Origin: Cymodocea nodosa
Lineage: Eukaryota > Streptophyta > Magnoliopsida > Alismatales > Cymodoceaceae
Direction: 5' to 3'
Assembly (NCBI GenBank): GCA_036874045.1
Contig: CM072343.1
Coordinates: 8,080,001 to 8,144,000, forward strand
DNA: 64,000 nt
Within the stretch, counting starts at the first letter, position 1. Each line of letters starts with the position of its first letter. Under the pieces are notes generated by a model that was not told the origin of the DNA, searched no databases, and saw only the letters and a program-made list of their open reading frames with translations. This document shows, piece by piece, positions 1 to 64,000 of the stretch. The position numbers were made by a program, and so were the translations under genes.

Positions 1-950
1 TTTCTCTAATTTTTTCTTTTTTCAGGAAATGTTTGTTGTAATCTTTCAAGATAGGGTGCTAATGATTTTGATTTACAAGATTCTTTTTCTTTCATTTGAT
101 TTGTTTGATCATGTTTAGTCTCATTTTCATATTCAGTTTTGTCTTCATTGATTTCTAAATTTTCAGATATTATATTTTCATTATCATTTTCAATTTTGTT
201 TTTATCCACCTTCATGTTACTTTCTTTTTGAATTCTTGGTGGTATATCAGTTTTAGATCTTAATGTTATACATACATCTTCCAGATTTTCATTACTTTCA
301 TGATGCTCTTGTATTTCATTTTCGTGATTATGATCTTCAACTATTTTTAGTTTTAAATTGCATTCTTTAAATTCTATTGCATTGGTACTTTCTTTTGTTT
401 GTATATCTTGCAAATTATGCAAATCTGTAACATTAAAGTTTTCATTTGTGTTTTCCTATTGCATAACTTGTAATTTCATTGTAAATTCCTCTAATGCTTT
501 TAATTTTCTTTCCAAGTCATCTAATCTCATTGCATTCAATTTTTGATCAATTTTCATTATGGTTTTTTCAGTTTCGTATATGATATCAATTTTAGGTTTT
601 GAATATTCTTCCCTATAGTTTAATTGGATGACTTCTTATTGCTAACACATGTATTGTTCTAGTTTGTCTATGTTTTGCTCTAAGCTACGCTCTAGTTTGT
701 CATACATATCCTAAACTTCCTTGTCTCTTAACATATTACACATTCTAAATTAACCATCAGTTGGGTAAACTATAGGATTCTCATACTCAGCTCTATTATA
801 TTGAATATAATTCATTTGTTGTTCATGTGATCTAACCATCTGTAATCGTCTCAGTTTCAAACAATCAGAGATGTCGTGACCTTCCAAATTACAGAATTCA
901 CATATGCTAACTATAGGTTTTAGAAATCTTTGAGCATAAGCAAATGCCAT
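1..950 (-). pseudogene. M0 polyprotein N-terminal region: CCHC knuckle, coiled-coil linker and TLRS motif
   Basis: The stretch is homologous to the start of P2 and P3. The conserved first methionine lies at 950 (M-A-F-A-Y-A-Q). About 15 residues on is a retroviral-type zinc knuckle, CEFCNLEGHDISDC (C-x2-C-x4-H-x4-C). A lysine/glutamate-rich, probably coiled-coil linker follows, then the TLRS motif that precedes protease in Athila/Tat polyproteins (reading stretch 6-422). No capsid domain precedes the knuckle, as in the other copies. Decayed, with a few breaks in the visible part. Confidence 0.75.
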
Positions 951-1032
951 ATTCTCAATTATAAAATAAAACACTCAACACTCCCTCTGCTATTAAAACA
1001 ACACAACACTCATAGTTGCTTAGCTTCTCAAT

Positions 1033-1050
1033 CCCTAGTAACGGTGTTAG
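1033..1050 (-). other. Primer-binding site of M0
   Basis: Read on the minus strand, the bases just inside the 5' LTR are TAACACCGTTACTAGGGA. This is a degenerate match to the Athila/Tat site TGGCGCCGTTGCCGGGGA, attributed to tRNA-Asp. A short AGTTTTC spacer lies between the LTR end and the site, as in P2 and P3. The match identifies the LTR at 1057-2895 as a 5' LTR. Confidence 0.7.
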
Positions 1051-1056
1051 AAAACT

Positions 1057-2895
1057 TGTTTGGGTTGTTAAGTTAAATATTAAACTTGTTTAATTTGCTT
1101 TTATGCTTATATCAATAATTACTTCTAGAAGTAAATAAACAACCTTTCACACAAATTAGATATTAATTCCAATTTGTATTTTAACTGCAAGTGTACAGTG
1201 TATATTGTATTTGTGTGCAAGTACAGGTTGATCCCATAGAGATTGAGTAAGAATTGTGTACTGTTTCAATTTTTATATTGGAGTTTATATGTGTTCAGTT
1301 AAGCACTCTGTTAAGTTACAGTTAACACAACGAACTTAGTTCGTGGAGTTATGGTTAACTCAATGGACTAACCTCGTGGATTTAAGTTAACTCCACGAGC
1401 CTACCTTTTCAGTTAAATACTGCTATTTACAAAGTAATTTGGCCAACCATTGGGCAGTCTCATAGAATGTAAATAACATCAATTAAGCTCTTTAATGTTA
1501 GTTAATATTAGATTTATCATTAAGCAACACTAACATTTAGATATTTCAAATAGTAACTATTAAAATCTTCAAGTATCTAGAATGAATCAATTTCAGTAAA
1601 CAATAAAACTATTTTCTATTTTCTGAATTAAACAAACAATAAACATTCACAATACTGACAATGATAACATTAATCACGATACAAAACAAATAATACAACA
1701 CTTTAATACTAAACGTAAACACAGATAATTTGTTATTTTTGGTATTTTTGTTTTGATATGTTCTAGAATATGAACGAAAGGTGAAATGTAAAAATCTCTA
1801 TTGATAGTAAAAACTTCCATCACTACATGCGACGCGATTACACCACTGAAAACTTAATCACTTACAATCTTGCCTCCTCTCCCTATAAAATCACGAATCA
1901 AGAATTGTAAGATGACCACCTCTTCAACATACTAGCATCAACTCGAAACCAAGGCTAGAAGCTTTATGATCTCCTAAGATATGAGTCGGTGCTTGGTGAA
2001 AATTGCTTTCCTTCTCGCGACACGATCACTCCTTACAGTGGTTGTCAGTCACTGTGTTTGGCTTGGAATCGAGCCGACATTAGGAAAGTATCCTCACAGA
2101 CCTCCGATGGTTGGTGATTTTGGTGGTGGTGTGGAGCTTTAGGGAACTTCCGACGCTTCTTGTAATTAACGCGGTTCTCCACCACTGCACACACACTTTC
2201 TTCGTCTTTCTCCTCTTCTTATATTTTTTTTTGTAGTAACTACTTCTGCTTAGATGATCAGTTGGATTTCCTTCATTCATATCAACGATGGTGATTTCTT
2301 CTTCATTCTATGAGTGAATTCCTGCGTGATATGTGTAATCATGGTTTTCCTTCGAATTTCCTATTTCTGTAACTGCTATAGTGGCATATTAGAAAATAAA
2401 TGGTTTGTGGAGTTACAGATTACTCAATGGACTTACTTCATTGATTAACTATAAAACACGTGCAATAAAAAAATAACTAGTTCAGATGTTTCGAATACTT
2501 ACAACCTTAACCATCCGATGCTGAGATGTATTTCAGATAGTTACTAGATAACTTACCAAAAATTCACTTAAGTCATGCATTACGGTTTCAACACATGTAC
2601 TCTAGGAAATAAAATATTCTTTAAGCATTTAAAACATAATTGTCTAATACATGCAATATAACTCTCCTAAATAACAGAAAATTTGGATACTTAAGAATTA
2701 AAAACCTGCAACTTACCGACAGTTTAGTAATGTACTTAATTGACACTAATTCCTTGAAATTATGTGGATTCCTTCATTAAAACATATAACAGTGCAATTA
2801 TAACATAATAGCTTTAATTCTCATATGATAAGCTAAATATTCTTCAAATAACCATCATTTAACCGTTAATATTATGCACTTTTTCATTCTAAACA
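1057..2895 (-). repeat. Family A 5' LTR of M0 (subfamily A1)
   Basis: A 1.84-kb LTR in minus orientation. On the plus strand it reads from TGTTTGGGTT to CATTCTAAACA. In element orientation it starts TGTTTAGAATG, then has a motif-rich U3, a TATA-like ATATAAAAG region and transcribed leader, and near its 3' end three hairpins built on GTTGAGTTA and CTCGTGGA. The conserved GATCGACCTGTACTTGCAC-like block and AACAACCC end match the other A1 copies. Confidence 0.85.
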
Positions 2896-3992
2896 ACTAT
2901 CTTTTCAACTTAATTCCCTTCTTGTCGGTTTTGATATAGTAATGTCCGATATACAATTCAAATAGAAAATGAAGTCCCTATTCAAAACTAATTTCGAATT
3001 GTATAAAACCTGATCTTTATGCACGTAGCTCTTTTCCTTCTTTTTGCTCAACTTCTGTATCTCTTCTTCTCCAATTGTCGAATTTCCAAACTTCTTGCAT
3101 TTGCAGCTTCTTTTTTGAAATTGCTTGAAATTTCGAACTTCTTTTGATGTTGGAGAATTTTTTTAGATATGAATATTCAGTTTGTGATTAGGATTAAGAT
3201 AATAGTAATGTAGCTTATACTCTCTATTAGTAGTTGAACTCTGACTTCACATTCAACATTTTCATCTACTTAATCCATAATCCATGTACTAATTTCAAAT
3301 TCAAATTATCCACGATTTTCACTATCTTTTTGAATTTACACTCTATCCACTATCATTTTAAAATTTCCACTTTCTCCATTATCATTTTGAATTTCCACGA
3401 TCTCTACTCGTAGATTCACCAAAACTTTATCTTCATGGAGATTTGTAAAACATCTTCTGAGTCACCGCTTTAGTCGAACACTTACCTTTTAAGTCTTGTA
3501 AAAACTCGAACACTTATCTATAACTCTTCGAGTTTTTGCACCTGCAAAACACGTAATTGAACAAAGAAAACTTATCTATTCGTTAGTTATTTTATAAAAC
3601 TCAAATAGTTATCTATCCATGCGTATAAAAACTCGAATAGTTATCTAACTCTTCGATTTTCATTACCAAACGCATATGGAAAATATGTGACAACTTAAAA
3701 CATTAAATACACATGTGTAGATAACTTAATTATACGAGTTTTTAATATAACTTTTTGACTAAATCGAAATGTTAACTATCCAAAAGTTTAACTATTCAAA
3801 AATCTAACTATCCAAAAACTTTAACTATCCAAAAACTTTAATTATCAGAAAGTTACCTATCCGAAATTTTAAATAAAATTTTTTGATAACTTGTTAACAT
3901 TTAATTACATGACTATTATACTTAGAAAATATTATTTAAACTTATTTATAAACTTCAATAAAGTATTTATCATCAAAACAAAATTCTTAATA
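2896..3992 (-). repeat. LTR C fragment (copia-like), cut by M0
   Basis: This is the reverse complement of most of the solo LTR at 48758-50011, including the run ending CATCAAAACAAAATTC, which mirrors that LTR's first bases. It begins abruptly where M0 inserted. It contains arrays of AACTATCCAAA and ACTCGAA...TTCGAGTTT motifs around 3480-3870, as in the intact copy. The left part of this LTR lies beyond M0, outside the window. The right end abuts the GCGAGCTTCAACG minisatellite. Confidence 0.75.
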
Positions 3993-4062
3993 GCGAGCTT
4001 CAACGAATCGGCGGTAGACGAGCTTTGACGGACTAGTAGGTGAGCTTCGATAGATTGGCAGA
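3993..4062. repeat. Minisatellite GCGAGCTTCGACGGACTAG, about three units
   Basis: Three degenerate 22-25-bp units of the type AGCTTCGATGGACTAGTAGG run up to a GATTGGCAGACTCACGTCGAG terminus. The same units and the same terminal sequence occur in a longer array at 8535-8786. The two arrays are therefore copies of one repeated locus or element, not independent expansions. Confidence 0.65.
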
Positions 4063-6119
4063 CTCACGTCGAGTTCGCACCTTCTTGGTTGTGGCGAGTG
4101 GAAGATGGGTGTTGAGTTGGGTTCACAAGAGTTGAGAAAATGAATTGGTACCTTCCTTGTTGGAAATTCATTTTCCCAACTTTTACATATTTAAGAATTC
4201 AATTTTTCAAAGAATTAAATTCCAAAGTGCATAAACATCCTATCACATAAAATCTGACAAATTTTTTTTTTAATTCTATCATATTCTAAGTGTACAAACC
4301 CTACTTTAATATCAAGTTTGAACATATGGGTACCTTTAAACATAAGATCTATAGAGTAACCACCAATCATGATCCGGATGAACCTCTTAAATTTCTTGTT
4401 GATATATGGTTGATCGTGCAACCTGCCAGAATTCAGCCACACACCACCAGGCACCGCCTACAACCGTCTTTCGCGGTTGAACGTGGTCTTGGTGAAGCTC
4501 CTCGCATCCAACCATTCGGTCCACTTCTTATTCATTGTTAGTACCGCCTAAAGTAAAAACGTACGTAAAGAAAAGAAGTGGTTTTAGACGTCTTGGCTTC
4601 CTGCAGTGTGTGTGATGCAGAAGAGAGGCAAGCGATCATTGGAAAGGTTTTGGCATCAATCAAAAATTATATGATCAACTCTGGCCGTCACCCACTTGTC
4701 TTTTGTCCACAATGGCTGGGATAAACCTCATGCATGGTGTGGTGGTTGGACAGAGGTAGACCTTTTATATTTTTGAAGAAGAAGTAAAAATTATCATAAT
4801 ATTAAAAGGAATAAATAAAAAGTAGAAGTCAATAACTCTTTCAATATTAAAAGTTGGTACCAATTAAAAGAGATATAATAATAATTACGTGTGCAAGTCA
4901 ATCACGTATATTGCGTATAATGAAAATTAAATATTTTGTAAAATGACGCTTACGGAGGGTGGGCTGTTGGATTTAGATTTAGGCACTATTTCTATAAGTT
5001 GTGTTATAGCAGAAGTAAAAAGATATGACCCACTCTTAGTTGACCGTCATTTTTATTGTGTTAGTCAAATGATATTAGACCGTATTGAATGGTCTTCAAT
5101 AATTAATTATTAAAAACTCATATTGATGTCTTTTTTGTCTTCTTCAATTCAAATCAAACTACCGGTGTCTAGTAATCGAGTAATTGTTTCTGCCATTTGT
5201 GGAATTCATTCTTAAATTGGATCACAAGCAGACAAAACTTGGATCAGTATTTACACATTGTTATTAGGGCATTAAGGTTAGTAAAAACTATGTCTCAGGA
5301 TGGATTAAGTATCTAGATATCGAATAACCAATTTTCAAGTTAGTAGCTGAAAATTACTATTTTTTAGAAAATGGTGGTGTATGGTCGATCATTTTTTAAA
5401 AAGAATTTACATATCATCGCATTTGACCAGCTCGTTGTTTTCTTTTCAATGTATGACATATATATTTTAGAAAAGTATATATTTTAATTGTAAATGTAAA
5501 AATTTGAACGTGTAATCTAATTGATCAATGAGACAATCGTGTATAACAATGAAAGTAAATAAATCTTATTACTAACATTTAATGTATGTCAGAAAGTTTA
5601 AAAATAGAATAAACAAAAAGTCTAAATTCTTGTGTAATGGAAAGTTTAAATTCTTAAGAAAAATTGAAGTATTTGTGTATATCTCAAAAAGTTAAAATTA
5701 CTAGAGTCATTTATGTTTAATGGAATATTTAGAATTGAAATATACATTTTTAATCAAAGTACTCCAATAATGATTTTTTATTTACTTTTTATTTACTCTA
5801 TTTCTTTACTTCATAATAATTATATTTTAAGAAAATTTATTAATTCTATTTATTTTTATCATTAAGTGAACTTATTTATTTATTAATAATGTCATAAACA
5901 ATATTGATTGAAAAAGAGTTATCAACATATAATATTGTCCATTACCTAGTCGAGCATAATATATTACAAACCATTACATTTCAGAATTAAAAACTAACAT
6001 CTAACATATGAATAAAGTTTGTAGCATAAATATAAATTTGCAAGATACACTTGCTCAAATATTTATTGTACTCTAACAATAACACAAAGAAAACATATGA
6101 AATGATTTAAAAGTTATGT
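4063..6119. other. Unassigned AT-rich DNA; one short exon-like stretch
   Basis: No recognisable transposon or gene covers this 2-kb stretch. The first part, around 4380-4720, has a more balanced base composition. A 51-codon open stretch at 4569-4723 (plus) reads in part VLDVLASCSVCDAEERQAII, which looks protein-like, but I do not recognise the family and no splice-site-bounded gene model follows. From about 4750 the sequence is strongly AT-rich with no ORF of note. The last few hundred bases may be the 3' flank of the Harbinger remnant at 6120. Confidence 0.4.
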
Positions 6120-6785
6120 CTATCCTAGATAGCTATCTTCATGTTGTTACACATTTTATCTGTTATTTCTTTTCTTTGTTCTTACATCATTTCTAATGTA
6201 CTATCCATTTGTGAAAGTTCCTCTTCAGCCATTCTAATATCTTCATTTTCTAGATCAAATTTAGCTAATTCATCTTCTAATAAATCTATTATGTTAGCTC
6301 TACATATAAAATTGTGAAGTAAAGAAGCAAGTAATGACAATCTTCATTTGTATTTTATATGGATACAACATATGTACTCGTAAGATTTCAAAATGATATT
6401 TTACAACTCCAAATGTTTGCTCAATTATTGACCTTAATTATGAATATTTATAATTAAAGTTCTCCACTGCATTTGTTAGAAGTTGATTATTATTATATTC
6501 TAATAGATGATATCTCACACCTCAATATGGATAAATAAATTTAGGTTGATTTAGATATATAATCCAAAATTAGTGTAGACAAAAAAAAAAAGTTTAACAA
6601 TTTCACTTCATACTTGGTGGAACTTTGAAAGGATTATGTCTTGTGTGTGCATCTTGAAGGATTCTTGCATTAGATGCTGATCCTTCCCAATCGCTAAGAA
6701 TATAGGTAAATTCCATATCAAAATTACATGCGACTATCTTATTTGGTTTAAATGAAATTTTCTTTTCTTTTAGTAAATAAGCAAT
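6120..6785 (-). pseudogene. PIF/Harbinger transposase remnant 1
   Basis: Read on the minus strand, 6620-6770 gives FTYILSDWEGSASNARIL followed by QDA and a KVPP motif, the classic HARBI1-like DDE_Tnp_4 block. Further on, around 6380-6470, comes LRSIIEQTFGVVKYHFEIL, the block holding the third acidic residue. The intermediate VDAGY-type region (6480-6600) is recognisable but has stops and shifts, and the C-terminal tail after about 6330 has several stops. The N-terminal third is missing because a degenerate family A LTR begins at about 6790. A DNA-transposon fossil, clearly non-functional. No terminal inverted repeats were found. Confidence 0.75.
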
Positions 6786-6789
6786 TCCT

Positions 6790-7562
6790 TAAACATAATT
6801 TAAATCCAATAAATCTATTTGTTTAATTAACTATAAGTGCACAACGTCAATTGTAAAAAGTATGCAAGAATAGGTCGAATTCACAAGAAGTGGTTGAAAT
6901 CAAATACTAGGTTGCTATAGAATAAGTGTAGTATTTACTAGCGGAACCTCTCACTTCGTTGAGTTACTACTTAATTCAGTAGACCAAGTTTGTTGAGTTA
7001 TACATAACTCCATGGACTATCTTCGTTGAGTCACAGATAACACAATGAGTAATTCAGCAACTTACTCATACTCCTATTGTTTGCATAGGAATATAGCCAT
7101 CCATTGGGCGATCCTAGAGAATGCAAATAACACACTTACACTCTCCAAATGTTACTTATATTAGATTTAATACAAAGTAATTTTATCATTCAAATGAATT
7201 CAAGTAATAAATAGGTAAAACATGATTTCAGATATTTAAACTAACTAGTTTCATAATAGAGTCATACAATTTCATATTGACTAAAATAAAATAAACACAT
7301 GACATTTAATAATTACTAAAGCACAATACAAACACAAATGATACAAACATAGAACATAATAAACATGGTGATGTAAAAGTAAACTTATATATTCTTTAAG
7401 GTAGATGATTCATGAATGATAAACTCCCTATTGAAAATAGAAGATTTCCAACACTACATGCGACATAGTTACACCTCTAAAAACTTAATGACTTATTGTT
7501 AAACACTCCTCTCCCTACTAAATTGCAAACCTAGACTTTTGTAAAATGATCTCTTATCTAAT
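6790..7562 (-). repeat. Diverged family A LTR fragment (subfamily A3)
   Basis: The stretch follows the family A LTR in minus orientation: the AACTATAAGTGCACAACG block, the GGTCGAATTC block, GTTGAGTTA/TAACTC hairpins at 6955-7045, a CATTGGGCGATCC block and the TCCCTATTGAAAATAG leader. It is much more diverged and shorter than the other LTRs here, so it is an older subfamily. It is cut at 7562 by an LTR C piece. No target duplication can be assigned. Confidence 0.65.
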
Positions 7563-8108
7563 TGTAGGAGCATGGTATCATAAGAGGGGGGTGAATTGTG
7601 TCTTTAGAAATTAAAAATTTTCAACAAATAAAACAAGAGCATAAGACACTCACAAATATAATTCTAATCTTTATTTACTAAAGAAAGAATTTACAATCAT
7701 TTTTCAGCACAATTCTTTACTTGTCAGTTTTGATACAATATAGTTTGAGATACAATTCAAATATGAAATAAAACATTATTCTAATATTGTTTGAATTGTC
7801 TCTTTAAACCTGAACTTTTGCACATAGCTTTTGATTCTTCTAAATTTTTTCTCAACTTCTATATCTCCTTTTTCTCCTATCTTCGAATCTCCTAGACTTC
7901 ATTTGTTGTAGCTCTTCTTTTGAATTTTCTTAGGATTTGAACTTTATCTAATGTTGGAGAATTTCAGGACTTCTTTGTATTTTTAGAGAGTGATATGTAT
8001 GTATATAGGTATGTATGGATATCGGGATTGGGATGATTATAGTGTAGCTTGTACCCTTTATTTATAGTAGTAGAACTATAACTTTACATTCAGCATGTTC
8101 ATCCATTT
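7563..8108 (-). repeat. LTR C fragment (copia-like)
   Basis: The plus strand begins TGTAGGAGCATGG, followed by an AAGAGGGGGGTGAATTG run. This mirrors the 3' end of LTR C (CACCCCCCCTCTTG...). It then follows the reverse complement of about 540 bp of the solo LTR at 48758-50011. It stops near CATGTTCATCCATTTAC, where Harbinger sequence begins, so the U3 half is lost. Confidence 0.65.
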
Positions 8109-8534
8109 ACGAATGAAGTTACAAAAAAACTATATTACAATAAATATGCTCATTATGATGTTTGTAATACTCTCATTCATGACCATCCCACATTGCATTC
8201 ATGATATTTTCATGAAATTTATTTACAATTTCTTTCCTTTGCTCTTGTATGTTGTTCCCAATAGTGTTATCTATTTCATATTGCCCTTCTACATTTGTAG
8301 AGTCTTCAACTTGTATATCATGTTCATCTTCTTGTACTTCATCTTCAAGATCTTGACATAAATATGTTTTATCTACTTTACGAATGAAGTTGTGAACTAA
8401 AAAACATACTAACACTATTTTTGCTTGAGTTGTGAAAGGGAATAACATATATTCTCGTAATATTACAAAACGATATTTGGCTACTCCAAATGTACGTTCA
8501 ATTATTGTCCTCAATTGTAAATGTCTATAGTTGA
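8109..8534 (-). pseudogene. PIF/Harbinger transposase remnant 2, C-terminal part
   Basis: A continuous minus-strand frame (within 8173-8589) reads NYRHLQLRTIIERTFGVAK and continues through YRF and a VCFLVHNFIRK motif. This is the C-terminal catalytic block of HARBI1-like DDE_Tnp_4 transposases, with the glutamate of the triad in IERTFG. An acidic, asparagine-rich tail follows. Everything upstream of the NYRH motif is replaced by minisatellite, so the first two acidic catalytic residues are absent. It is paralogous to the remnant at 6120-6785 but not identical, and better preserved. Non-autonomous remnant or dead copy. Confidence 0.8.
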
Positions 8535-8786
8535 AGCTTCGATGGACTAGCAAGCGAGCTTCGACGGATTGGTAAGAGGTGAACTTCAATGGACTAGTGG
8601 TAGGTGAGCTTCGATGGACTCGTAGGTGAGTTTCAACCGACTAGCAGTAGCTAAGCTTCAATGGACTAGTAGGCAAGCTTCGACGAACTAATGGTAGGCG
8701 AGCTTCAATGGACTAGTGGTAGGCGAGCTTTGATAGACTAGTAGGTGAGCTTCGACAGATTGGCAGACTCATGTTGAGTTCGCTCC
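8535..8786. repeat. 22/25-bp minisatellite, about ten units
   Basis: About ten tandem units of AGCTTCGATGGACTAGTAGG(TG) type alternate between 22-bp and 25-bp versions, the longer one having an extra GGT. The array ends in GATTGGCAGACTCATG, as does the shorter array at 3993-4062. It adjoins the Harbinger remnant, and its right flank is cut by the M1 3' LTR at 8800. The period was counted by eye. Confidence 0.75.
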
Positions 8787-8799
8787 TTCTTGGTCGTAG

Positions 8800-10917
8800 T
8801 GTTTGGGGTTGTTAAGTTAAATCATAAACTTGTTTGATTTTGTTTTTATACTTATATTAATAAATTCTTTTAGAACTAAACAAACAACCTTTCACACAAA
8901 TTAGATATTAAGTCCAATTTGTATTTTAACTACAAGTGCATAGTGTATATTGTATTGGTGTGTAAGTACAAGTTGATCCCATAAAGATTGAGTAATAATT
9001 GTGTACTATTTTTCTTTAAATTGGAGTTTATATGTGTTCAGTTAACTACTCTCTTGAGTTACAATTAATTCAACAGATTTAGTTCGTAGAGTTATGGTTA
9101 ACTCAATAGACTAACTCATAAACTTAAGTTAACTCCACGAGCCTATCTTTCCAATTAAATACTGTTATTTACAAAGGAATTCGGCCAACCATTGGGCAGT
9201 TCCATAGAATGTGAATAACATCAATTAAGCTCTTTAATGTTAGTTAATATTAGATTTGTCATTAAGCAACATTAACATTCAGATGTTTCATATAGTAACC
9301 ATTAAAATCTTTAAGTATCTAGGACAAATCAATTTCAGTAAACAATAAAACTATTTTCTATTTTCTAAATCAAACAAACATAAAACATTCACAATATTGA
9401 CAATGATAACATTAATCATGATACAAAACAAACAATACAACATTTTAATACTAAATGTAAACACAGATAAGAAGTTGTTTTTGGTATTTTTGTTTTGATA
9501 TGTTCTTGAAGATGAACGAAAGGTGAAATGTAAAAATCTCTATCGATAATAAAAACTTCCGTCACTACATGAGACACAATTATACCACTGAAAACTTAAT
9601 CATTTACAATCTTGCCTCCTCTCCCTATAGAATCGCAAATCAAGAATTGTAAGATGATCTCTTCTTTAGCATACTAGCATCAACCCGAAACCAAGGCTAG
9701 AAGCTTTACGATCTCCTGAGATATGAGTCGGTGCTTGGTGAAAATGGCTTCCCTTCTTGTGACGTGATCACTCCTCATAATGGTTGTCAGTCACCGTGTT
9801 TGGCTCAGAATCGACCTGACATTCGGAAAGTATCCTCACAGACCTATGATGGTTGGTGATTTTGGTGGTGGTGGTGTGGAGCTTCAGGGAACTTCTAACG
9901 CTTCCTGCAATTAGTGCGGTTCTCCTCCTACACACACACACACATCTTCGTCTTTCTCATCTTCTTTTATATTTCTTTCAGTAATAACTGATTCTACTTA
10001 AATGATCGGTTGGATTTCCTTCATTCATATCAAATGATGGTGATTTCTTCTTCATTCCATGAGTGAATTCCTACGTGATACATGCAATCGTGGTTTTCCT
10101 TCATATTTCCTATTTCTACAACTACTACAGTGGCATGTTAGAAAATAAATAGTCCATGGAGTTAGTGTAACTCAACAGACTTACTTTGTTGATTTAACTA
10201 TAAAACACATGAAATAAAGAAATAACTTATAAGCTTATAACACTAACACAACGCGTTACCTTAGTATATATTCAAGTAACTCAATGCGTATAGTTATGAT
10301 AACTTAACGAGTTATACATGTGCAGCTCACGTGACATAATAAAGCATTTAAATTCAACTTGTGCATAAATCTAACTTAACGAGTTCAGATATACAACTTA
10401 TAGTTTTTACTCACTAACTCAATGAGTTCTCACGTGATCTTACACCTTTAAACCTGTAACTCAATGAGTTGGCACGTGATCTTTCAACAAAAAGAACACT
10501 AACTCAATGAGTTATTACTGTGCAACTATACATGATATAAATATATGCAAATAAAATAGATCATGCTTAATATTATAAAATCACACTTAAATCAGGTTTT
10601 CAGATCATGACACGTGCAATCTAGGAAATAATAAAATATTCTTTAAGCATTTAAAACATAACAGTCCGGTACATAAAATATAACTCTCTGAAATAATAGA
10701 AAATTAGAAGACTTAGGATTTAAAAAGCTTGTAATTCACCAATAGTTTAGAAATGTACTTAATTAACATTAATTCCTTGAAATTATGTAGATTCTTTCAT
10801 TAAAGCATATAACAGTGTAATTATAACATAATGGCTTAATTCTCATATGATAAGCTAAATATTATGCAATTAATCATCATTTAACCCTTAATATTATGCA
10901 CTTTTTCATTCTAAACA
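8800..10917 (-). repeat. Family A 3' LTR of M1
   Basis: A full 2.1-kb LTR, TGTTTGGGGTT...CATTCTAAACA on the plus strand. It is identified as the 3' LTR because the sequence just to its right is a polypurine tract in minus orientation, not a primer site. U3 contains an array of GTTGAGTTA, CTCGTTAAG and CACGTGA motifs (10250-10520). The TATA-like box is near 9965-9975. U5 holds the hairpins (9050-9145). It inserted next to the minisatellite. The target duplication partner is lost at the truncated 5' end. Confidence 0.85.
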
Positions 10918-10934
10918 CTTCCCCTATACTTAAA
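10918..10934 (-). other. Polypurine tract of M1
   Basis: On the minus strand the bases immediately before the LTR start (TGTTTAG) are AGTATAGGGGAAG. A purine-rich run abutting the 3' LTR is the expected plus-strand primer of an LTR retrotransposon. It fixes which end of M1 is 3'. Confidence 0.7.
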
Positions 10935-12484
10935 TTTTGGTAGTCCCTTAGCAAACTACTAAGATCTAACTAGTTGGTCTTTCTAAAGTGCTAGAACTAA
11001 TTCTTCATTTTTTTTCTCTAGAATACATAGATTAGATTAATGTAAAGATATTCTGTATTAATTCAGTAATCTAATTTAACATTGTTTTCTCCTCTTCAGC
11101 TTGCAAATATATTTAAACATATGTAAATTACATACAAAATATATTAGCATCACATAGGTGGTAATTATATTATCATTTTTTCTTTTCAACATTTGTTATC
11201 CTAAATTTTCCAATATGATTTCCAGAATAAATTTCAACTACATATGAATCAAAACACAATCTAACTCAATATGATTAAAACAAGAAGAATAATGAATTGT
11301 ATTTCAAATAAACAACTTCAAAAGTCCAATTCCAGATTCATACTTCAACAATCTTAGATAACAAAAAATATACTCGATTCAAAAGATATCTGTATTTTAC
11401 AAAACACTTTTATCTTTTCAGAATAGTATATGCATATTTGTACTTTAAAAGTTAATTTGAAAAGTTTGAATCATACAAGAGCTTTCTAGTGTACCCATGT
11501 ATCGAGCTTTTAGTCAACAATTCTAGATCTGATCAAGATCTTAGGTTGCTAGATTTAAAGAGTCTTTTTTCAAGTCAACAATCCTTACATACCTATCTGC
11601 TCAAGTACAAAAGGCTCGTGATCAAACAAATCAGTAAACTCTCAAAGTTTTTTTTTTTTTTCCTTTTAACACAGTATATATATGTATTTCATTCATACAG
11701 ATGCAATAAAACACAAATCTCATATAATCCTACTTCTATAATTTACTGAAAACATGAATCCATATCAATAAGCTCATACTTTTTCTATAGTTTAATAAGA
11801 TTTACACATAAATCATTCTACAAGTTTAATCAATCAAATTAAATGTATCCTTGATCATATACATCTCATTTAATTCAAAAATCTACATTTTAGCTCTTTC
11901 AAAATTTTAGATCATTTCCTGAGTTTTAGTTAAGTATTTTGATTTCTTTTTAAAATCGTGAAACTGTTAAACTCATAAAATTTAGCAAAAACATAAGATA
12001 TTATATCTAGATTTGTATTAATAGTAAAATTTGTTGCATCTCATATACGATTCTAAATATAACATTCAAGTAGTTACAATGTTGTTTTTTTACAGTTTCA
12101 ATTATCAGATAGTTACAGGAAATTTTAGTTAGTTATAGCAAATTCATAAATAAAAAAATTCAGTTTTAGTTTCCATAGATTTGTAGCACCATCCTAGTTC
12201 CTCTAATTAATAAGATTACTTGGATTTAATCTAATTAGCTCCCCCCATACCTACATTTTGCATTATCTCAATGTAAAAGATTTTATAGTAAATACAGAAA
12301 ATATTAGCAAGCATGAATATTGTTTCGTTGACTTAGCACCTAACTCAACAAACTTAATTCGTTGAGTTAATGAATAACTTCATGAACTAAGTTTGAATGT
12401 GCATTTAGGATAAGTAATCAATTACATATCATGTTCTTTTGTATCTCCTTAATATCTTCTGACTTTTGATTTTGAAAAACCTTT
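10935..12484 (-). other. M1 3' non-coding region
   Basis: About 1.55 kb between the F-box gene and the polypurine tract. It has no reading frame of substance on either strand. It matches P2 42750-43690 closely. It contains the hairpin motif AACTCAACGAATTAAG...GAGTTA (12325-12390) and, at about 12238-12260 on the minus strand, a GTAGGTATGGGGGGAG run preceded by a TTTACATTGAG block. A similar conserved G-rich block lies in the 3' region of other Athila/Tat elements. P1 inserted at its 5' side. Confidence 0.65.
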
Positions 12485-13518
12485 TGTTCAGAATGAAAAG
12501 GTACATAATATTAATGGTTAAATGATGGTTAATTGCATAATATTTAGCTTATCATATGAGAATTACGCTATTATATTATAATTACATTGTTATATACTTT
12601 AATGAAAGAATCTACATAATTTTAGAAAATTAGCATGAATTAAGTACATTTCTGAATTGTCAATGAATTACAGGCTTTTTAATTCCTATGTCTTCGAATT
12701 TTCTGTTATTTCAGAGAGTTACATTTAATGTACTAGACAATTATGTTTTAAACGCTAAAAGAATATTCAGGTGCATAATAACTACTCGTTGAGCTACTAT
12801 TCTTTTTGTTGAAAGATCATGTGCCAACTCGTTAAGTTACAAGTTTAAAGGTGTAAAAAGATCACGTGAGAACTCGTTGAGTTAGTGAGTAAAAACTGTA
12901 AATTGTATATCTGAACTCATTAAGTTAGAATTATGCATGTGTTGAATTTAAATGCTTTGTTATGTCACGTGAGCTGCACATGTATAACTCGTTAAGTTAA
13001 CATAACTATATGTATTGAGTTACTTGAATATACATTAAGGTAACGCGTTGTGTTAGTGTTATAAGCTTATAAGTTATTTCTTTATTGCACATGTTCTATA
13101 GTTAAATCAACGAAGTATGTCTGTTGAGTTACACTAACTCCACAGACCATTTATTTTTTAATATACCATTGTAGCAACTGTAGAAACAGGAAATTCGAAG
13201 GAAAACCACGATTGCACATATCACGTAGGAATTCACTTGTGGAATGAAGAGGAAATCACCAACGTTGATATGAATGAAGGAAATCCAATTGATCATTTAA
13301 GTAGAAGTAGTTATTACTGAAAGAAATATAAAAGAAGAGAAAGACGACACTATGTGTGTGTGTAGGTGGAGAACCGTGTTAACTACAGGAAGCGTCGGAA
13401 GTTCCCTAAAGCTCTACACCACCACCAAAATCACCAACCATCAGAGGTCTGTGAGGATACTTTCTAGATGTTAAGTCGATTTTGAGCCAAACACAGTGAC
13501 TAACAACCACTGTGAAGC
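12485..13518 (+). repeat. P1 5' LTR fragment (U3 and leader)
   Basis: The stretch starts TGTTCAGAATGAAAAG and follows family A subfamily A1, through the GTTAAGTTA/CACGTGAG motif array (12770-13020), the GTTGAGTTACACTAACTCCAC hairpin (13120-13145), a GTTGATATGAATG block and the TATA-like region near 13325. It ends within the leader at CACTGTGAAG. A short patchwork (13519-13583) then joins it to the protease region. Confidence 0.75.
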
Positions 13519-13583
13519 ATCGGTGTACCATTGGTGTACTATTATGAAAAATCCAGTTTCAATAAACACTGTGAAACATTGGT

Positions 13584-16500
13584 GTACTATGAAAAGAGAG
13601 CTAAAAGTTTTAAGGAAAGTCTTTTTAGCTGAGCAAAGTAGTTCCCTATTTCTGTCACAAATTCCTAAAAAGTTATCTGATCTTGGAATTCCTGTTATAT
13701 CATGCACCATAGGAAATACCATTCTAGAAAGAACCTTAATAGACCTAGGTGCAGGTATAAATGTTATGCCTAGTGATATATTTGCATCCTTAGGATTAGA
13801 AGGCTTAATCCCTACTAGGATTGTCATTCAATTAGCTGATAGAAGTAAAAGATACCCTAGAGGAAAAATAGAAGATGGCCTAATTAAAATCAAAAATTTT
13901 ATATATCTCATTGATATTGTGATTTTGGATTCCCAACAAATTAAACATCAGAATCATAATACATCTTTAATTTTGGGAAGACCATTCTTAGCAACATTAG
14001 GGGCAGTTATAAATTGTAAAACTGGAGTAATGAAGTTAACATATGGTAATGAGGATACTCAATTAAACATTTTCAAACTAGAAAAGTTTGAGTAGTTAGA
14101 AATGTCCTTAGATACTATAGAATTTTTAGAGGATGAAGGAGATATGCTAGATGATGTGATTCAAGAAGAATTAAATAGGCAACTAGATTCTGAAACGTTA
14201 GAAGTAAGTGAAAGCATAGATGTAGAAGGAGATTAAGAAGAGTTTAATATTGAAGATGAAAATGTTCAATTAGGAGCTCTAGCTTCTGATGGTTAACATT
14301 TAGATTTGAAAGATTTACCTCCTAAATTAATCTATATATTTTTGGAAGAAAAATGAACATGTCCAATCATTATTGCTTCAGATTTAAAAGAGGATCAAAT
14401 TTCTAAATTAAAAGATATAGTAAAAACTTATAAAGAAGCAATAGGATGGACTATAACTAATAAAAAAGGGTTAAGTGCAACTATATGCTATCACCATATA
14501 CATTTAGAAGAGAATGCTAAACCTGTTAGAATTCCTGAGAGGAGATTAAATCCAAACCTTAAAGTAGTTAGGAAGGAAATAGTGAAATGATTAGATAATG
14601 ACATAATTTATCCGATTTCTGATAGCTCATGGGTTAGTCCAATCTATGTAGTTCCCAAGAAATCAGAATTGATAGTTATTAGGAATGAAAGTCAGGACTT
14701 GATACCTACTAGAATTCAATCAGGCTGGAGAGTGTGTATAGACTATAGAAGCTGAATGTTGTTACTAGGAAAGATCATTTTCCCTTATTTTTTATAAATC
14801 AAATACTAGAGAAATTAGCAAGGCAAGAATATTTTTATTTCCTAGATAGGTATTCAAGATATAACCAAGTTCCAGTAGTATTAGAGGATCAAGAGAAAAC
14901 AACTTTCACATATCTTAATGGAACTTATGCTTTTAAGAGAATGCCATTCGGATTATGCAATGCACCAATTACCTTTCAAAGGTGTATGCAGGGCATATTC
15001 ACTAGAATAACTGAAGATGTTTTAGAAATATTTATGGATGTTTTTACTGTATATGAAACTTCATATGAAGTGTGTTTAAACAATTTAGACCAAGTATTGA
15101 AACGCTATCTAGAAAAAAATCTAGTTCTAAATTGGGAAAAATGACACTTCATGGTTAAATAAGGAATAGTCTTAGGACATGTTGTTTCAAAGAAAGGGTT
15201 GGAAGTAGATAAAGATAAAATAGAAGTAATTCCTAATCTATCAGAACATAAATCAGTAAAAGATATTAGATCATTTCTAGGACATGCTGGATTTTATAGA
15301 AGATTCATTACAGATTTTAGCAAAATAGTTAGACCTTTAACTAATCTATTAAAAGATGTCCCATTCAACTTTGATAAAAATTTCAAAGAAGCATTTTTCA
15401 AGCTTAAAACTAGCTTAATTTCAACTCCTATAATACAAGTACCTAATTGGAGCCATCAATTTGAATTAATGTGCGATGCATCTAATTTTGCTATAGGAGC
15501 AATGTTGGGACAGAAGATAGAAAAATCTCCTAGAATGATTCATTATGCAAGCAAAACTTTAAATGATGCTCAAATTAATTATACTACTATTGAAAAAGAA
15601 CTGTTAGCTATTGTGTTTGCCTTACAAAAGTTTAGATCATATCTGATTGAAGCTATAGTGATAGTATACATGGATCATTTAGCTATAAAACACCTAATAG
15701 CAAAGAAAGAGACTAAACCTAGATTGATCTAGTGGATATTATTATTACAAGAATTTGATCTAGAAATTAAAGATAAAAAAGGTTGTGAGAATGTAGTAGC
15801 AGATCATTTATCAAGATTACAAATAGAAAAATCAAATATTGAAATTAAGGATAATTTTCCTGATGAGTAATTAATGACCATCAACATAATGCCTTGGTAT
15901 GTAAACATAGTTAATTACTGGTTTAACACCTAAAGATTGGAATAGATAGGATAAGAAATTGTTCTTTCCAAGAGTAAAATATTACTATTGGGAAGACACA
16001 TACTTATTTAAGAAATGTCCTGATTTGGTTTTGAGGAGGTGTGTTCTAGAAACTGAATATTAGAGCATACTGTCTTTCTACCATGGCCAAGTATGTGAAG
16101 GGCATTTTGGTTCAGGGAAAACTACTGCCAAAATTCTGCAATGTGGATTTTATTGGCCAACATTATTCAAAGATGCTCATAAATATTGCTTAAGTTGTTT
16201 AAGATGTTAACAAATAGGAAGAATATCAAAGAGGAATATGATGCCTCTGAACCCTATTGTTGAGGTTGAAATCTTTGATATGTGGGGAATAGATTTTATG
16301 GGTCCATTTCCTATGTCTAATCAATTTAATTATATATTGTTGGGGGTGAATTATGTATCTAAATGGATAGAAGTTATTCTTACAAAAACTAATGACAACA
16401 AAGTGGTAATATGTTTTATAAGAACTAATATAATTGCTAGATTTAGAATACCTAAAGCTATTATTAGTGATAGAGGAACTCATTTCTGTAATAGAAGTTT

Positions 16501-17158
16501 TGAAGTCTTAATGAAGAAATATGGAGTAAATCACAAAATTGCAACATCATATCATCCGCAAACAAACAAATTAAGTTAATCTTAGAAAAAGTAGTAAATC
16601 CTACTAGAACAGATTGGGCTAATAGATGTACTTTGGGCTTATAGAACTACTTATAAGACAAGCTTAGACATGTCACTTTTTAGACTAGTATATGGAAAAA
16701 GTTGCCATTTACTAGTTGAAATTGAACATAAAGCTTATTGGGCATTAAAAACTCTGAACACTAATTTAAATCAAGCAGTTGAAAATAGAAAAATGCAATT
16801 GATTGAATTGGAAGAATTTAGGAACGAAGCTTATTCGAGAATTGTAAAAGAAAAAGAGAAAATGAAGTTCTGGTATGACAAGAAAATTATTCTAAAAATC
16901 TTTGAAGTAAGATAAGAAGTATATCTTTACATGACTAGACTTCATAACCATCTAGGAAAATTAAGATCTAGATGGGTAGGACCTTACATGATTCGAAATA
17001 TTTATCCCTATAGAGCTATTGAAATTGAAAATCCTAAAAATCAGAATATATTTGAAGTAAATGGACAAAAACTTAGACCTATTTTGAAAATTCCAAAAAG
17101 TTCCTTTGGAATTATAGAAGAAGTAAGAGTAAAGGACTACTCGAGCTTTATTAATTAA
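13584..17158 (+). pseudogene. P1 protease, reverse transcriptase, RNase H and integrase remnants
   Basis: Domains appear in the usual order. Protease lies in the open stretch ending 14095, with DLGAGINVMPSDIF and the LGRPFLATLGAVINCKTGVM block. RT runs about 14560-15180, with MPFGLCNAP and FMDVF. The RT connection and RNase H lie at 15199-15870 ([30 protein letters not shown]). Integrase runs about 15870-16915 (SDRGTHFCNRSFE, MWGIDF). The integrase tail is at 16931-17158, with the RWVGPY motif. This arrangement is typical of Athila/Tat Ty3/gypsy polymerase. Broken in more than ten places and non-functional. Confidence 0.85.
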
Positions 17159-17184
17159 TTAAAAAAAAACTTATTTTAAATTTA

Positions 17185-17440
17185 GTTACGGTTCAACCAA
17201 AAGAAATTATTGATTTTACCGAAATATATATTAAAAGAAAAAAATATTGTTGCGGTCACACCAAAAGGATCCATTGGTTTGACTGAAACATAAAAACATA
17301 AAAAAAAAGAAAAAAAGAAATATATATATATATTTAATTCTGGTTCAACCAAAGAATATAATGGTTTGACCGAAATTTTGAAAGGTTAAAAAATTAAGAG
17401 TCGGTCAAACTAGAAATTCTTCGGTCTTGATCGAATTAAA
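17185..17440 (+). repeat. Alternating GGTTCAACC / GGTTTGACCGAAA array after integrase (P1)
   Basis: Directly downstream of the integrase frame, the motif CGGTTCAACC and its inverted form GGTTTGACCG alternate about seven times, separated by 15-60 AT-rich bases. The same array is at 31494-31800 (P2) and 54180-54500 (M1, minus), so it belongs to the element. Adjacent inverted copies could pair as RNA hairpins. No function is known to me. Confidence 0.7.
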
Positions 17441-17489
17441 AATTATTATTTTAAATATTTTGATTAGTTATAACTTTATGGGAGGTCCG

Positions 17490-17620
17490 TTGAGTTAACT
17501 CAACGAACTTACTTCGTTGAGTCTAGGATAAGTTAACGAACTTACTCCGTTGAGTTAATTGTAACTCAACGGAGTACTGTAGTTAAGTTCACGGACTTAG
17601 TCTGTGGAGTTAATCGTAAT
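17490..17620 (+). repeat. Hairpin cluster before the (deleted) accessory ORF, P1
   Basis: This cluster of GTTGAGTTA/TAACTCAAC inverted repeats includes a perfect hairpin at 17544-17575 (ACTCCGTTGAGTTA, loop ATTG, exact complement). A TTTATTTATACTAAAAC TATA-like run follows at about 17695. The equivalent cluster sits at 31840-32005 in P2 and 53985-54140 in M1. Confidence 0.7.
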
Positions 17621-17893
17621 TTACGAAGAGGTAAGTGAGAGAGCGAGAGTTTGTGTGGGAAAATGACCCGATTACCTACCTAAAACTTAGGGTTTATTTA
17701 TACTAAAACTAAGAATTTGGGGACATTATCTGCAGAATCGTTTAGAACTTAGAATAGTAAAGATTAGAGTGATTCTATTCTACTCCATCATACCACAAAG
17801 TCAAGATAACGCTAGAATTCTAGGAGGAAGTAGACACCACGAGATTTCTTAGAGAATCAAAAGAATGACATACAAGACAAAAGAGAAACAAGC

Positions 17894-18258
17894 TTGTATT
17901 TAACTGAAAAGATAGGCTCGTAGAGTTAACTTAAGTCCACAAGGTTAGTTTGTTGAGTTAACCATAACTTCACGAACTAAGTCTGTTGTGTTTATTGTAA
18001 CTCAATAGAGTGCTTAACTGAACACATATAAATTCCAATATAAAAATCAGAATAGTACACAATTCTTACTCAATCTCTGTGGGATCGACCTGTACTTGCA
18101 CACAAATACAATATACACTATGCACTTGTAGTTAAAATACAAATTGGGCTTACTATCTAATTTGTGTGAAAGGTTGTTTGTTTACTTCTAATAGAATTTA
18201 TTAATATAGGCATAAAAAAATCAAACAAGTTTATGATGTGACTTAACAACCCTAAACA
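17894..18258 (+). repeat. P1 3' LTR fragment (U5 end)
   Basis: The last 365 bp of an A1 LTR: the GGCTCGTAGAGTTAAC hairpin, the GTTGAGTTAACCATAAC hairpin, the TGTGGGATCGACCTGTACTT block and the terminal AACAACCCTAAACA. Its 5' part is missing, joined directly to the spacer downstream of integrase. The M1 flank CTTTTCATTC follows. Confidence 0.75.
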
Positions 18259-18804
18259 CTTTTCATTCACAAATAAAAATAGACTATATAACAAAATAAC
18301 AACTTAGCAACAAAACATAAATTGTTAAATCAATGTCTTGTGTGGAACCCATGCTTCTATGCCTTTGATGGCTCACAAGCAAGCCAATTGGTTTCCTAGA
18401 ACAGATACCAACAAACTAGATTGATATTTTGTTTGTTTTTTTTCTCATTGTTATAAAAATAAATGTAGAATACACACAACATTAAAAGTACAAAATCATA
18501 GTTTAAGAATATAATTGAAAAGTAGTGACAAATGGAATAAACGTGTCAATCCAAGCAAACTTTTTAGGCATAATTCTTCTTGCTATTAATTCTATTTTAA
18601 TGCAGTCTATTCTCCTTTTTAACTTGTAAACTTGTAGTATGTTATCAATACTAAACATAAGTGTGTTACCATTAATAAATTGAATTGCAGAAAGGGGTCA
18701 TTTTCATTAGTTCATTCTGCCATCTTATCAGACATAAAGTAGGATCATCATATTCATTATACCACTTTCCTAATTGAATTTTATCATGTTCTATAAATGG
18801 TGGT

Positions 18805-20583
18805 TGTATAGATGATATTTGTGCACATTTTTATATGATAATTCATGCATTCTATGTCTTGAAACTCAAGTTATATGCACTTATACAAGAAAATACATGT
18901 TAATCACATTTTTATGACATTGCATGAATATGTGCACAAATGCACCCCTTTAATGCAATTTTCATGAAACATACTATATGCTCATATGCTTGAATGTATG
19001 ATTTAATAATTCTTAGGCCAAGAAAGAGATTTTAAAGGTCATCAAGGTATTGAAATAATTTGATATGGCCACATATATTTTATACACTATGGTTATGAAC
19101 TTGTGGACATTAAATGCAATAATGTGACATTGATTATGAATAATTTTAAATACATGTTACTAATTGATTCATTCATAGATGAACTTACATTGCACATTTG
19201 TAAACATGTTAAAATGAATGTTACATACCTTAGAAATAAATATATTTCAAGTTCATAACTAGAGTTATTTTTGGCATGTATTACTAACATTACATGCATG
19301 ACTTAAATGGATTTGATTATAGGTGAATGAGGGCCCTTAGATCAAGCTTTGGGATCATCAATCCTTGATGATCAAAATCTCTATAAATAGGCCTTGTATC
19401 CCACAAGTTTTCTCCCCTCTCCAACTCCAAAATTCGGAATCCCCCTTGTTGCTCCAAGCAAGGAGGTGAAGGAGCTCCACTCTTGGTGTTTTCTCTTCCA
19501 AACGGCTCTTGGAGGTAGGTCTCTCCCTTTCCTTGTTCTCTCCACTTCATCCTCAGACATTCTTCACCATTAGGGAGGTTGAATTGCTGCTGCAATTACT
19601 CCTTGAGGTGTTGAATCCGTGGAGGAGAGGAGCATTGGAGAGACAAGTAGAGGTGTAGTGAAGTATCTTCAAGAGTGCACTCCCTTGTTCTACATGTTGC
19701 TGCATTCCTTTCGGCATTGGACCTCCAATCCGTGGAAGGAATAAGCTGCATTAGGCATGGAGAATTGGTGGAGAAGGTAGACATCTTTGGTGGCTGAAGC
19801 AAGGAGGTGATGTCCCTTGTGGAAAGAATAGTGGAGATGTGGGCTTAAGGTCAGGAGATGGACTATGAGTTGAGATGGAGTTGTTTGTATTTCCTATTTT
19901 GATGTATGGTTGTTATGTGTTCATTCCATGTTTTCCACGTATTTCCCTTTATTGTAATGTTGAATTCTTGTTGTTATATCAATGTTTTTTTCAATTCTAA
20001 GTTTAGTTTGAGTTTTGTGCCCTTTATGTGTTTGATTTTATGTTTCCTTGTATGGATTCTTCTCAAATGTTTGTTCCTCTAACTCTAACATAATTTAGAC
20101 GTTTTTTAATTAACTCTAACCTTCTAATTTACTTGATTTGGATTGTATATAACTTATACTTAGTAGATTAGAGCATACATGGATTTAGATGCATGGTTAT
20201 AAGTCCATGTATGCTAGTTTTGTAGTAGAATTAGTAGTTTGATGTAGTGTAATTTTCTTTTCTATTTTTGTAGTGTAATAATTATTGTGTGATGCTTTCT
20301 CTTAAGTGATGGATAGAGGGGGACATGAATGAGGTTTCTCATTACTGATTCAACTCTATATGAAGTCATTTTTAACATATACATGATTGTTAAGGCAAAC
20401 ATGTGATGAGAATGCATTTACACAAGGCATATCTATAAACTCTAGTGAATTTTATGTTTAATTGCTGGTCCCTATGGATTCGACCCGTTCTTGCATGCTT
20501 TCCATAATTGACTCTGTGCGCTTGCAGTTATAAATATTAAAACTCGGTTGTGTGTTAATTTCCTAACATGTAAACCCCGAACA
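18805..20583 (+). repeat. Solo LTR D (Athila/Tat-like) with GTGGT target duplication
   Basis: A 1779-bp unit starts TGTATAGATG and ends CCCCGAACA. It is flanked by perfect GTGGT repeats (18800-18804 and 20584-20588) inside the M1 F-box gene. Near its 3' end is CCCTATGGATTCGACCC plus a GTGCGCTTGCAGTTATAA block, analogous to the end of family A LTRs and of Athila LTRs generally, so I place it in the same superfamily but a different family. No internal region remains. The middle (19320-19850) is less AT-rich than its surroundings. Confidence 0.8.
19381..19390 (+). promoter_or_regulatory. TATA box of solo LTR D
   Basis: CTATAAATAG is a near-perfect plant TATA box. A CT-rich leader (TTTTCTCCCCTCTCCAAC) follows about 30 bases later, which is where transcription would be expected to start. 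The position is roughly one third into the LTR, suitable for a U3/R boundary. Confidence 0.6.
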
Positions 20584-21330
20584 GTGGTTCAGCTATATCA
20601 CTAGGTATAGGTAATATTTCTATAAAGTCATCATCATAACTGTTTATGCTTACTATGTATAAATCAAATCTAAATGCAACTGATATATCCGTGACTAGAT
20701 ATATATATCCATCAAGTATGACATGTATGTTGTTAATTAATGCTTGCTGTCCTAGATATATTATAGTATTTTCAGTCCAAGATCTATTCAAAAAATTATA
20801 CACACTTAAATATAAATCTTCATCCTAATTTCTAGTTGATCTCTAGTAATACAATTTTCCAGGAATGGTCAAATTTTTATCAAAAAATGTTAAAGCTGAC
20901 TCACAATTTTCAATTGGTACTTCAAATCTATTAGGCCTTCCTATATTCCATTTTTCTTTAGTGATAGGATTTCTAATCAAAATATTGGGTAATAGAATTT
21001 CATAACTTGGTTTGGTTCTGTAAATAATTAATCCTTCATCTATCCCATAATATGATCTATTCCTTCTAATGTATGGGGTGGAATTCCAGCAATTTCTTCC
21101 ATATTCAAATATTCATAGATGACTGAACTACGATTAAATGACTTCCATAAAAATCCATCTCTAATATTAGTTATTTTTGCAGCTTGTAGTCTATGAAAAT
21201 ATTTTTCCCTAACACATTCTTTAATTTCCTTTGACACAACACAATCTACACAAATCTTTAGCTGATAAGTTACTGAGTACTTCCCTCAGTGCATCTAGTG
21301 GCAATTTCATCAATTTCATCTGTTGTGATT

Positions 21331-21386
21331 CTGTATAACATAAACAAAATTTAGTAGAGATAAAATTAACATAGCTACTTACTTAC
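21331..21386 (-). other. Candidate 56-nt intron in the F-box leader (M1)
   Basis: On the minus strand GTAAGTAAGT opens and TTATACAG closes a 56-nt AT-rich segment just upstream of the F-box ATG. P2 has the same segment with the same length (39091-39146). Splice signals are good, but 56 nt is short for plants and there is no transcript evidence here. A hairpin pair (TAACTC/GAGTTA, 21390-21445) lies just upstream. Confidence 0.4.
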
Positions 21387-21543
21387 CCTTGTGGAGTTAG
21401 GTCATAACTTAATGGACTAGGTTTGTTGAGTTAAGTAATAACTCTATGATACTACTAACTATAATTAAACTTACATTTTTTTTTCTTTTTATATTTTTCT
21501 ACTTACTATATTATACATAGTTGCTTCAGTTATATTGCTTCAT

Positions 21544-21701
21544 TCAGCTTCCCTCCCAAAGGAGGTATAAATTTCATTAACAGTTCTATTGACAAGGTTA
21601 GGCATTGCTTGCATTAGCAATCCTCCAGTAGGTCTAACTTCTATTGATTCCTTCTGTCTAGGGGGTATATTTCTATTCATATTATGATTCTTAATGGCAA
21701 C
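21544..21701 (-). pseudogene. M1 capsid gene, C-terminal end
   Basis: The last part of the M1 capsid reading frame ends before the F-box spacer, in a GREAE-like terminus matching P2 38780-38933. It is separated from the rest of the gene (46579-47766) by the P2 insertion. GCAAC (21697-21701) and GCAGC (46574-46578) are the target duplication. Confidence 0.7.
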
Positions 21702-24691
21702 TATTAAGAATGAAAAAGTGCATAATATTAATAGTTAAATGATGGTTAATTACATAATATTTAGCTTATTATATGAGAATTAAGCCATTATGTTATAATT
21801 ACACTGTTATATGCTTTAATGAAAGAATCTGCATAATTTCAGAAAATTAGCATTAATTAAGTACATTTCTGAATTGTCAGTAACTTATAGGCTTTGAAAT
21901 TCTTAAGTATCCAAATTTTCTGTTATTTCGGAGAGTTACATTTTATGTACTGGATAGTTATGTTTTAAACGTTAAAAGAATATTCAGGTACACAGTAACA
22001 ACTTGTTGAGTTAAAGGCTTAAAGGTGTAAAACGTACAAGTAACAACTCGTTGAGTTAGTAAGTAAAAACCGTAAGTTGTATACCTGAACTCGTTAAGTT
22101 AGAATTATGCACGTGTTGAATTTAAATGCTTTATTTGTTAGAATTAAAACTGATCGTTCAATCAACTTTCTATGGCACGATTCAGAAACACTCACTTCTA
22201 AATTCACTGAAACTAGAAGTGAAGAGTAAAAGGAAGAAATAACATAATGAAGACACAAGATTTATGTGGTTCAGCAACAGCCTACGTCCACAGAGAGTTG
22301 AGGGTTCTTTTATGAGCATCAACACAATCAATTGTAATGTTTTACAACATCATAAAGGTTTATATACTACCCAACTTAGGGTTTATAAACCTTTAATTAC
22401 ATACAAGCCATTACAGTAGAGAAATAAAGCTTCGGAGAAGGGACTCAATTTCGAAGCCTTATCTTCTTTTCTTTTCAAAATCTGCAACATTTCGGATAGT
22501 TACAGACTTAACTATCCAATGAAATTTTTCTTTCTTCATTTATTGTAACGGGCGTTACTGTAGCAAGCTAACTATCCGAAGAGATTCGGTATTTTGGATA
22601 GTTACAGACTTAACTGTTCGAAAACCCACTTACTTCTCTCTCTTTATCCTTTCGGAAGGTTCTACCGTTAACTCTCTGAAAACTACATGTCTTTCGGATA
22701 GCTACTGTCTTAACTATCTGAAAACTCACTAAAGTGTCTCTTTAGCCATTTCGGATGGTTTTGTCATTAACCTTCTGAAAACTTATGATTTTTGGATAGT
22801 TACTGCCTAACTATCCGAAGATCCACTTAAGTCACTACTTTTTGGATACTTGTCTTCTTAACAATCCGAACATCCACTTAAGTGTTTGACTTTCGGATAC
22901 TTAGCTTCATAACTTTCCGAACGTCCACTTAAGTGTCCTTTAAGTCATTTTAGATGGTTACAGCCAATAACCCTTCGAAATCTTCTGACTTTCGGATAGT
23001 TAACTCAAAGCCTTCGACTAAAACTTTATTTTTGGATACTTAGGTCTGTTAACCTACCGAAAATATAAATCTGCCAGATACTTACTGTTAACAAGCTTCC
23101 GATTGAACCTGGACTTCTTGTGGCATACTCCACACCTGTACTACTTGCCCTAACATTATTATGTCACGTGAGTTGCACATGTATAACTCGTTAAGTTAGC
23201 ATAACTATATGCATTGAGTTACTTGAATATACACTAAGGTAACGCATTGTGTTAGTAGCTTATAAGTTATTTCTTTATTGCACATGTTTTATAGTTAAAT
23301 CAACGAAGTAAGTTCATTGAGTTATTTGTAACTCCACGGACCATTTATTTTCTAATATGCCACTATAGCAGTTGCAGAAACAGGAAATTGGAAGGAAAAC
23401 CACAATTGCACGTATCACATAGGAATTCACTCGTGGAAGGAAGAAGAAATCACCATCGTTGATATGAATGAAGGAAATCCAACCAATCATCTAAGTAGAA
23501 GCAGTTATTACTAAAAGAAATATAAACGAAGAGGAGAAAGACGACGTTGTGTGTGTGTGTAAGTAGAGAACCGCACTAACTGTAGGAATCGTCGGTAGTT
23601 CCCTGAAGCACCACACCACCACCAAAACCACCAAAATCACCAACCATCGGAGGTCTATGAGGATACTTTTTGGATGTCAGGTTGATTCTGAGCCAAACAC
23701 GATGATTGACAACTACTGTGAGGAGTGATCACGTTGCGGGAAGGGAAACCATTTTCACCAAGCACCGACTCATATCTCAAGAGATCGTAAAGCTTCTAGC
23801 CTTGCTTTTGGGTTGATGCCAGTATGCTGAAGAGGAGATCATCTTACAATTCTTGATTTGTGATTCTATAGGGAGAGGAGGCAAGATTGTAAGTGATTAA
23901 GTTTTCAGTGGTGTAGTCGCGTCGCATGAAGTGACGGAAGTTTTTACTATCGATAAAGATTTTTACATTTCACCTTTCATTCATCTTCAAGAACATATCA
24001 AAACAAAAATACCAAAAATGACTAATTATCTATGTTTACATTTAGTATTAAAGTGTTGTATTGTTTGTTTTGTATCATGATTAATGTTATCATTCTCAGT
24101 ATTGTGAATGTTTGATGTTTGTTTGATTCAGAAAATAGTTTTATTATTTACTGAAATTGATTTGTTCTAGATATTTAAAGATTTTAAAGGTTACTATTTG
24201 AAATATCTGAATGTTAGTGTTGCTTAATGATAAATCTAATATTAACTAACATTAAAGAGCTTAATTGATGTTATTTACATTCTGTGGAACCGCCCAATGG
24301 TTGGTCGAATTCTTTTGTAAATAATAGTATTTAATTGAAAAAATAGGCTCGTGGAGTTAACTTAAGTCCACGAGGTTAGTCCGTTGAGTTAACCATCACT
24401 CCACGAACTAAGTCTTTTGTGTTAACTGTAACTCAATGGAGTGCTTAACTAAACACATATAAACTCCAATATAAAAATCAAAATAGTACATAATTCTTAC
24501 TCAATCTTTGTGGAATCGACCTGCACTTGCACACAAATACAATATACACTATGCACTTGCAGTTAAAAATACAAATTGGATTTAATATCTAATTTGTGTG
24601 AAAGGTTGTTTGTTTACTTCTAAAAGTAATTATTAATATAAGCATAAAAACAAATTGAACAAGTTTAAGAATTAACTTAACAACCCAAACA
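21702..24691 (+). repeat. P2 5' LTR (A1), carrying a nested solo LTR
   Basis: The LTR starts TATTAAGAATGAAAAAG and ends CAACCCAAACA. It is followed by the P2 primer site, so it is the 5' LTR. Net length without the 1020-bp insertion and its duplication is about 1965 bp. It has the U3 array of CTCGTTGAGTTAG, CTCGTTAAG and CACGTGAG motifs, an AAATATAAACGAAGAGG TATA-like region near 23518, and three U5 hairpins at 24345-24445. Confidence 0.85.
22136..23155 (+). repeat. Solo LTR E (probably Ty1/copia), TTATT duplication
   Basis: A 1020-bp unit begins TGTTAG and ends CTAACA, a perfect 6-bp inverted terminus. It is flanked by perfect TTATT repeats (22131-22135, 23156-23160). The GATTTATGTGGTTCAGC and CCTACGTCCACAG blocks recall the transcribed region of many plant copia LTRs; that assignment is inference. 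Its second half (22480-23060) is a dense array of TTTCGGATAGTTA and AACTATCCGAA motifs shared with other LTR families here. Confidence 0.75.
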
Positions 24692-24698
24692 AGTTTTC

Positions 24699-24716
24699 TG
24701 ATGTCGTTGTCAGGGA
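24699..24716 (+). other. Primer-binding site of P2
   Basis: TGATGTCGTTGTCAGGGA followed by TTGAGAAGC lies seven bases inside the 5' LTR. It is a degenerate form of TGGCGCCGTTGCCGGGGA, the Athila/Tat site. Differences from P3's site are mostly transitions. Confidence 0.7.
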
Positions 24717-24797
24717 TTGAGAAGCTAAGCAACTGGGAGTGCTATTTTGTTTTAATATCAGAAGGAGTGTTGTGTGTTTTATTTTCTAATTGAGAAT

Positions 24798-26038
24798 ATG
24801 ACATATGCTTATGCTCAAAGATTTCTGAAACCTGTAATTAGCATATGTGAATTCTGTAATTTGGAAGGTCACGACATCTCTAATTGTTTGAAACTGAGAC
24901 AATTGCAGATGCTTAGATCACATGAACAACAAATGAATTATATTCAATATAATAGAGCTGAGTATGAGAATCCTATAGTTTACCCAATGAATGGTCAGTT
25001 TAGAATGCGTAATATGTTGAGAGACAAGGAAGTTTGGGATAGGTATGACAAACTAGAGTGTAGTTTAGACCAAAACATGGACAAACTAGAACAATATATG
25101 TGTTAGCAACAAGAAGTCAACCAATTAAACTATAAGGAAGAATATTCAAAACTTAAAATTGATATCATCTACGAAACTGAAAAAACCATAATGAAAATCG
25201 ATCAAAAATTGAATGCAATGAGATTAGATGATCTAGAAAGAAAACTAAAAGTATTGGATGAATTTACAATAAAATTACAAGTTATGCAATAGGAAACTAC
25301 AAATGAAAACTCTAATGTTACAGAAGTGCATAATTTGCAAGATATACATACAAAAGAAAATACCAATGCAATAGAATTTAAAGAATGCAATTTAAAACTG
25401 AAAGTAGTTGAAGATCATAATCACGAAAATGAAATACAAGAACATCATGAAAGTAATGAAAATCTGGAAGATGTATGTATAACATTAAGATTTGGAATTG
25501 ATATACCACCAAGAATTCAAAGAGAAAGTAATAGGAAGGTGGAAAAGAACAAAATTCAAAATGATAATGAAAATGTAATATCTGAAAACTTAGAAATCAA
25601 TGAAGAAAAATTTGAATTTGAAAATGAGATTAAAAATGATCAACCAAATGAAATGAAAGACAAGGAATCTTGTAAATCACAATCATTAGCACCCTATCCT
25701 AAAAGATTACAACAAACATTTTCTGAGAAATAAGAAAAAATTATAGAAATTTTCAAAAAAGTATAAGTTAACATTATTTTGTTAGACTTATTGCAGAAAA
25801 TGCCACCTTGTGCTAAATTTCTTAAGGATTGGTGTACTAAGAAACGAGAGCGAAAAGTTTTAAGGAAAGTCTTTTTAGCTGAGCAAAGTAGTTCCCTATT
25901 TCTACCACAGATTCCTAAAAAGTTATCTGATCTTGGAATTCCTATTATATCATGCACCATAGGAAATACCATTCTAGAAAGAACCTTAATAGACCTAGGT
26001 GTAGGTATAAATGTTATGCCTAGTGATATATTTGCATC
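24798..26038 (+). pseudogene. P2 polyprotein N-terminal part: CCHC, linker, TLRS-type motif, protease start
   Basis: The conserved methionine at 24798 (M-T-Y-A-Y-A-Q) is chosen because it aligns with M0, M1 and P3. Methionines further upstream are not conserved. A zinc knuckle CEFCNLEGHDISNC follows near residue 17, then a charged, helical linker with EQQMNYIQYNRAEYENP. A KE-rich region follows (25326-25733) containing TLRFG, the position of the canonical TLRSG. Protease then begins with IPIISCTIGNTILERTLIDL and DLGVGINVMPS. The gene is cut at 26038 by a solo LTR. There is no capsid domain upstream of the knuckle. Several breaks. Confidence 0.8.
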
Positions 26039-28033
26039 TATTTAGAATGAAAAAGTGCATAATATTAACAGTTAAATGATGGTTAATTACATAATATTTA
26101 GCTTATCATATGAGAATTAAGCCATTATGTTATAATTGCACTATTATATGCTTTAATGAAGGAATCTGCATAATTTCAGGAAATTAGCATTAATTAAGTA
26201 CATTTCTGAATTATTGGTAAGTTGCAAGTTTTTAATTCCTAAGTATCTGAATTTTCTATTATTTCGGAGAGTTATATTGCATGTACCGGACAAGTTATGT
26301 TTATATGCTTATAGAATATTTTATTATTTCCTAGAGTACACGTGTTGTAACCTTAATGCATAACTTAAGTGAATGTTTGGTAAGTTATCTAGTAACTATC
26401 TGAAATGCATCTGAGCATCGGATAGTTAGGTTTGTAAGTATTCGAAATATCTGAACTCATTAAGTTAGAATTATGCACGTGTTGAAATTAAATGCTTTAG
26501 TATATCACGTGAGTTGCGCATGTATAACTCGTTAAGTTAGCATAACTATATGCGTTGAGTTACTTGAATATACACTAAGGTAACATGTTGTGTTAGTAGC
26601 TTATAAGTTATTTCTTTATTGCACATGTTTTATAATGAAATCAACGAAGTAAGTCCATTAAGTTGTCAGTAGCTCCATGGACCATTTATTTTCTAATATG
26701 CCACTATAGTAGTTGCAGAAATAGGAAATTCGAAGGAAAACCATGATTGCATGTATCACGTAGGAATTCACTCGTGGAATGAAGAAGAAATCACCATCGT
26801 TGATATGAATGAAGGAAATCCAACCGATCATCTAAGCAGAAGTAGTTACTATAGAAAGAAATATAAAAGAAGAGGAAAAAAGACAAAAAAAGTGTGTGTA
26901 CAGAGGTGGAGAATTGCATTAATTGTAGGAAGTGTTGAAAGTTCCTTGAAGCTCCACACCACTACAAAAATCACCAACCATCAGAGGTCTGTGAGGATAC
27001 TTTCCTGATGTCGTGTCGATTTCAAGCCAAACACAATGACTAACAACCACTGTGAAGAGTGATCACATTGCAGGAAGGGAAGCCATTTTCACCAAGCACC
27101 GACTCATATCTTAGGAGATCGTAAAGCTTCTAGCCTTATTTTCAGGTTGATGCAAGTATGTTGAAGAGGAGATCATCTTACAATTCTTGATTTGTGATTC
27201 TATAGGGAGAGGAGGCAAGATTGTAAATGATTAAGTTTTCAGTGGTGTAATCACGTCGCATGTAGTGATGGAAGTTTTTACTATCAATAGAGATTTTTAC
27301 ATTTCACCTTTCGTTCATCTTCAGGAACATATCAAAACAAAAATACCAAAAACAACCAATTATCTGTGTTTACATTTAGTATTAAAGTATTGTATTGTTT
27401 GTTTTGTATCGTGATTAATGCTATCATTGTTAGTATTGTGAATGCTTTACGTTTGTTTGATTCAGAAAATAGAAAATAGTTTTATTATTTACTGAAATTG
27501 ATTCGTTCTAGATACTTAAAGATTTTATTAGTTACTATTTGAAATATCTGAATGTTAGTATTGCTTAATGATAAATCTAATATTAACTAACATTAAAGAG
27601 CTTAATTGATATTATTTATAATCTGTGGAATTACCCAATAGATGGTCGAATTCCTTTGTAATTAACAGTATTTAATTGGAAAAATAGACTCGTGGAGTTA
27701 ACTTAAGTCCATGAGGTTAGTTCTTTGAGTTAACCATCACTCTATGAACTAAGTCCATTGTGTTAATTGTAACTCAACGGAGGTCTTAACTAAACACATA
27801 TAAACTCCAATATAAAAATCGAAATAGTACACAATTCTTTCTCAATCTCTATGGGATCGACCTATACTTGCACATAAATACAATATACACTATGCACTTG
27901 TAGTTAAAAATACAAATTAGAATTGATAACTAATTTATGTGAAATGTTGTTTGTTTACTTTTAAAAGTAATTATTGATGTAAGCATAAAAACAAGCTAAA
28001 TAAGTTCAAGATTTAACTTAACAACCCCAAACA
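26039..28033 (+). repeat. Solo family A LTR (A1) inside P2 protease
   Basis: A 1995-bp LTR, TATTTAGAATG...CCCCAAACA, interrupts the protease domain. The flanks are GCATC (26034-26038) and ACATC (28034-28038), a 5-bp duplication with one difference. The protease frame resumes directly after it. No internal element sequence remains, so this is a recombination product (solo LTR). Confidence 0.85.
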
Positions 28034-28038
28034 ACATC

Positions 28039-31000
28039 CTTAGGATTAGAAGGCTTAATCCCTACTAGGACTGTCATTCAATTAGCTGATAGAAGTATAA
28101 GATACCCTAGAGGAAAAATAGAGGATGTCCTAATTAAAATCAAAAACTTCATATATCCTATTAATATTGTGATTTTGGATTCCCAACAAATTAAGCCTCA
28201 AAATCATGATACATCTTTAATTTTGGGAAGACCATTCTTAGCAACATTAGGGGCTGTTATAAATTGTAAAACTGGAGTGATGAGATTAGCATATGGTAAT
28301 GAAGATACTCAATTAAACATTTTCAAACTAGAAAAGTTTGAGGAGTTAGAAATGCCCTTAAATACTATAGACGTTTTAGAAGATGAGGGAGATGTGCTAG
28401 ATGATGTGATTCAAGAAGAATTAAATAGGCAACTAGATTCTAAAACTACAGAAGTAAGTGAAAGTATAGATGTAGAAGGAGATCAAGAAGAGTTTAATAC
28501 TGAAGATGAGAATGTTCAATTAGGAGCTCTAGCTTCTGATGGTCAACATTTAGAATTGAAACCTTTACCTCCTGAATTAACCTATATATTTCTGGAAGAA
28601 AAATGAACATGTCCAATCATTATTGCTTCAGATTTAAAAGAGGATCAAATTTCTAAATTAAAAGATGTAGTAAAAACATATAAAGAAGCAATAGGATGAA
28701 CTATGACTAATATAAAAGGGTTAAGTGCAACTTTATGTTGTCACTATATATATTTAGAAGAAAATACTAAACCTGTTAGAATTCTTGAGAGAAGATTAAA
28801 TCCAAACCTTAAAGAAGTAGTCAAGAAGGAAATAGTAAAATGGTTAGATAATGACATAATTTATCCAATTTCTAATAGCTCATGGGTTAGTCCAATCCAT
28901 CTAGTTCCAAAGAAATCAGGATTAACAGTTATTAGGAATGAAAGTCAGGACTTGATACGTACTAGAATTCAATCAGGCTAGAGAGTGTGTATAGACTATA
29001 GAAAGCTGAATGCTGTTACTAGGAAAGATCATTTTCCCTTACTTTTTATAAATCAAATGTTAGAGAAATTAGCAGGGCAAGAATATTTTTGTTTCCTAGA
29101 CGATTATTTAGGATATAACCAAGTTCCAGTAACATTAGAGGATCAAGAGAAAACAACTTTCACCTGTCCTAATGGAACTTATACTTTTAAAAGAATGTCA
29201 TTCGGATTATGCAATGCACCAACTACCTTTCAAAGGTGTATGTAGGGCATATTCACTAGAATGACTGAAGACTTTTTAGAAATATTTATGGATGATTTTA
29301 CTATATATGGAACTTCATATGAAGTGTGTTTAAACAATTTAAACCAAGTATTAAAACACTGTGTGGAAAAAAATCTAGTTTTAAATTGGGAAAAATGTCA
29401 CTTCATGGTTAAACAAGGGTCTTGGGACATGTTGTTTCAAAGAAAGAGTTGAAAGTAGATAAAGCTAAAATAGAAGTAATTTCTAATCTACCAGAACCTA
29501 AATTAGTAAAAGATATTAGATCATTTCTAGGACATGCTAAATTTTATAAAAGATTTATTAAAATTTTTAGCAAAATAGCTAGACCTTTAACTAATCTATT
29601 AAAACATGTCCCATTTAACTTTGATAAAAATTGCAAAGAAGTATTTTTCAAGCTTAAGACTAGCTTAATTTTGACTCCTACAATACAAGCACCTGATTGG
29701 AGTCATCCATTTGAATTAATGTGCGATGCATTTGATTTTGCTGTAGGAGCAGTGTTGGGACAGAAGATAGAAAAATCTCCTAGAGTGATTCATTATGTAA
29801 GCAAAACTTTAAATGTTGATCAAGTTAATTATACAACTACTGAAAAAGAACTATTAGTTGTTGTGTTTGCCTTAGAAAAGTTTAGATCATATCTAATTGG
29901 AGCGAAAGTGATAGTATACATGGATCATTTAGCTTTAAAACACCTAATAGCAAAGAAAGAGACTAAACCTAGATTGATCTGGTGGATATTATTATTACAA
30001 GAATTTGATCTAGAAATTAAAGATAAAAAAGGTTGTGTGAATGTAGTAGCAGATCATTTATCAAGATTACAAATAGAAAAATCAAATATTGAAATTAAGG
30101 ATAATTTTCCTGATGAACAATTAATGACCATCAATATAATGCCTTGGTACGTAGACATAGTTAATTACTTAGTTACTAGTTTAACACCTAAAGATTGGAA
30201 TAGATAGGATAATAAATTGTTCTTCTCAAGAGTAAAATATTACTACTAGGAAGACCCATACTTATTTAAGAAATGTTCTGATCTGGTTTTAAGGAGGTGT
30301 ATCCTAGAAACTAAATATCAAAGCATATTATCTTTCTACCATGACCAAGCATGTGGAGGGCATTTTGGTTCAAGGAAAACTACTGCCAAAATTCTACAAT
30401 GTGAATTTTATTGGCCAACACTATTCAAAAATGCTTATAAATATTTTTTAAGTTGTATAAGATGTCAACAAATAGAAAGAATATCAAAGAGTAATATGAT
30501 GCCTCTAAACCCTATTGTTGAGGTTGAAATCTTTGATGTATGGGGAATAGATTTTATGGGACCATTTCCTATGTCTAATCAATTTAAATGTTGGGGGTGG
30601 ATTATGTATCTAAATGGATAGAAGCTATTCCTACAAAAACTAATGACAATAAAGTGTTTAATACATTTTATAAGAACTAATATAATTACTAGATTTGGAA
30701 TACCTAAAGCTATTATCAGTGATAGAGGAACTCATTTCTGTAATAGAAGTTTTGAAGTCTTAATGAAGAAATATGGAGTAAATCACAAAACTGCAACATC
30801 ATATCATCTGCAAACAAGTGGACAAGTAGAAAGTGCAAACAAACAAATTAAGTTAATCTCAGAAAAAGTAGTAAATCCTACTAGAAAATATTAGGCTAAT
30901 AGATTAATAGATGCACTTTGGGCTTATAGAACTACTTATAAGACAAGCTTAGGTATGTCACCTTTTAGGCTAGTATGTGGAAAAAGTTGTCATTTACTAG

Positions 31001-31430
31001 TTGAAATTGAACATAAAGCTTATTGGGCATTAAAATCTCTGTACACTAATTTAAATCAAGCTATTGAAAATAGAAAAAGGCAATTGACTGAATTAGAAGA
31101 ATTTAGGAATGAAGCTTATTCGAAAACTGTAAGAGAAAAAGGGAAAATGAAGTTCTAGCATGACAAGAAAATTATTCCAAAAACTTTTGAAATAGGACAA
31201 GAAGTATATCTTTATATGACTAGACTTCATAACTATCTAGGAAAACTAATATCTAGATAGGCAGGACCTTATATAATTTGAAATATTTATCCCTATGGAG
31301 CAATTGAAATTGAAAATCCTAAAAATTGAAATATATTTAAAGTAAATGGAAAAGTCTTAGACCTATTTTGAAAATACCAAAAAGTTCCTTTGGAATTATA
31401 GAAGAAGTAAGAGTAGAGGACCACTCGAGC
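28039..31430 (+). pseudogene. P2 protease end, reverse transcriptase, RNase H, integrase
   Basis: Protease C-terminus with LGRPFLATLGAVINCKTGVM and an acidic tail (28169-28606). RT with VRILERRLNPNLKEVVKKEI, WVSPIHLVPKKSG, CIDYRKLNAVTRKDHFPL (from 28985) and the FMDDFTIYG catalytic motif (near 29285). The RT connection and RNase H lie at 29422-30207 ([40 protein letters not shown]). Integrase has GIDFMGPFPMSNQF, IISDRGTHFCNRSFE and SGQVESANKQIK, and a C-terminal tail runs to about 31430. Typical Athila/Tat gypsy enzyme order. More than ten breaks; non-functional. Confidence 0.85.
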
Positions 31431-31493
31431 TTTACTTAGTAAGAAATTATCTAAGTCTATATATGTTAAAAAAAACCTTATTTAAAAATAGTC

Positions 31494-31800
31494 ACAGTTC
31501 AACCGAAAGAAATTATCAGTTTTATCGAAACATATATTATAAGAAAAAAAGTTGTTGCGGTTCAACCAAAAGGATCCATTGGTTTGATCGAAACATAAAA
31601 ATATAACAAATCTATATATTATATTCAGTAAAAATGTCGATTTTATCGAAGCATAGTTTCGGTTCAACCGATAGAAACAGAAAAAGAAAAAGTATTTAAT
31701 TTCGGTTCAATTGAGGAATATAACGGTTTGACCGAAATTCTAAAATATTGAAAAATAAAGAGTCGGTCAGATCGAAAATTCTTCAGTCTAGATTGAAGTA
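31494..31800 (+). repeat. Alternating GGTTCAACCGAAA / TTTCGGT array after integrase (P2)
   Basis: About eight copies of GGTTCAACCGA, or of its inverse GGTTTGACCGAAA or TTTATCGAAAC, lie in alternating orientation between the integrase end and the hairpin cluster. Copies are 15-45 bases apart. The arrangement is conserved in P1 and M1, so it predates those insertions. Confidence 0.7.
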
Positions 31801-31839
31801 AAAATTATTATAATAAGTATTTTATTAGTTATAACTTTA

Positions 31840-32005
31840 CGGGAAGTCAATTGAGTTACGCTTAACTCAATGAACTTACTTCGTTGAGTCTAGGATAAGT
31901 TAACAAACTTACTCTATTGAGATAACTGTAACTCAACAGAGTATTGTAGTTAAGTCCATGAACTTAGTCCATGGAGTTAACTGTAGCTCCACGGAGAAGT
32001 GAGTG
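31840..32005 (+). repeat. Hairpin cluster upstream of the P2 accessory ORF
   Basis: Inverted-repeat units such as TGAGTTACGCTTAACTCA and TGAGATAACTGTAACTCA, plus TCCATGGAGTTAACTG...CTCCACGGA, lie in tandem. They are followed by the leader-like GGTTTATTTATACTAAAAC (about 32050), which could serve as a TATA box. The same order, cluster then TATA-like run then ORF, is seen in M1. A spacer promoter is inference. Confidence 0.65.
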
Positions 32006-32249
32006 AGATAGCGAGAGTGCGTGGGAAAATGACCTGACTACCTGCTTAAAACTTAGGGTTTATTTATACTAAAACTTAGGATTTAGGGCCATTATCTGCA
32101 GAATCATTTAGATCTTAGAACAGTGAAGATCAGAGCGATTCCATTCCATTTTGTCACACCACGAAGTCAAGATGACACCAGAGTTCTAGGAAGAAGTTGA
32201 CACCACGAGATTTCTCAAAGAATCAGAAGAATAACATACGAGACAAAAG

Positions 32250-33361
32250 ATCAAGAACACAAATTGAGAGAAAGAGCTACAAAAGGTAGAATCTGACATC
32301 TTCTATTGGAGGAAAGTCTTAGTTGATTTAGATATTAAAATACCTCAGATTGTAGAAACAAGGATTAAGGTAGCAATAGAAGTTGTAGTAAATAGAGAAA
32401 GGAAAATCAGGCCAAACAACGAAGTTGCCCTAGAATTGATCTGACGTAAGTCTAGATTATGGTTCATATGACATATTGGTGGACATGCCAGGTGGGTAAT
32501 CTAAGAGCAACAAAGGAAAGTAGCTGAAGAACCTATAGCTACAAAGCTAGCTGCTGAAAAACTAGTAGTTGAGGAACAACAGCTAAGACCTTCAGTTCCA
32601 CCAACAGAACCATTACAACCAGTAACATTTGCTTGGCCGAGAACTAAAGAAGAAGATAAGGAGTTTGCTAGCTTGGTTAAAATAGCAAAAGACCAAGAAG
32701 ATGATGAAGAAATGGCTATGGTCAAGGCACATATCCTGTATGATGCTATAAAGAGGAAGCAGGCTGATGAAAAGTTGAAGGCCCAATACAAAATTAAAGT
32801 AGAGTAGCATCAAGAAGTAGCTAGATCAATGGCTACAAAAGAAACTAAAGTTGGTCATTCGAGACTAGTAATTATAGAAGTAGAATAGGAAGAGCCAATA
32901 CTTGTGGCTCGAAGGCCTGTAGAGCCTATTTTTATAGATTTAATCTCAAAGGAGGAAGAGGAAGACTAGGCACAACTATTTAGAAGAAAGAAAGGAAAAG
33001 AGATAATGCTTGAAGCTCTTGTAGAGATTAAACTTGAGCTTAAAATACCAAAAGGGCCTGCAAAGCCCATTTTTGTAGACCTGCTATCCGAATCTGAGGA
33101 GCAGGAGCAGGACAACAAATGCAAAGAGGAAAAGGAAAACAGGTTGAAATTAGTATGTAGCATGTACAAATAGAAGAAACTAAAGTAAGGGTAGAAGTTG
33201 ATTTGCCTGCGACTCCATCCTAATCTGCCACAGAATTAGAAAGAACAATGACAATGCAAATTAGTAGTTAGGAGGAAGAAGAAACTGAACAAGAAGCTAA
33301 ACAAGAGCATATGGAACAAGAAGGAAATATCTCAACAGATTCCATTGAAGAGGGAGAGACT
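32250..33361 (+). pseudogene. P2 accessory ORF, N-terminal part
   Basis: The translation is rich in charged residues: a KVLVDLDIKIPQIVETRIKV helix, then repeated E/K-rich and P-containing segments (PVEPIFIDLISKEEEED and PAKPIFVDLLSESEEQEQ are two versions of one internal repeat). It has no catalytic motif. It matches the M1 accessory ORF (50017-52131). The gene continues after the solo LTR at 33362-35493. A third ORF after integrase is known in several Athila/Tat families. Broken in several places. Confidence 0.65.
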
Positions 33362-35493
33362 TGTTTGGGTTTTCCCAGCACTACACTAGAAAACTTGGAT
33401 TTGTTACTTCTATTTTTACTTAGTTAATTTATCTTTATGCCTATTCTTTCTTTTAGAAGTAAACAAACAACCTTTAATACAATTTAAATATTAATTCCAA
33501 TTTGTACTTTAACTGCAAGTGCGCAGTGTCTATTGTATCAGTGTGCAAGTAAAGGTCGATCCCATAAGGAATTGTTGACGAATTTAAGAAATGTTTGATT
33601 GTGAACAATTCAAATTTATATTTCATAAGCACTCTGTTGAGTTACAGTTAACTCAACAGACTAAATTCGTTGAGTTATGGCTAACTCAACGAACTATCCT
33701 CGTGGACTTAAGTTAACTCCACGAGCCTGTCTCTTCTTTATAATACTGCTATTTACAGAGGAATTCGGCCAACCATTGGGCGATTCCACAGATTGTAAAT
33801 AACATCAATTAAGCTTTTTAATGCTAGTTAACATTGGATTTATCATTAAGCAATACTAACATTCAGATGATTCAAACAGTCACCATTAAAATCTTTAAGT
33901 TTTTTTGTACGAACCAATTTCAGTAAACTGTAAAATTAAAACTAACATAAAACAATCATAAAACTGATACAGATAACATTAATCACAATACAACACAAAC
34001 AATACAACACTCAAATACAACATACAAACAAAGATAAATTGTTTTTGGTATTTTTGTTTTGATGTGAACATGGAAATGGGCGAAAGGTGAAATGTAAAGT
34101 AATCTCACTTGATAGTAAATACTTCTGACACAACTTGCAACGCGATTACACCACTAAAAATTAAACCACTTACAATTCTGTCTCCTCTCCCTATAGAATC
34201 GCGAGTCCAGAATTGTAAGATGATCTCCTCTTCAGCATACTGGCATCAACCCGAAGCCAAGGCTAAAAGCTTTACGATCTCCTAAAATATGAGTCGGTGC
34301 TTGGTGAAAATGTCTTCCCTTCCTGCGACACGATCACTCCTCACAGTGGTTGTCAGGCACTATGTTTGGCTCAGAATCGACCCGACATCAGGCAAGTATC
34401 CTCACAGACCTCCGATGATTGGTGATTATGGTGGTGATAACGATGGTTGGTGTGATACTTCGGAGAATCACCGATACTGTCTGTAGAAAGCTCGGTGCTC
34501 CTCCTTTGTATACATTGGTCGTCCATCGATCACACTTTCTTCTTTTTTTCTTCTTTTCTTTTATATTTCTTCAGTAGTAACTGCTTCTACTTGAATGATC
34601 GGTTGGATTTCCTTCCTTCAAATCAACGGTGATGCTTCCTTCTCCATGTGCGATTGAATTCCTGCGTGATACGTGCAAACATGGTTTTTCCTTCCAACTG
34701 TCTGTTCCTGCAACCGCTACAGTGGAATTTTAGAAAATAACTATAAAATACATGCAATAAAGAAATAAGCCGCTAACCTAACGCATTACCTTAGTGTATA
34801 TTCATGTAACTCAACGCGTGCAGTTATACTAACTTAACGAGTTAAACATGTGCATCTCACGTGATATTCTAAAGCATTTAAATTCAACACGTGCATAAAA
34901 TACATGCAATAAAGAAATAAGCCGCTAACATAATGCGTTACCTTAGTGTATATTCATGTAACTCAACACGTACAGTTATGCTAACTTAACGAGTTATAAC
35001 TTAAGTAAATCTACCAGATCTCGACATGTGTCAACAGCAGTTTAAACATAAAATAACATTTCGGAGAGTTACAGGTATAACTATCCGATGCTTAGATACA
35101 TTTTTGGATAGTTATAGCTAACTCATCGAAAATTCACTTAAGACATTCATTCTAGTTTCAACACGTGTACATTTGGAAATAATAAAATATTCTCTCTAAA
35201 CATAACTGTTCGGCAATTTAAACATAACTATCCGATACATATTCGGTCTGTTAAACATAACTGTCTGAAATATCAGAAAATTTAGATACTTAAGAATTTC
35301 ATAGCCTGCAACTTATTGACAGTTCATAAATGTACTAAATTAACATTAATTCCCAAAATTAAGTAGATTCTTCAATTAAAGCATATAATAGTGCAATTAT
35401 AACATAATGGCTTAATTCTCATATGATAAGCTAAATATTATGCAATTAACCATCATTTAACCGTTAATAATATGCACTTTTTCATTCTAAACA
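33362..35493 (-). repeat. Solo family A LTR (A2) in the P2 accessory ORF
   Basis: A 2132-bp LTR in minus orientation, TGTTTGGGTTT...CATTCTAAACA, with a perfect AGACT duplication (33357-33361, 35494-35498). It belongs to subfamily A2: in LTR orientation it ends AAAACCCAAACA after a CTAGTGTAGTGCTGGG block. It carries both GTTGAGTTA and CGGATAGTTA motif sets (34790-35280). Confidence 0.9.
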
Positions 35494-35498
35494 AGACT

Positions 35499-36536
35499 CT
35501 TCAGCAAATTTTTGAGAGAATTCAAGAAAGAAGAGTGGAGAGTTCTACCGGCTCTCCACCATAGATAGAAGTAGAAACAAGAAGACAGGAATCTCCGAAT
35601 CATTTCCAACAAATTCAAGTTCAGCATATTGAAGAAGAAATTCAAGAACAAACCCCTCTAGAGCAACAAATTCAAATTCGTGACCTGGTTGAAGCAATAG
35701 TTCTAAATGAAGTACACTTTTGGAGTCAGGAAGTATACAATAAATATCAAGAGATTAGGAGTTATGATATTATATACAGTAGACCAGTAAACTGGGATGA
35801 TATGAATTAAATTAAAAAATTATTTGAGTTTCAAAGTCTACTACAATTTATTTCTCAGTAGAGAGGGCATGTAGTATGTGAAAATCTAATGTCTTGCTTT
35901 ATGCAAACTTGAGAGAGGAGGAAGGAAAGTTAATTTCCAACATGGAGTAAGCTGATGTATAGATAACACTTGAGCTTCTCCACAATATTTTTGGATTGCA
36001 AAATGAAGGAATAGAAATTCTAGAGAGTATAACTGCAATCGAGTGGACAGAATAGGAAATAAAGGACTATTTAGCTATCAATCCTAGTGTGCCATTATTA
36101 AACAAATTGAAGTACTTAAATGGTAAAGCACACATGGTAGCTAACATTTTGATTAAAAATGTCTACCAACGATAAGGCCATGATATTGAGCTTAGTTAGT
36201 TTGTTAAATGGGACACATATGTAGTAGTGAACAGAATTCAAATTAATTGGTACAAAGTTTTTATCTCCAAGTTGAGAGTAGCAAAGAAGAAACTATTCTA
36301 CGGAGATCTGATTCCACTACTGATGGTGGAAAATATAGACTTCACAAAATGGACATCTAAAAGGATAAGATCTAGAGCCATTTCAGTGAAGGAGTACAAA
36401 AATTATAATGCTACAGCTATTGAGGTATTTGGACCTTCTAGGGACATCATAGGAGATGTTGAATAGATAAATTAATTAGAGTAACAACTAGAAAAAGCTC
36501 AAGAAGGAAGTAGATGAACTTAGAAAAAAGGACTAA
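35499..36536 (+). pseudogene. P2 accessory ORF, C-terminal part with plant-transposon-protein-like domain
   Basis: Recognisable segments include SCFYANLREEEGKLISN-like sequence, LLNKLKYLNGKAHMVANIL, WYKVFISKLRVAKKKLFYGD and LIPLLMVENIDF (36227-36466). The pattern (FYANLRE...; ...AKKK..YGDLIPLL) resembles the 'putative plant transposon protein' domain found in ORFs of Ty3/gypsy plant elements. It ends in a short coiled coil (LEKAQEGSR...KKD). Function unknown. Several breaks. The domain call is from memory of the family and needs a profile search. Confidence 0.6.
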
Positions 36537-37584
36537 TGTATTGTTCATCTACTTATTTTTTAAAAAAATATATTTTTGACTATATGTAAATGTAACTATT
36601 TATATAAATGAATGTTTGAATTTTAGATGTTTTTGAATTCGTGTTTGAGAATGAATGATATAATTGAGAACTGTATTGAATATTATATAACTGTTTAAAG
36701 ATGTGCACGATTGTTTAAAAGTTTTACAATTTTATGAATGACATGATTAAATGCACGATGATTGGTTAAAGCTTGAATATATCTGCATGCTGAAAAGTAA
36801 AATGTAAATTCTACATAACAGGAAATGAACTGTAAGTTAAATATGCATATAATGTTTAGATTTGAAGGAGTTTAAATTAGAACACTGCATTAATGACATG
36901 TATTTAACTTTATTTAAGTTAACAAAATGCAAAGAAAAAAAAAATATAGAAGTTAATACGAGGAGTAAGTTTTAGAAATTTGCTGAGTGTTAACTCAACG
37001 AAGTAAGTTCATTGAGTTAACCTTAAACTCCACGAGGTCAATAATAACATAGAAGGTCACTCCATTGAGTTATCTGTAACTCAATGAGGTTAGTCTATGG
37101 AGTTAGCAAATAGACGATGAAGCTAGTCTATTGAGTTATTTGTAATTCAATGAGATTAGTTCATTGAGTTAGAAACAGTAACTGAAGCTAGTCTGTTGAG
37201 TTATCTATAACTCAATGAGGTTAGTTTGTGGATTAAGCTGAACAGTTATTCTTTTAGCCATGAACGAAACTTCATCAATTTAGCGATTACTGAAATTTGA
37301 AATTAGAAGAAGAACACGTATCCATAAAATTAGGAACCATACTGCACGTTACAAGACACGTTCTTGCAACGAGATTCATTTGCCTTATGAACGTGCATCA
37401 TAAATATAGAACAGAATGTCATTTACGAGTTACTAGCACTTAAGGAAAGAAAAGAAAATTCGTTGGGGAACTAGAAGGAGAAGCAACTGATTCAACTTCA
37501 TTCGTCAACAACTACTTACTGAAAACAAAGCATTAGTCTAGTATGTAATTAATCTTTTGCTATTTTACTTTATGTTAAGAGTTT
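36537..37584 (+). other. P2 spacer between accessory ORF and capsid, with hairpin cluster
   Basis: About 1 kb of AT-rich DNA without an ORF. At 36985-37235 lie at least five inverted-repeat units (CCATTGAGTTATCTGTAACT, TTGAGTTATCTATAACTCAA and similar). A CATAAATATAGAAC TATA-like run is at about 37399-37412, and a leader-like stretch leads to the capsid ATG at 37585. M1 has the same organisation at 47767-48757. The layout suggests a separate transcription unit for capsid and F-box; this is inference. Confidence 0.55.
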
Positions 37585-38933
37585 ATGAGCACATGGATTC
37601 GTTCTCCTAGCACTAAACGATTAGTAAGAACACCTACATAGGATTATACAACATAGAAGAGTACTGAAATATTTTCTGAATTGGACTTTAATGAAATCCT
37701 TAGGGGTGTAGCTAACCTTTCTTTAAAAGAGAACGAAGATATGGCTGCTCCAGTAGAAAAACCATTAGGGGAAATTCTGTATCTTGAACTAGTTGATGAG
37801 CCTTCATGTATTCGATTGCCAAACTTTGAGGGAGATAGGTTTGAATTGAAATCTAATTATATTAGTTAATTACCACACTTTTATGGATTAGAAAGAGAAG
37901 ATTCCTATTATTTCCTTAGAAAATTTAACGAAGTTTGTCAAATGATGAAAATGCAGAACATGAGTATTGATGCTTTTAAACTTAGATATATCCCTTTTGC
38001 TTTAAAAGACACAACTAAGAGATGGTTATATAATCTGTCACCTGATTCAATTTCTGCATGGACTGAAATTTGCTCTATTTTTTTAGAAAAATATTATCCA
38101 ACACGTCAAACGATTAAAAAGAAAAAGGAAATACTAATGTGTAGCCAAAAACAGAGAGAATCATTTTGGAAATATTTTGAAAGATTTAAAGATTTACTAG
38201 TTCAATGTTCACATCATGCAATGAGTAAAGCACAATTAATAGGTATAATTTATGAAGGCATAGATATTTCAACTAAATCTTTATTAGAATCTATATGTCA
38301 GAATGAATTTTTAAAACTGTGTAGTGAAGAAGCATGGGCATACTTAAAAAACTTTGCAAAAAGAATTCCATAGTGGGAAAACTTGGCTGAAGCTATTACA
38401 GATAAAAGAATATTGCCAAGGGGAATGATTGAAATAGATTCAAGTACTATGCTTGAAGTTAAATTAATTGAGTTAACAAAGAAAATAGAAGAGTTATCAT
38501 TAAATCAAAAACTAGCAGAAAAGAATGCAAATATTAATGACTTAGAATTATTTATGCTAGAAACCAGAAAGATAACTTTGGAAATTCTTATAACCCTAAT
38601 TGGAGAAATCACTCGAACCTATCTTGGAGAAATAACAACTTCTAGGGAGGAGAAAATATAAATGATAAAAATATAAGTTATGAAGTATTAATTGAACAAG
38701 GATCTAGAATAGAGAAGTTAGAAAAGATAATTTAGCAATTAAATAATCGTCTAGATCTTGTATTTGGAAATGTTGCCATTTAGAATCAAAATATAAATAG
38801 AAATATACCCCCTAGATAGAAGGAATCAATAGAAGTTAGACCTACTAGAGGATTGCCAATGCAAGTAGTGCCTAACCTTGTTAACAGAATTGTTAACGAA
38901 ATTGATACCTCCTTTGGGAGGGAAGCTAAATGA
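37585..38933 (+). pseudogene. gag: P2 capsid (Retrotrans_gag) gene, located 3' of pol
   Basis: The start is ATG 37585 (M-S-T-W), conserved in M1. Capsid signatures run from about residue 30: LPNFEGDRFELKSNYIS, a FREF..V-type block, DAFKLRYIPFALKDTTKRWL, LSPDSISAWTE, FLEKYYP and ESFWKYFERFKDLLVQCSHH. These match PF03732-type gag of Athila/Tat elements. In such elements this domain is followed by a CCHC knuckle and protease. Here a YNPNWRNH-type motif appears near 38600 without a knuckle, and the gene ends before an F-box gene. M1 has the same arrangement. A few breaks. Confidence 0.8.
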
Positions 38934-39157
38934 AGTATTATAACTAAAACAATTATGTATAATATAGTAATTAGAAAAATATAAAAAGAAAAGAAAAAAT
39001 ATGTAAGTTTAATTATAGTTAGTAATATTGTAGAGTTATTACTTAACTCAACGAGCTTAGTCCGTTGAGTTATGACCTAACTCCACGAGGGTATGTAAGT
39101 AGCTATGTTAATTTTATCTCTGCTAAATTTTGTTTATGTTATATAGAATCACAACAG
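38934..39157 (+). promoter_or_regulatory. P2 capsid/F-box spacer: hairpin and candidate 56-nt intron
   Basis: The inverted repeat TAACTCAACGAGCTTAGTCC...GTTGAGTTATGACC (39050-39082) precedes a GTATGTAAGT...TTATATAG segment of 56 nt (39091-39146) just before the F-box ATG. M1 has the same hairpin and an equal-length segment with GTAAGT/CAG ends. An open frame also runs through the segment in P2, so splicing may be optional or absent. Confidence 0.45.
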
Positions 39158-40117
39158 ATGGAATTGATGAAATTACCACTAGATGCACTGAGGGAAGTAT
39201 TGAGTAACCTATCTACTAAAGATCTATGTAGATTGTGTTGTGTGTTAAAAGAAATTAAAGAATGTGTTAGAGGAAAATATTTTCATGGACTACAAGCTGC
39301 AAAAATGACTAAGATTAGAGATGGATTTTTATGGAAGTCATTTAATCGTAGTTCAATCAGCTATGAATATCTGAATATGGAAGAAACTCTTGGAATTCCA
39401 CCCAATACATTAGAAGGAATAGATCATATTATGGGTATAAATGAAGGATTAATTATTTACAGAACCAAACCAAGGTATACAATTCTGTTACCCGATATTT
39501 TGATTAGAAATCCTATCACTAGAGAAGAATGCAATATAGGAAGGCCTAATAGATTTGAAGTACCTACTAAAAATTATGGGTCAGCATTAACATTTTCTGA
39601 TAAAAATTTGACAATTCCTAAAAAATTGTATTACTGGAGACCAACTGGAAATTGGGGTGAAGATTTATGTTTAAGTGTGTATAATTTATGAATAGATCTT
39701 GGACTGAAAATACTATGATATATCTAGGACAGAAAGCATTAATTAACAATATTACAGATATATCTAGTCACACTTGATTAAAGCATACATGTCATACTTG
39801 ATTGATATATATATCTAGTCACAGATATATCAATTGCATTTAGATCTGATTTATACATAGTAAGCATAGACAGTTATGATGATGACTTTATAGAAATATT
39901 ACCTATACCTAGCGATATAGTTGAACCACCATCTATGGAACATGATAAAATTCAATTAGGAATGTGGTATAATGAATATGATGATCCTACTTTATGTCTG
40001 ATAAGAAGGCAGGATGAACTAATGAAATTTCAAATATGGATTATGAAAGACCTAAATGAATGGAAATGGGAAGAGGAATATATTGAAATATCTATAGAAA
40101 TAGAAACAACTACATAA
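39158..40117 (+). pseudogene. F-box protein gene captured by family A (P2 copy)
   Basis: The open stretch to 39691 begins with an F-box: MKLPLDALREVLSNLSTKDL then CRLCCVLKEIKECV, matching the LPxDLLxEILSRLPxKxLxRxxxVCKxW pattern. After the F-box come LWKSFNRSS, a NPITREECNIGRPNRFEVP segment like the 'NPxTRE' element of F-box-associated domains, and LYYWRPTGNWGEDLCL. A further stretch (39935-40117) holds GMWYNEYDDPTLCL. F-box proteins link targets to SKP1/CUL1 ubiquitin ligases. Overall size, about 320 codons, fits plant F-box/FBA proteins. The C-terminal half is broken. No transcript evidence. Confidence 0.7.
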
Positions 40118-40318
40118 CTTGGAATAGAAAAGGATCCCTTTCTGCGTTTTAATTCATTAATGGAAATACACTTATATTTAGTATTGATAACATACTACAA
40201 GTTTACAAGTTAAAAAAGAGAGCGGACTACATTAAAATAGAATTAATAGCAAGAAGAATTATGCCTAAAAAGTTTGCTTGGACTTACACATTTATTCCAT
40301 TTGTTACTACTTTTCAAT

Positions 40319-42517
40319 TGTTTGTGTTTTCCTAGCACTACACCAGAAAAACTTGGATTCGTTACTTCTATTTTTACTTAGTTAATCTATCTTTCTGCCT
40401 ATTATTTCTTTAGAAAGTAAACAAACAACCTTTAATACAATTTAGATATTAATTCCAATTTGTACTTTAACTACAAGTGCACAATGTCTATTGTATCTGT
40501 GTGCAAGTATAGGTCGATTCCATAGGGAATTGCTGAAGAACTTTAGAACTGTTCGTTTGTTAATAATCAAATTTATATATTCAATAAGCTCTCCATTGAA
40601 TTACAGTTAACTCAATGGACAAAGTTCGTTGAGTTATGGCTAACTCAACGGACTAACCTCGTGGACTTAAGTTAACTCCACGAGTCTGTCTTTTCTTTTT
40701 AGTACTACTATTTATAGAGGAATTTGGTCAACCATTGGGCGATTCCACAGATTGTAAATAACATCAATTAAGCTCTTTAATGTTAGTGAACATTGGATTT
40801 ATCATTAAGCATAGTAACATTCAGATAATTCAAATAGTAACCATTAAAATCTTTAAGTCTTTTGAACGAACTAATTTCAGTAAACTGTAAAACTAAAACA
40901 AACATAAAACAATCACAACACTGATAAAGATAACATTAATCATGATACAACACAAAAAATACAACACTCAAATTCAACATAAAAACACAGATAAATTGTT
41001 TTTTGGTATTTTTGTTTTAATATGAACATGGAAATGGGTGAAAGGTGAAATGTAAAGTAATCTCACTCGATAGTAAATACTTCTGTCACTACTTGCAACA
41101 CGATTATACCACTGAAAATTAAACCACTTACAATTCTGTCTCCTCTCCCTATAGAATCGCGAGTCCAGAATTGCAAGATGATCTCCTCTTCAGCATACAG
41201 GCATCAACTCGAAGCCAAGGCTAGAAGCTTTACGATCTCCTAAAATATGAGTCGGCGCTTGGTGAAAATGGCTTCCCTTCCCACGACGCGATCACTCCTC
41301 AGTGGTTGTCAGGCACTGTGTTTGGCTCGGAATGAACCCAATATCAAGAAAGTATTCTCACAGACCTCCGATGGTTGGTGATTGTGGTGGTGGTAACGAT
41401 GGTTGGTGTGATACTTTGGAGAATTGCCGATACTGCCTACAGAAAGCTCTGTACTCCTCCTCTGTATACACTGGCCGTCCATCGATCACACACCCTTCTT
41501 TTTTTCTTCTTTTCTTTTATATTTCTTTAGTAGTAACTGCTTCTACTTGAATGGTCGGTTGGATTTCCTTCATTCGTATCAATGGCGATGATTTCTTCTC
41601 GCTACGCGATACGTGCAAACGTGGTTTTTCTCTTCCAACTATCTGTTCCTACAACTGCTACAGTGACATATTAGAAAATACATAGTCTATGGAGTTATAA
41701 ATAACTCAACAGACTTTGTTTGTTGATTTAACTATAAAACACGTGCATAAATTTAACTATCCGATGCTCAGGTGCATTTTGGATACTTATAAACTTAACT
41801 ATCCGATGCTCAGATGCATTTCGGATAGTTACAAATAACTCATCGATATATAACTTAAGTAAATCTACCAGATCTCGACACATGTTAGCAGCAGTTTAAT
41901 AATAAAAGAAACATTTCGGAGAGTTACAGAGCTAACTATCCGATGCTTAGATGCATTTTAGATAGTTAGAGATAACTCACCGAAAATCCACTTAAGTCAC
42001 TTTCCCAGAACATGACACGTGTCCTCAGCTATTTTATAAATAAAAAGAGATTTCGAAGAGTTACACATATAATTGTTCGATGCCTAGCTGCAATTTCAGA
42101 TAGTTATAGATAACTCACCGAAAGTTCACTTAAGTCATGCATTATGGTTTCGACACGTGTACTTTAGGAAATAATAAAATATTCTTTCAAAACATAACTG
42201 TTCATCAATTTAAACATAACTACCTGACATGTTCGGTCTGTTAAACATAACTATCCGAAATATGTTTGGTATGTTAAACATAACTGTCCGAAATATCAAA
42301 AAATTTGGATACTTAAGAATTTCACAGCCTGCAACTTACCGACAGTTCAGAAATGTACTAAATTAACATTAATTCCTCAAAATTAAGCAGATTCTTCAAT
42401 TAAAACATATAACAGTGCAATTATAACATAATGGCTTAATTCTCATATGATAAGCTAAATATTATGCAATTAACCATCATTTAACCGTTAATAATATGCA
42501 CTTTTTCATTCTAAACA
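40319..42517 (-). repeat. Solo family A LTR (A2), perfect TCAAT duplication
   Basis: A 2199-bp LTR in minus orientation, TGTTTGTGTTTTCC...CATTCTAAACA. It is flanked by TCAAT (40314-40318, 42518-42522) in the P2 3' non-coding region. It has the A2-specific CGGATAGTTA/AACTATCCGA arrays at 41755-42300 and the GACACGTGT G-box at 42014 and 42139. Confidence 0.9.
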
Positions 42518-42522
42518 TCAAT

Positions 42523-43710
42523 CATGTTCTTAAATTGTGATTTTGTACTTTTAATGTTGTGTGTATTCTGCATTTATGTTTAGGAAATAAAGAAAAAAAA
42601 AAACAAAATATCAATCCAGTTTGTTGGTATCTATTTTAGGAAACCAACTAGCTTGCTTGTGAGCCACAAAAGGCATAGGAGCCTGGGTTCCACACAAGAC
42701 ACTAATTTAACTATTTATGTTTTGTTATTTTGTTATATATTTTACTTTTATCTATGAATGAAAAAAATTTTAGAATCAAAAATCAGAAGATATTGAAGGA
42801 GATACAAAAGAACAAGGTATGTAATTGATTACTTATCCTGAATTTACATTCAAACTTAGTTTGTGGAGTTATTAATTAACTCAACAAATTAAGTTCATTG
42901 AGTTAGGTGCTAAGTCAATGAAACAACATTCATGCCTGCTACATTTACTGTATTTACTGTAAAGTTTTTTACATTGAGGACAATATAAAATGTAGGTATG
43001 GGGATGAGGTAATTAGATTAAAAGCCAAGTAATTTTGTTAATTAGAGGAATTAGAATGGTGCTGCAAAATTTTGTGGAAACTGAAATTGAAATTTTTATT
43101 TATGAATTTGCTGTAACTAACTGAAATTTCTTGTAACTATCTGATAATTGAAACTGTAAAAAACACAACACTGTAACTACTTGAATGTTATTTTATATAA
43201 GATGCTACAAAATTTTACTATTATACAAATTTGATATAGTATCTTATGTTTTTGCTAAATTTTATGAGTTTAACAGTTTCACGATTTTAAAAGAAATCAG
43301 AATGCTTAACTGAAACTCAATAAATGATTTGAAATCTTGAAAGAGCTGAAATGTTGATTTTTGGATTAAATGAAATACATATGATCAATGATACATTTGA
43401 TTTGATTGATTAAACTTGTAGAATGATTTATGTGTAAATCTTATTAAACTACAAAAAAAGTATGAGCTTATTGATATGGATTCATGTTTTCAGTGAATTA
43501 TAGAGCAGAATTATATGAGATTTGTGTTTTATTGCATCTGTATTAATGAAATACATATATATACTGTGTTGAAAAGAAAAAGAAAAAAAAGAGAAAAAAT
43601 TTGAGAGTTTATTGACTTGTTTGATCACAAGCCTTTTGTATTTGAGCAGATAGGTATGTAAGGATTGTTGAACTGAAAAAAGACTCTTTAAATCTGACAA
43701 CCTAAGATCC
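42523..43710 (+). other. P2 3' non-coding region
   Basis: No coding signal. The stretch matches M1 (18259-18500 and 12484-11500, minus). It contains the hairpin AACTCAACAAATTAAGTTCA...GAGTTAG (42865-42908), a TTTACATTGAGGACAATA block and a GTAGGTATGGGGATGAGG run (42995-43012), equivalent to the conserved G-rich block of Athila/Tat 3' regions. It stops at about 43710, about 570 bp short of where M1 has its polypurine tract. Confidence 0.6.
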
Positions 43711-46573
43711 AAAAATAAAAATACTAAAAATACCAAAAATAACCAATTATCTGTGTTTACATTTAGTATTAAAGTGTTGTATTGTTTGTTTTGTATCGTG
43801 ATTAATGTTATCATTGTGAGTATTGTGAATGTTTTATGTTTGTTTGATTTAGAAAATAGAAAATAGTTTTATTGTTTACTAAAATTGATTCGTTCCATAT
43901 ATTTAAAGATTTTAAAGGTTATTGTTTAGAATGAAAAAGTGCATATTATTAACGGTTAAATGATGGTTAATTGCATAATATTTAACTTATCATATGAGAA
44001 TTAAGCAATTATGTTATAATTGCACTGTTATATGCTTTAATTAAAGAATCTGCTTAATTTTGGGGAATTAATGTTAATTTAGTACATTTCTGAACTGTCG
44101 GTAAGTTGCAGGCTGTGAAATTCTTAAGTATCCGAATTTTCTGATATTTCGAACAGTTATGTTTAACATATTTAAGATAGTTATGTTTAACAGACCAAAC
44201 ATGTTGGATAGTTATGTTTAAATTGCCGAACAGTTATGTTTTGAAAGAATATTTTATTATTTCCTGAAGTACACGTGTCGAAACCATAATGCATGACTTA
44301 AGTGAACTTTTGGTAAGTTATCTATAACTATCTGAAATTGCAGCTAGGAATCGGACAATTATATGTGTAACTCTTCGAAATCTCTTTTTATTTATAAAAT
44401 AGCTGAGGACACGTGTCATGTTCTGGGAAAGTAACTTAAGTGGATTTTCAGTGAGTTATCTCTAACTATTCGAAATGCATCTGAGTATCGGATAGTTAGC
44501 CCTGTAACTCTCCGAAATGTGTATTTTATTATTAAATTGCTGCTGACATGTGTCGAGATCTGGTAGATTTACTTAAGTTATATATCGGTGAGTTATCTGT
44601 AACTATCCGAAATGCATCTAAGCATCGAATAGTTAAGTTTGTAAGTATCCAAAATGCATCTGAGCATCGGATAGTTAAATTTATGCACGTGTTTTATAGT
44701 TAAATCAACGAAGAAAGTCCGTTGAGTTATCTGTAACTCCACGGACTATTTATTTTCTAATATGCCACTATAGCGGTTGTAGAAACAAGACAGTTGGAAG
44801 AAAAACCACGTTTGCACGTATCGCGTAGGGAGAAGAAAGCATCGCCGTTGATATGAATGAAGGAAATCCAACCGACCATTCAAGCAAAAGTAGTTACTAC
44901 TGAAGAAATATAAAAGAAAAGAAGAAAAGTGTGTGATCGATGGACGGCTAGTGTATACAGAGGAAGAGTACTGAGCTTTCTGTAGGCATTATCGGCAATT
45001 CTCCAAAGTATCACACCAACCATCATTACTACCACCACAATCACCAACCATTGGAGGTCTGTGAGAATACTTTCTTGATGTTGGGTTGATTCCGAGCCAA
45101 ACACAATGCTTGAAAACCACTATGAGGAGTGATCGCATCGCGGGAAGGGAAGCCATTTTCACCAAGCGCCGACTCATATTTTAGGAGATCGTAAAGCTTC
45201 TAGCCTTGGCTTCGAGTTGATGCCTGTATGCTGAAGAGGAGATCATCTTGCAATTCTAGACTCGCGATTCTATAGGGAGAGGAGATAGAATTGTAAGTGA
45301 TTTAATTTTCAGTGGTGTAATCGTGTTGCAAGTAGTGACGGAAGTATTTACTGTCGAGTGAGATTACTTTACATTTCACCTTTCACCCATTTCCATGTTC
45401 ATATTAAAACAAAAATACCAAAAAACAATTTATCTGTGTTTTTATGTTGAATTTGAGTGTTGTATTTTTTGTGTTGTATCATGATTAATGTTATCTTTAT
45501 CAGTGTTGTGATTGTTTTATGTTTGCTTTAGTTTTATAGTTTACTGAAATTGGTTCGTTCAAAAGACTTAAAAATTTAATGGTTACTGTTTGAATTATCT
45601 GAATGTTAGTATGCTTAATGATAAATCCAATGTTCACTAACATTAAAGAGCTTAATTGATGTTATTTACAATCTGTGGAATCGCCCAATGGTTGGCCGAA
45701 TTCCTCTATAAATAGCAGTATTTAAAAAGAAAAGATAGGCTTGTGGAGTTAACTTAAGTCCACGAGGTTAGTCCGTTGAGTTAACTGTAATTCAACGGAG
45801 GGCTTATTGAAGATACAAATTTGATTATTAACAAACGAATAGTTCTCAGTTCTTAAGCAATTCCCTGTGGGATCGACCTGTACTTGCACACTAATACAAT
45901 AAACACTGTGTACTTGCAGTTAAAGTACAAATTGGAATTAATATCTAAATTGTATTAAAGGTTGTTTGTTTACTTCTAAAAGAAAAAAGATAGGCATAAA
46001 GCTAAATTAACTAAGTAAAAATAGAAGTAACAAATCAAAGTTTTTCTGGTGTCGTGCTGGGAAAATCCAAACAGTTACTATTTGAAATATCCGAATGTTA
46101 GTGTTGCTTAATGATAAATCTAATATTAACTAACATTAAAGAGCTTAATTGATGTTATTTACATTTTGTGGAACCGCCCAATGGTTGGCCGAATTCCTTT
46201 GTAAATAATAGTATTTAATTGGAAAAATAGGCTTGTAGAGTTAACTTAAGTCCATGAGGTTAGTCCATTGAGTTAACCATAACTCCACGAACTAAGTTCA
46301 TTGTGTTAACTATAACTCAGCGGAGTACTTAACTGAACACATATAAACTCCAATTTAAAAATCGGAACAGTACACAATTCTTTCATAATCTGTGGGATCA
46401 ACCTATACTTACACACAAATACAATATACATTGTGCACTTGTAGTTAAAAATACAAATTGGATTTAATACCTAATTTGTGTGAAAGGTTGTTTGTTTACT
46501 TCTAAAAGTAATTATTGATATAAGCATAAAAACAAATTAAACAAGTTTAAGAATTAACTTAACAACCCAAATA
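43711..46573 (+). repeat. P2 3' LTR, 5'-truncated, with a nested solo LTR
   Basis: The 3' LTR lacks its U3 side. It begins in the leader (AAATACCAAAAATAACC) and ends AACAACCCAAATA at 46573, next to the GCAGC target copy. It is interrupted at 43923-46073 by an A2 solo LTR. Its terminal 490 bp align without gaps of note to the P2 5' LTR. Confidence 0.75.
43923..46073 (+). repeat. Solo family A LTR (A2) inside the P2 3' LTR
   Basis: A 2151-bp LTR, TGTTTAGAATG...AAAATCCAAACA. It is flanked by GTTAT/GTTAC (43918-43922, 46074-46078), one difference. It shows the A2 motif array clearly: GACACGTGTC at 44408-44417, several ATCCGAAATGCATCTGAGCA units with CGGATAGTTA arms (44440-44690), a GAAATATAAAAGAAAAG TATA region near 44903 and U5 hairpins at 45735-45805. 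Confidence 0.9.
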
Positions 46574-46578
46574 GCAGC

Positions 46579-47766
46579 ATTTCCAAATACAAGATCTAGA
46601 CGATTATTTAATTGTTGAATTATCTTTTCTAACTTCTCTATTCTAGATCCTTGTTCAATTAGTGCTTCATAACTTATATTTTTGTCATTTATATTTTCTC
46701 CTCCCTAGAAATTGTTATTTCTCCAAGATAGGTTTGGGTGATTTCTCTAATTAGGGTTATAAGAATTTCCAAAGTTATCTTTCTGGTTTCTAACATAAAT
46801 AATATCTAAATCATTAATGTTTGCATTCTTTTCTGCTAGCTTTTGATTTAATGATAACTCTTCTATTTTCTTTGTTAACTTAGTTAATTTAACTTCAAGC
46901 ATAGTGTTTGAATCTATTTCATGCATTCCCTTTGGTAATATTCTTTTATCTGTAATAGCTTCAGCTAAGTTTTCCCACTATGTAGTTGTTTTTGCAAAGT
47001 TTTCTAAGTATGCCCATGCTTCTTCACTACACAGTTTTTAAAATCCATTCTGACAATTAGATTCTAATAATGATTTGGTTGAAACATCTATGTCTTCATA
47101 AATTATACCTATTAATTGTGTTTTACTCATTGCATGATGTAAACATTGAGTTAGTAAATCTTTAAATCGTTCAAAATATTTCCAAAATGATTCTCCCTGT
47201 TTTTGGCTACACACTAATATTTTTTTTTTCTTTTTAATCGTTTGATATGTTGGATAATATTTTTCTAGAAAAATAGAGTAAAATTCAGACCATGCAGAAA
47301 TTGAATCAAGCGATAGAGTATATAACCATCTCTTAGCTGTGTCTTTTAAAGCAAAAGGGATATATCTAAGTTTAATAGCATCAATACTAATGTTTGACAT
47401 TTTCATCATTTAACAAACTTCATTAAATTCTCTAAGGAAATAATAGGCTTCTTCTCTTTCTAATCCATGAAAGTGTGGCAATTGACTAATATAATTAGAT
47501 TTCAGTTCAAACCTATCTCCCTCAAAGTTTGGTAATTGAATATATGAAGGTTCATCAACTAATTCAGGATACAGAATTTCTCCTAATGGTTTTTCTACTA
47601 GAGCAGTCATATCTTCGTTCTCCTTTAAAGAAAGGTTAACTACACCCCTAAGGATTTCGTTAAAGTACAAGTTAGAAAATATTTCAGTACGCCTTTGTGT
47701 TGAATAATCCTATGTAGGTGTTCTTACTAATCGTTTAGTGCTAAGAGAATGAGCCCATGTGCTCAT
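46579..47766 (-). pseudogene. gag: M1 capsid (Retrotrans_gag) gene, N-terminal and central part
   Basis: Start at 47766 (M-S-T-W, as in P2). Open stretches give PSYIQLPNFEGDRFELKSNY, QLPHFHGLEREEAYYFLREF and DAIKLRYIPFALKDTAKRWL, with FLEKYYP and FWKYFERFKDLLTQCLHH. This is the PF03732-type capsid domain, better preserved than in P2. The gene lies 3' of the accessory ORF and integrase in M1, confirming the P2 gene order independently. Cut at 46578 by P2. A few breaks. Confidence 0.8.
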
Positions 47767-48757
47767 AAACTCTTAACATAAAGTAAAATAGCAGAAGATT
47801 AATTACATACCAGTCTAATACTTTGTTCTCAGTAAATAGTTGTTGATAGATGAAGTTGAATCAGCTGCTACTCCTTCTAGTTACCCAATGAATTTTCTTT
47901 TCTCTCCTTAAGTGCTGGAAACACGTAAATAACATTCTGTTCTATATTTATAATGCACGACCATAAAACAAATGAATCTTATTGCAAGAACGTGTCTTAT
48001 AATGTGTAGTATGGTTCTTATTTTTATGGATACATGTTCCTCTTATAATTTTTAAATTTCAGTAACTACTAAACTGACGAAGTTTTGTTCGTGGCTTAAA
48101 GAATAACCATTCAGCTTAATCCTCGAACTAACCTCATGGAGTTACTGATAACTCAATGGACTAGCCTCGATTACTATTTGCTAACTCCACAGACTAACTT
48201 CGTTGAGTTACAGATAACTCAACAAAGTGACATTATATTTTATTATTGACCTTGTGGAGTTAAGGTTAACTCAACGGACTTACTTTGTAGAGTTAACACT
48301 TAACAAATTTTTCTAAAATTTACTCATCATATTAACTTCTATATTTTTTTCCTCTACATTTTGTCAATTTAAATAAAGTTAAATACATTTCATTAATGTA
48401 GTGTTCTAATTTAAACTCCTTTAAATCTGAACATTATATGTATATTTAACTTACAGTTCATTCCTATTATATAGAATTTACATTTTACTTTTTCGTATGC
48501 AGATATACTCAGACATTCCCAATCATCGTGCATTTAACAATGTCATTCATAGAATTTCAAAACTTGTAACACTATCCTGCAAAGCTTTAAACTGACACAT
48601 ATACAATATTTTTGTTCGATACAATTCTCAATTAAATCATTCATTCGCAATCACATAATTTCAGAAATAAATTGATGTTCAAACATTAATATATATATAT
48701 TATTTATAGTACAATCAAAAATTTTCAATACAAGTAGATGAATAATACATTTTAATT
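47767..48757 (-). other. M1 spacer between accessory ORF and capsid, with hairpin cluster
   Basis: Non-coding. GTTGAGTTA/TAACTCAAC inverted repeats lie at 48130-48300, matching 36985-37235 in P2. A TATATTTATAATGC-like run near 47945 occupies the position of the P2 TATA-like box. The rest is AT-rich with no other feature. LTR C inserted at its upstream end. Confidence 0.55.
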
Positions 48758-50011
48758 TGTTAGGAATTTTGATTTGATGATGTATGCTTTATTAAAGTTT
48801 TTAAAATAAGTCTAAATAATATTCTCTAAGTATAATTGTCACGTAATTATATGTTAACAAATTATTGAAAAGTTTCATTTTTATTTCAAATAGTTAACTT
48901 TCGGATAGTTAAGTTTTCGGATAGTTAAAGTTTTCAAATAGTTAGATTTTCGGATAGTTAAACTTTCGGATAGTTAACGTTTTGTTTTTGTTGAATAGTT
49001 ATGTTAAAAACTCGTATAGTTAAGTTATCTACACATGTGTTTTTAATGTTTTAAGTTGTCACGTGTTTTCCATATGCATTCGGTAATGAAAATCGAATAG
49101 TTAGATAACTGTTCGAGTTTTTATACGCATGGATAGATAAGTCTTCAAGTTTTATAAACTGACTAACGAACTGATAAGTTTACTATGTTTAGTCATGTAT
49201 TTTGCAAGTGCAAAAACTCGAAGAGTTATAGATAAGTCTTCGAGTTTTTACAGGACTTAAAGGATAAGTGTTCGACTAAATCGAAGAGTTAGAAAATATT
49301 CTACAAGACTCTAGGAAGGATAAAGTTTCGATGAATCTATGAGTGGAGATCATGGAAATTCAAAATGATAGTGGAGAAAGTGGAAATTCAAATAGATAGT
49401 AATTTAGATTAAAGAAAAAATTAGTACATGGATTATGGATTGTGGATCAAGTGGATGAACATGCTGAACGTGAAAGACAATAGAGTTCGACTACTAATAA
49501 AGAGTACGAGCTACATTACAAATAGAGGATCCCAATCTCAAAAATCAAGTCTGAATATTCAATCTGGATCCCTAACTGAAAAGTTAAGTTTGAATATTCA
49601 TATCTAGAAAAGTTCTCTAACATCAGAAGATGTTTGAAATTCCAAGCAATTTTAGAAAAGGAGCTGCAAATGCAAGAAGTCTGAAAATTCGACAACTAGA
49701 GAAGAAGAGATACAGAAGCTGAGCAAAAAGAAGAAAAGGAGCTGCGTGCATAAAGATCAGGTTTTATACAATTTAAAATTAGTTTTGAATAAGAACTTCA
49801 TTTTTCTATTTGAATTGTATATTAGACTTTACTTTATCAAAACCATCAAGAAGGGAATTGAGTTGAAAAGATATTGTAAATTTTGTCTTTAAAGTTTATA
49901 AAGAATAGAATTTCATTTATGAGTGTTTTGTGCTCTTGTTTTATCCACTTATAATTTAATTACTAAAGACACAATTCACCCCCCCTCTTGTGATACAACA
50001 ATCCTACTACA
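48758..50011 (+). repeat. Solo LTR C (copia-like)
   Basis: A 1254-bp unit, TGTTAGGAATT...ATCCTACTACA, flanked by TAATT/TAATC (48753-48757, 50012-50016). Its last 45 bases (AATTCACCCCCCCTCTTG...) closely resemble the end of the copia LTR B, so I infer Ty1/copia. It holds a CGGATAGTTA array (48895-48990) and a perfect 13-bp-stem hairpin AAAAACTCGAAGA...TCTTCGAGTTTTT (49212-49249). Confidence 0.8.
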
Positions 50012-50016
50012 TAATC

Positions 50017-52131
50017 TTTCTTCCTAAGTTCATCTACTTCCTTCTAAAGCTTTTCTAATTATTGTTCTAATTGATTTATATGCTCAATAGCTCCTGTAAT
50101 GCCTCTTGAAGGTACAGTAATCTCAACAACAACATAATTTCTATATTCTTTCACTAAAATGGTTCTTAATCTTATCCTTTTAGATGTCTATTTCATGAAA
50201 TTGATACTGCCCACCATCAATAATGGAATCAGATCTCCATAATATAATTTCTTCTTTATTGCTCTTAGTTTGGAGATAAAATTTTTGTAGCAATTAATTT
50301 GAATTTTGTTCACAACTACATATGTGGCCCACTTGACAAATTGACTAAGTTCAATGTCGTGGCCTTGTTGTTGGTATACATTTTTAATCAAAATGTTAGC
50401 TACCATATGTGCTTTACCATTTAAGTACTTCAATTTGTTTAATAGTGGCACACTAGGATTGATAGCTAAACAATCTTTTATTTCCTATTCTATCCACTCG
50501 ATTGTAGTTGTGCTCTCTAGAATTTCTATTCCTTCATTCCTTAATCCAAAAATATTATCGAGAAGCTTTAGAATTATCAGTACATCAACTTGCTCCACGT
50601 TGGAAATTAAACTTCCTTCTTTCTCTCTCAAGTTTGCATAAAAGCAAGACACTAAATTTTTATATACTACATGCCCTTTCTGTTGAGAAATAAAGTTCAA
50701 TAGGCCCTAGAATTTGAATAATTTTTTAATTTCCTCCATTCTAGTCCAATCTACTGGCCTACTGTAAATAATATCATACCCCTTTATCTCTTGATATTTG
50801 TTGTATGCTTCCTAACTCCAAATATATACTTCATTCAGAATAGTAGCTTCAGATAGGTTAGCAGTTTGGATTTGTTGCTCTAGAGGGGTTTGTTCTTGAA
50901 TTCCTTCCTCAAAATGTTGAACTTGTGTTTGTTGGAAATGATCTGGAGATTCCTACAATTTTGTTTTTCTTTCTGTCTATGGTGGAGAGTCGGTAGAACT
51001 CTCCACTCTTCTTTCTTGTATTCTCTCAAAAATTTGCTGAAGAGTCTCTCCCTCTTCAGTGGAATCTATCGAGTCATTTTCATCTTATTCAGTATGTACT
51101 TGCTCAGCTTCTTCTCTTTCTTCTTCCTCTTGACTAACAATCTGCATTGTCTATGTTCTTTCTAATTCTGTGGTAGATTGGGATGGAGTCATGGGCACAG
51201 TATATTCTGCCTTAACTATTTCTTCTATTTGTATAGGCTGCAACCTAATTTCAGCTTGCTTTCCTTTTCTTCTTTGCTCTTGCTGTTGCTGCTCTTGTTC
51301 CTCCTCAGATTCGAATAGCAGATTAACAAAAATGGGCTCTTTAGGCCCTACTGATATTATAAGCTTAGGTTTAATCTCTATTTAAGCTTCAAGCACTATC
51401 TCTTTTCCTTTTCTTTTTTTAATTAACTATGCCTGATCTTCCTCTTCCTCCTCTGAGATTAAGTCTACAAACCTAGGCTCTCCAAGCCTTCGAGCCACAA
51501 GTACTAGCTCTTCCTATTTTACTGTTTCTATAATTACTGATCTCGAACGACCAACTTCAATTTCTCTTATAGTAGGTATGGCAGTGGCTTCTTGATATTG
51601 TTCAACTTTAATTTTATACTAGGCCTTCAACTTTTCTTTAGCCCACATTTTCTTTATAGCATCATACAGAATATGTGCCTTGGCCATAGCCATTTCTTCA
51701 TTATCTTCTTGGTCTTTTGCTGCTTTGACCAAGCTAGCAAACTCCTTGTCTTCTTCTTCAGTTCTCAGCTAAGCAAATGTTACTGATGGTAATAGTTCTG
51801 TTAGTGGAACTAAAGGTCTTGCTTGTTCTACTACTGCAACCGGTATTTCTACTGTAGGTTCTTCTGCTACTTTCCTTTGTTGCTCCCTAATTTTCCACCG
51901 AGCATGTCTAGCAATATGTCTCACAAACCATAGTTGTGACTTGCGCTAGATTAACTCTAGGGCAACCTTATTGTTTGGTCTAATTTTTCTTTCTCTATTT
52001 ACAACTACTTCTATTGCTACTTTAATTCTTGTTTCTACTATTTGAGGTATTCTAATATCTAAATCAACCAAAACTTTTCTCTAGTAGAAAATATCAGATT
52101 CTACCTTTTCTAGTTCTTTCTCCCGTGTCAT
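50017..52131 (-). pseudogene. M1 accessory ORF with plant-transposon-protein-like domain
   Basis: The likely start is the ATG ending at 52131 (M-T-R-E-K-E). The N-terminal two thirds are charged and low-complexity, with EEEQEQQQQEQRRKGKQ and PS-rich stretches. The C-terminal third has FISQQKGHVVYKNLVSCFYA (from 50700), NLREKEGSLISNVEQVDVL, LLNKLKYLNGKAHMVANIL, QFVKWATYVVVNKIQINCYK and AIKKKLYYGDLIPLL (to 50188). This pattern fits the putative plant transposon protein domain of gypsy-associated ORFs. A short coiled coil ends it at LTR C. Several breaks. Function unknown; nuclear or structural roles are only guesses. Confidence 0.65.
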
Positions 52132-52167
52132 GTTACTGATCTTTTGTCATGTATGCCATTCCTCTAA

Positions 52168-53748
52168 TGTTGAGTATTTTGTTTTGATGATGTGTGTTGA
52201 ATGAAAGTAATCATATTTTCTCAATTACTATTGCTAGTGAAAAGAAATTAAAAACATCAATTAATAAAAATTTTTTTTACTAATATAAATACTTGTCTGT
52301 ATTGGATCTGAAATTATACTAAGTTAAATAACTAGTCGTTTCATTGCAGTAATTTCTCATTTAACTAAATGTTAAGTTAACGTGTGTTTTTATTGAAAAG
52401 CATGATATGTTTTAAAGTTATATCATGAATAATGCACGTTTAGACAACTCGTTAAGTTAGAGTGTTATTTGTATAGAGGTCACATGAGAACTCGTTAAGT
52501 TAGAGGCTTAAAGGTTAAAATAGGTCACGTGAGAACTCGTTAAGTTAGAGGCTTAAAGGTTAAAATAGGTCACGTGAGAACTCGTTAAGTTAATGAGTAA
52601 AAGAAGAGACGAACTCATTAAGTTAGTGTTGTACACGTGGTGAAATTAAAGGTTACGAATGTTATATTGTATCACGTGAGGTGCATATGTTTAACTCATT
52701 AAATTAACATAACTAAACGTGTTGAGTTGCTATATTGAACACTAAGGCAACGCATTAGGTTAGCGTTATAAACTTAAGTTGTTATTTTTGCACGTGGTAA
52801 AATTCTTATTATAAAAACATTTGTTTATTATTGGTTCGTTGAGTTATCTGTAACACAACGAAGATGGTTTGTTGAGTTATTGTAACACCACGGAGTTGGT
52901 TCGTTGAGTTAGCGTAACACCACAGACTTAGTTCGTTGGCACATGAGGAACTCATTAAGTTAGAAACGTTAAGTTATATATCTACTTGTGTTACTCGTTT
53001 AGTTAACATTAAAGTAACGACTTCTTATTACACTTGATGAAAAATTTTGGACGAGAAAGTTTGTTTTGTAGGAAATTTTTTAGAGATCCAGGATTGATGA
53101 TTAAAGAAAATTCAAAATGTAAACGTGGGTCAAAACATGTGTATTTCGATGAAGTAAAAAGAAAATACGTGAAGAAGTGGAAGACTGATAGTGATTAAAT
53201 GTGGAGGATATGCATGAAAAACAAATTCTGTATAAAAGGCATAGAATTCTCGTTGATCAGTTATCCCTGCACACCAAATGAAAAATCTTTTTAGGGATCA
53301 AAAACACTCTTCGGGGAAATACTCTCAAATGGAAGAAAATTCAGTGAAGTAGAGAAAGTAAGATTTATGTCACTGAAAATCTGAAGTATCAATAGAAAGC
53401 AAATTCAGTGAAGTAGAGAAAGACAAGATATTCGTCACTAAAGAATTGCTAAAGAAGAAAAAGAAGAAGAAGAAAGATTTCAAACAAGGAGAAATATTTT
53501 AAATTCCGCAAATTAGTTTTCTCTATTTGTAGTTATGAAATTGTATAGATGAAACATGGTATTGATATATAATTGCATCTACAATTTCTAAGGAGAATTG
53601 AATTGTATATTGTAATTGAAACCTTGAATAAAAATGATTTTATGAAAATAGTGTCTCAACTTGTTTTTGAGTTTTGAAGTTTCAATTATAATCGAAAATG
53701 TTGAAAAATATAATTCACCCCCCTCTTGTTTAGCCATACTATCCTACA
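52168..53748 (+). repeat. Solo LTR B (Ty1/copia), perfect TCTAA duplication
   Basis: A 1581-bp unit, TGTTGAGTATTTTG...ATACTATCCTACA, with TCTAA on both sides (52163-52167, 53749-53753). Its 3' end matches the LTR of the copia remnant at 59751-61772, which has a copia gag and a tRNA-Met-type primer site, so the superfamily is supported. Its U3 (52440-52930) resembles the U3 of family A LTRs: CGTTAAGTTA, CACGTGAG, an AACGCATTAGGTTAGCG block and GTTGAGTTATCTGTAACAC hairpins. Confidence 0.9.
52481..52605 (+). repeat. 45-bp tandem repeat in LTR B U3
   Basis: Units starting CAC(A/G)TGAGAACTCG at 52481, 52526 and 52571 are spaced exactly 45 bp, about 2.7 copies. Each unit has a CACGTG G-box-like core followed by CTCGTTAAGTTAG. 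The first two full units differ by one base or so, implying recent expansion. Confidence 0.85.
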
Positions 53749-53753
53749 TCTAA

Positions 53754-54540
53754 CTCTCTAAGAAATCTTGTAACGTCAACTACTTCCTAGAATTCTAGCG
53801 TCATCTTGTCTTTGTGGTGTGATAGAACGGAACAAAATTGCTCTACCTTCTACTGTTCTAAGTTCTAAATGATTCTGCGGATAATGCCCTCAAATCCTAA
53901 GTTTTAGTATAAATAAACCTTAATTCTTTGGTGGGTAATCAGGTCATTTTCTTGTGCAAACTCTCGCTATCTCACTCACTTCTCTATAGAATTACGGTTA
54001 ACTCCATAGACTAAGTCTATGGACTTAACTACAGTACTCCGTTGAGTTATAGTTAATTCAACAGAGTAAGTTCGTTAACTTATCCTAGACTCAACGGAGT
54101 AAGTTCATTGAGTTAAGCGTAACTCAACGAACTTTCTATAAAGTTATAACTAATAAAAATACTTATAATAATAATTTTTTAATTCGATCAAAATCAAAGA
54201 ATTTCTAGTCTAACCGACTCTTAATTTTTCAACATTTTAAAATTTCAGTCAAACCGTTATATTTCCTCGGTTGAACCGAAATTGAATCTTTTTTTTTTCT
54301 CTTTTTTTTTCTTTTTCTATCGGTTGAACCGATACCATGCTTCGGTAAAATCGACATTTTTACTTAATATAATATATATATACCTGTATTTTTATGTTTC
54401 GGTCAAACCAATAGATCCTTTCAATGTGACCGTAACCTTTTTTTCTTTTTAATATATATTTCGATAAAATCGATAATTTCTTTCGATTGAATCGTGACTA
54501 TATTTAAAATATATATTTTTTATATTAAGTAATATCTATT
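53754..54540 (-). other. M1 spacer after integrase: hairpins and GGTTCAACC array
   Basis: In minus orientation this is the equivalent of P2 31430-32240. The GGTTCAACCGA/GGTTTGAC array is at 54180-54500 and the GTTGAGTTA hairpin cluster at 53985-54140. A GTTTATTTATACTAAAAC TATA-like run lies near 53910-53930 and a leader-like stretch leads to the accessory ORF. No coding signal. Confidence 0.65.
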
Positions 54541-54544
54541 TCTT

Positions 54545-55861
54545 ACTTAATAAAGCTCGAGTAGTCCTCTACTCTTACTTCTTCTATAATTCTAAAGGAA
54601 CTTTTTGAAATTTTCAGAATAGGTCTAAGTCTTTGTCCATTTATAAATATATTCTAATTTTTAGGATTTTCAATTTCAATAGCTCCATAGGGATAAATAT
54701 TTCAAACTATATAAGGTCCTGCCCATCTAGATCTTAATTTTCCTAGATGATTATGAGGTCTAGTCATATAAAGATATACTTCTTGGCCTATTTCAAAAGT
54801 TTTTGGAATAATTTTCTTGTCATACTAGAACTTCATTTTCTATTTTTCTTTTACAGTTTTCAAGCTTCATTCCTAAATTCTTCTAATTCAATCAATTGCA
54901 TTTTTCTATTTTCAACAGCTTGATTTAAATTGGTGTTCAAAGTTTTTAATGCCCAATAAGCTTTATGTTCAATTTTAGCTAGTAAATGACAACTTTTTTC
55001 ATATAGTAGTCTAAAAGGTGACATACCTAAGCTTGTCTTATAAGCAGTTCTATAAGCCCAAAGTGCATCTATTAATCTATTAGCCCAATCTTTTCTAGTA
55101 GGATTTACTACTTTTTCTAAGATTATCTTAATTTGTTTGTTTGCACATTCTACTTGTCCACTTGTTTGTAGATGATATGATGTTGCAATTTTGTGGTTTA
55201 CTCCATATTTCTTCATTAAGGCTTCAAAACTTCTATTATAGAAATGAGTTCCTCTATCACTAATAATAGCTTTAGGTATTCCAAAACTAGCAATTATATT
55301 AATTCTTATAAAATGTATTACCACTTTGTTGTCATTAGTTTTTGTAGGAATAGCTTCTATCCATTTAGATACATAATCCACCCCCAACAATATATAATTA
55401 AATTGATTAAACATAGGAAATAGACCTATAAAATCTATTCCCCACACATCAAAGATTTCAACTTCAACAATAGGGTTTAGAGGCATCATATTCCTCTTAG
55501 ATATTCTTCCTATTTGTTGACATCTTAAACAACTTAAGTAGTATTTATGAGCATCTTTGAATAGTGTTGGCCAATAGAATCCACATTGCAGAATTTTGGT
55601 AGCAGTTTTTCCTGAACCAAAATGTCCTACACATGCTTGGTCATGGTAGAAAGACAATATGCTCTGATATTCAGTTTCTGGAACACACCTCCTTAAAACC
55701 AAATTAGGACATTTCTTAAATAAGTATGGGTCTTCCCAATAGTAATATTTTACTCTTGAAAAGAATAATTTCTTATCCTGTCTATTCCAATCTTTAAGTG
55801 TTAAACTAGTAACTAAGTAATTAACTATGTCTGCATACCAAGACATTATGTTTATGGTCAT
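54545..55861 (-). pseudogene. M1 integrase
   Basis: A long open stretch (54860-55861) covers nearly the whole integrase. It has an H/C zinc-binding region (YHDQACVGHFGSGKTATKIL ... CLRCQQIG) and a core with DVWGIDFIG, IISDRGTHF and SGQVECANKQIK carrying the D,D,E residues. A helix region follows ([33 protein letters not shown]). The C-terminal tail to 54545 has the R-S-R-W-A-G-P-like motif before the stop. One of the best preserved retroelement domains in the window. A few breaks. Confidence 0.85.
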
Positions 55862-55911
55862 TAATTGTTCATCAGTGTTTGGATTAAAATGTTACATATT
55901 TTTATAGGATA

Positions 55912-57450
55912 TTATTTCGTTACTTGCCGACGTACTTCATTGGATGTTGTGCACTTGCGGTTTATAAATTTAAAACTTCTAAAAAAATCCAAACAATCGG
56001 GAAAATTATCCTTAATTTCAATGTTTGATTTTTCTATTTGTAATCTTGATAAATGATCTGCTACTACATTCTCACAACCTTTTTTATATTTAATTTCTAG
56101 ATCAAATTCTTGTAATAATAATATCCATTGGATTAATCTAGGTTTAGTCTTTTTCATTGCTATTAGGTGTTTTAAAGTTGAATGATCCGTGTATATTATC
56201 ACTTTAGCTCCAATCAGATATGATCTAAACTTCTCTAAGGCAAACACAACAGCTAATAGTTCCTTTTCAGTAGTTATATAATTAACTTGAGCATCATTTA
56301 AAGTTTTGCTTGCATAATGAATCACTCTAGGAGATTTTTCTATCTTCTGTCCCAACACTGCTCCTACAACAAAATCAGATGCATCACACATTAATTCAAA
56401 TGGATGGCTGTAATTAGGTGCTTGTATTATAGGAGTTGAAATTAAGCTAGTTTTAAGCTTGAAAAATGCTTCTTTGCAATTTTTATCAAAGTTAAATGGG
56501 ACATCTTTTAATAGATTAGTTAAAGGTCTAGCTATTTTGCTAAAATCTTTAATAAATCTTCTATAAAATCCAGCATGTCCTAGAAATGATCTAATATCTT
56601 TTACTGATTTAAGTTCTGGTAGATTAGAAATTACTTCTATTTTAACTTTATCTACTTCCAACCCTTTCTTTGAAACAAAATGTCCTAAGATTATTCATTG
56701 TTTAACCATGAAGTGACATTTTTCCCAATTTATAACCAGATTTCTTTCCACACAACGTTTTAATACTTAGTTTAAATTGTTTAAACATATTTCATATGAA
56801 GTTCCATATATAGTGAAATCATCCATAAATATTTCTAAAAAATCTTCAGTTATTCTAGTGAATATGCCCTGCACACACCTTTGAAAATTAGCTGGTGCAT
56901 TACATAATCCGAATGGCATTCTCTTAAAAGCATAAGTTCTATTAGGACATGTGAAAGTTGTTTTCTCTTGATCTTCTAATGCTACTAGAACTTGGTTATA
57001 TCTTGAATACCCATCTAGGAAACAAAAATATTCTTATCCTGCTAATTTCTCTAGCATTTGATCTATAAAAGGTAAGAGAAAATGATCTTTCCTAGTCATA
57101 GCATTCAGCTTTCTATAGTCTATACACACTCTCCAACTTGATTGAATTCTAGTAGGTATCAAGTCCTAACTTTCATTTCTAATAACTGTTTATCCTGATT
57201 TCTTGGGAACTACATGGATTGGACTAACCCATGAGTTATCAAAAATTGCATAAATTATGTCATTATCTAACTACTTTACTATTTCCTTCCTGACTACTTC
57301 TTTAAGGTTTGAATTTAATCTCCTCTCAAGAATTCTAACAGGTTTAGCATTCTCTTCTAAATATATGTGGTGACAGCATATAGTTGTAGTTAACCCTTTA
57401 TATCAGACATAGTCCATCCTATTGCTTCTTTATAAGTTTTTACTACATCT
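55912..57450 (-). pseudogene. M1 reverse transcriptase and RNase H
   Basis: RT lies in the upper part (about 56700-57450), with motifs equivalent to IDYRKLNA, PFGLCNAPANFQR and FMDDFTIYG. The connection and RNase H form an open stretch at 55912-56661: [88 protein letters not shown] and ADHLSRL. RNase H catalytic acids are recognisable (CDAS..., EKEL, TDH). Ty3/gypsy type. Roughly ten breaks, mostly in RT. Confidence 0.8.
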
Positions 57451-57593
57451 TTTAATTTAGAAATTTGATTTTCTTTTAAATCTAAAGAAATAATGATTGG
57501 GCATGCTCGTTTTTCTTTCAGAAATATATAGGTTAATTCAGGAGGTAAATGTTTTAAATCTAAATGTTGACCATTAGAAGCTAGAGCTCCTAA

Positions 57594-58319
57594 TTAAACA
57601 TTTTCATCTTCACTATTAAACTCTTCTTGATCTTCTACATCTATGCTTTCACTTACTTCTAAAGTTTCAGAATCTAGTTGCCTATTTAATTCTTCTTGAA
57701 TCACATCATCTAGCATATCTCCTTCATCCTCTAAAAAGTCTATAGTATGTAAGGACATTTCTAACTCCTCAAACTTTTCTAGTTTGAAAATGTTTAATTG
57801 AGTATCCTCATTACCATATGCTAACTTCATCACTCCAATTTTACAATTTATAACAGCCCCTAATGTTGCTAAGAATGGTCTTCCCAAAATTAAAGATGTA
57901 TCATGATTTTGATGCTTAATTTGTTGGGAATCCAAAATCACAATATTAATGGGATATATGAAGTTATTGATTTTAATTAGGACATCTTCTATTTTTCTTC
58001 TAGGGTATCTTATACTTCTATCAGCTAATTGAATGACAGTCCTAGTAGGGATTAAGCTTTCTAATCCTAAGTATGCAAATATATCACTAGGCTTAACATT
58101 TATACCTACACCTAGGTCTATTAAGGTTCTTTCTAGAATGGTATTTCCTATGGTGCATGATATAACAGGGATTCCAAGATTAGATAACTTTTTCAAAATT
58201 TGTTGCAGAAATAGGGAACTACTTTGCTTAGTTAAAAAGACTTTCCTTAAAACTTTTCGCTCTCTTTTCTTAGTACACCAATCCTTAAGAAATTTAGCAC
58301 AAGGTGGCATTTTTTGCAA
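57594..58319 (-). pseudogene. M1 protease region
   Basis: A single open stretch contains KDWCTKKRERKVLRKVFL, IPVISCTIGNTILERTLIDL, the active-site region DLGVGINVKPSDIF, VIQLADRSIRYPR, SLILGRPFLATLGAVINC and an acidic tail (LEDEGDMLDDVIQEELNRQL). This is the Athila/Tat aspartic protease arrangement, in which DLGA/V replaces the more usual DTG/DSG. It matches P1 and P2. Confidence 0.8.
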
Positions 58320-58399
58320 TAAGTCTAACCAAGAAATGTTAACTTGTACTTTTTCAAAAATTTCTCTAATTTCTTCTTATTTTTTAGGAAATCTTTATT

Positions 58400-59301
58400 G
58401 TAATCTTTTAGGATAGGGTGCTAATGATTTTGATTTACAAGATTCTTTTTCTTTCATTTGATCATTTTTAATCTCATTTTCAATTCATATTTTTCTTCAT
58501 TGATTTCTACATTTTCAAATATTACATTTTCATTATCATTTTGAATTTTAATCTTATCCACCTTCACATTACTTTTTTTTTATTTCTTGGTGGTATGTTA
58601 GTTCCAGATCTTAAGGTTATACATACATCTTCCAGATTTTCATTACTTTCATGATGTTCTTGTATTTCATTTTCATGATTTTGATCTTCAATTGTTTTTT
58701 GTTTTAAATTACATTCTTTAAATTCTATTGCATTGGTATTTTCTTTTGTTTGTATGTCTTGCAAATTATGCACATCTGTAACATTAAAGTTTTCAGTTGT
58801 GTTTTCTTGTTGCATAACTTGTAATTTCATTGTAAATTCATCTAATGCTTTTAATTTTCTTTCGAGATCATCTAGTCTCATTGCATTCAATTTTTGATCA
58901 ATTTTCATTATGGTTTTTTCAATTTCGTATATGATATCAATTTTTGGTTCTGAGTATTCTTCCCTATAATTTAATTAGTTGACTTCTTGTTGCTAATACA
59001 TGTATTGTTCCAATTTATCCATGTTTTGCTCTAAACTACGCTCCGATTTGTCATACCTATCCTAAACTTCCTTATCTCTCAACATATTACTTATTCTAAA
59101 TCGACCATTAGTTGGGTAAACTATAGGATTCTCATACTCAGCTCTATTATATTGAATATAATTCATTTGTTGTTCATGTGATCTAACCATCTACAATCGT
59201 CTCAGTTTCAAACAATCAAAGATGTCATGACTTTCTAAATTGCAGAATTCACATATGCTAACTACAGGTTTCAGAAATTTTTGAGCATAAGCATATGTCA
59301 T
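58400..59301 (-). pseudogene. M1 polyprotein N-terminal region: CCHC, linker, TLRS motif
   Basis: The start methionine is at 59301. The stretch holds the zinc knuckle region, the EQQMNYIQYNRAEYENP block and a helical linker (MKIDQKLNAMRLDDLERKL, 58564-58908) ending in CITLRSGTNIPP. The first methionine lies only about 80 bases inside the primer site, so there is no room for a capsid domain upstream. A few breaks. Confidence 0.75.
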
Positions 59302-59382
59302 ATTCTCAATTATAAAATAAAACACACAACACTCCTTTTTCTATTAAAACAAAGCAGCAGTCACAATTGATTAGCTTTTCAA

Positions 59383-59400
59383 TCCTTGGCAATGGTGCTA
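59383..59400 (-). other. Primer-binding site of M1
   Basis: On the minus strand TAGCACCATTGCCAAGGA lies just inside the LTR end at 59409. It matches TGGCGCCGTTGCCGGGGA at 14 of 18 positions by eye. It identifies the adjoining LTR piece as 5'. Confidence 0.75.
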
Positions 59401-59408
59401 GAAAAACT

Positions 59409-59750
59409 TGTTTGGGGTGGTTAAGTTAAATCATAAACTTGTTTGAGTTTGTTTTTATACTTATATTAATAAATTCTTTTAGAAGTAAACAAACAACCTT
59501 TCACACAAATTAGATATTAACTCCAATTTGTATTTTAACTACAAGTGTATAGTGTATATTGTATTTGTGTGCAAGTATAGGTCGATCCCACAAAGATTGA
59601 GTAATAATTGTGTACTATTTTTCTTTAAATTGGAGTTTATATGTGTTTAGTTAAGTACTCCATTGAGTTATAGTTAACTCAACGGATTTAGTTCCTAGAG
59701 TTATGGTTAACTCAACAAACTAACCTTATGGACTTAAGTTAGCTCCATGA
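59409..59750 (-). repeat. M1 5' LTR, truncated
   Basis: 342 bp of a family A A1 LTR, TGTTTGGGGTGG..., in minus orientation. It shares with the M1 3' LTR the diagnostic AAATTCTTTTAGAA and CTTTAAATTGGAG variants that other copies lack, supporting the pairing. It breaks off in the U5 hairpin region at the copia remnant. Confidence 0.8.
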
Positions 59751-61139
59751 AATCTTTAATTTTTCAGCATTTGTATTCTGTATTTGTTCATGCAAGACAC
59801 ATTCATTAAATCTAAATTTATGCAAATCTCTAGCATGATTTTCATTATCACATTTAAACTTTTCTAAAGTAGTAGACAGGAAACAATTTTCTTTTTCCAC
59901 AATGGATAAAGAGTTCTTGATATTCTTATTTTCCAGTTTAAAACCTTTAAGTTTTTGTAATAATGCATGATAAGCACATAATAATGCATCAAACTTAAAA
60001 TCTAAATGACTTTCAGGATCAGATATTACCTCAGACTCATCTGCCATGAAGCACACATGAGCAACGTCTTCTAACTCTTGTTCTTCTTCTAAATGTGAAG
60101 ATTTTGATGATGATTCCTCAAATTTAGACTCTTCAAACGTGTCATCCCAAGTGATCTTCAAAGCCTTTTTCTTGTAAAACTTTTTCTGAGTTTTCTAAGC
60201 CGTCTTCTTCTGATTTGTCCTACTATGCTTTTCATTTTTCCTTATAGGACAATCTGGAGAAAGATGTCTAGGTTTCTTACAGTTGTAACATACATACTTT
60301 CTAGATGAAGAAATCTTGTCATTCAATGATTTTGATGTTGAGGGTTTATCATTTCTGTTCCTTTGCTGTTTCCTAACTCTCCATGATTTCTTGAATTTCC
60401 TAGTCAGCAAAATCAAGTCCTCGTCAAAATCAATAGATATTTCAGAATCGGAATTAATTTTGAAGGCTATTTCTTTCTTCAATTTTAATTTGTTGTGATT
60501 CATTGAATCATTTAATTGAACTTCATAAGCAGTTAAGTTTCCTATAAGTTCATTCATGGTATAAATATTTAAATCTCGTGATTTCTCAATTGATGTTACT
60601 TTTTGAGACCATTTAGAACTTAGGGATCTGAGAATTTTCCTCACCAAATTCTTCTGTTCGAAATTCTTTCCTAAGCATTTTAAAGAGTTTATGATATCAA
60701 GAAATCTGGAAAATATCTCAAAAATACTTTCGTCTTCATGCATCTTAAAGAGTTCATACTTATGAATTAACATGTTTATCTTAGTCTCTTTAACTTGAGA
60801 AGTACCTTCATGTGAAACTTCTAATGCATGTCACACCTCATGAATAGATTTATATGCTGACACTTTACTGAACTGTTCATAACTCAATGCACAAAATAAA
60901 ATATTTAAGCCCTTAACATTCAGAGTTTTATTTTCCTTTTCAGTAATTGTCCAAGTATTATAAGGACTAGTTAATGGAGTATATGGTTTAGAAATCATGA
61001 ACCACAACTTATGATCTATACTTTGAAGAAAAACTGTTATCCTATATTTCCAATATTCAAAATGTATTTCATCAAATAAAGGAGGACGATTAAGATTTTG
61101 GCCTTCATACAAAGAAAAATTACCATTTCTAGTAGCCAT
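59751..61139 (-). pseudogene. gag: Copia gag remnant (UBN2 type with CCHC knuckle)
   Basis: The N-terminal stretch (60831-61139, M-A-T-R-N-G) has RPPLFDEIHFEYWKYRI, typical of copia gag N-termini. A second stretch (60195-60773) has LIHKYELFKMHEDESIFEIF, the UBN2-type NLVRKILRSLSSKWSQKVT block and a CCHC knuckle, CYNCKKPRHLSPDC. A third (59751-60161) is acidic then coiled-coil, like the long gag tails of Sirevirus-like and related copia lineages. A few breaks. The lineage assignment within copia is tentative. Confidence 0.8.
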
Positions 61140-61321
61140 CTTACCTTAGATTTTTCAACTTATTTGATTTTAAACAGTTTAAAACTTTAAAACAACTTGA
61201 GCCTTAAATCAAGAAAGTTAAATGTATGCTCAGATATTAATTTCTGTTTAAAAACAAGGAAGGCAGAATAAACAATGATATTAAATAAGTTGGTATCGAT
61301 TTTATATCAAAGATTATTAAC

Positions 61322-61338
61322 AAAGCTCTAATACTACT
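61322..61338 (-). other. Primer-binding site of the copia remnant
   Basis: On the minus strand AGTAGTATTAGAGCTTT follows the LTR end. It is a near match to TGGTATCAGAGCTTTG, complementary to initiator tRNA-Met and standard for plant copia elements. Confidence 0.65.
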
Positions 61339-61772
61339 TGCAGGATCGTATGGCTACACAAGAGGGGGGTGAATTGTGTTTTTCAATATTTTTGATTATA
61401 ATTGAAACTTTAAAATTCAAAAATAAGTCAAGACACTATTTTCATAAAATCATTTTTATTCAAGGTTTCAATTACAATTCAATTCTCCTTAGAAATTGTA
61501 GATGCAATTATATATCGTACCATGTTTCATCTATACAATTTCATAACTACAAATAGAGAAAACTAATTTGTAGAATTTAAAACATTTCTCCCTGTTTGAG
61601 ATCTTTCTTCTTCTTCTTCTTCTTCAACAATTCTTCAATGACGAATATCTAGTCTTTCTCTACTTCACTGAATTTGCTTTCTCTTGATACTTCAAATCTT
61701 TAGTGACATAAATTTAACCTTTTCTGCTTCACTGAATTTTCTTCCATTTGAGAGCTTCTCCCCGAAGAGGTG
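61339..61772 (-). repeat. Copia 5' LTR piece (family B)
   Basis: The plus strand reads TGCAGGATCGTATGG, then ACAAGAGGGGGGTGAATTG, mirroring the LTR B terminus. Homology continues to CCCCGAAGAGG, where P3 inserted. A CTTCTTCTTCTTCTTC microsatellite (about 61605-61625) lies within it, as AAGAAGAAG does in the solo copy. Confidence 0.75.
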
Positions 61773-63610
61773 TGTTTAGAATGAAAAAGTGCATATTATT
61801 AACAGTTAAATGATGGTTAATTGCATAATATTTAGCTTATCATATGAGAATTAAGCCATTATGTTATAATTGCACTGTTATATGCTTTAATTGAAGAATC
61901 TGCTTAATTTTGGGGAATTAATGTTAATTTAGTACATTTAAGAACTGTCGGTAAATTGCAGGCTGTGAAATTCTTAAGTATCCGAAAATGCATCTGAGCA
62001 TCAAATAGTTATACCTGTAACTCTCTGGAATGTTATTTTATGTTTAAACTGATGCTGACACGTGTTGAGAGCTAGTAGATTTACTTATATTATAACTCGT
62101 TAAGTTAGTATAACTGCACGCATTGAGTTACATGAAAATACACTAAGGCAATGCGTTAGGTTAGCGTTATAAACTTAAGTTGTTATTTCTGCACGTGTTT
62201 TATAGTTAAATCAACGAAGGAAGTCCGTTGACTTATCTATAACTCCACAGACTATATATTTTCTAATATGCCACTATAGCGGTTGCAGGAACAGATAGTT
62301 GGAAGGAAAAACCACGTTTGCACGTATCATGTAGGAATTCAATCGCGTAGGGAGAAAGAAATCATCGTCGTTGATCTGAAGGAAGGAAATCCAACCAACC
62401 ATTCAAGCAGAAGCAGTTACCACTAAAGACATATAAAAGAAAAGAAGAAAAAAAAGAAAGAGTGTGATCGATGGACGGCCAATGTATACAGAGGAGGAGC
62501 ACCGAGCTTTCTGCAGGCAGTATCGACGATTCTCCGAAGTATCACACCAACCATCATATCACCACTATAATCACCAATCATCGGAGGTCTGTGAGGATAT
62601 TTGCCTGATGTCGGGTCGATTTCGAGCCAAACACAGTGCCTGACAACTACTGTGAGGAGTGATCGCGTCGCGGGAAGGGAAGACATTTTCACCAAGCACT
62701 GACTCATATTTCAGGAGATCGTAAAGCTTTTAGCCTTGGCTTCGGGTTGATGCCTGTATGCTGAAGAGGAGATCATCTTGCAATTCTAGACTCGCGATTC
62801 TATAGGGAGAGGAGACAGAATTGTAAGTGGTTCAATTTTCAGTGGTGTAATCGCGTTGCAAGTAGTGTCGGAAGTATTTACTGTCAAGTGAAATTACTTT
62901 ACATTTCACCTTTCGCCCATCACATCAAAACAAAAATACCAAAAAATAATTTATCTTTGTTTGTATGTTGTATTTGAGTGTTGTATTGTTGGTGTTGTAT
63001 CGTGATTAATGTTATCTGTATCAATTTTATGATTGTTTTATGTTAGTTTTAATTTTACAGTTTACTGAAATTGGTTCGTACAAAACAACTTAAAGATTTT
63101 AATGGTTACTGTTTGAATCATCTAAATGTTAGTATTGCATAATGATAAATCCAATGTTAACTAGCATTAAAAAACTTAATTGATGTTATTTACAATCTAT
63201 GGAATCGCCCAATGGTTGGCCGAATTCCTTTGTAATTAGCAATATTATAAAGAAGAGACAGGCTCGTGGAGTTAACTTAAGTCCACGAGGATAGTCCGTT
63301 GAGTTATCCATAACTCAACGAACTTAGTCCGTTGAGTTAACTGTAACTCAATGGAGTGCTTATTGAATATAAATTTGAATTGTTCATAATCAAACATTTC
63401 TTAAGTTCATCAGCAATTTCCTATGGGATCGACCTGTACTTGCACACTGATACAATAGGCACTGTGCAAATTGGAATTAATATCTAAATTGTATTAAAGG
63501 TTGTTTGTTTACTTCTTAAAGAAAGAATAGGCATAAAGATAAATTAACTAAGTAAAAATAGAAGTAACAAATCCAAGTTTTTCTAGTGTAGTGCTGGGAA
63601 AACACGAACA
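61773..63610 (+). repeat. P3 5' LTR (A2)
   Basis: 1838 bp, TGTTTAGAATG...AAAACACGAACA. The U3 motif block is shorter than in the solo A2 copies: only one ATCCGAAAATGCATCTGAGC unit and one CGTTAAGTTA unit (61980-62110). The leader, the CGCCCAATGGTTGG block and the U5 hairpins (63250-63360) are all present. Confidence 0.9.
62431..62439 (+). promoter_or_regulatory. TATA-like box of P3 LTR
   Basis: ATATAAAAG lies downstream of the U3 motif array and upstream of a GA-rich leader. The same box is found in the same place in all family A LTRs here, so it is the likely core promoter of the element. Confidence 0.55.
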
Positions 63611-63617
63611 AGTTTTA

Positions 63618-63635
63618 TGGCACCGTTGCTGGGGA
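63618..63635 (+). other. Primer-binding site of P3
   Basis: TGGCACCGTTGCTGGGGA lies seven bases inside the LTR. It differs from TGGCGCCGTTGCCGGGGA at two positions, both transitions. This is the strongest evidence for Athila/Tat affiliation. Confidence 0.85.
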
Positions 63636-63734
63636 ATTGAATAGAATTGAACTGAATTGAATAGATATAAGCAACTGTTAGAGTTGTTTCATTTTAATAG
63701 TCAGAGTTGTGTGTTTTCTTCTGTAATTGAGAAT

Positions 63735-64000
63735 ATGGCATATTCTTATGCTCAAAGATTTCTGAAACCTTTAATTAGCATATGTGAATTCTGCAATTCT
63801 GAAGGACACGACATTTCTGATTGTTTGAAATTGAGACATTTACAGATTGATAGATCCCATGAACAACAAATGAATTATCTTCAATATAATAGAGCCGAGT
63901 ATGAGAATCCTATAGTTTACCCAACTAATAGTCAGTATAGAATGTGTAATATGACGAGAGACACTGAAGTTTGGGATAGCTATGACAGACTGGAGCATAG
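63735..64000 (+). CDS. P3 polyprotein start: CCHC nucleocapsid-like region (partial)
   Basis: The frame opens at ATG 63735 (M-A-Y-S-Y-A-Q-R-F), about 100 bases after the primer site, with an in-frame stop just upstream, so this start is firm. The knuckle CEFCNSEGHDISDC is at residues 17-30, followed by SHEQQMNYLQYNRAEYENP and YDRLEH, open to the window edge. As in M0, M1 and P2, the polyprotein begins at the nucleocapsid knuckle with no capsid ahead of it. Confidence 0.8.
   Translation, partial: MAYSYAQRFLKPLISICEFCNSEGHDISDCLKLRHLQIDRSHEQQMNYLQYNRAEYENPIVYPTNSQYRMCNMTRDTEVWDSYDRLEH

Follow-up and report, generated by a model that had tools for sequence, protein, structure and literature searches.

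In textbooks, LTR retrotransposons have gag ahead of pol, and the usual account of capsid excess is built on this layout. The closest described relatives of the elements analysed here belong to the Athila lineage, and the available part of the description of Diaspora from soybean (PMC1142308) shows a tRNA-Asp primer binding site a few nucleotides after the LTR, long LTRs, a CX2CX4HX4C knuckle, an LDLGAS-type protease motif and the gypsy domain order within pol, all of which are shared, as is, in some members, a long leader; tRNA-Asp primer use is given there for both Diaspora and Calypso. Diaspora, however, has gag first in one ORF of 1892 codons, whereas the elements analysed here begin with pol and have gag as an ORF of its own further downstream. 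In some other plant elements, sense ORFs lie in the interval from pol to the 3' LTR (excerpts of PMC7264820); they match in position and in their need for expression of their own, but they are env-like or have no assigned function and were added to an ordinary gag-pol, while the downstream ORF here is gag. Gmr1 (PMC8220671, in part) is likewise a Ty3/gypsy element with a stably altered domain order, although there integrase shifted ahead of reverse transcriptase (RT) within pol, and here gag shifted behind pol. Ogre (sections of PMC6317226) also has two ORFs set apart, with protein output controlled by partial splicing, but unlike here its gag-protease still comes first. In the literature searched, as far as the available portions of those texts extend, no plant element described with gag behind pol was recognised, and the reference plant-element survey, in the part available, discarded all elements with unexpected domain order as likely mispredicted (PMC6317226), so in other plants such a group may have gone unnoticed.

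The window (the whole stretch of 64,000 nt that was analysed) is best explained, taken as a whole, as very probably holding decayed copies of one among several related Athila-like Ty3/gypsy families in which gag follows pol. On a broader scale, a long-lived and recently active plant group has probably reversed the gag-before-pol order, with a pol carrying its own knuckle, an independent gag and a gag:pol ratio controlled through a separate gag RNA. Reversed-order families with open frames in young copies show that the gag-first order is not essential, and the layout offers a new setting in which control of the gag:pol ratio can be tested; real elements may be lost when annotation filters on domain order.

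P2 and neighbouring copies in the window

The initial annotation had P2 running from 24692 to 43710 with the capsid last. The order was confirmed, with the primer site, knuckle, TLRF motif, protease, RT, RNase H, integrase and capsid each found in that succession, but the limits were drawn too narrowly, the element extending from a 5' LTR that begins at 21702 to an end at 46573 (Table 1). Passing Pfam matches were obtained for the integrase zinc domain (PF17921, 2.8e-12) and for the capsid in ORF 37870-38373 (PF03732, 4.2e-18). The accessory region is an open frame in L014, without a Pfam match, and when the F-box ORF was searched at the protein level, none of 1091 candidates was a homologue at E <= 0.001. 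Within the composite 3' LTR, 43923-46073 resembles the B-type solo LTRs and 46074-46571 resembles the 5' LTR.

Table 1. Features of P2, of the LTRs inserted into it, and of M1 and P3, in window coordinates.
Feature	Position	Strand	Remarks
P2 whole element	21702-46573	+	single LTR retrotransposon
P2 5' LTR	21702-24691	+	~1 kb unrelated sequence within, about 22136-23155
P2 primer binding site	24699-24716	+	decayed, tRNA-Asp type; type assigned by comparison with L071 and Diaspora
P2 pol start	24798-24887	+	ATG at 24798, then N-terminal CCHC knuckle
P2 pol N-terminal knuckle	24846-24887	+	CCHC; CEFCNLEGHDISNC
P2 pol N-terminal ORF	25293-25733	+	TLRS-like motif TLRF at 25482-25493
P2 protease	25647-26042 and 28040-28228	+	two pieces, interrupted by solo LTR
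Solo LTR, type A	26039-28033	+	later insertion; splits P2 protease; duplication GCATC/ACATC (judged by eye)
P2 reverse transcriptase	28655-29601	+	sequence match
P2 RNase H ORF	29413-30207	+	PF17917, 1.9e-31 (Pfam)
P2 integrase, core and C-terminal part	30541-31368	+	sequence match
Solo LTR, type B	33362-35493	-	later insertion between P2 integrase and capsid; exact duplication AGACT
P2 accessory region	35494-37162	+	between integrase and gag
P2 gag region	37163-38781	+	3' of pol; capsid match 37816-38511
P2 F-box ORF	39047-39691	+	3' of gag
Solo LTR, type B	40319-42517	-	later insertion 3' of P2 gag; exact duplication TCAAT
P2 3' region	42523-43922	+	
P2 3' LTR	43923-46573	+	composite: B-type, then last 500 nt A-type
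M1 protease	58466-57882	-	sequence match
M1 reverse transcriptase	57399-56509	-	sequence match
M1 integrase	55444-54615	-	sequence match
M1 capsid	47535-46840	-	3' of M1 pol
M1 3' LTR	8800-10915	-	
P3	about 61775 to window end		LTR and beginning of leader only

The alignment with M1 is continuous through all three sites at which P2 carries a solo LTR, the LTRs being absent there, and that with L027 also runs across the third site without an LTR. Because M1 has empty sites and the insertions are flanked by target duplications, the inner LTRs of P2 are later solo insertions. LTRs with 5-bp target duplications, as in Ty3/gypsy elements, were thus present, the duplications being exact for two solo LTRs and having one mismatch for P2 and for the first solo LTR.

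M1 had been described as an opposite-strand copy with the same order at a different site. Its capsid does come last, after a primer site, knuckle, TLRS-like motif, protease, RT and integrase in the same succession as in P2, but P2 lies inside M1 (flanking duplication GCAAC/GCAGC, judged by eye), and P2 and M1 are thus a nested pair of copies from one family. M0 and P3 had both been said to start at the knuckle after a leader of about 100 bases; this held for M0, where the knuckle soon follows the primer site, as it does in M1, but of P3 the window shows only an LTR and the beginning of a leader. P1 (12485-18258), in which protease, RT and integrase were matched and capsid was not, is a deleted copy.

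Gene order and the border of gag across the genome

The genome searches scored only the best candidates out of thousands, so all counts refer to best-scoring matches, and a capsid from the pooled capsid places was counted as a partner when listed within 12 kb on the same strand. Among 125 RT matches the capsid was downstream in 72, upstream in three and not listed in 50 (72 of 75 linked cases downstream), and among 138 integrase matches the corresponding figures were 79, three and 56 (79 of 82). Protease matches gave 40 downstream, one upstream and 35 with none listed; seen from the other end, of 137 capsid places 75 had an integrase listed upstream in the same orientation and 61 had no listed partner. 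None of the 138 integrases had an opposite-strand capsid within 3 kb. Counting against a general order, the nearest listed capsid lay upstream of three RTs (at 4.1, 4.6 and 8.6 kb) and of three integrases (at 2.1, 8.4 and 10.5 kb). All 76 matches to query P0063, which is of the canonical type, begin beyond its WRNH motif; on the opposing side, 12 of 102 matches to query P0005 extend to the TLRS-like motif or further. Protease, RT, RNase H and integrase follow one another as in Ty3/gypsy elements, as the PR-RT-INT spacing also shows, but gag does not precede pol, the capsid being downstream of the integrase. Among the best-scoring copies, several families regularly have capsid 3' of pol, which is wider than the single family originally claimed.

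A young family has open frames for both pol and gag. Stop-free pol frames of 1490-1491 codons occur in 8 of 125 RT matches, six RT-capsid pairs are spaced 2179 or 2182 nt apart, and an open capsid frame was found at the position predicted from the spacing (C14:15528863). L071 and L002 are stretches of one locus, on which an exact primer site, a leader without capsid, pol, integrase and gag are found. The tRNA-Asp primer site, an Athila feature, is an exact 18-nt match in L071 and is present in decayed forms in family A, and the leader measures about 1.1 kb in the L002 family and about 100 nt in family A. L072 was rejected as the leader of the element at L005, being of different sequence with a best primer-site match of 8 mismatches. 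Matches to the protease region in other plants had 45-55% identity over about half of the query.

The split had been placed inside gag, and on this point the families differ. No knuckle was found in the gag of family A, the family of the initial annotation, at any of 30 loci examined, which gives the impression of a split inside gag. In the L002 family, by contrast, the 3' gag frames contain the linker LPSQPVPNPR and the WRNH motif besides the capsid and a CCHC knuckle of their own; a near-complete gag thus stands there, the border falls immediately ahead of TLRS, and pol begins with an additional, second knuckle. In Athila the WRNH motif, linker, TLRSG and LDLGAS-type protease form one gag-first chain; here all motifs of the chain are present, but WRNH and linker end the downstream gag and TLRS starts pol. 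Where gag has no knuckle, that of pol may take over RNA binding.

Alternative readings and expression of the downstream gag

It is scarcely credible that pol and gag are two separate elements brought together through nesting, tandem insertion or misassembly. Nesting is indeed heavy in the window, and an LTR does lie between the integrase and capsid of P2, an arrangement that the initial annotation had associated with two elements, but an exact duplication marks this LTR as a solo insertion, and M1 is continuous across the empty site. Among the 75 linked cases the gap from integrase to capsid is 402-651 nt in 72, with modes near 422, 455 and 482. This is too short for these LTRs, and such fixed spacing refutes two elements as a general account; no recognisable LTR was seen in eight spacers inspected, and L070 has leader, pol, accessory region and gag on one continuous stretch. 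We also consider it very unlikely that the capsid behind pol belongs to a second or accessory gag, the normal one lying upstream of pol or being supplied in trans. Other gags do exist, since 121 of the 150 best PF03732 places fall outside the list of this gag family, and supply in trans is known for BARE-2 (cited in the available part of PMC11963269). Nevertheless, no capsid lies upstream of pol in L071, in the 1.2 kb that L073 covers or in any of 30 family A pol loci, including 16 that extend to the LTR end, and the pol and gag of the young family (about 1490 and 454 codons) come near the 1892-codon gag-pol of Diaspora (PMC1142308, in part). The downstream capsid is moreover open in many young copies and under purifying selection in the three copies compared, L001, L004 and L005 (pN 0.05-0.08 vs pS 0.56-0.76); a single pair in family A gave dN/dS = 0.34. 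A test of shared versus private variants in family A was set aside, since the signals of its wrong-frame controls were as strong or stronger (capsid frame+1, OR 3.08, p 0.00036; F-box frame+1, OR 2.32, p 0.00067).

With gag taken to follow pol in the same element, the capsid ORF is distinct from pol and has its own ATG some hundred bases 3' of the integrase, an anatomy from which separate expression would follow, as had been anticipated. Since capsid comes after the enzyme genes, the usual route to capsid excess cannot apply and some other has to be in use. We propose that pol, from its own ATG through knuckle, TLRS, protease, RT, RNase H and integrase, would be translated from full-length RNA, and that the separate gag, which is followed by the 3' region and LTR, would be translated from a second RNA, so that RNA levels, instead of frameshift or stop readthrough, would determine the excess of capsid over the enzymes. 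Splicing is our preferred, if tentative, source of this second RNA; a start inside the element is possible but more doubtful.

The splice-site scan gave acceptors better than shuffles in 2 of 8 spacers and donors no better than shuffles in any of the 11 regions; in the young family, the 120 nt preceding the capsid stretch contained no good acceptor. The donor result and the missing acceptor speak for translation of gag from full-length RNA through reinitiation or an internal ribosome entry site, the gene order being real. In plant translation, however, reinitiation after a frame of about 1490 codons is improbable, and partial splicing is known in Ogre (PMC6317226, in part); on balance this alternative appears unlikely, and a second, separate gag RNA is preferred. 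Spacer conservation, considered as a sign of a cis-element, gave no clear signal, identity being mostly at or slightly above that of integrase third positions (82-95% vs 65-94% within the L001/L003-L006 group). L004 has a different sequence upstream in this comparison, and between families spacer identity is about 46%.

Gene order in the nested elements

The window covers positions 8080001-8144000 of contig C15. Self-comparison, combined with annotation of separate window segments, resolved it as a nest of long-LTR retrotransposons in which M1 and P2 are two copies of one family (family A) lying in opposite orientations. The initial annotation had proposed that in this family the capsid lies 3' of pol and that gag is split. 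Domain placement, with protein pieces taken from better-preserved copies as queries, bore out the position of the capsid in both elements; the protease, RT, integrase and capsid of M1 (minus strand) are ordered as in P2. Pfam matches in P2 comprised RNase H, the integrase zinc domain and the capsid, plus an F-box (3.6e-07) 3' of the capsid.

Features of the nested elements in the window
Feature	Position	Strand	Remark
M1	~59750 to 8800	minus	self-comparison, segment annotation
P2	21702-46573	plus	inserted in M1
P1	12485-18258	plus	inserted in 3' region of M1
Primer site, P2	24699	plus	decayed tRNA-Asp-type, after 5' LTR
ATG, P2	24798	plus	read from sequence
CX2CX4HX4C knuckle, P2	24846-24887	plus	read from sequence
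TLRS-like motif, P2	in ORF 25293-25733	plus	
Protease, P2	25647-26042 + 28040-28228	plus	protein-piece search; first solo LTR inside protease
Solo LTR 1 in P2	26039-28033		duplication GCATC/ACATC read by eye
RT, P2	28655-29601	plus	protein-piece search
Integrase, P2	30541-31368	plus	protein-piece search
Solo LTR 2 in P2	33362-35493		exact 5-bp duplication
Accessory frame	35494-37162	plus	between integrase and gag
Capsid, P2	37816-38511	plus	protein-piece search
F-box ORF	39047-39691	plus	3' of gag
Solo LTR 3 in P2	40319-42517		exact 5-bp duplication
3' LTR, P2	43923-46573	plus	composite

The insertion of P2 is flanked in M1 by GCAAC and GCAGC, and the corresponding stretch inside P2 itself is uninterrupted. 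The alignment of M1 is continuous, without an LTR, over all three solo-LTR sites of P2, and a further family A copy (L027) likewise aligns without an LTR over the third. The 3' LTR of P2 is made of two parts, first a complete B-type LTR and then the final 500 nt of an A-type one, unlike the 5' LTR of P2, which is A-type. P1 retains LTR pieces, protease, RT and integrase; the protein-piece search matched no capsid within it.

Gene order across the genome

The genome searched comprised 374.6 Mb in 28 contigs, and because all genome searches score the best candidates out of thousands, the counts are samples of the best-matching copies. For family A, 30 pol loci (L039-L068) and 30 gag loci (L009-L038) were fetched, each out of 40 listed. 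Both sets include P2, as L039 and L009 respectively. The window's leader lies directly 5' of pol in 27 of the 30 pol loci, the three without an adjoining leader match being P2 (with its solo LTR) and L052 and L053 (upstream sequence unmatched). Within the 1.5 kb examined upstream, which extends to the LTR end in 16 of the 30, no pol locus had a capsid 5' of pol. The accessory region is directly 5' of gag in all 30 gag loci and the F-box region is 3' of gag in the same direction in 29 (inverted in L034). A further copy (L070) carries leader, pol, accessory region and gag on a single stretch.

The accessory open frame (also L014:67-483 and L018:2-388) had no Pfam match. The F-box ORF (L013:3156-4199; PF00646, 5e-10 in L013) occurs in the majority of the 30 gag loci, either complete or truncated; a protein search returned no relatives at E <= 0.001, and the ORF is possibly a captured host gene. 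Two pol loci about 200 kb apart on contig C1 (L055 and L056) have a common deletion fusing pol directly to capsid, which would reflect either the spread of a deleted derivative or duplication of the segment.

Other families have the same order. Among the best PF03732 matches, five loci (L001, L002, L005, L007 and L008) have the integrase end ~0.5 kb 5' of the capsid on the same strand. We then mapped by position the best matches for capsid (137), integrase (138), RT (125) and the protease region (76). Compared with the listed integrases within 12 kb, 75 of the best 137 capsids have an integrase upstream, one has it downstream (2068 nt) and 61 have none; the gap is 402-651 nt in 72 of the 75 upstream cases and 2.3-2.6 kb in the other three. 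Nearest capsids were drawn from a first pool of 258 places (PF03732 and capsid-search matches) and from a pool enlarged to 322 by 64 capsid places, of 144 listed, from a young family with stop-free pol frames. With the first pool, the best matches formed 18 complete protease-RT-integrase-capsid combinations, and no opposite-strand capsid lay within 3 kb of any of the 138 best integrases.

Nearest capsid to the best pol-domain matches (downstream / upstream / none)
Domain	Pool 258	Pool 322	Upstream distance, pool 322
RT (best 125)	66 / 0 / 59	72 / 3 / 50	4.1-8.6 kb
Integrase (best 138)	78 / 2 / 58	79 / 3 / 56	2.1-10.5 kb
Protease (best 76)	39 / 0 / 37	40 / 1 / 35	7.3 kb

The stop-free frames of the young family (1490-1491 codons) occur in eight of the best 125 RT matches, all ~69% identical to the query. 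Around one of them (C14:15528863), the positions of knuckle and capsid were predicted beforehand from the distances observed in L071 and L002, which lie at one locus, and two short stretches were then fetched: one (L074) contains the knuckle CSYCHVKGHDESIC and LILRSGK, and in the other (L075) the capsid frame is open and has an ATG (MVANNNERR) where the prediction had put it. At 53 listed places the capsid of this family matches with at least 92% identity across 258 or more of the 266 residues; 11 of these places are in 454-codon frames with the match free of stops, and RT and capsid are spaced by 2179 or 2182 nt in six pairs. At ~1490 + 454 codons the family is close in total to the 1892-codon gag-pol of Diaspora (PMC1142308).

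The gag border, expression and classification

The downstream frames of L002 contain the capsid, the knuckle CEGCGLDNHSIDQC, YYNPNWRNHPNFSW and LPSQPVPNPR. A few kilobases upstream, L071 has an exact primer site, then a leader of ~1.1 kb and then pol, whose N-terminus is a further knuckle, CTKCMLFDHENDEC. Four proteins of other plants (P0040, P0060, P0063 and P0076), taken by their motifs to be canonical Athila, have the knuckle or a remnant, WRNH/WKNH, TLRS and protease in a single chain. With P0063 as query, all 76 genome matches start at residue 170 or later, beyond the WRNH at 86, and with an Apostasia gag (P0005), 90 of 102 matches stop short of the TLRS-like motif at 381, the other 12 reaching 381-395. 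Judged from the contents of L002 and L071 and from these match limits, gag is therefore nearly whole downstream, with the border just before TLRS. The gag knuckle was found in two of three loci of the L002 family, in none of the 30 family A loci and in none of the five loci of the L001/L003-L006 group. A strict pattern detected the pol knuckle in 7 of the 30 decayed family A pol loci, and it was also read in P2, M1, M0 (another copy in the window), L071, L073 and L074.

Pol and gag are encoded in separate frames, gag starts from an ATG of its own, and hundreds of bases lie between the two, or kilobases in the case of family A. The gag:pol ratio therefore cannot be set by a frameshift or by readthrough from one frame into the other. 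We prefer an explanation in which gag would be made from a spliced RNA, by analogy with retroviral env. A second analogy is the partial splicing of Ogre (PMC6317226). In the splice scan, acceptors exceeded shuffles in just two of eight spacers and no donors better than chance were found in the scanned regions. An internal promoter for the gag RNA would be our second choice after splicing. As to origin, our guess is that the order may have arisen when tandem copies recombined or through a switch of template.

By primer site and motifs the gag-after-pol elements are Athila-like; in layout, which was compared with the canonical Athila order, they differ. The literature searched, with most subscription journals outside its reach, held no description of a plant element with gag after pol. 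According to Neumann et al. (PMC6317226), elements with unexpected domain order were removed in every case as likely mispredicted. Gmr1 is a precedent, with the altered order there inside pol (PMC8220671).

Selection on the downstream capsid

Among L001, L004 and L005 the downstream capsids show differences at 5-8% of the nonsynonymous sites, against 56-76% of the synonymous ones, and their codon positions 1+2 are 88-91% identical in pairs, versus 60-75% at position 3; the sole unsaturated pair gave a dN/dS of 0.05. Within family A, dN/dS was 0.34 for one pair. A variant test of selection inside family A was rejected as its own controls failed. Compared with its relatives, L005 is more divergent in capsid than in integrase: in integrase and spacer it closely resembles L001, L003 and L006, but its capsid is more diverged beyond roughly position 1320 (numbered on the oriented locus), as if it had recombined between subfamilies.
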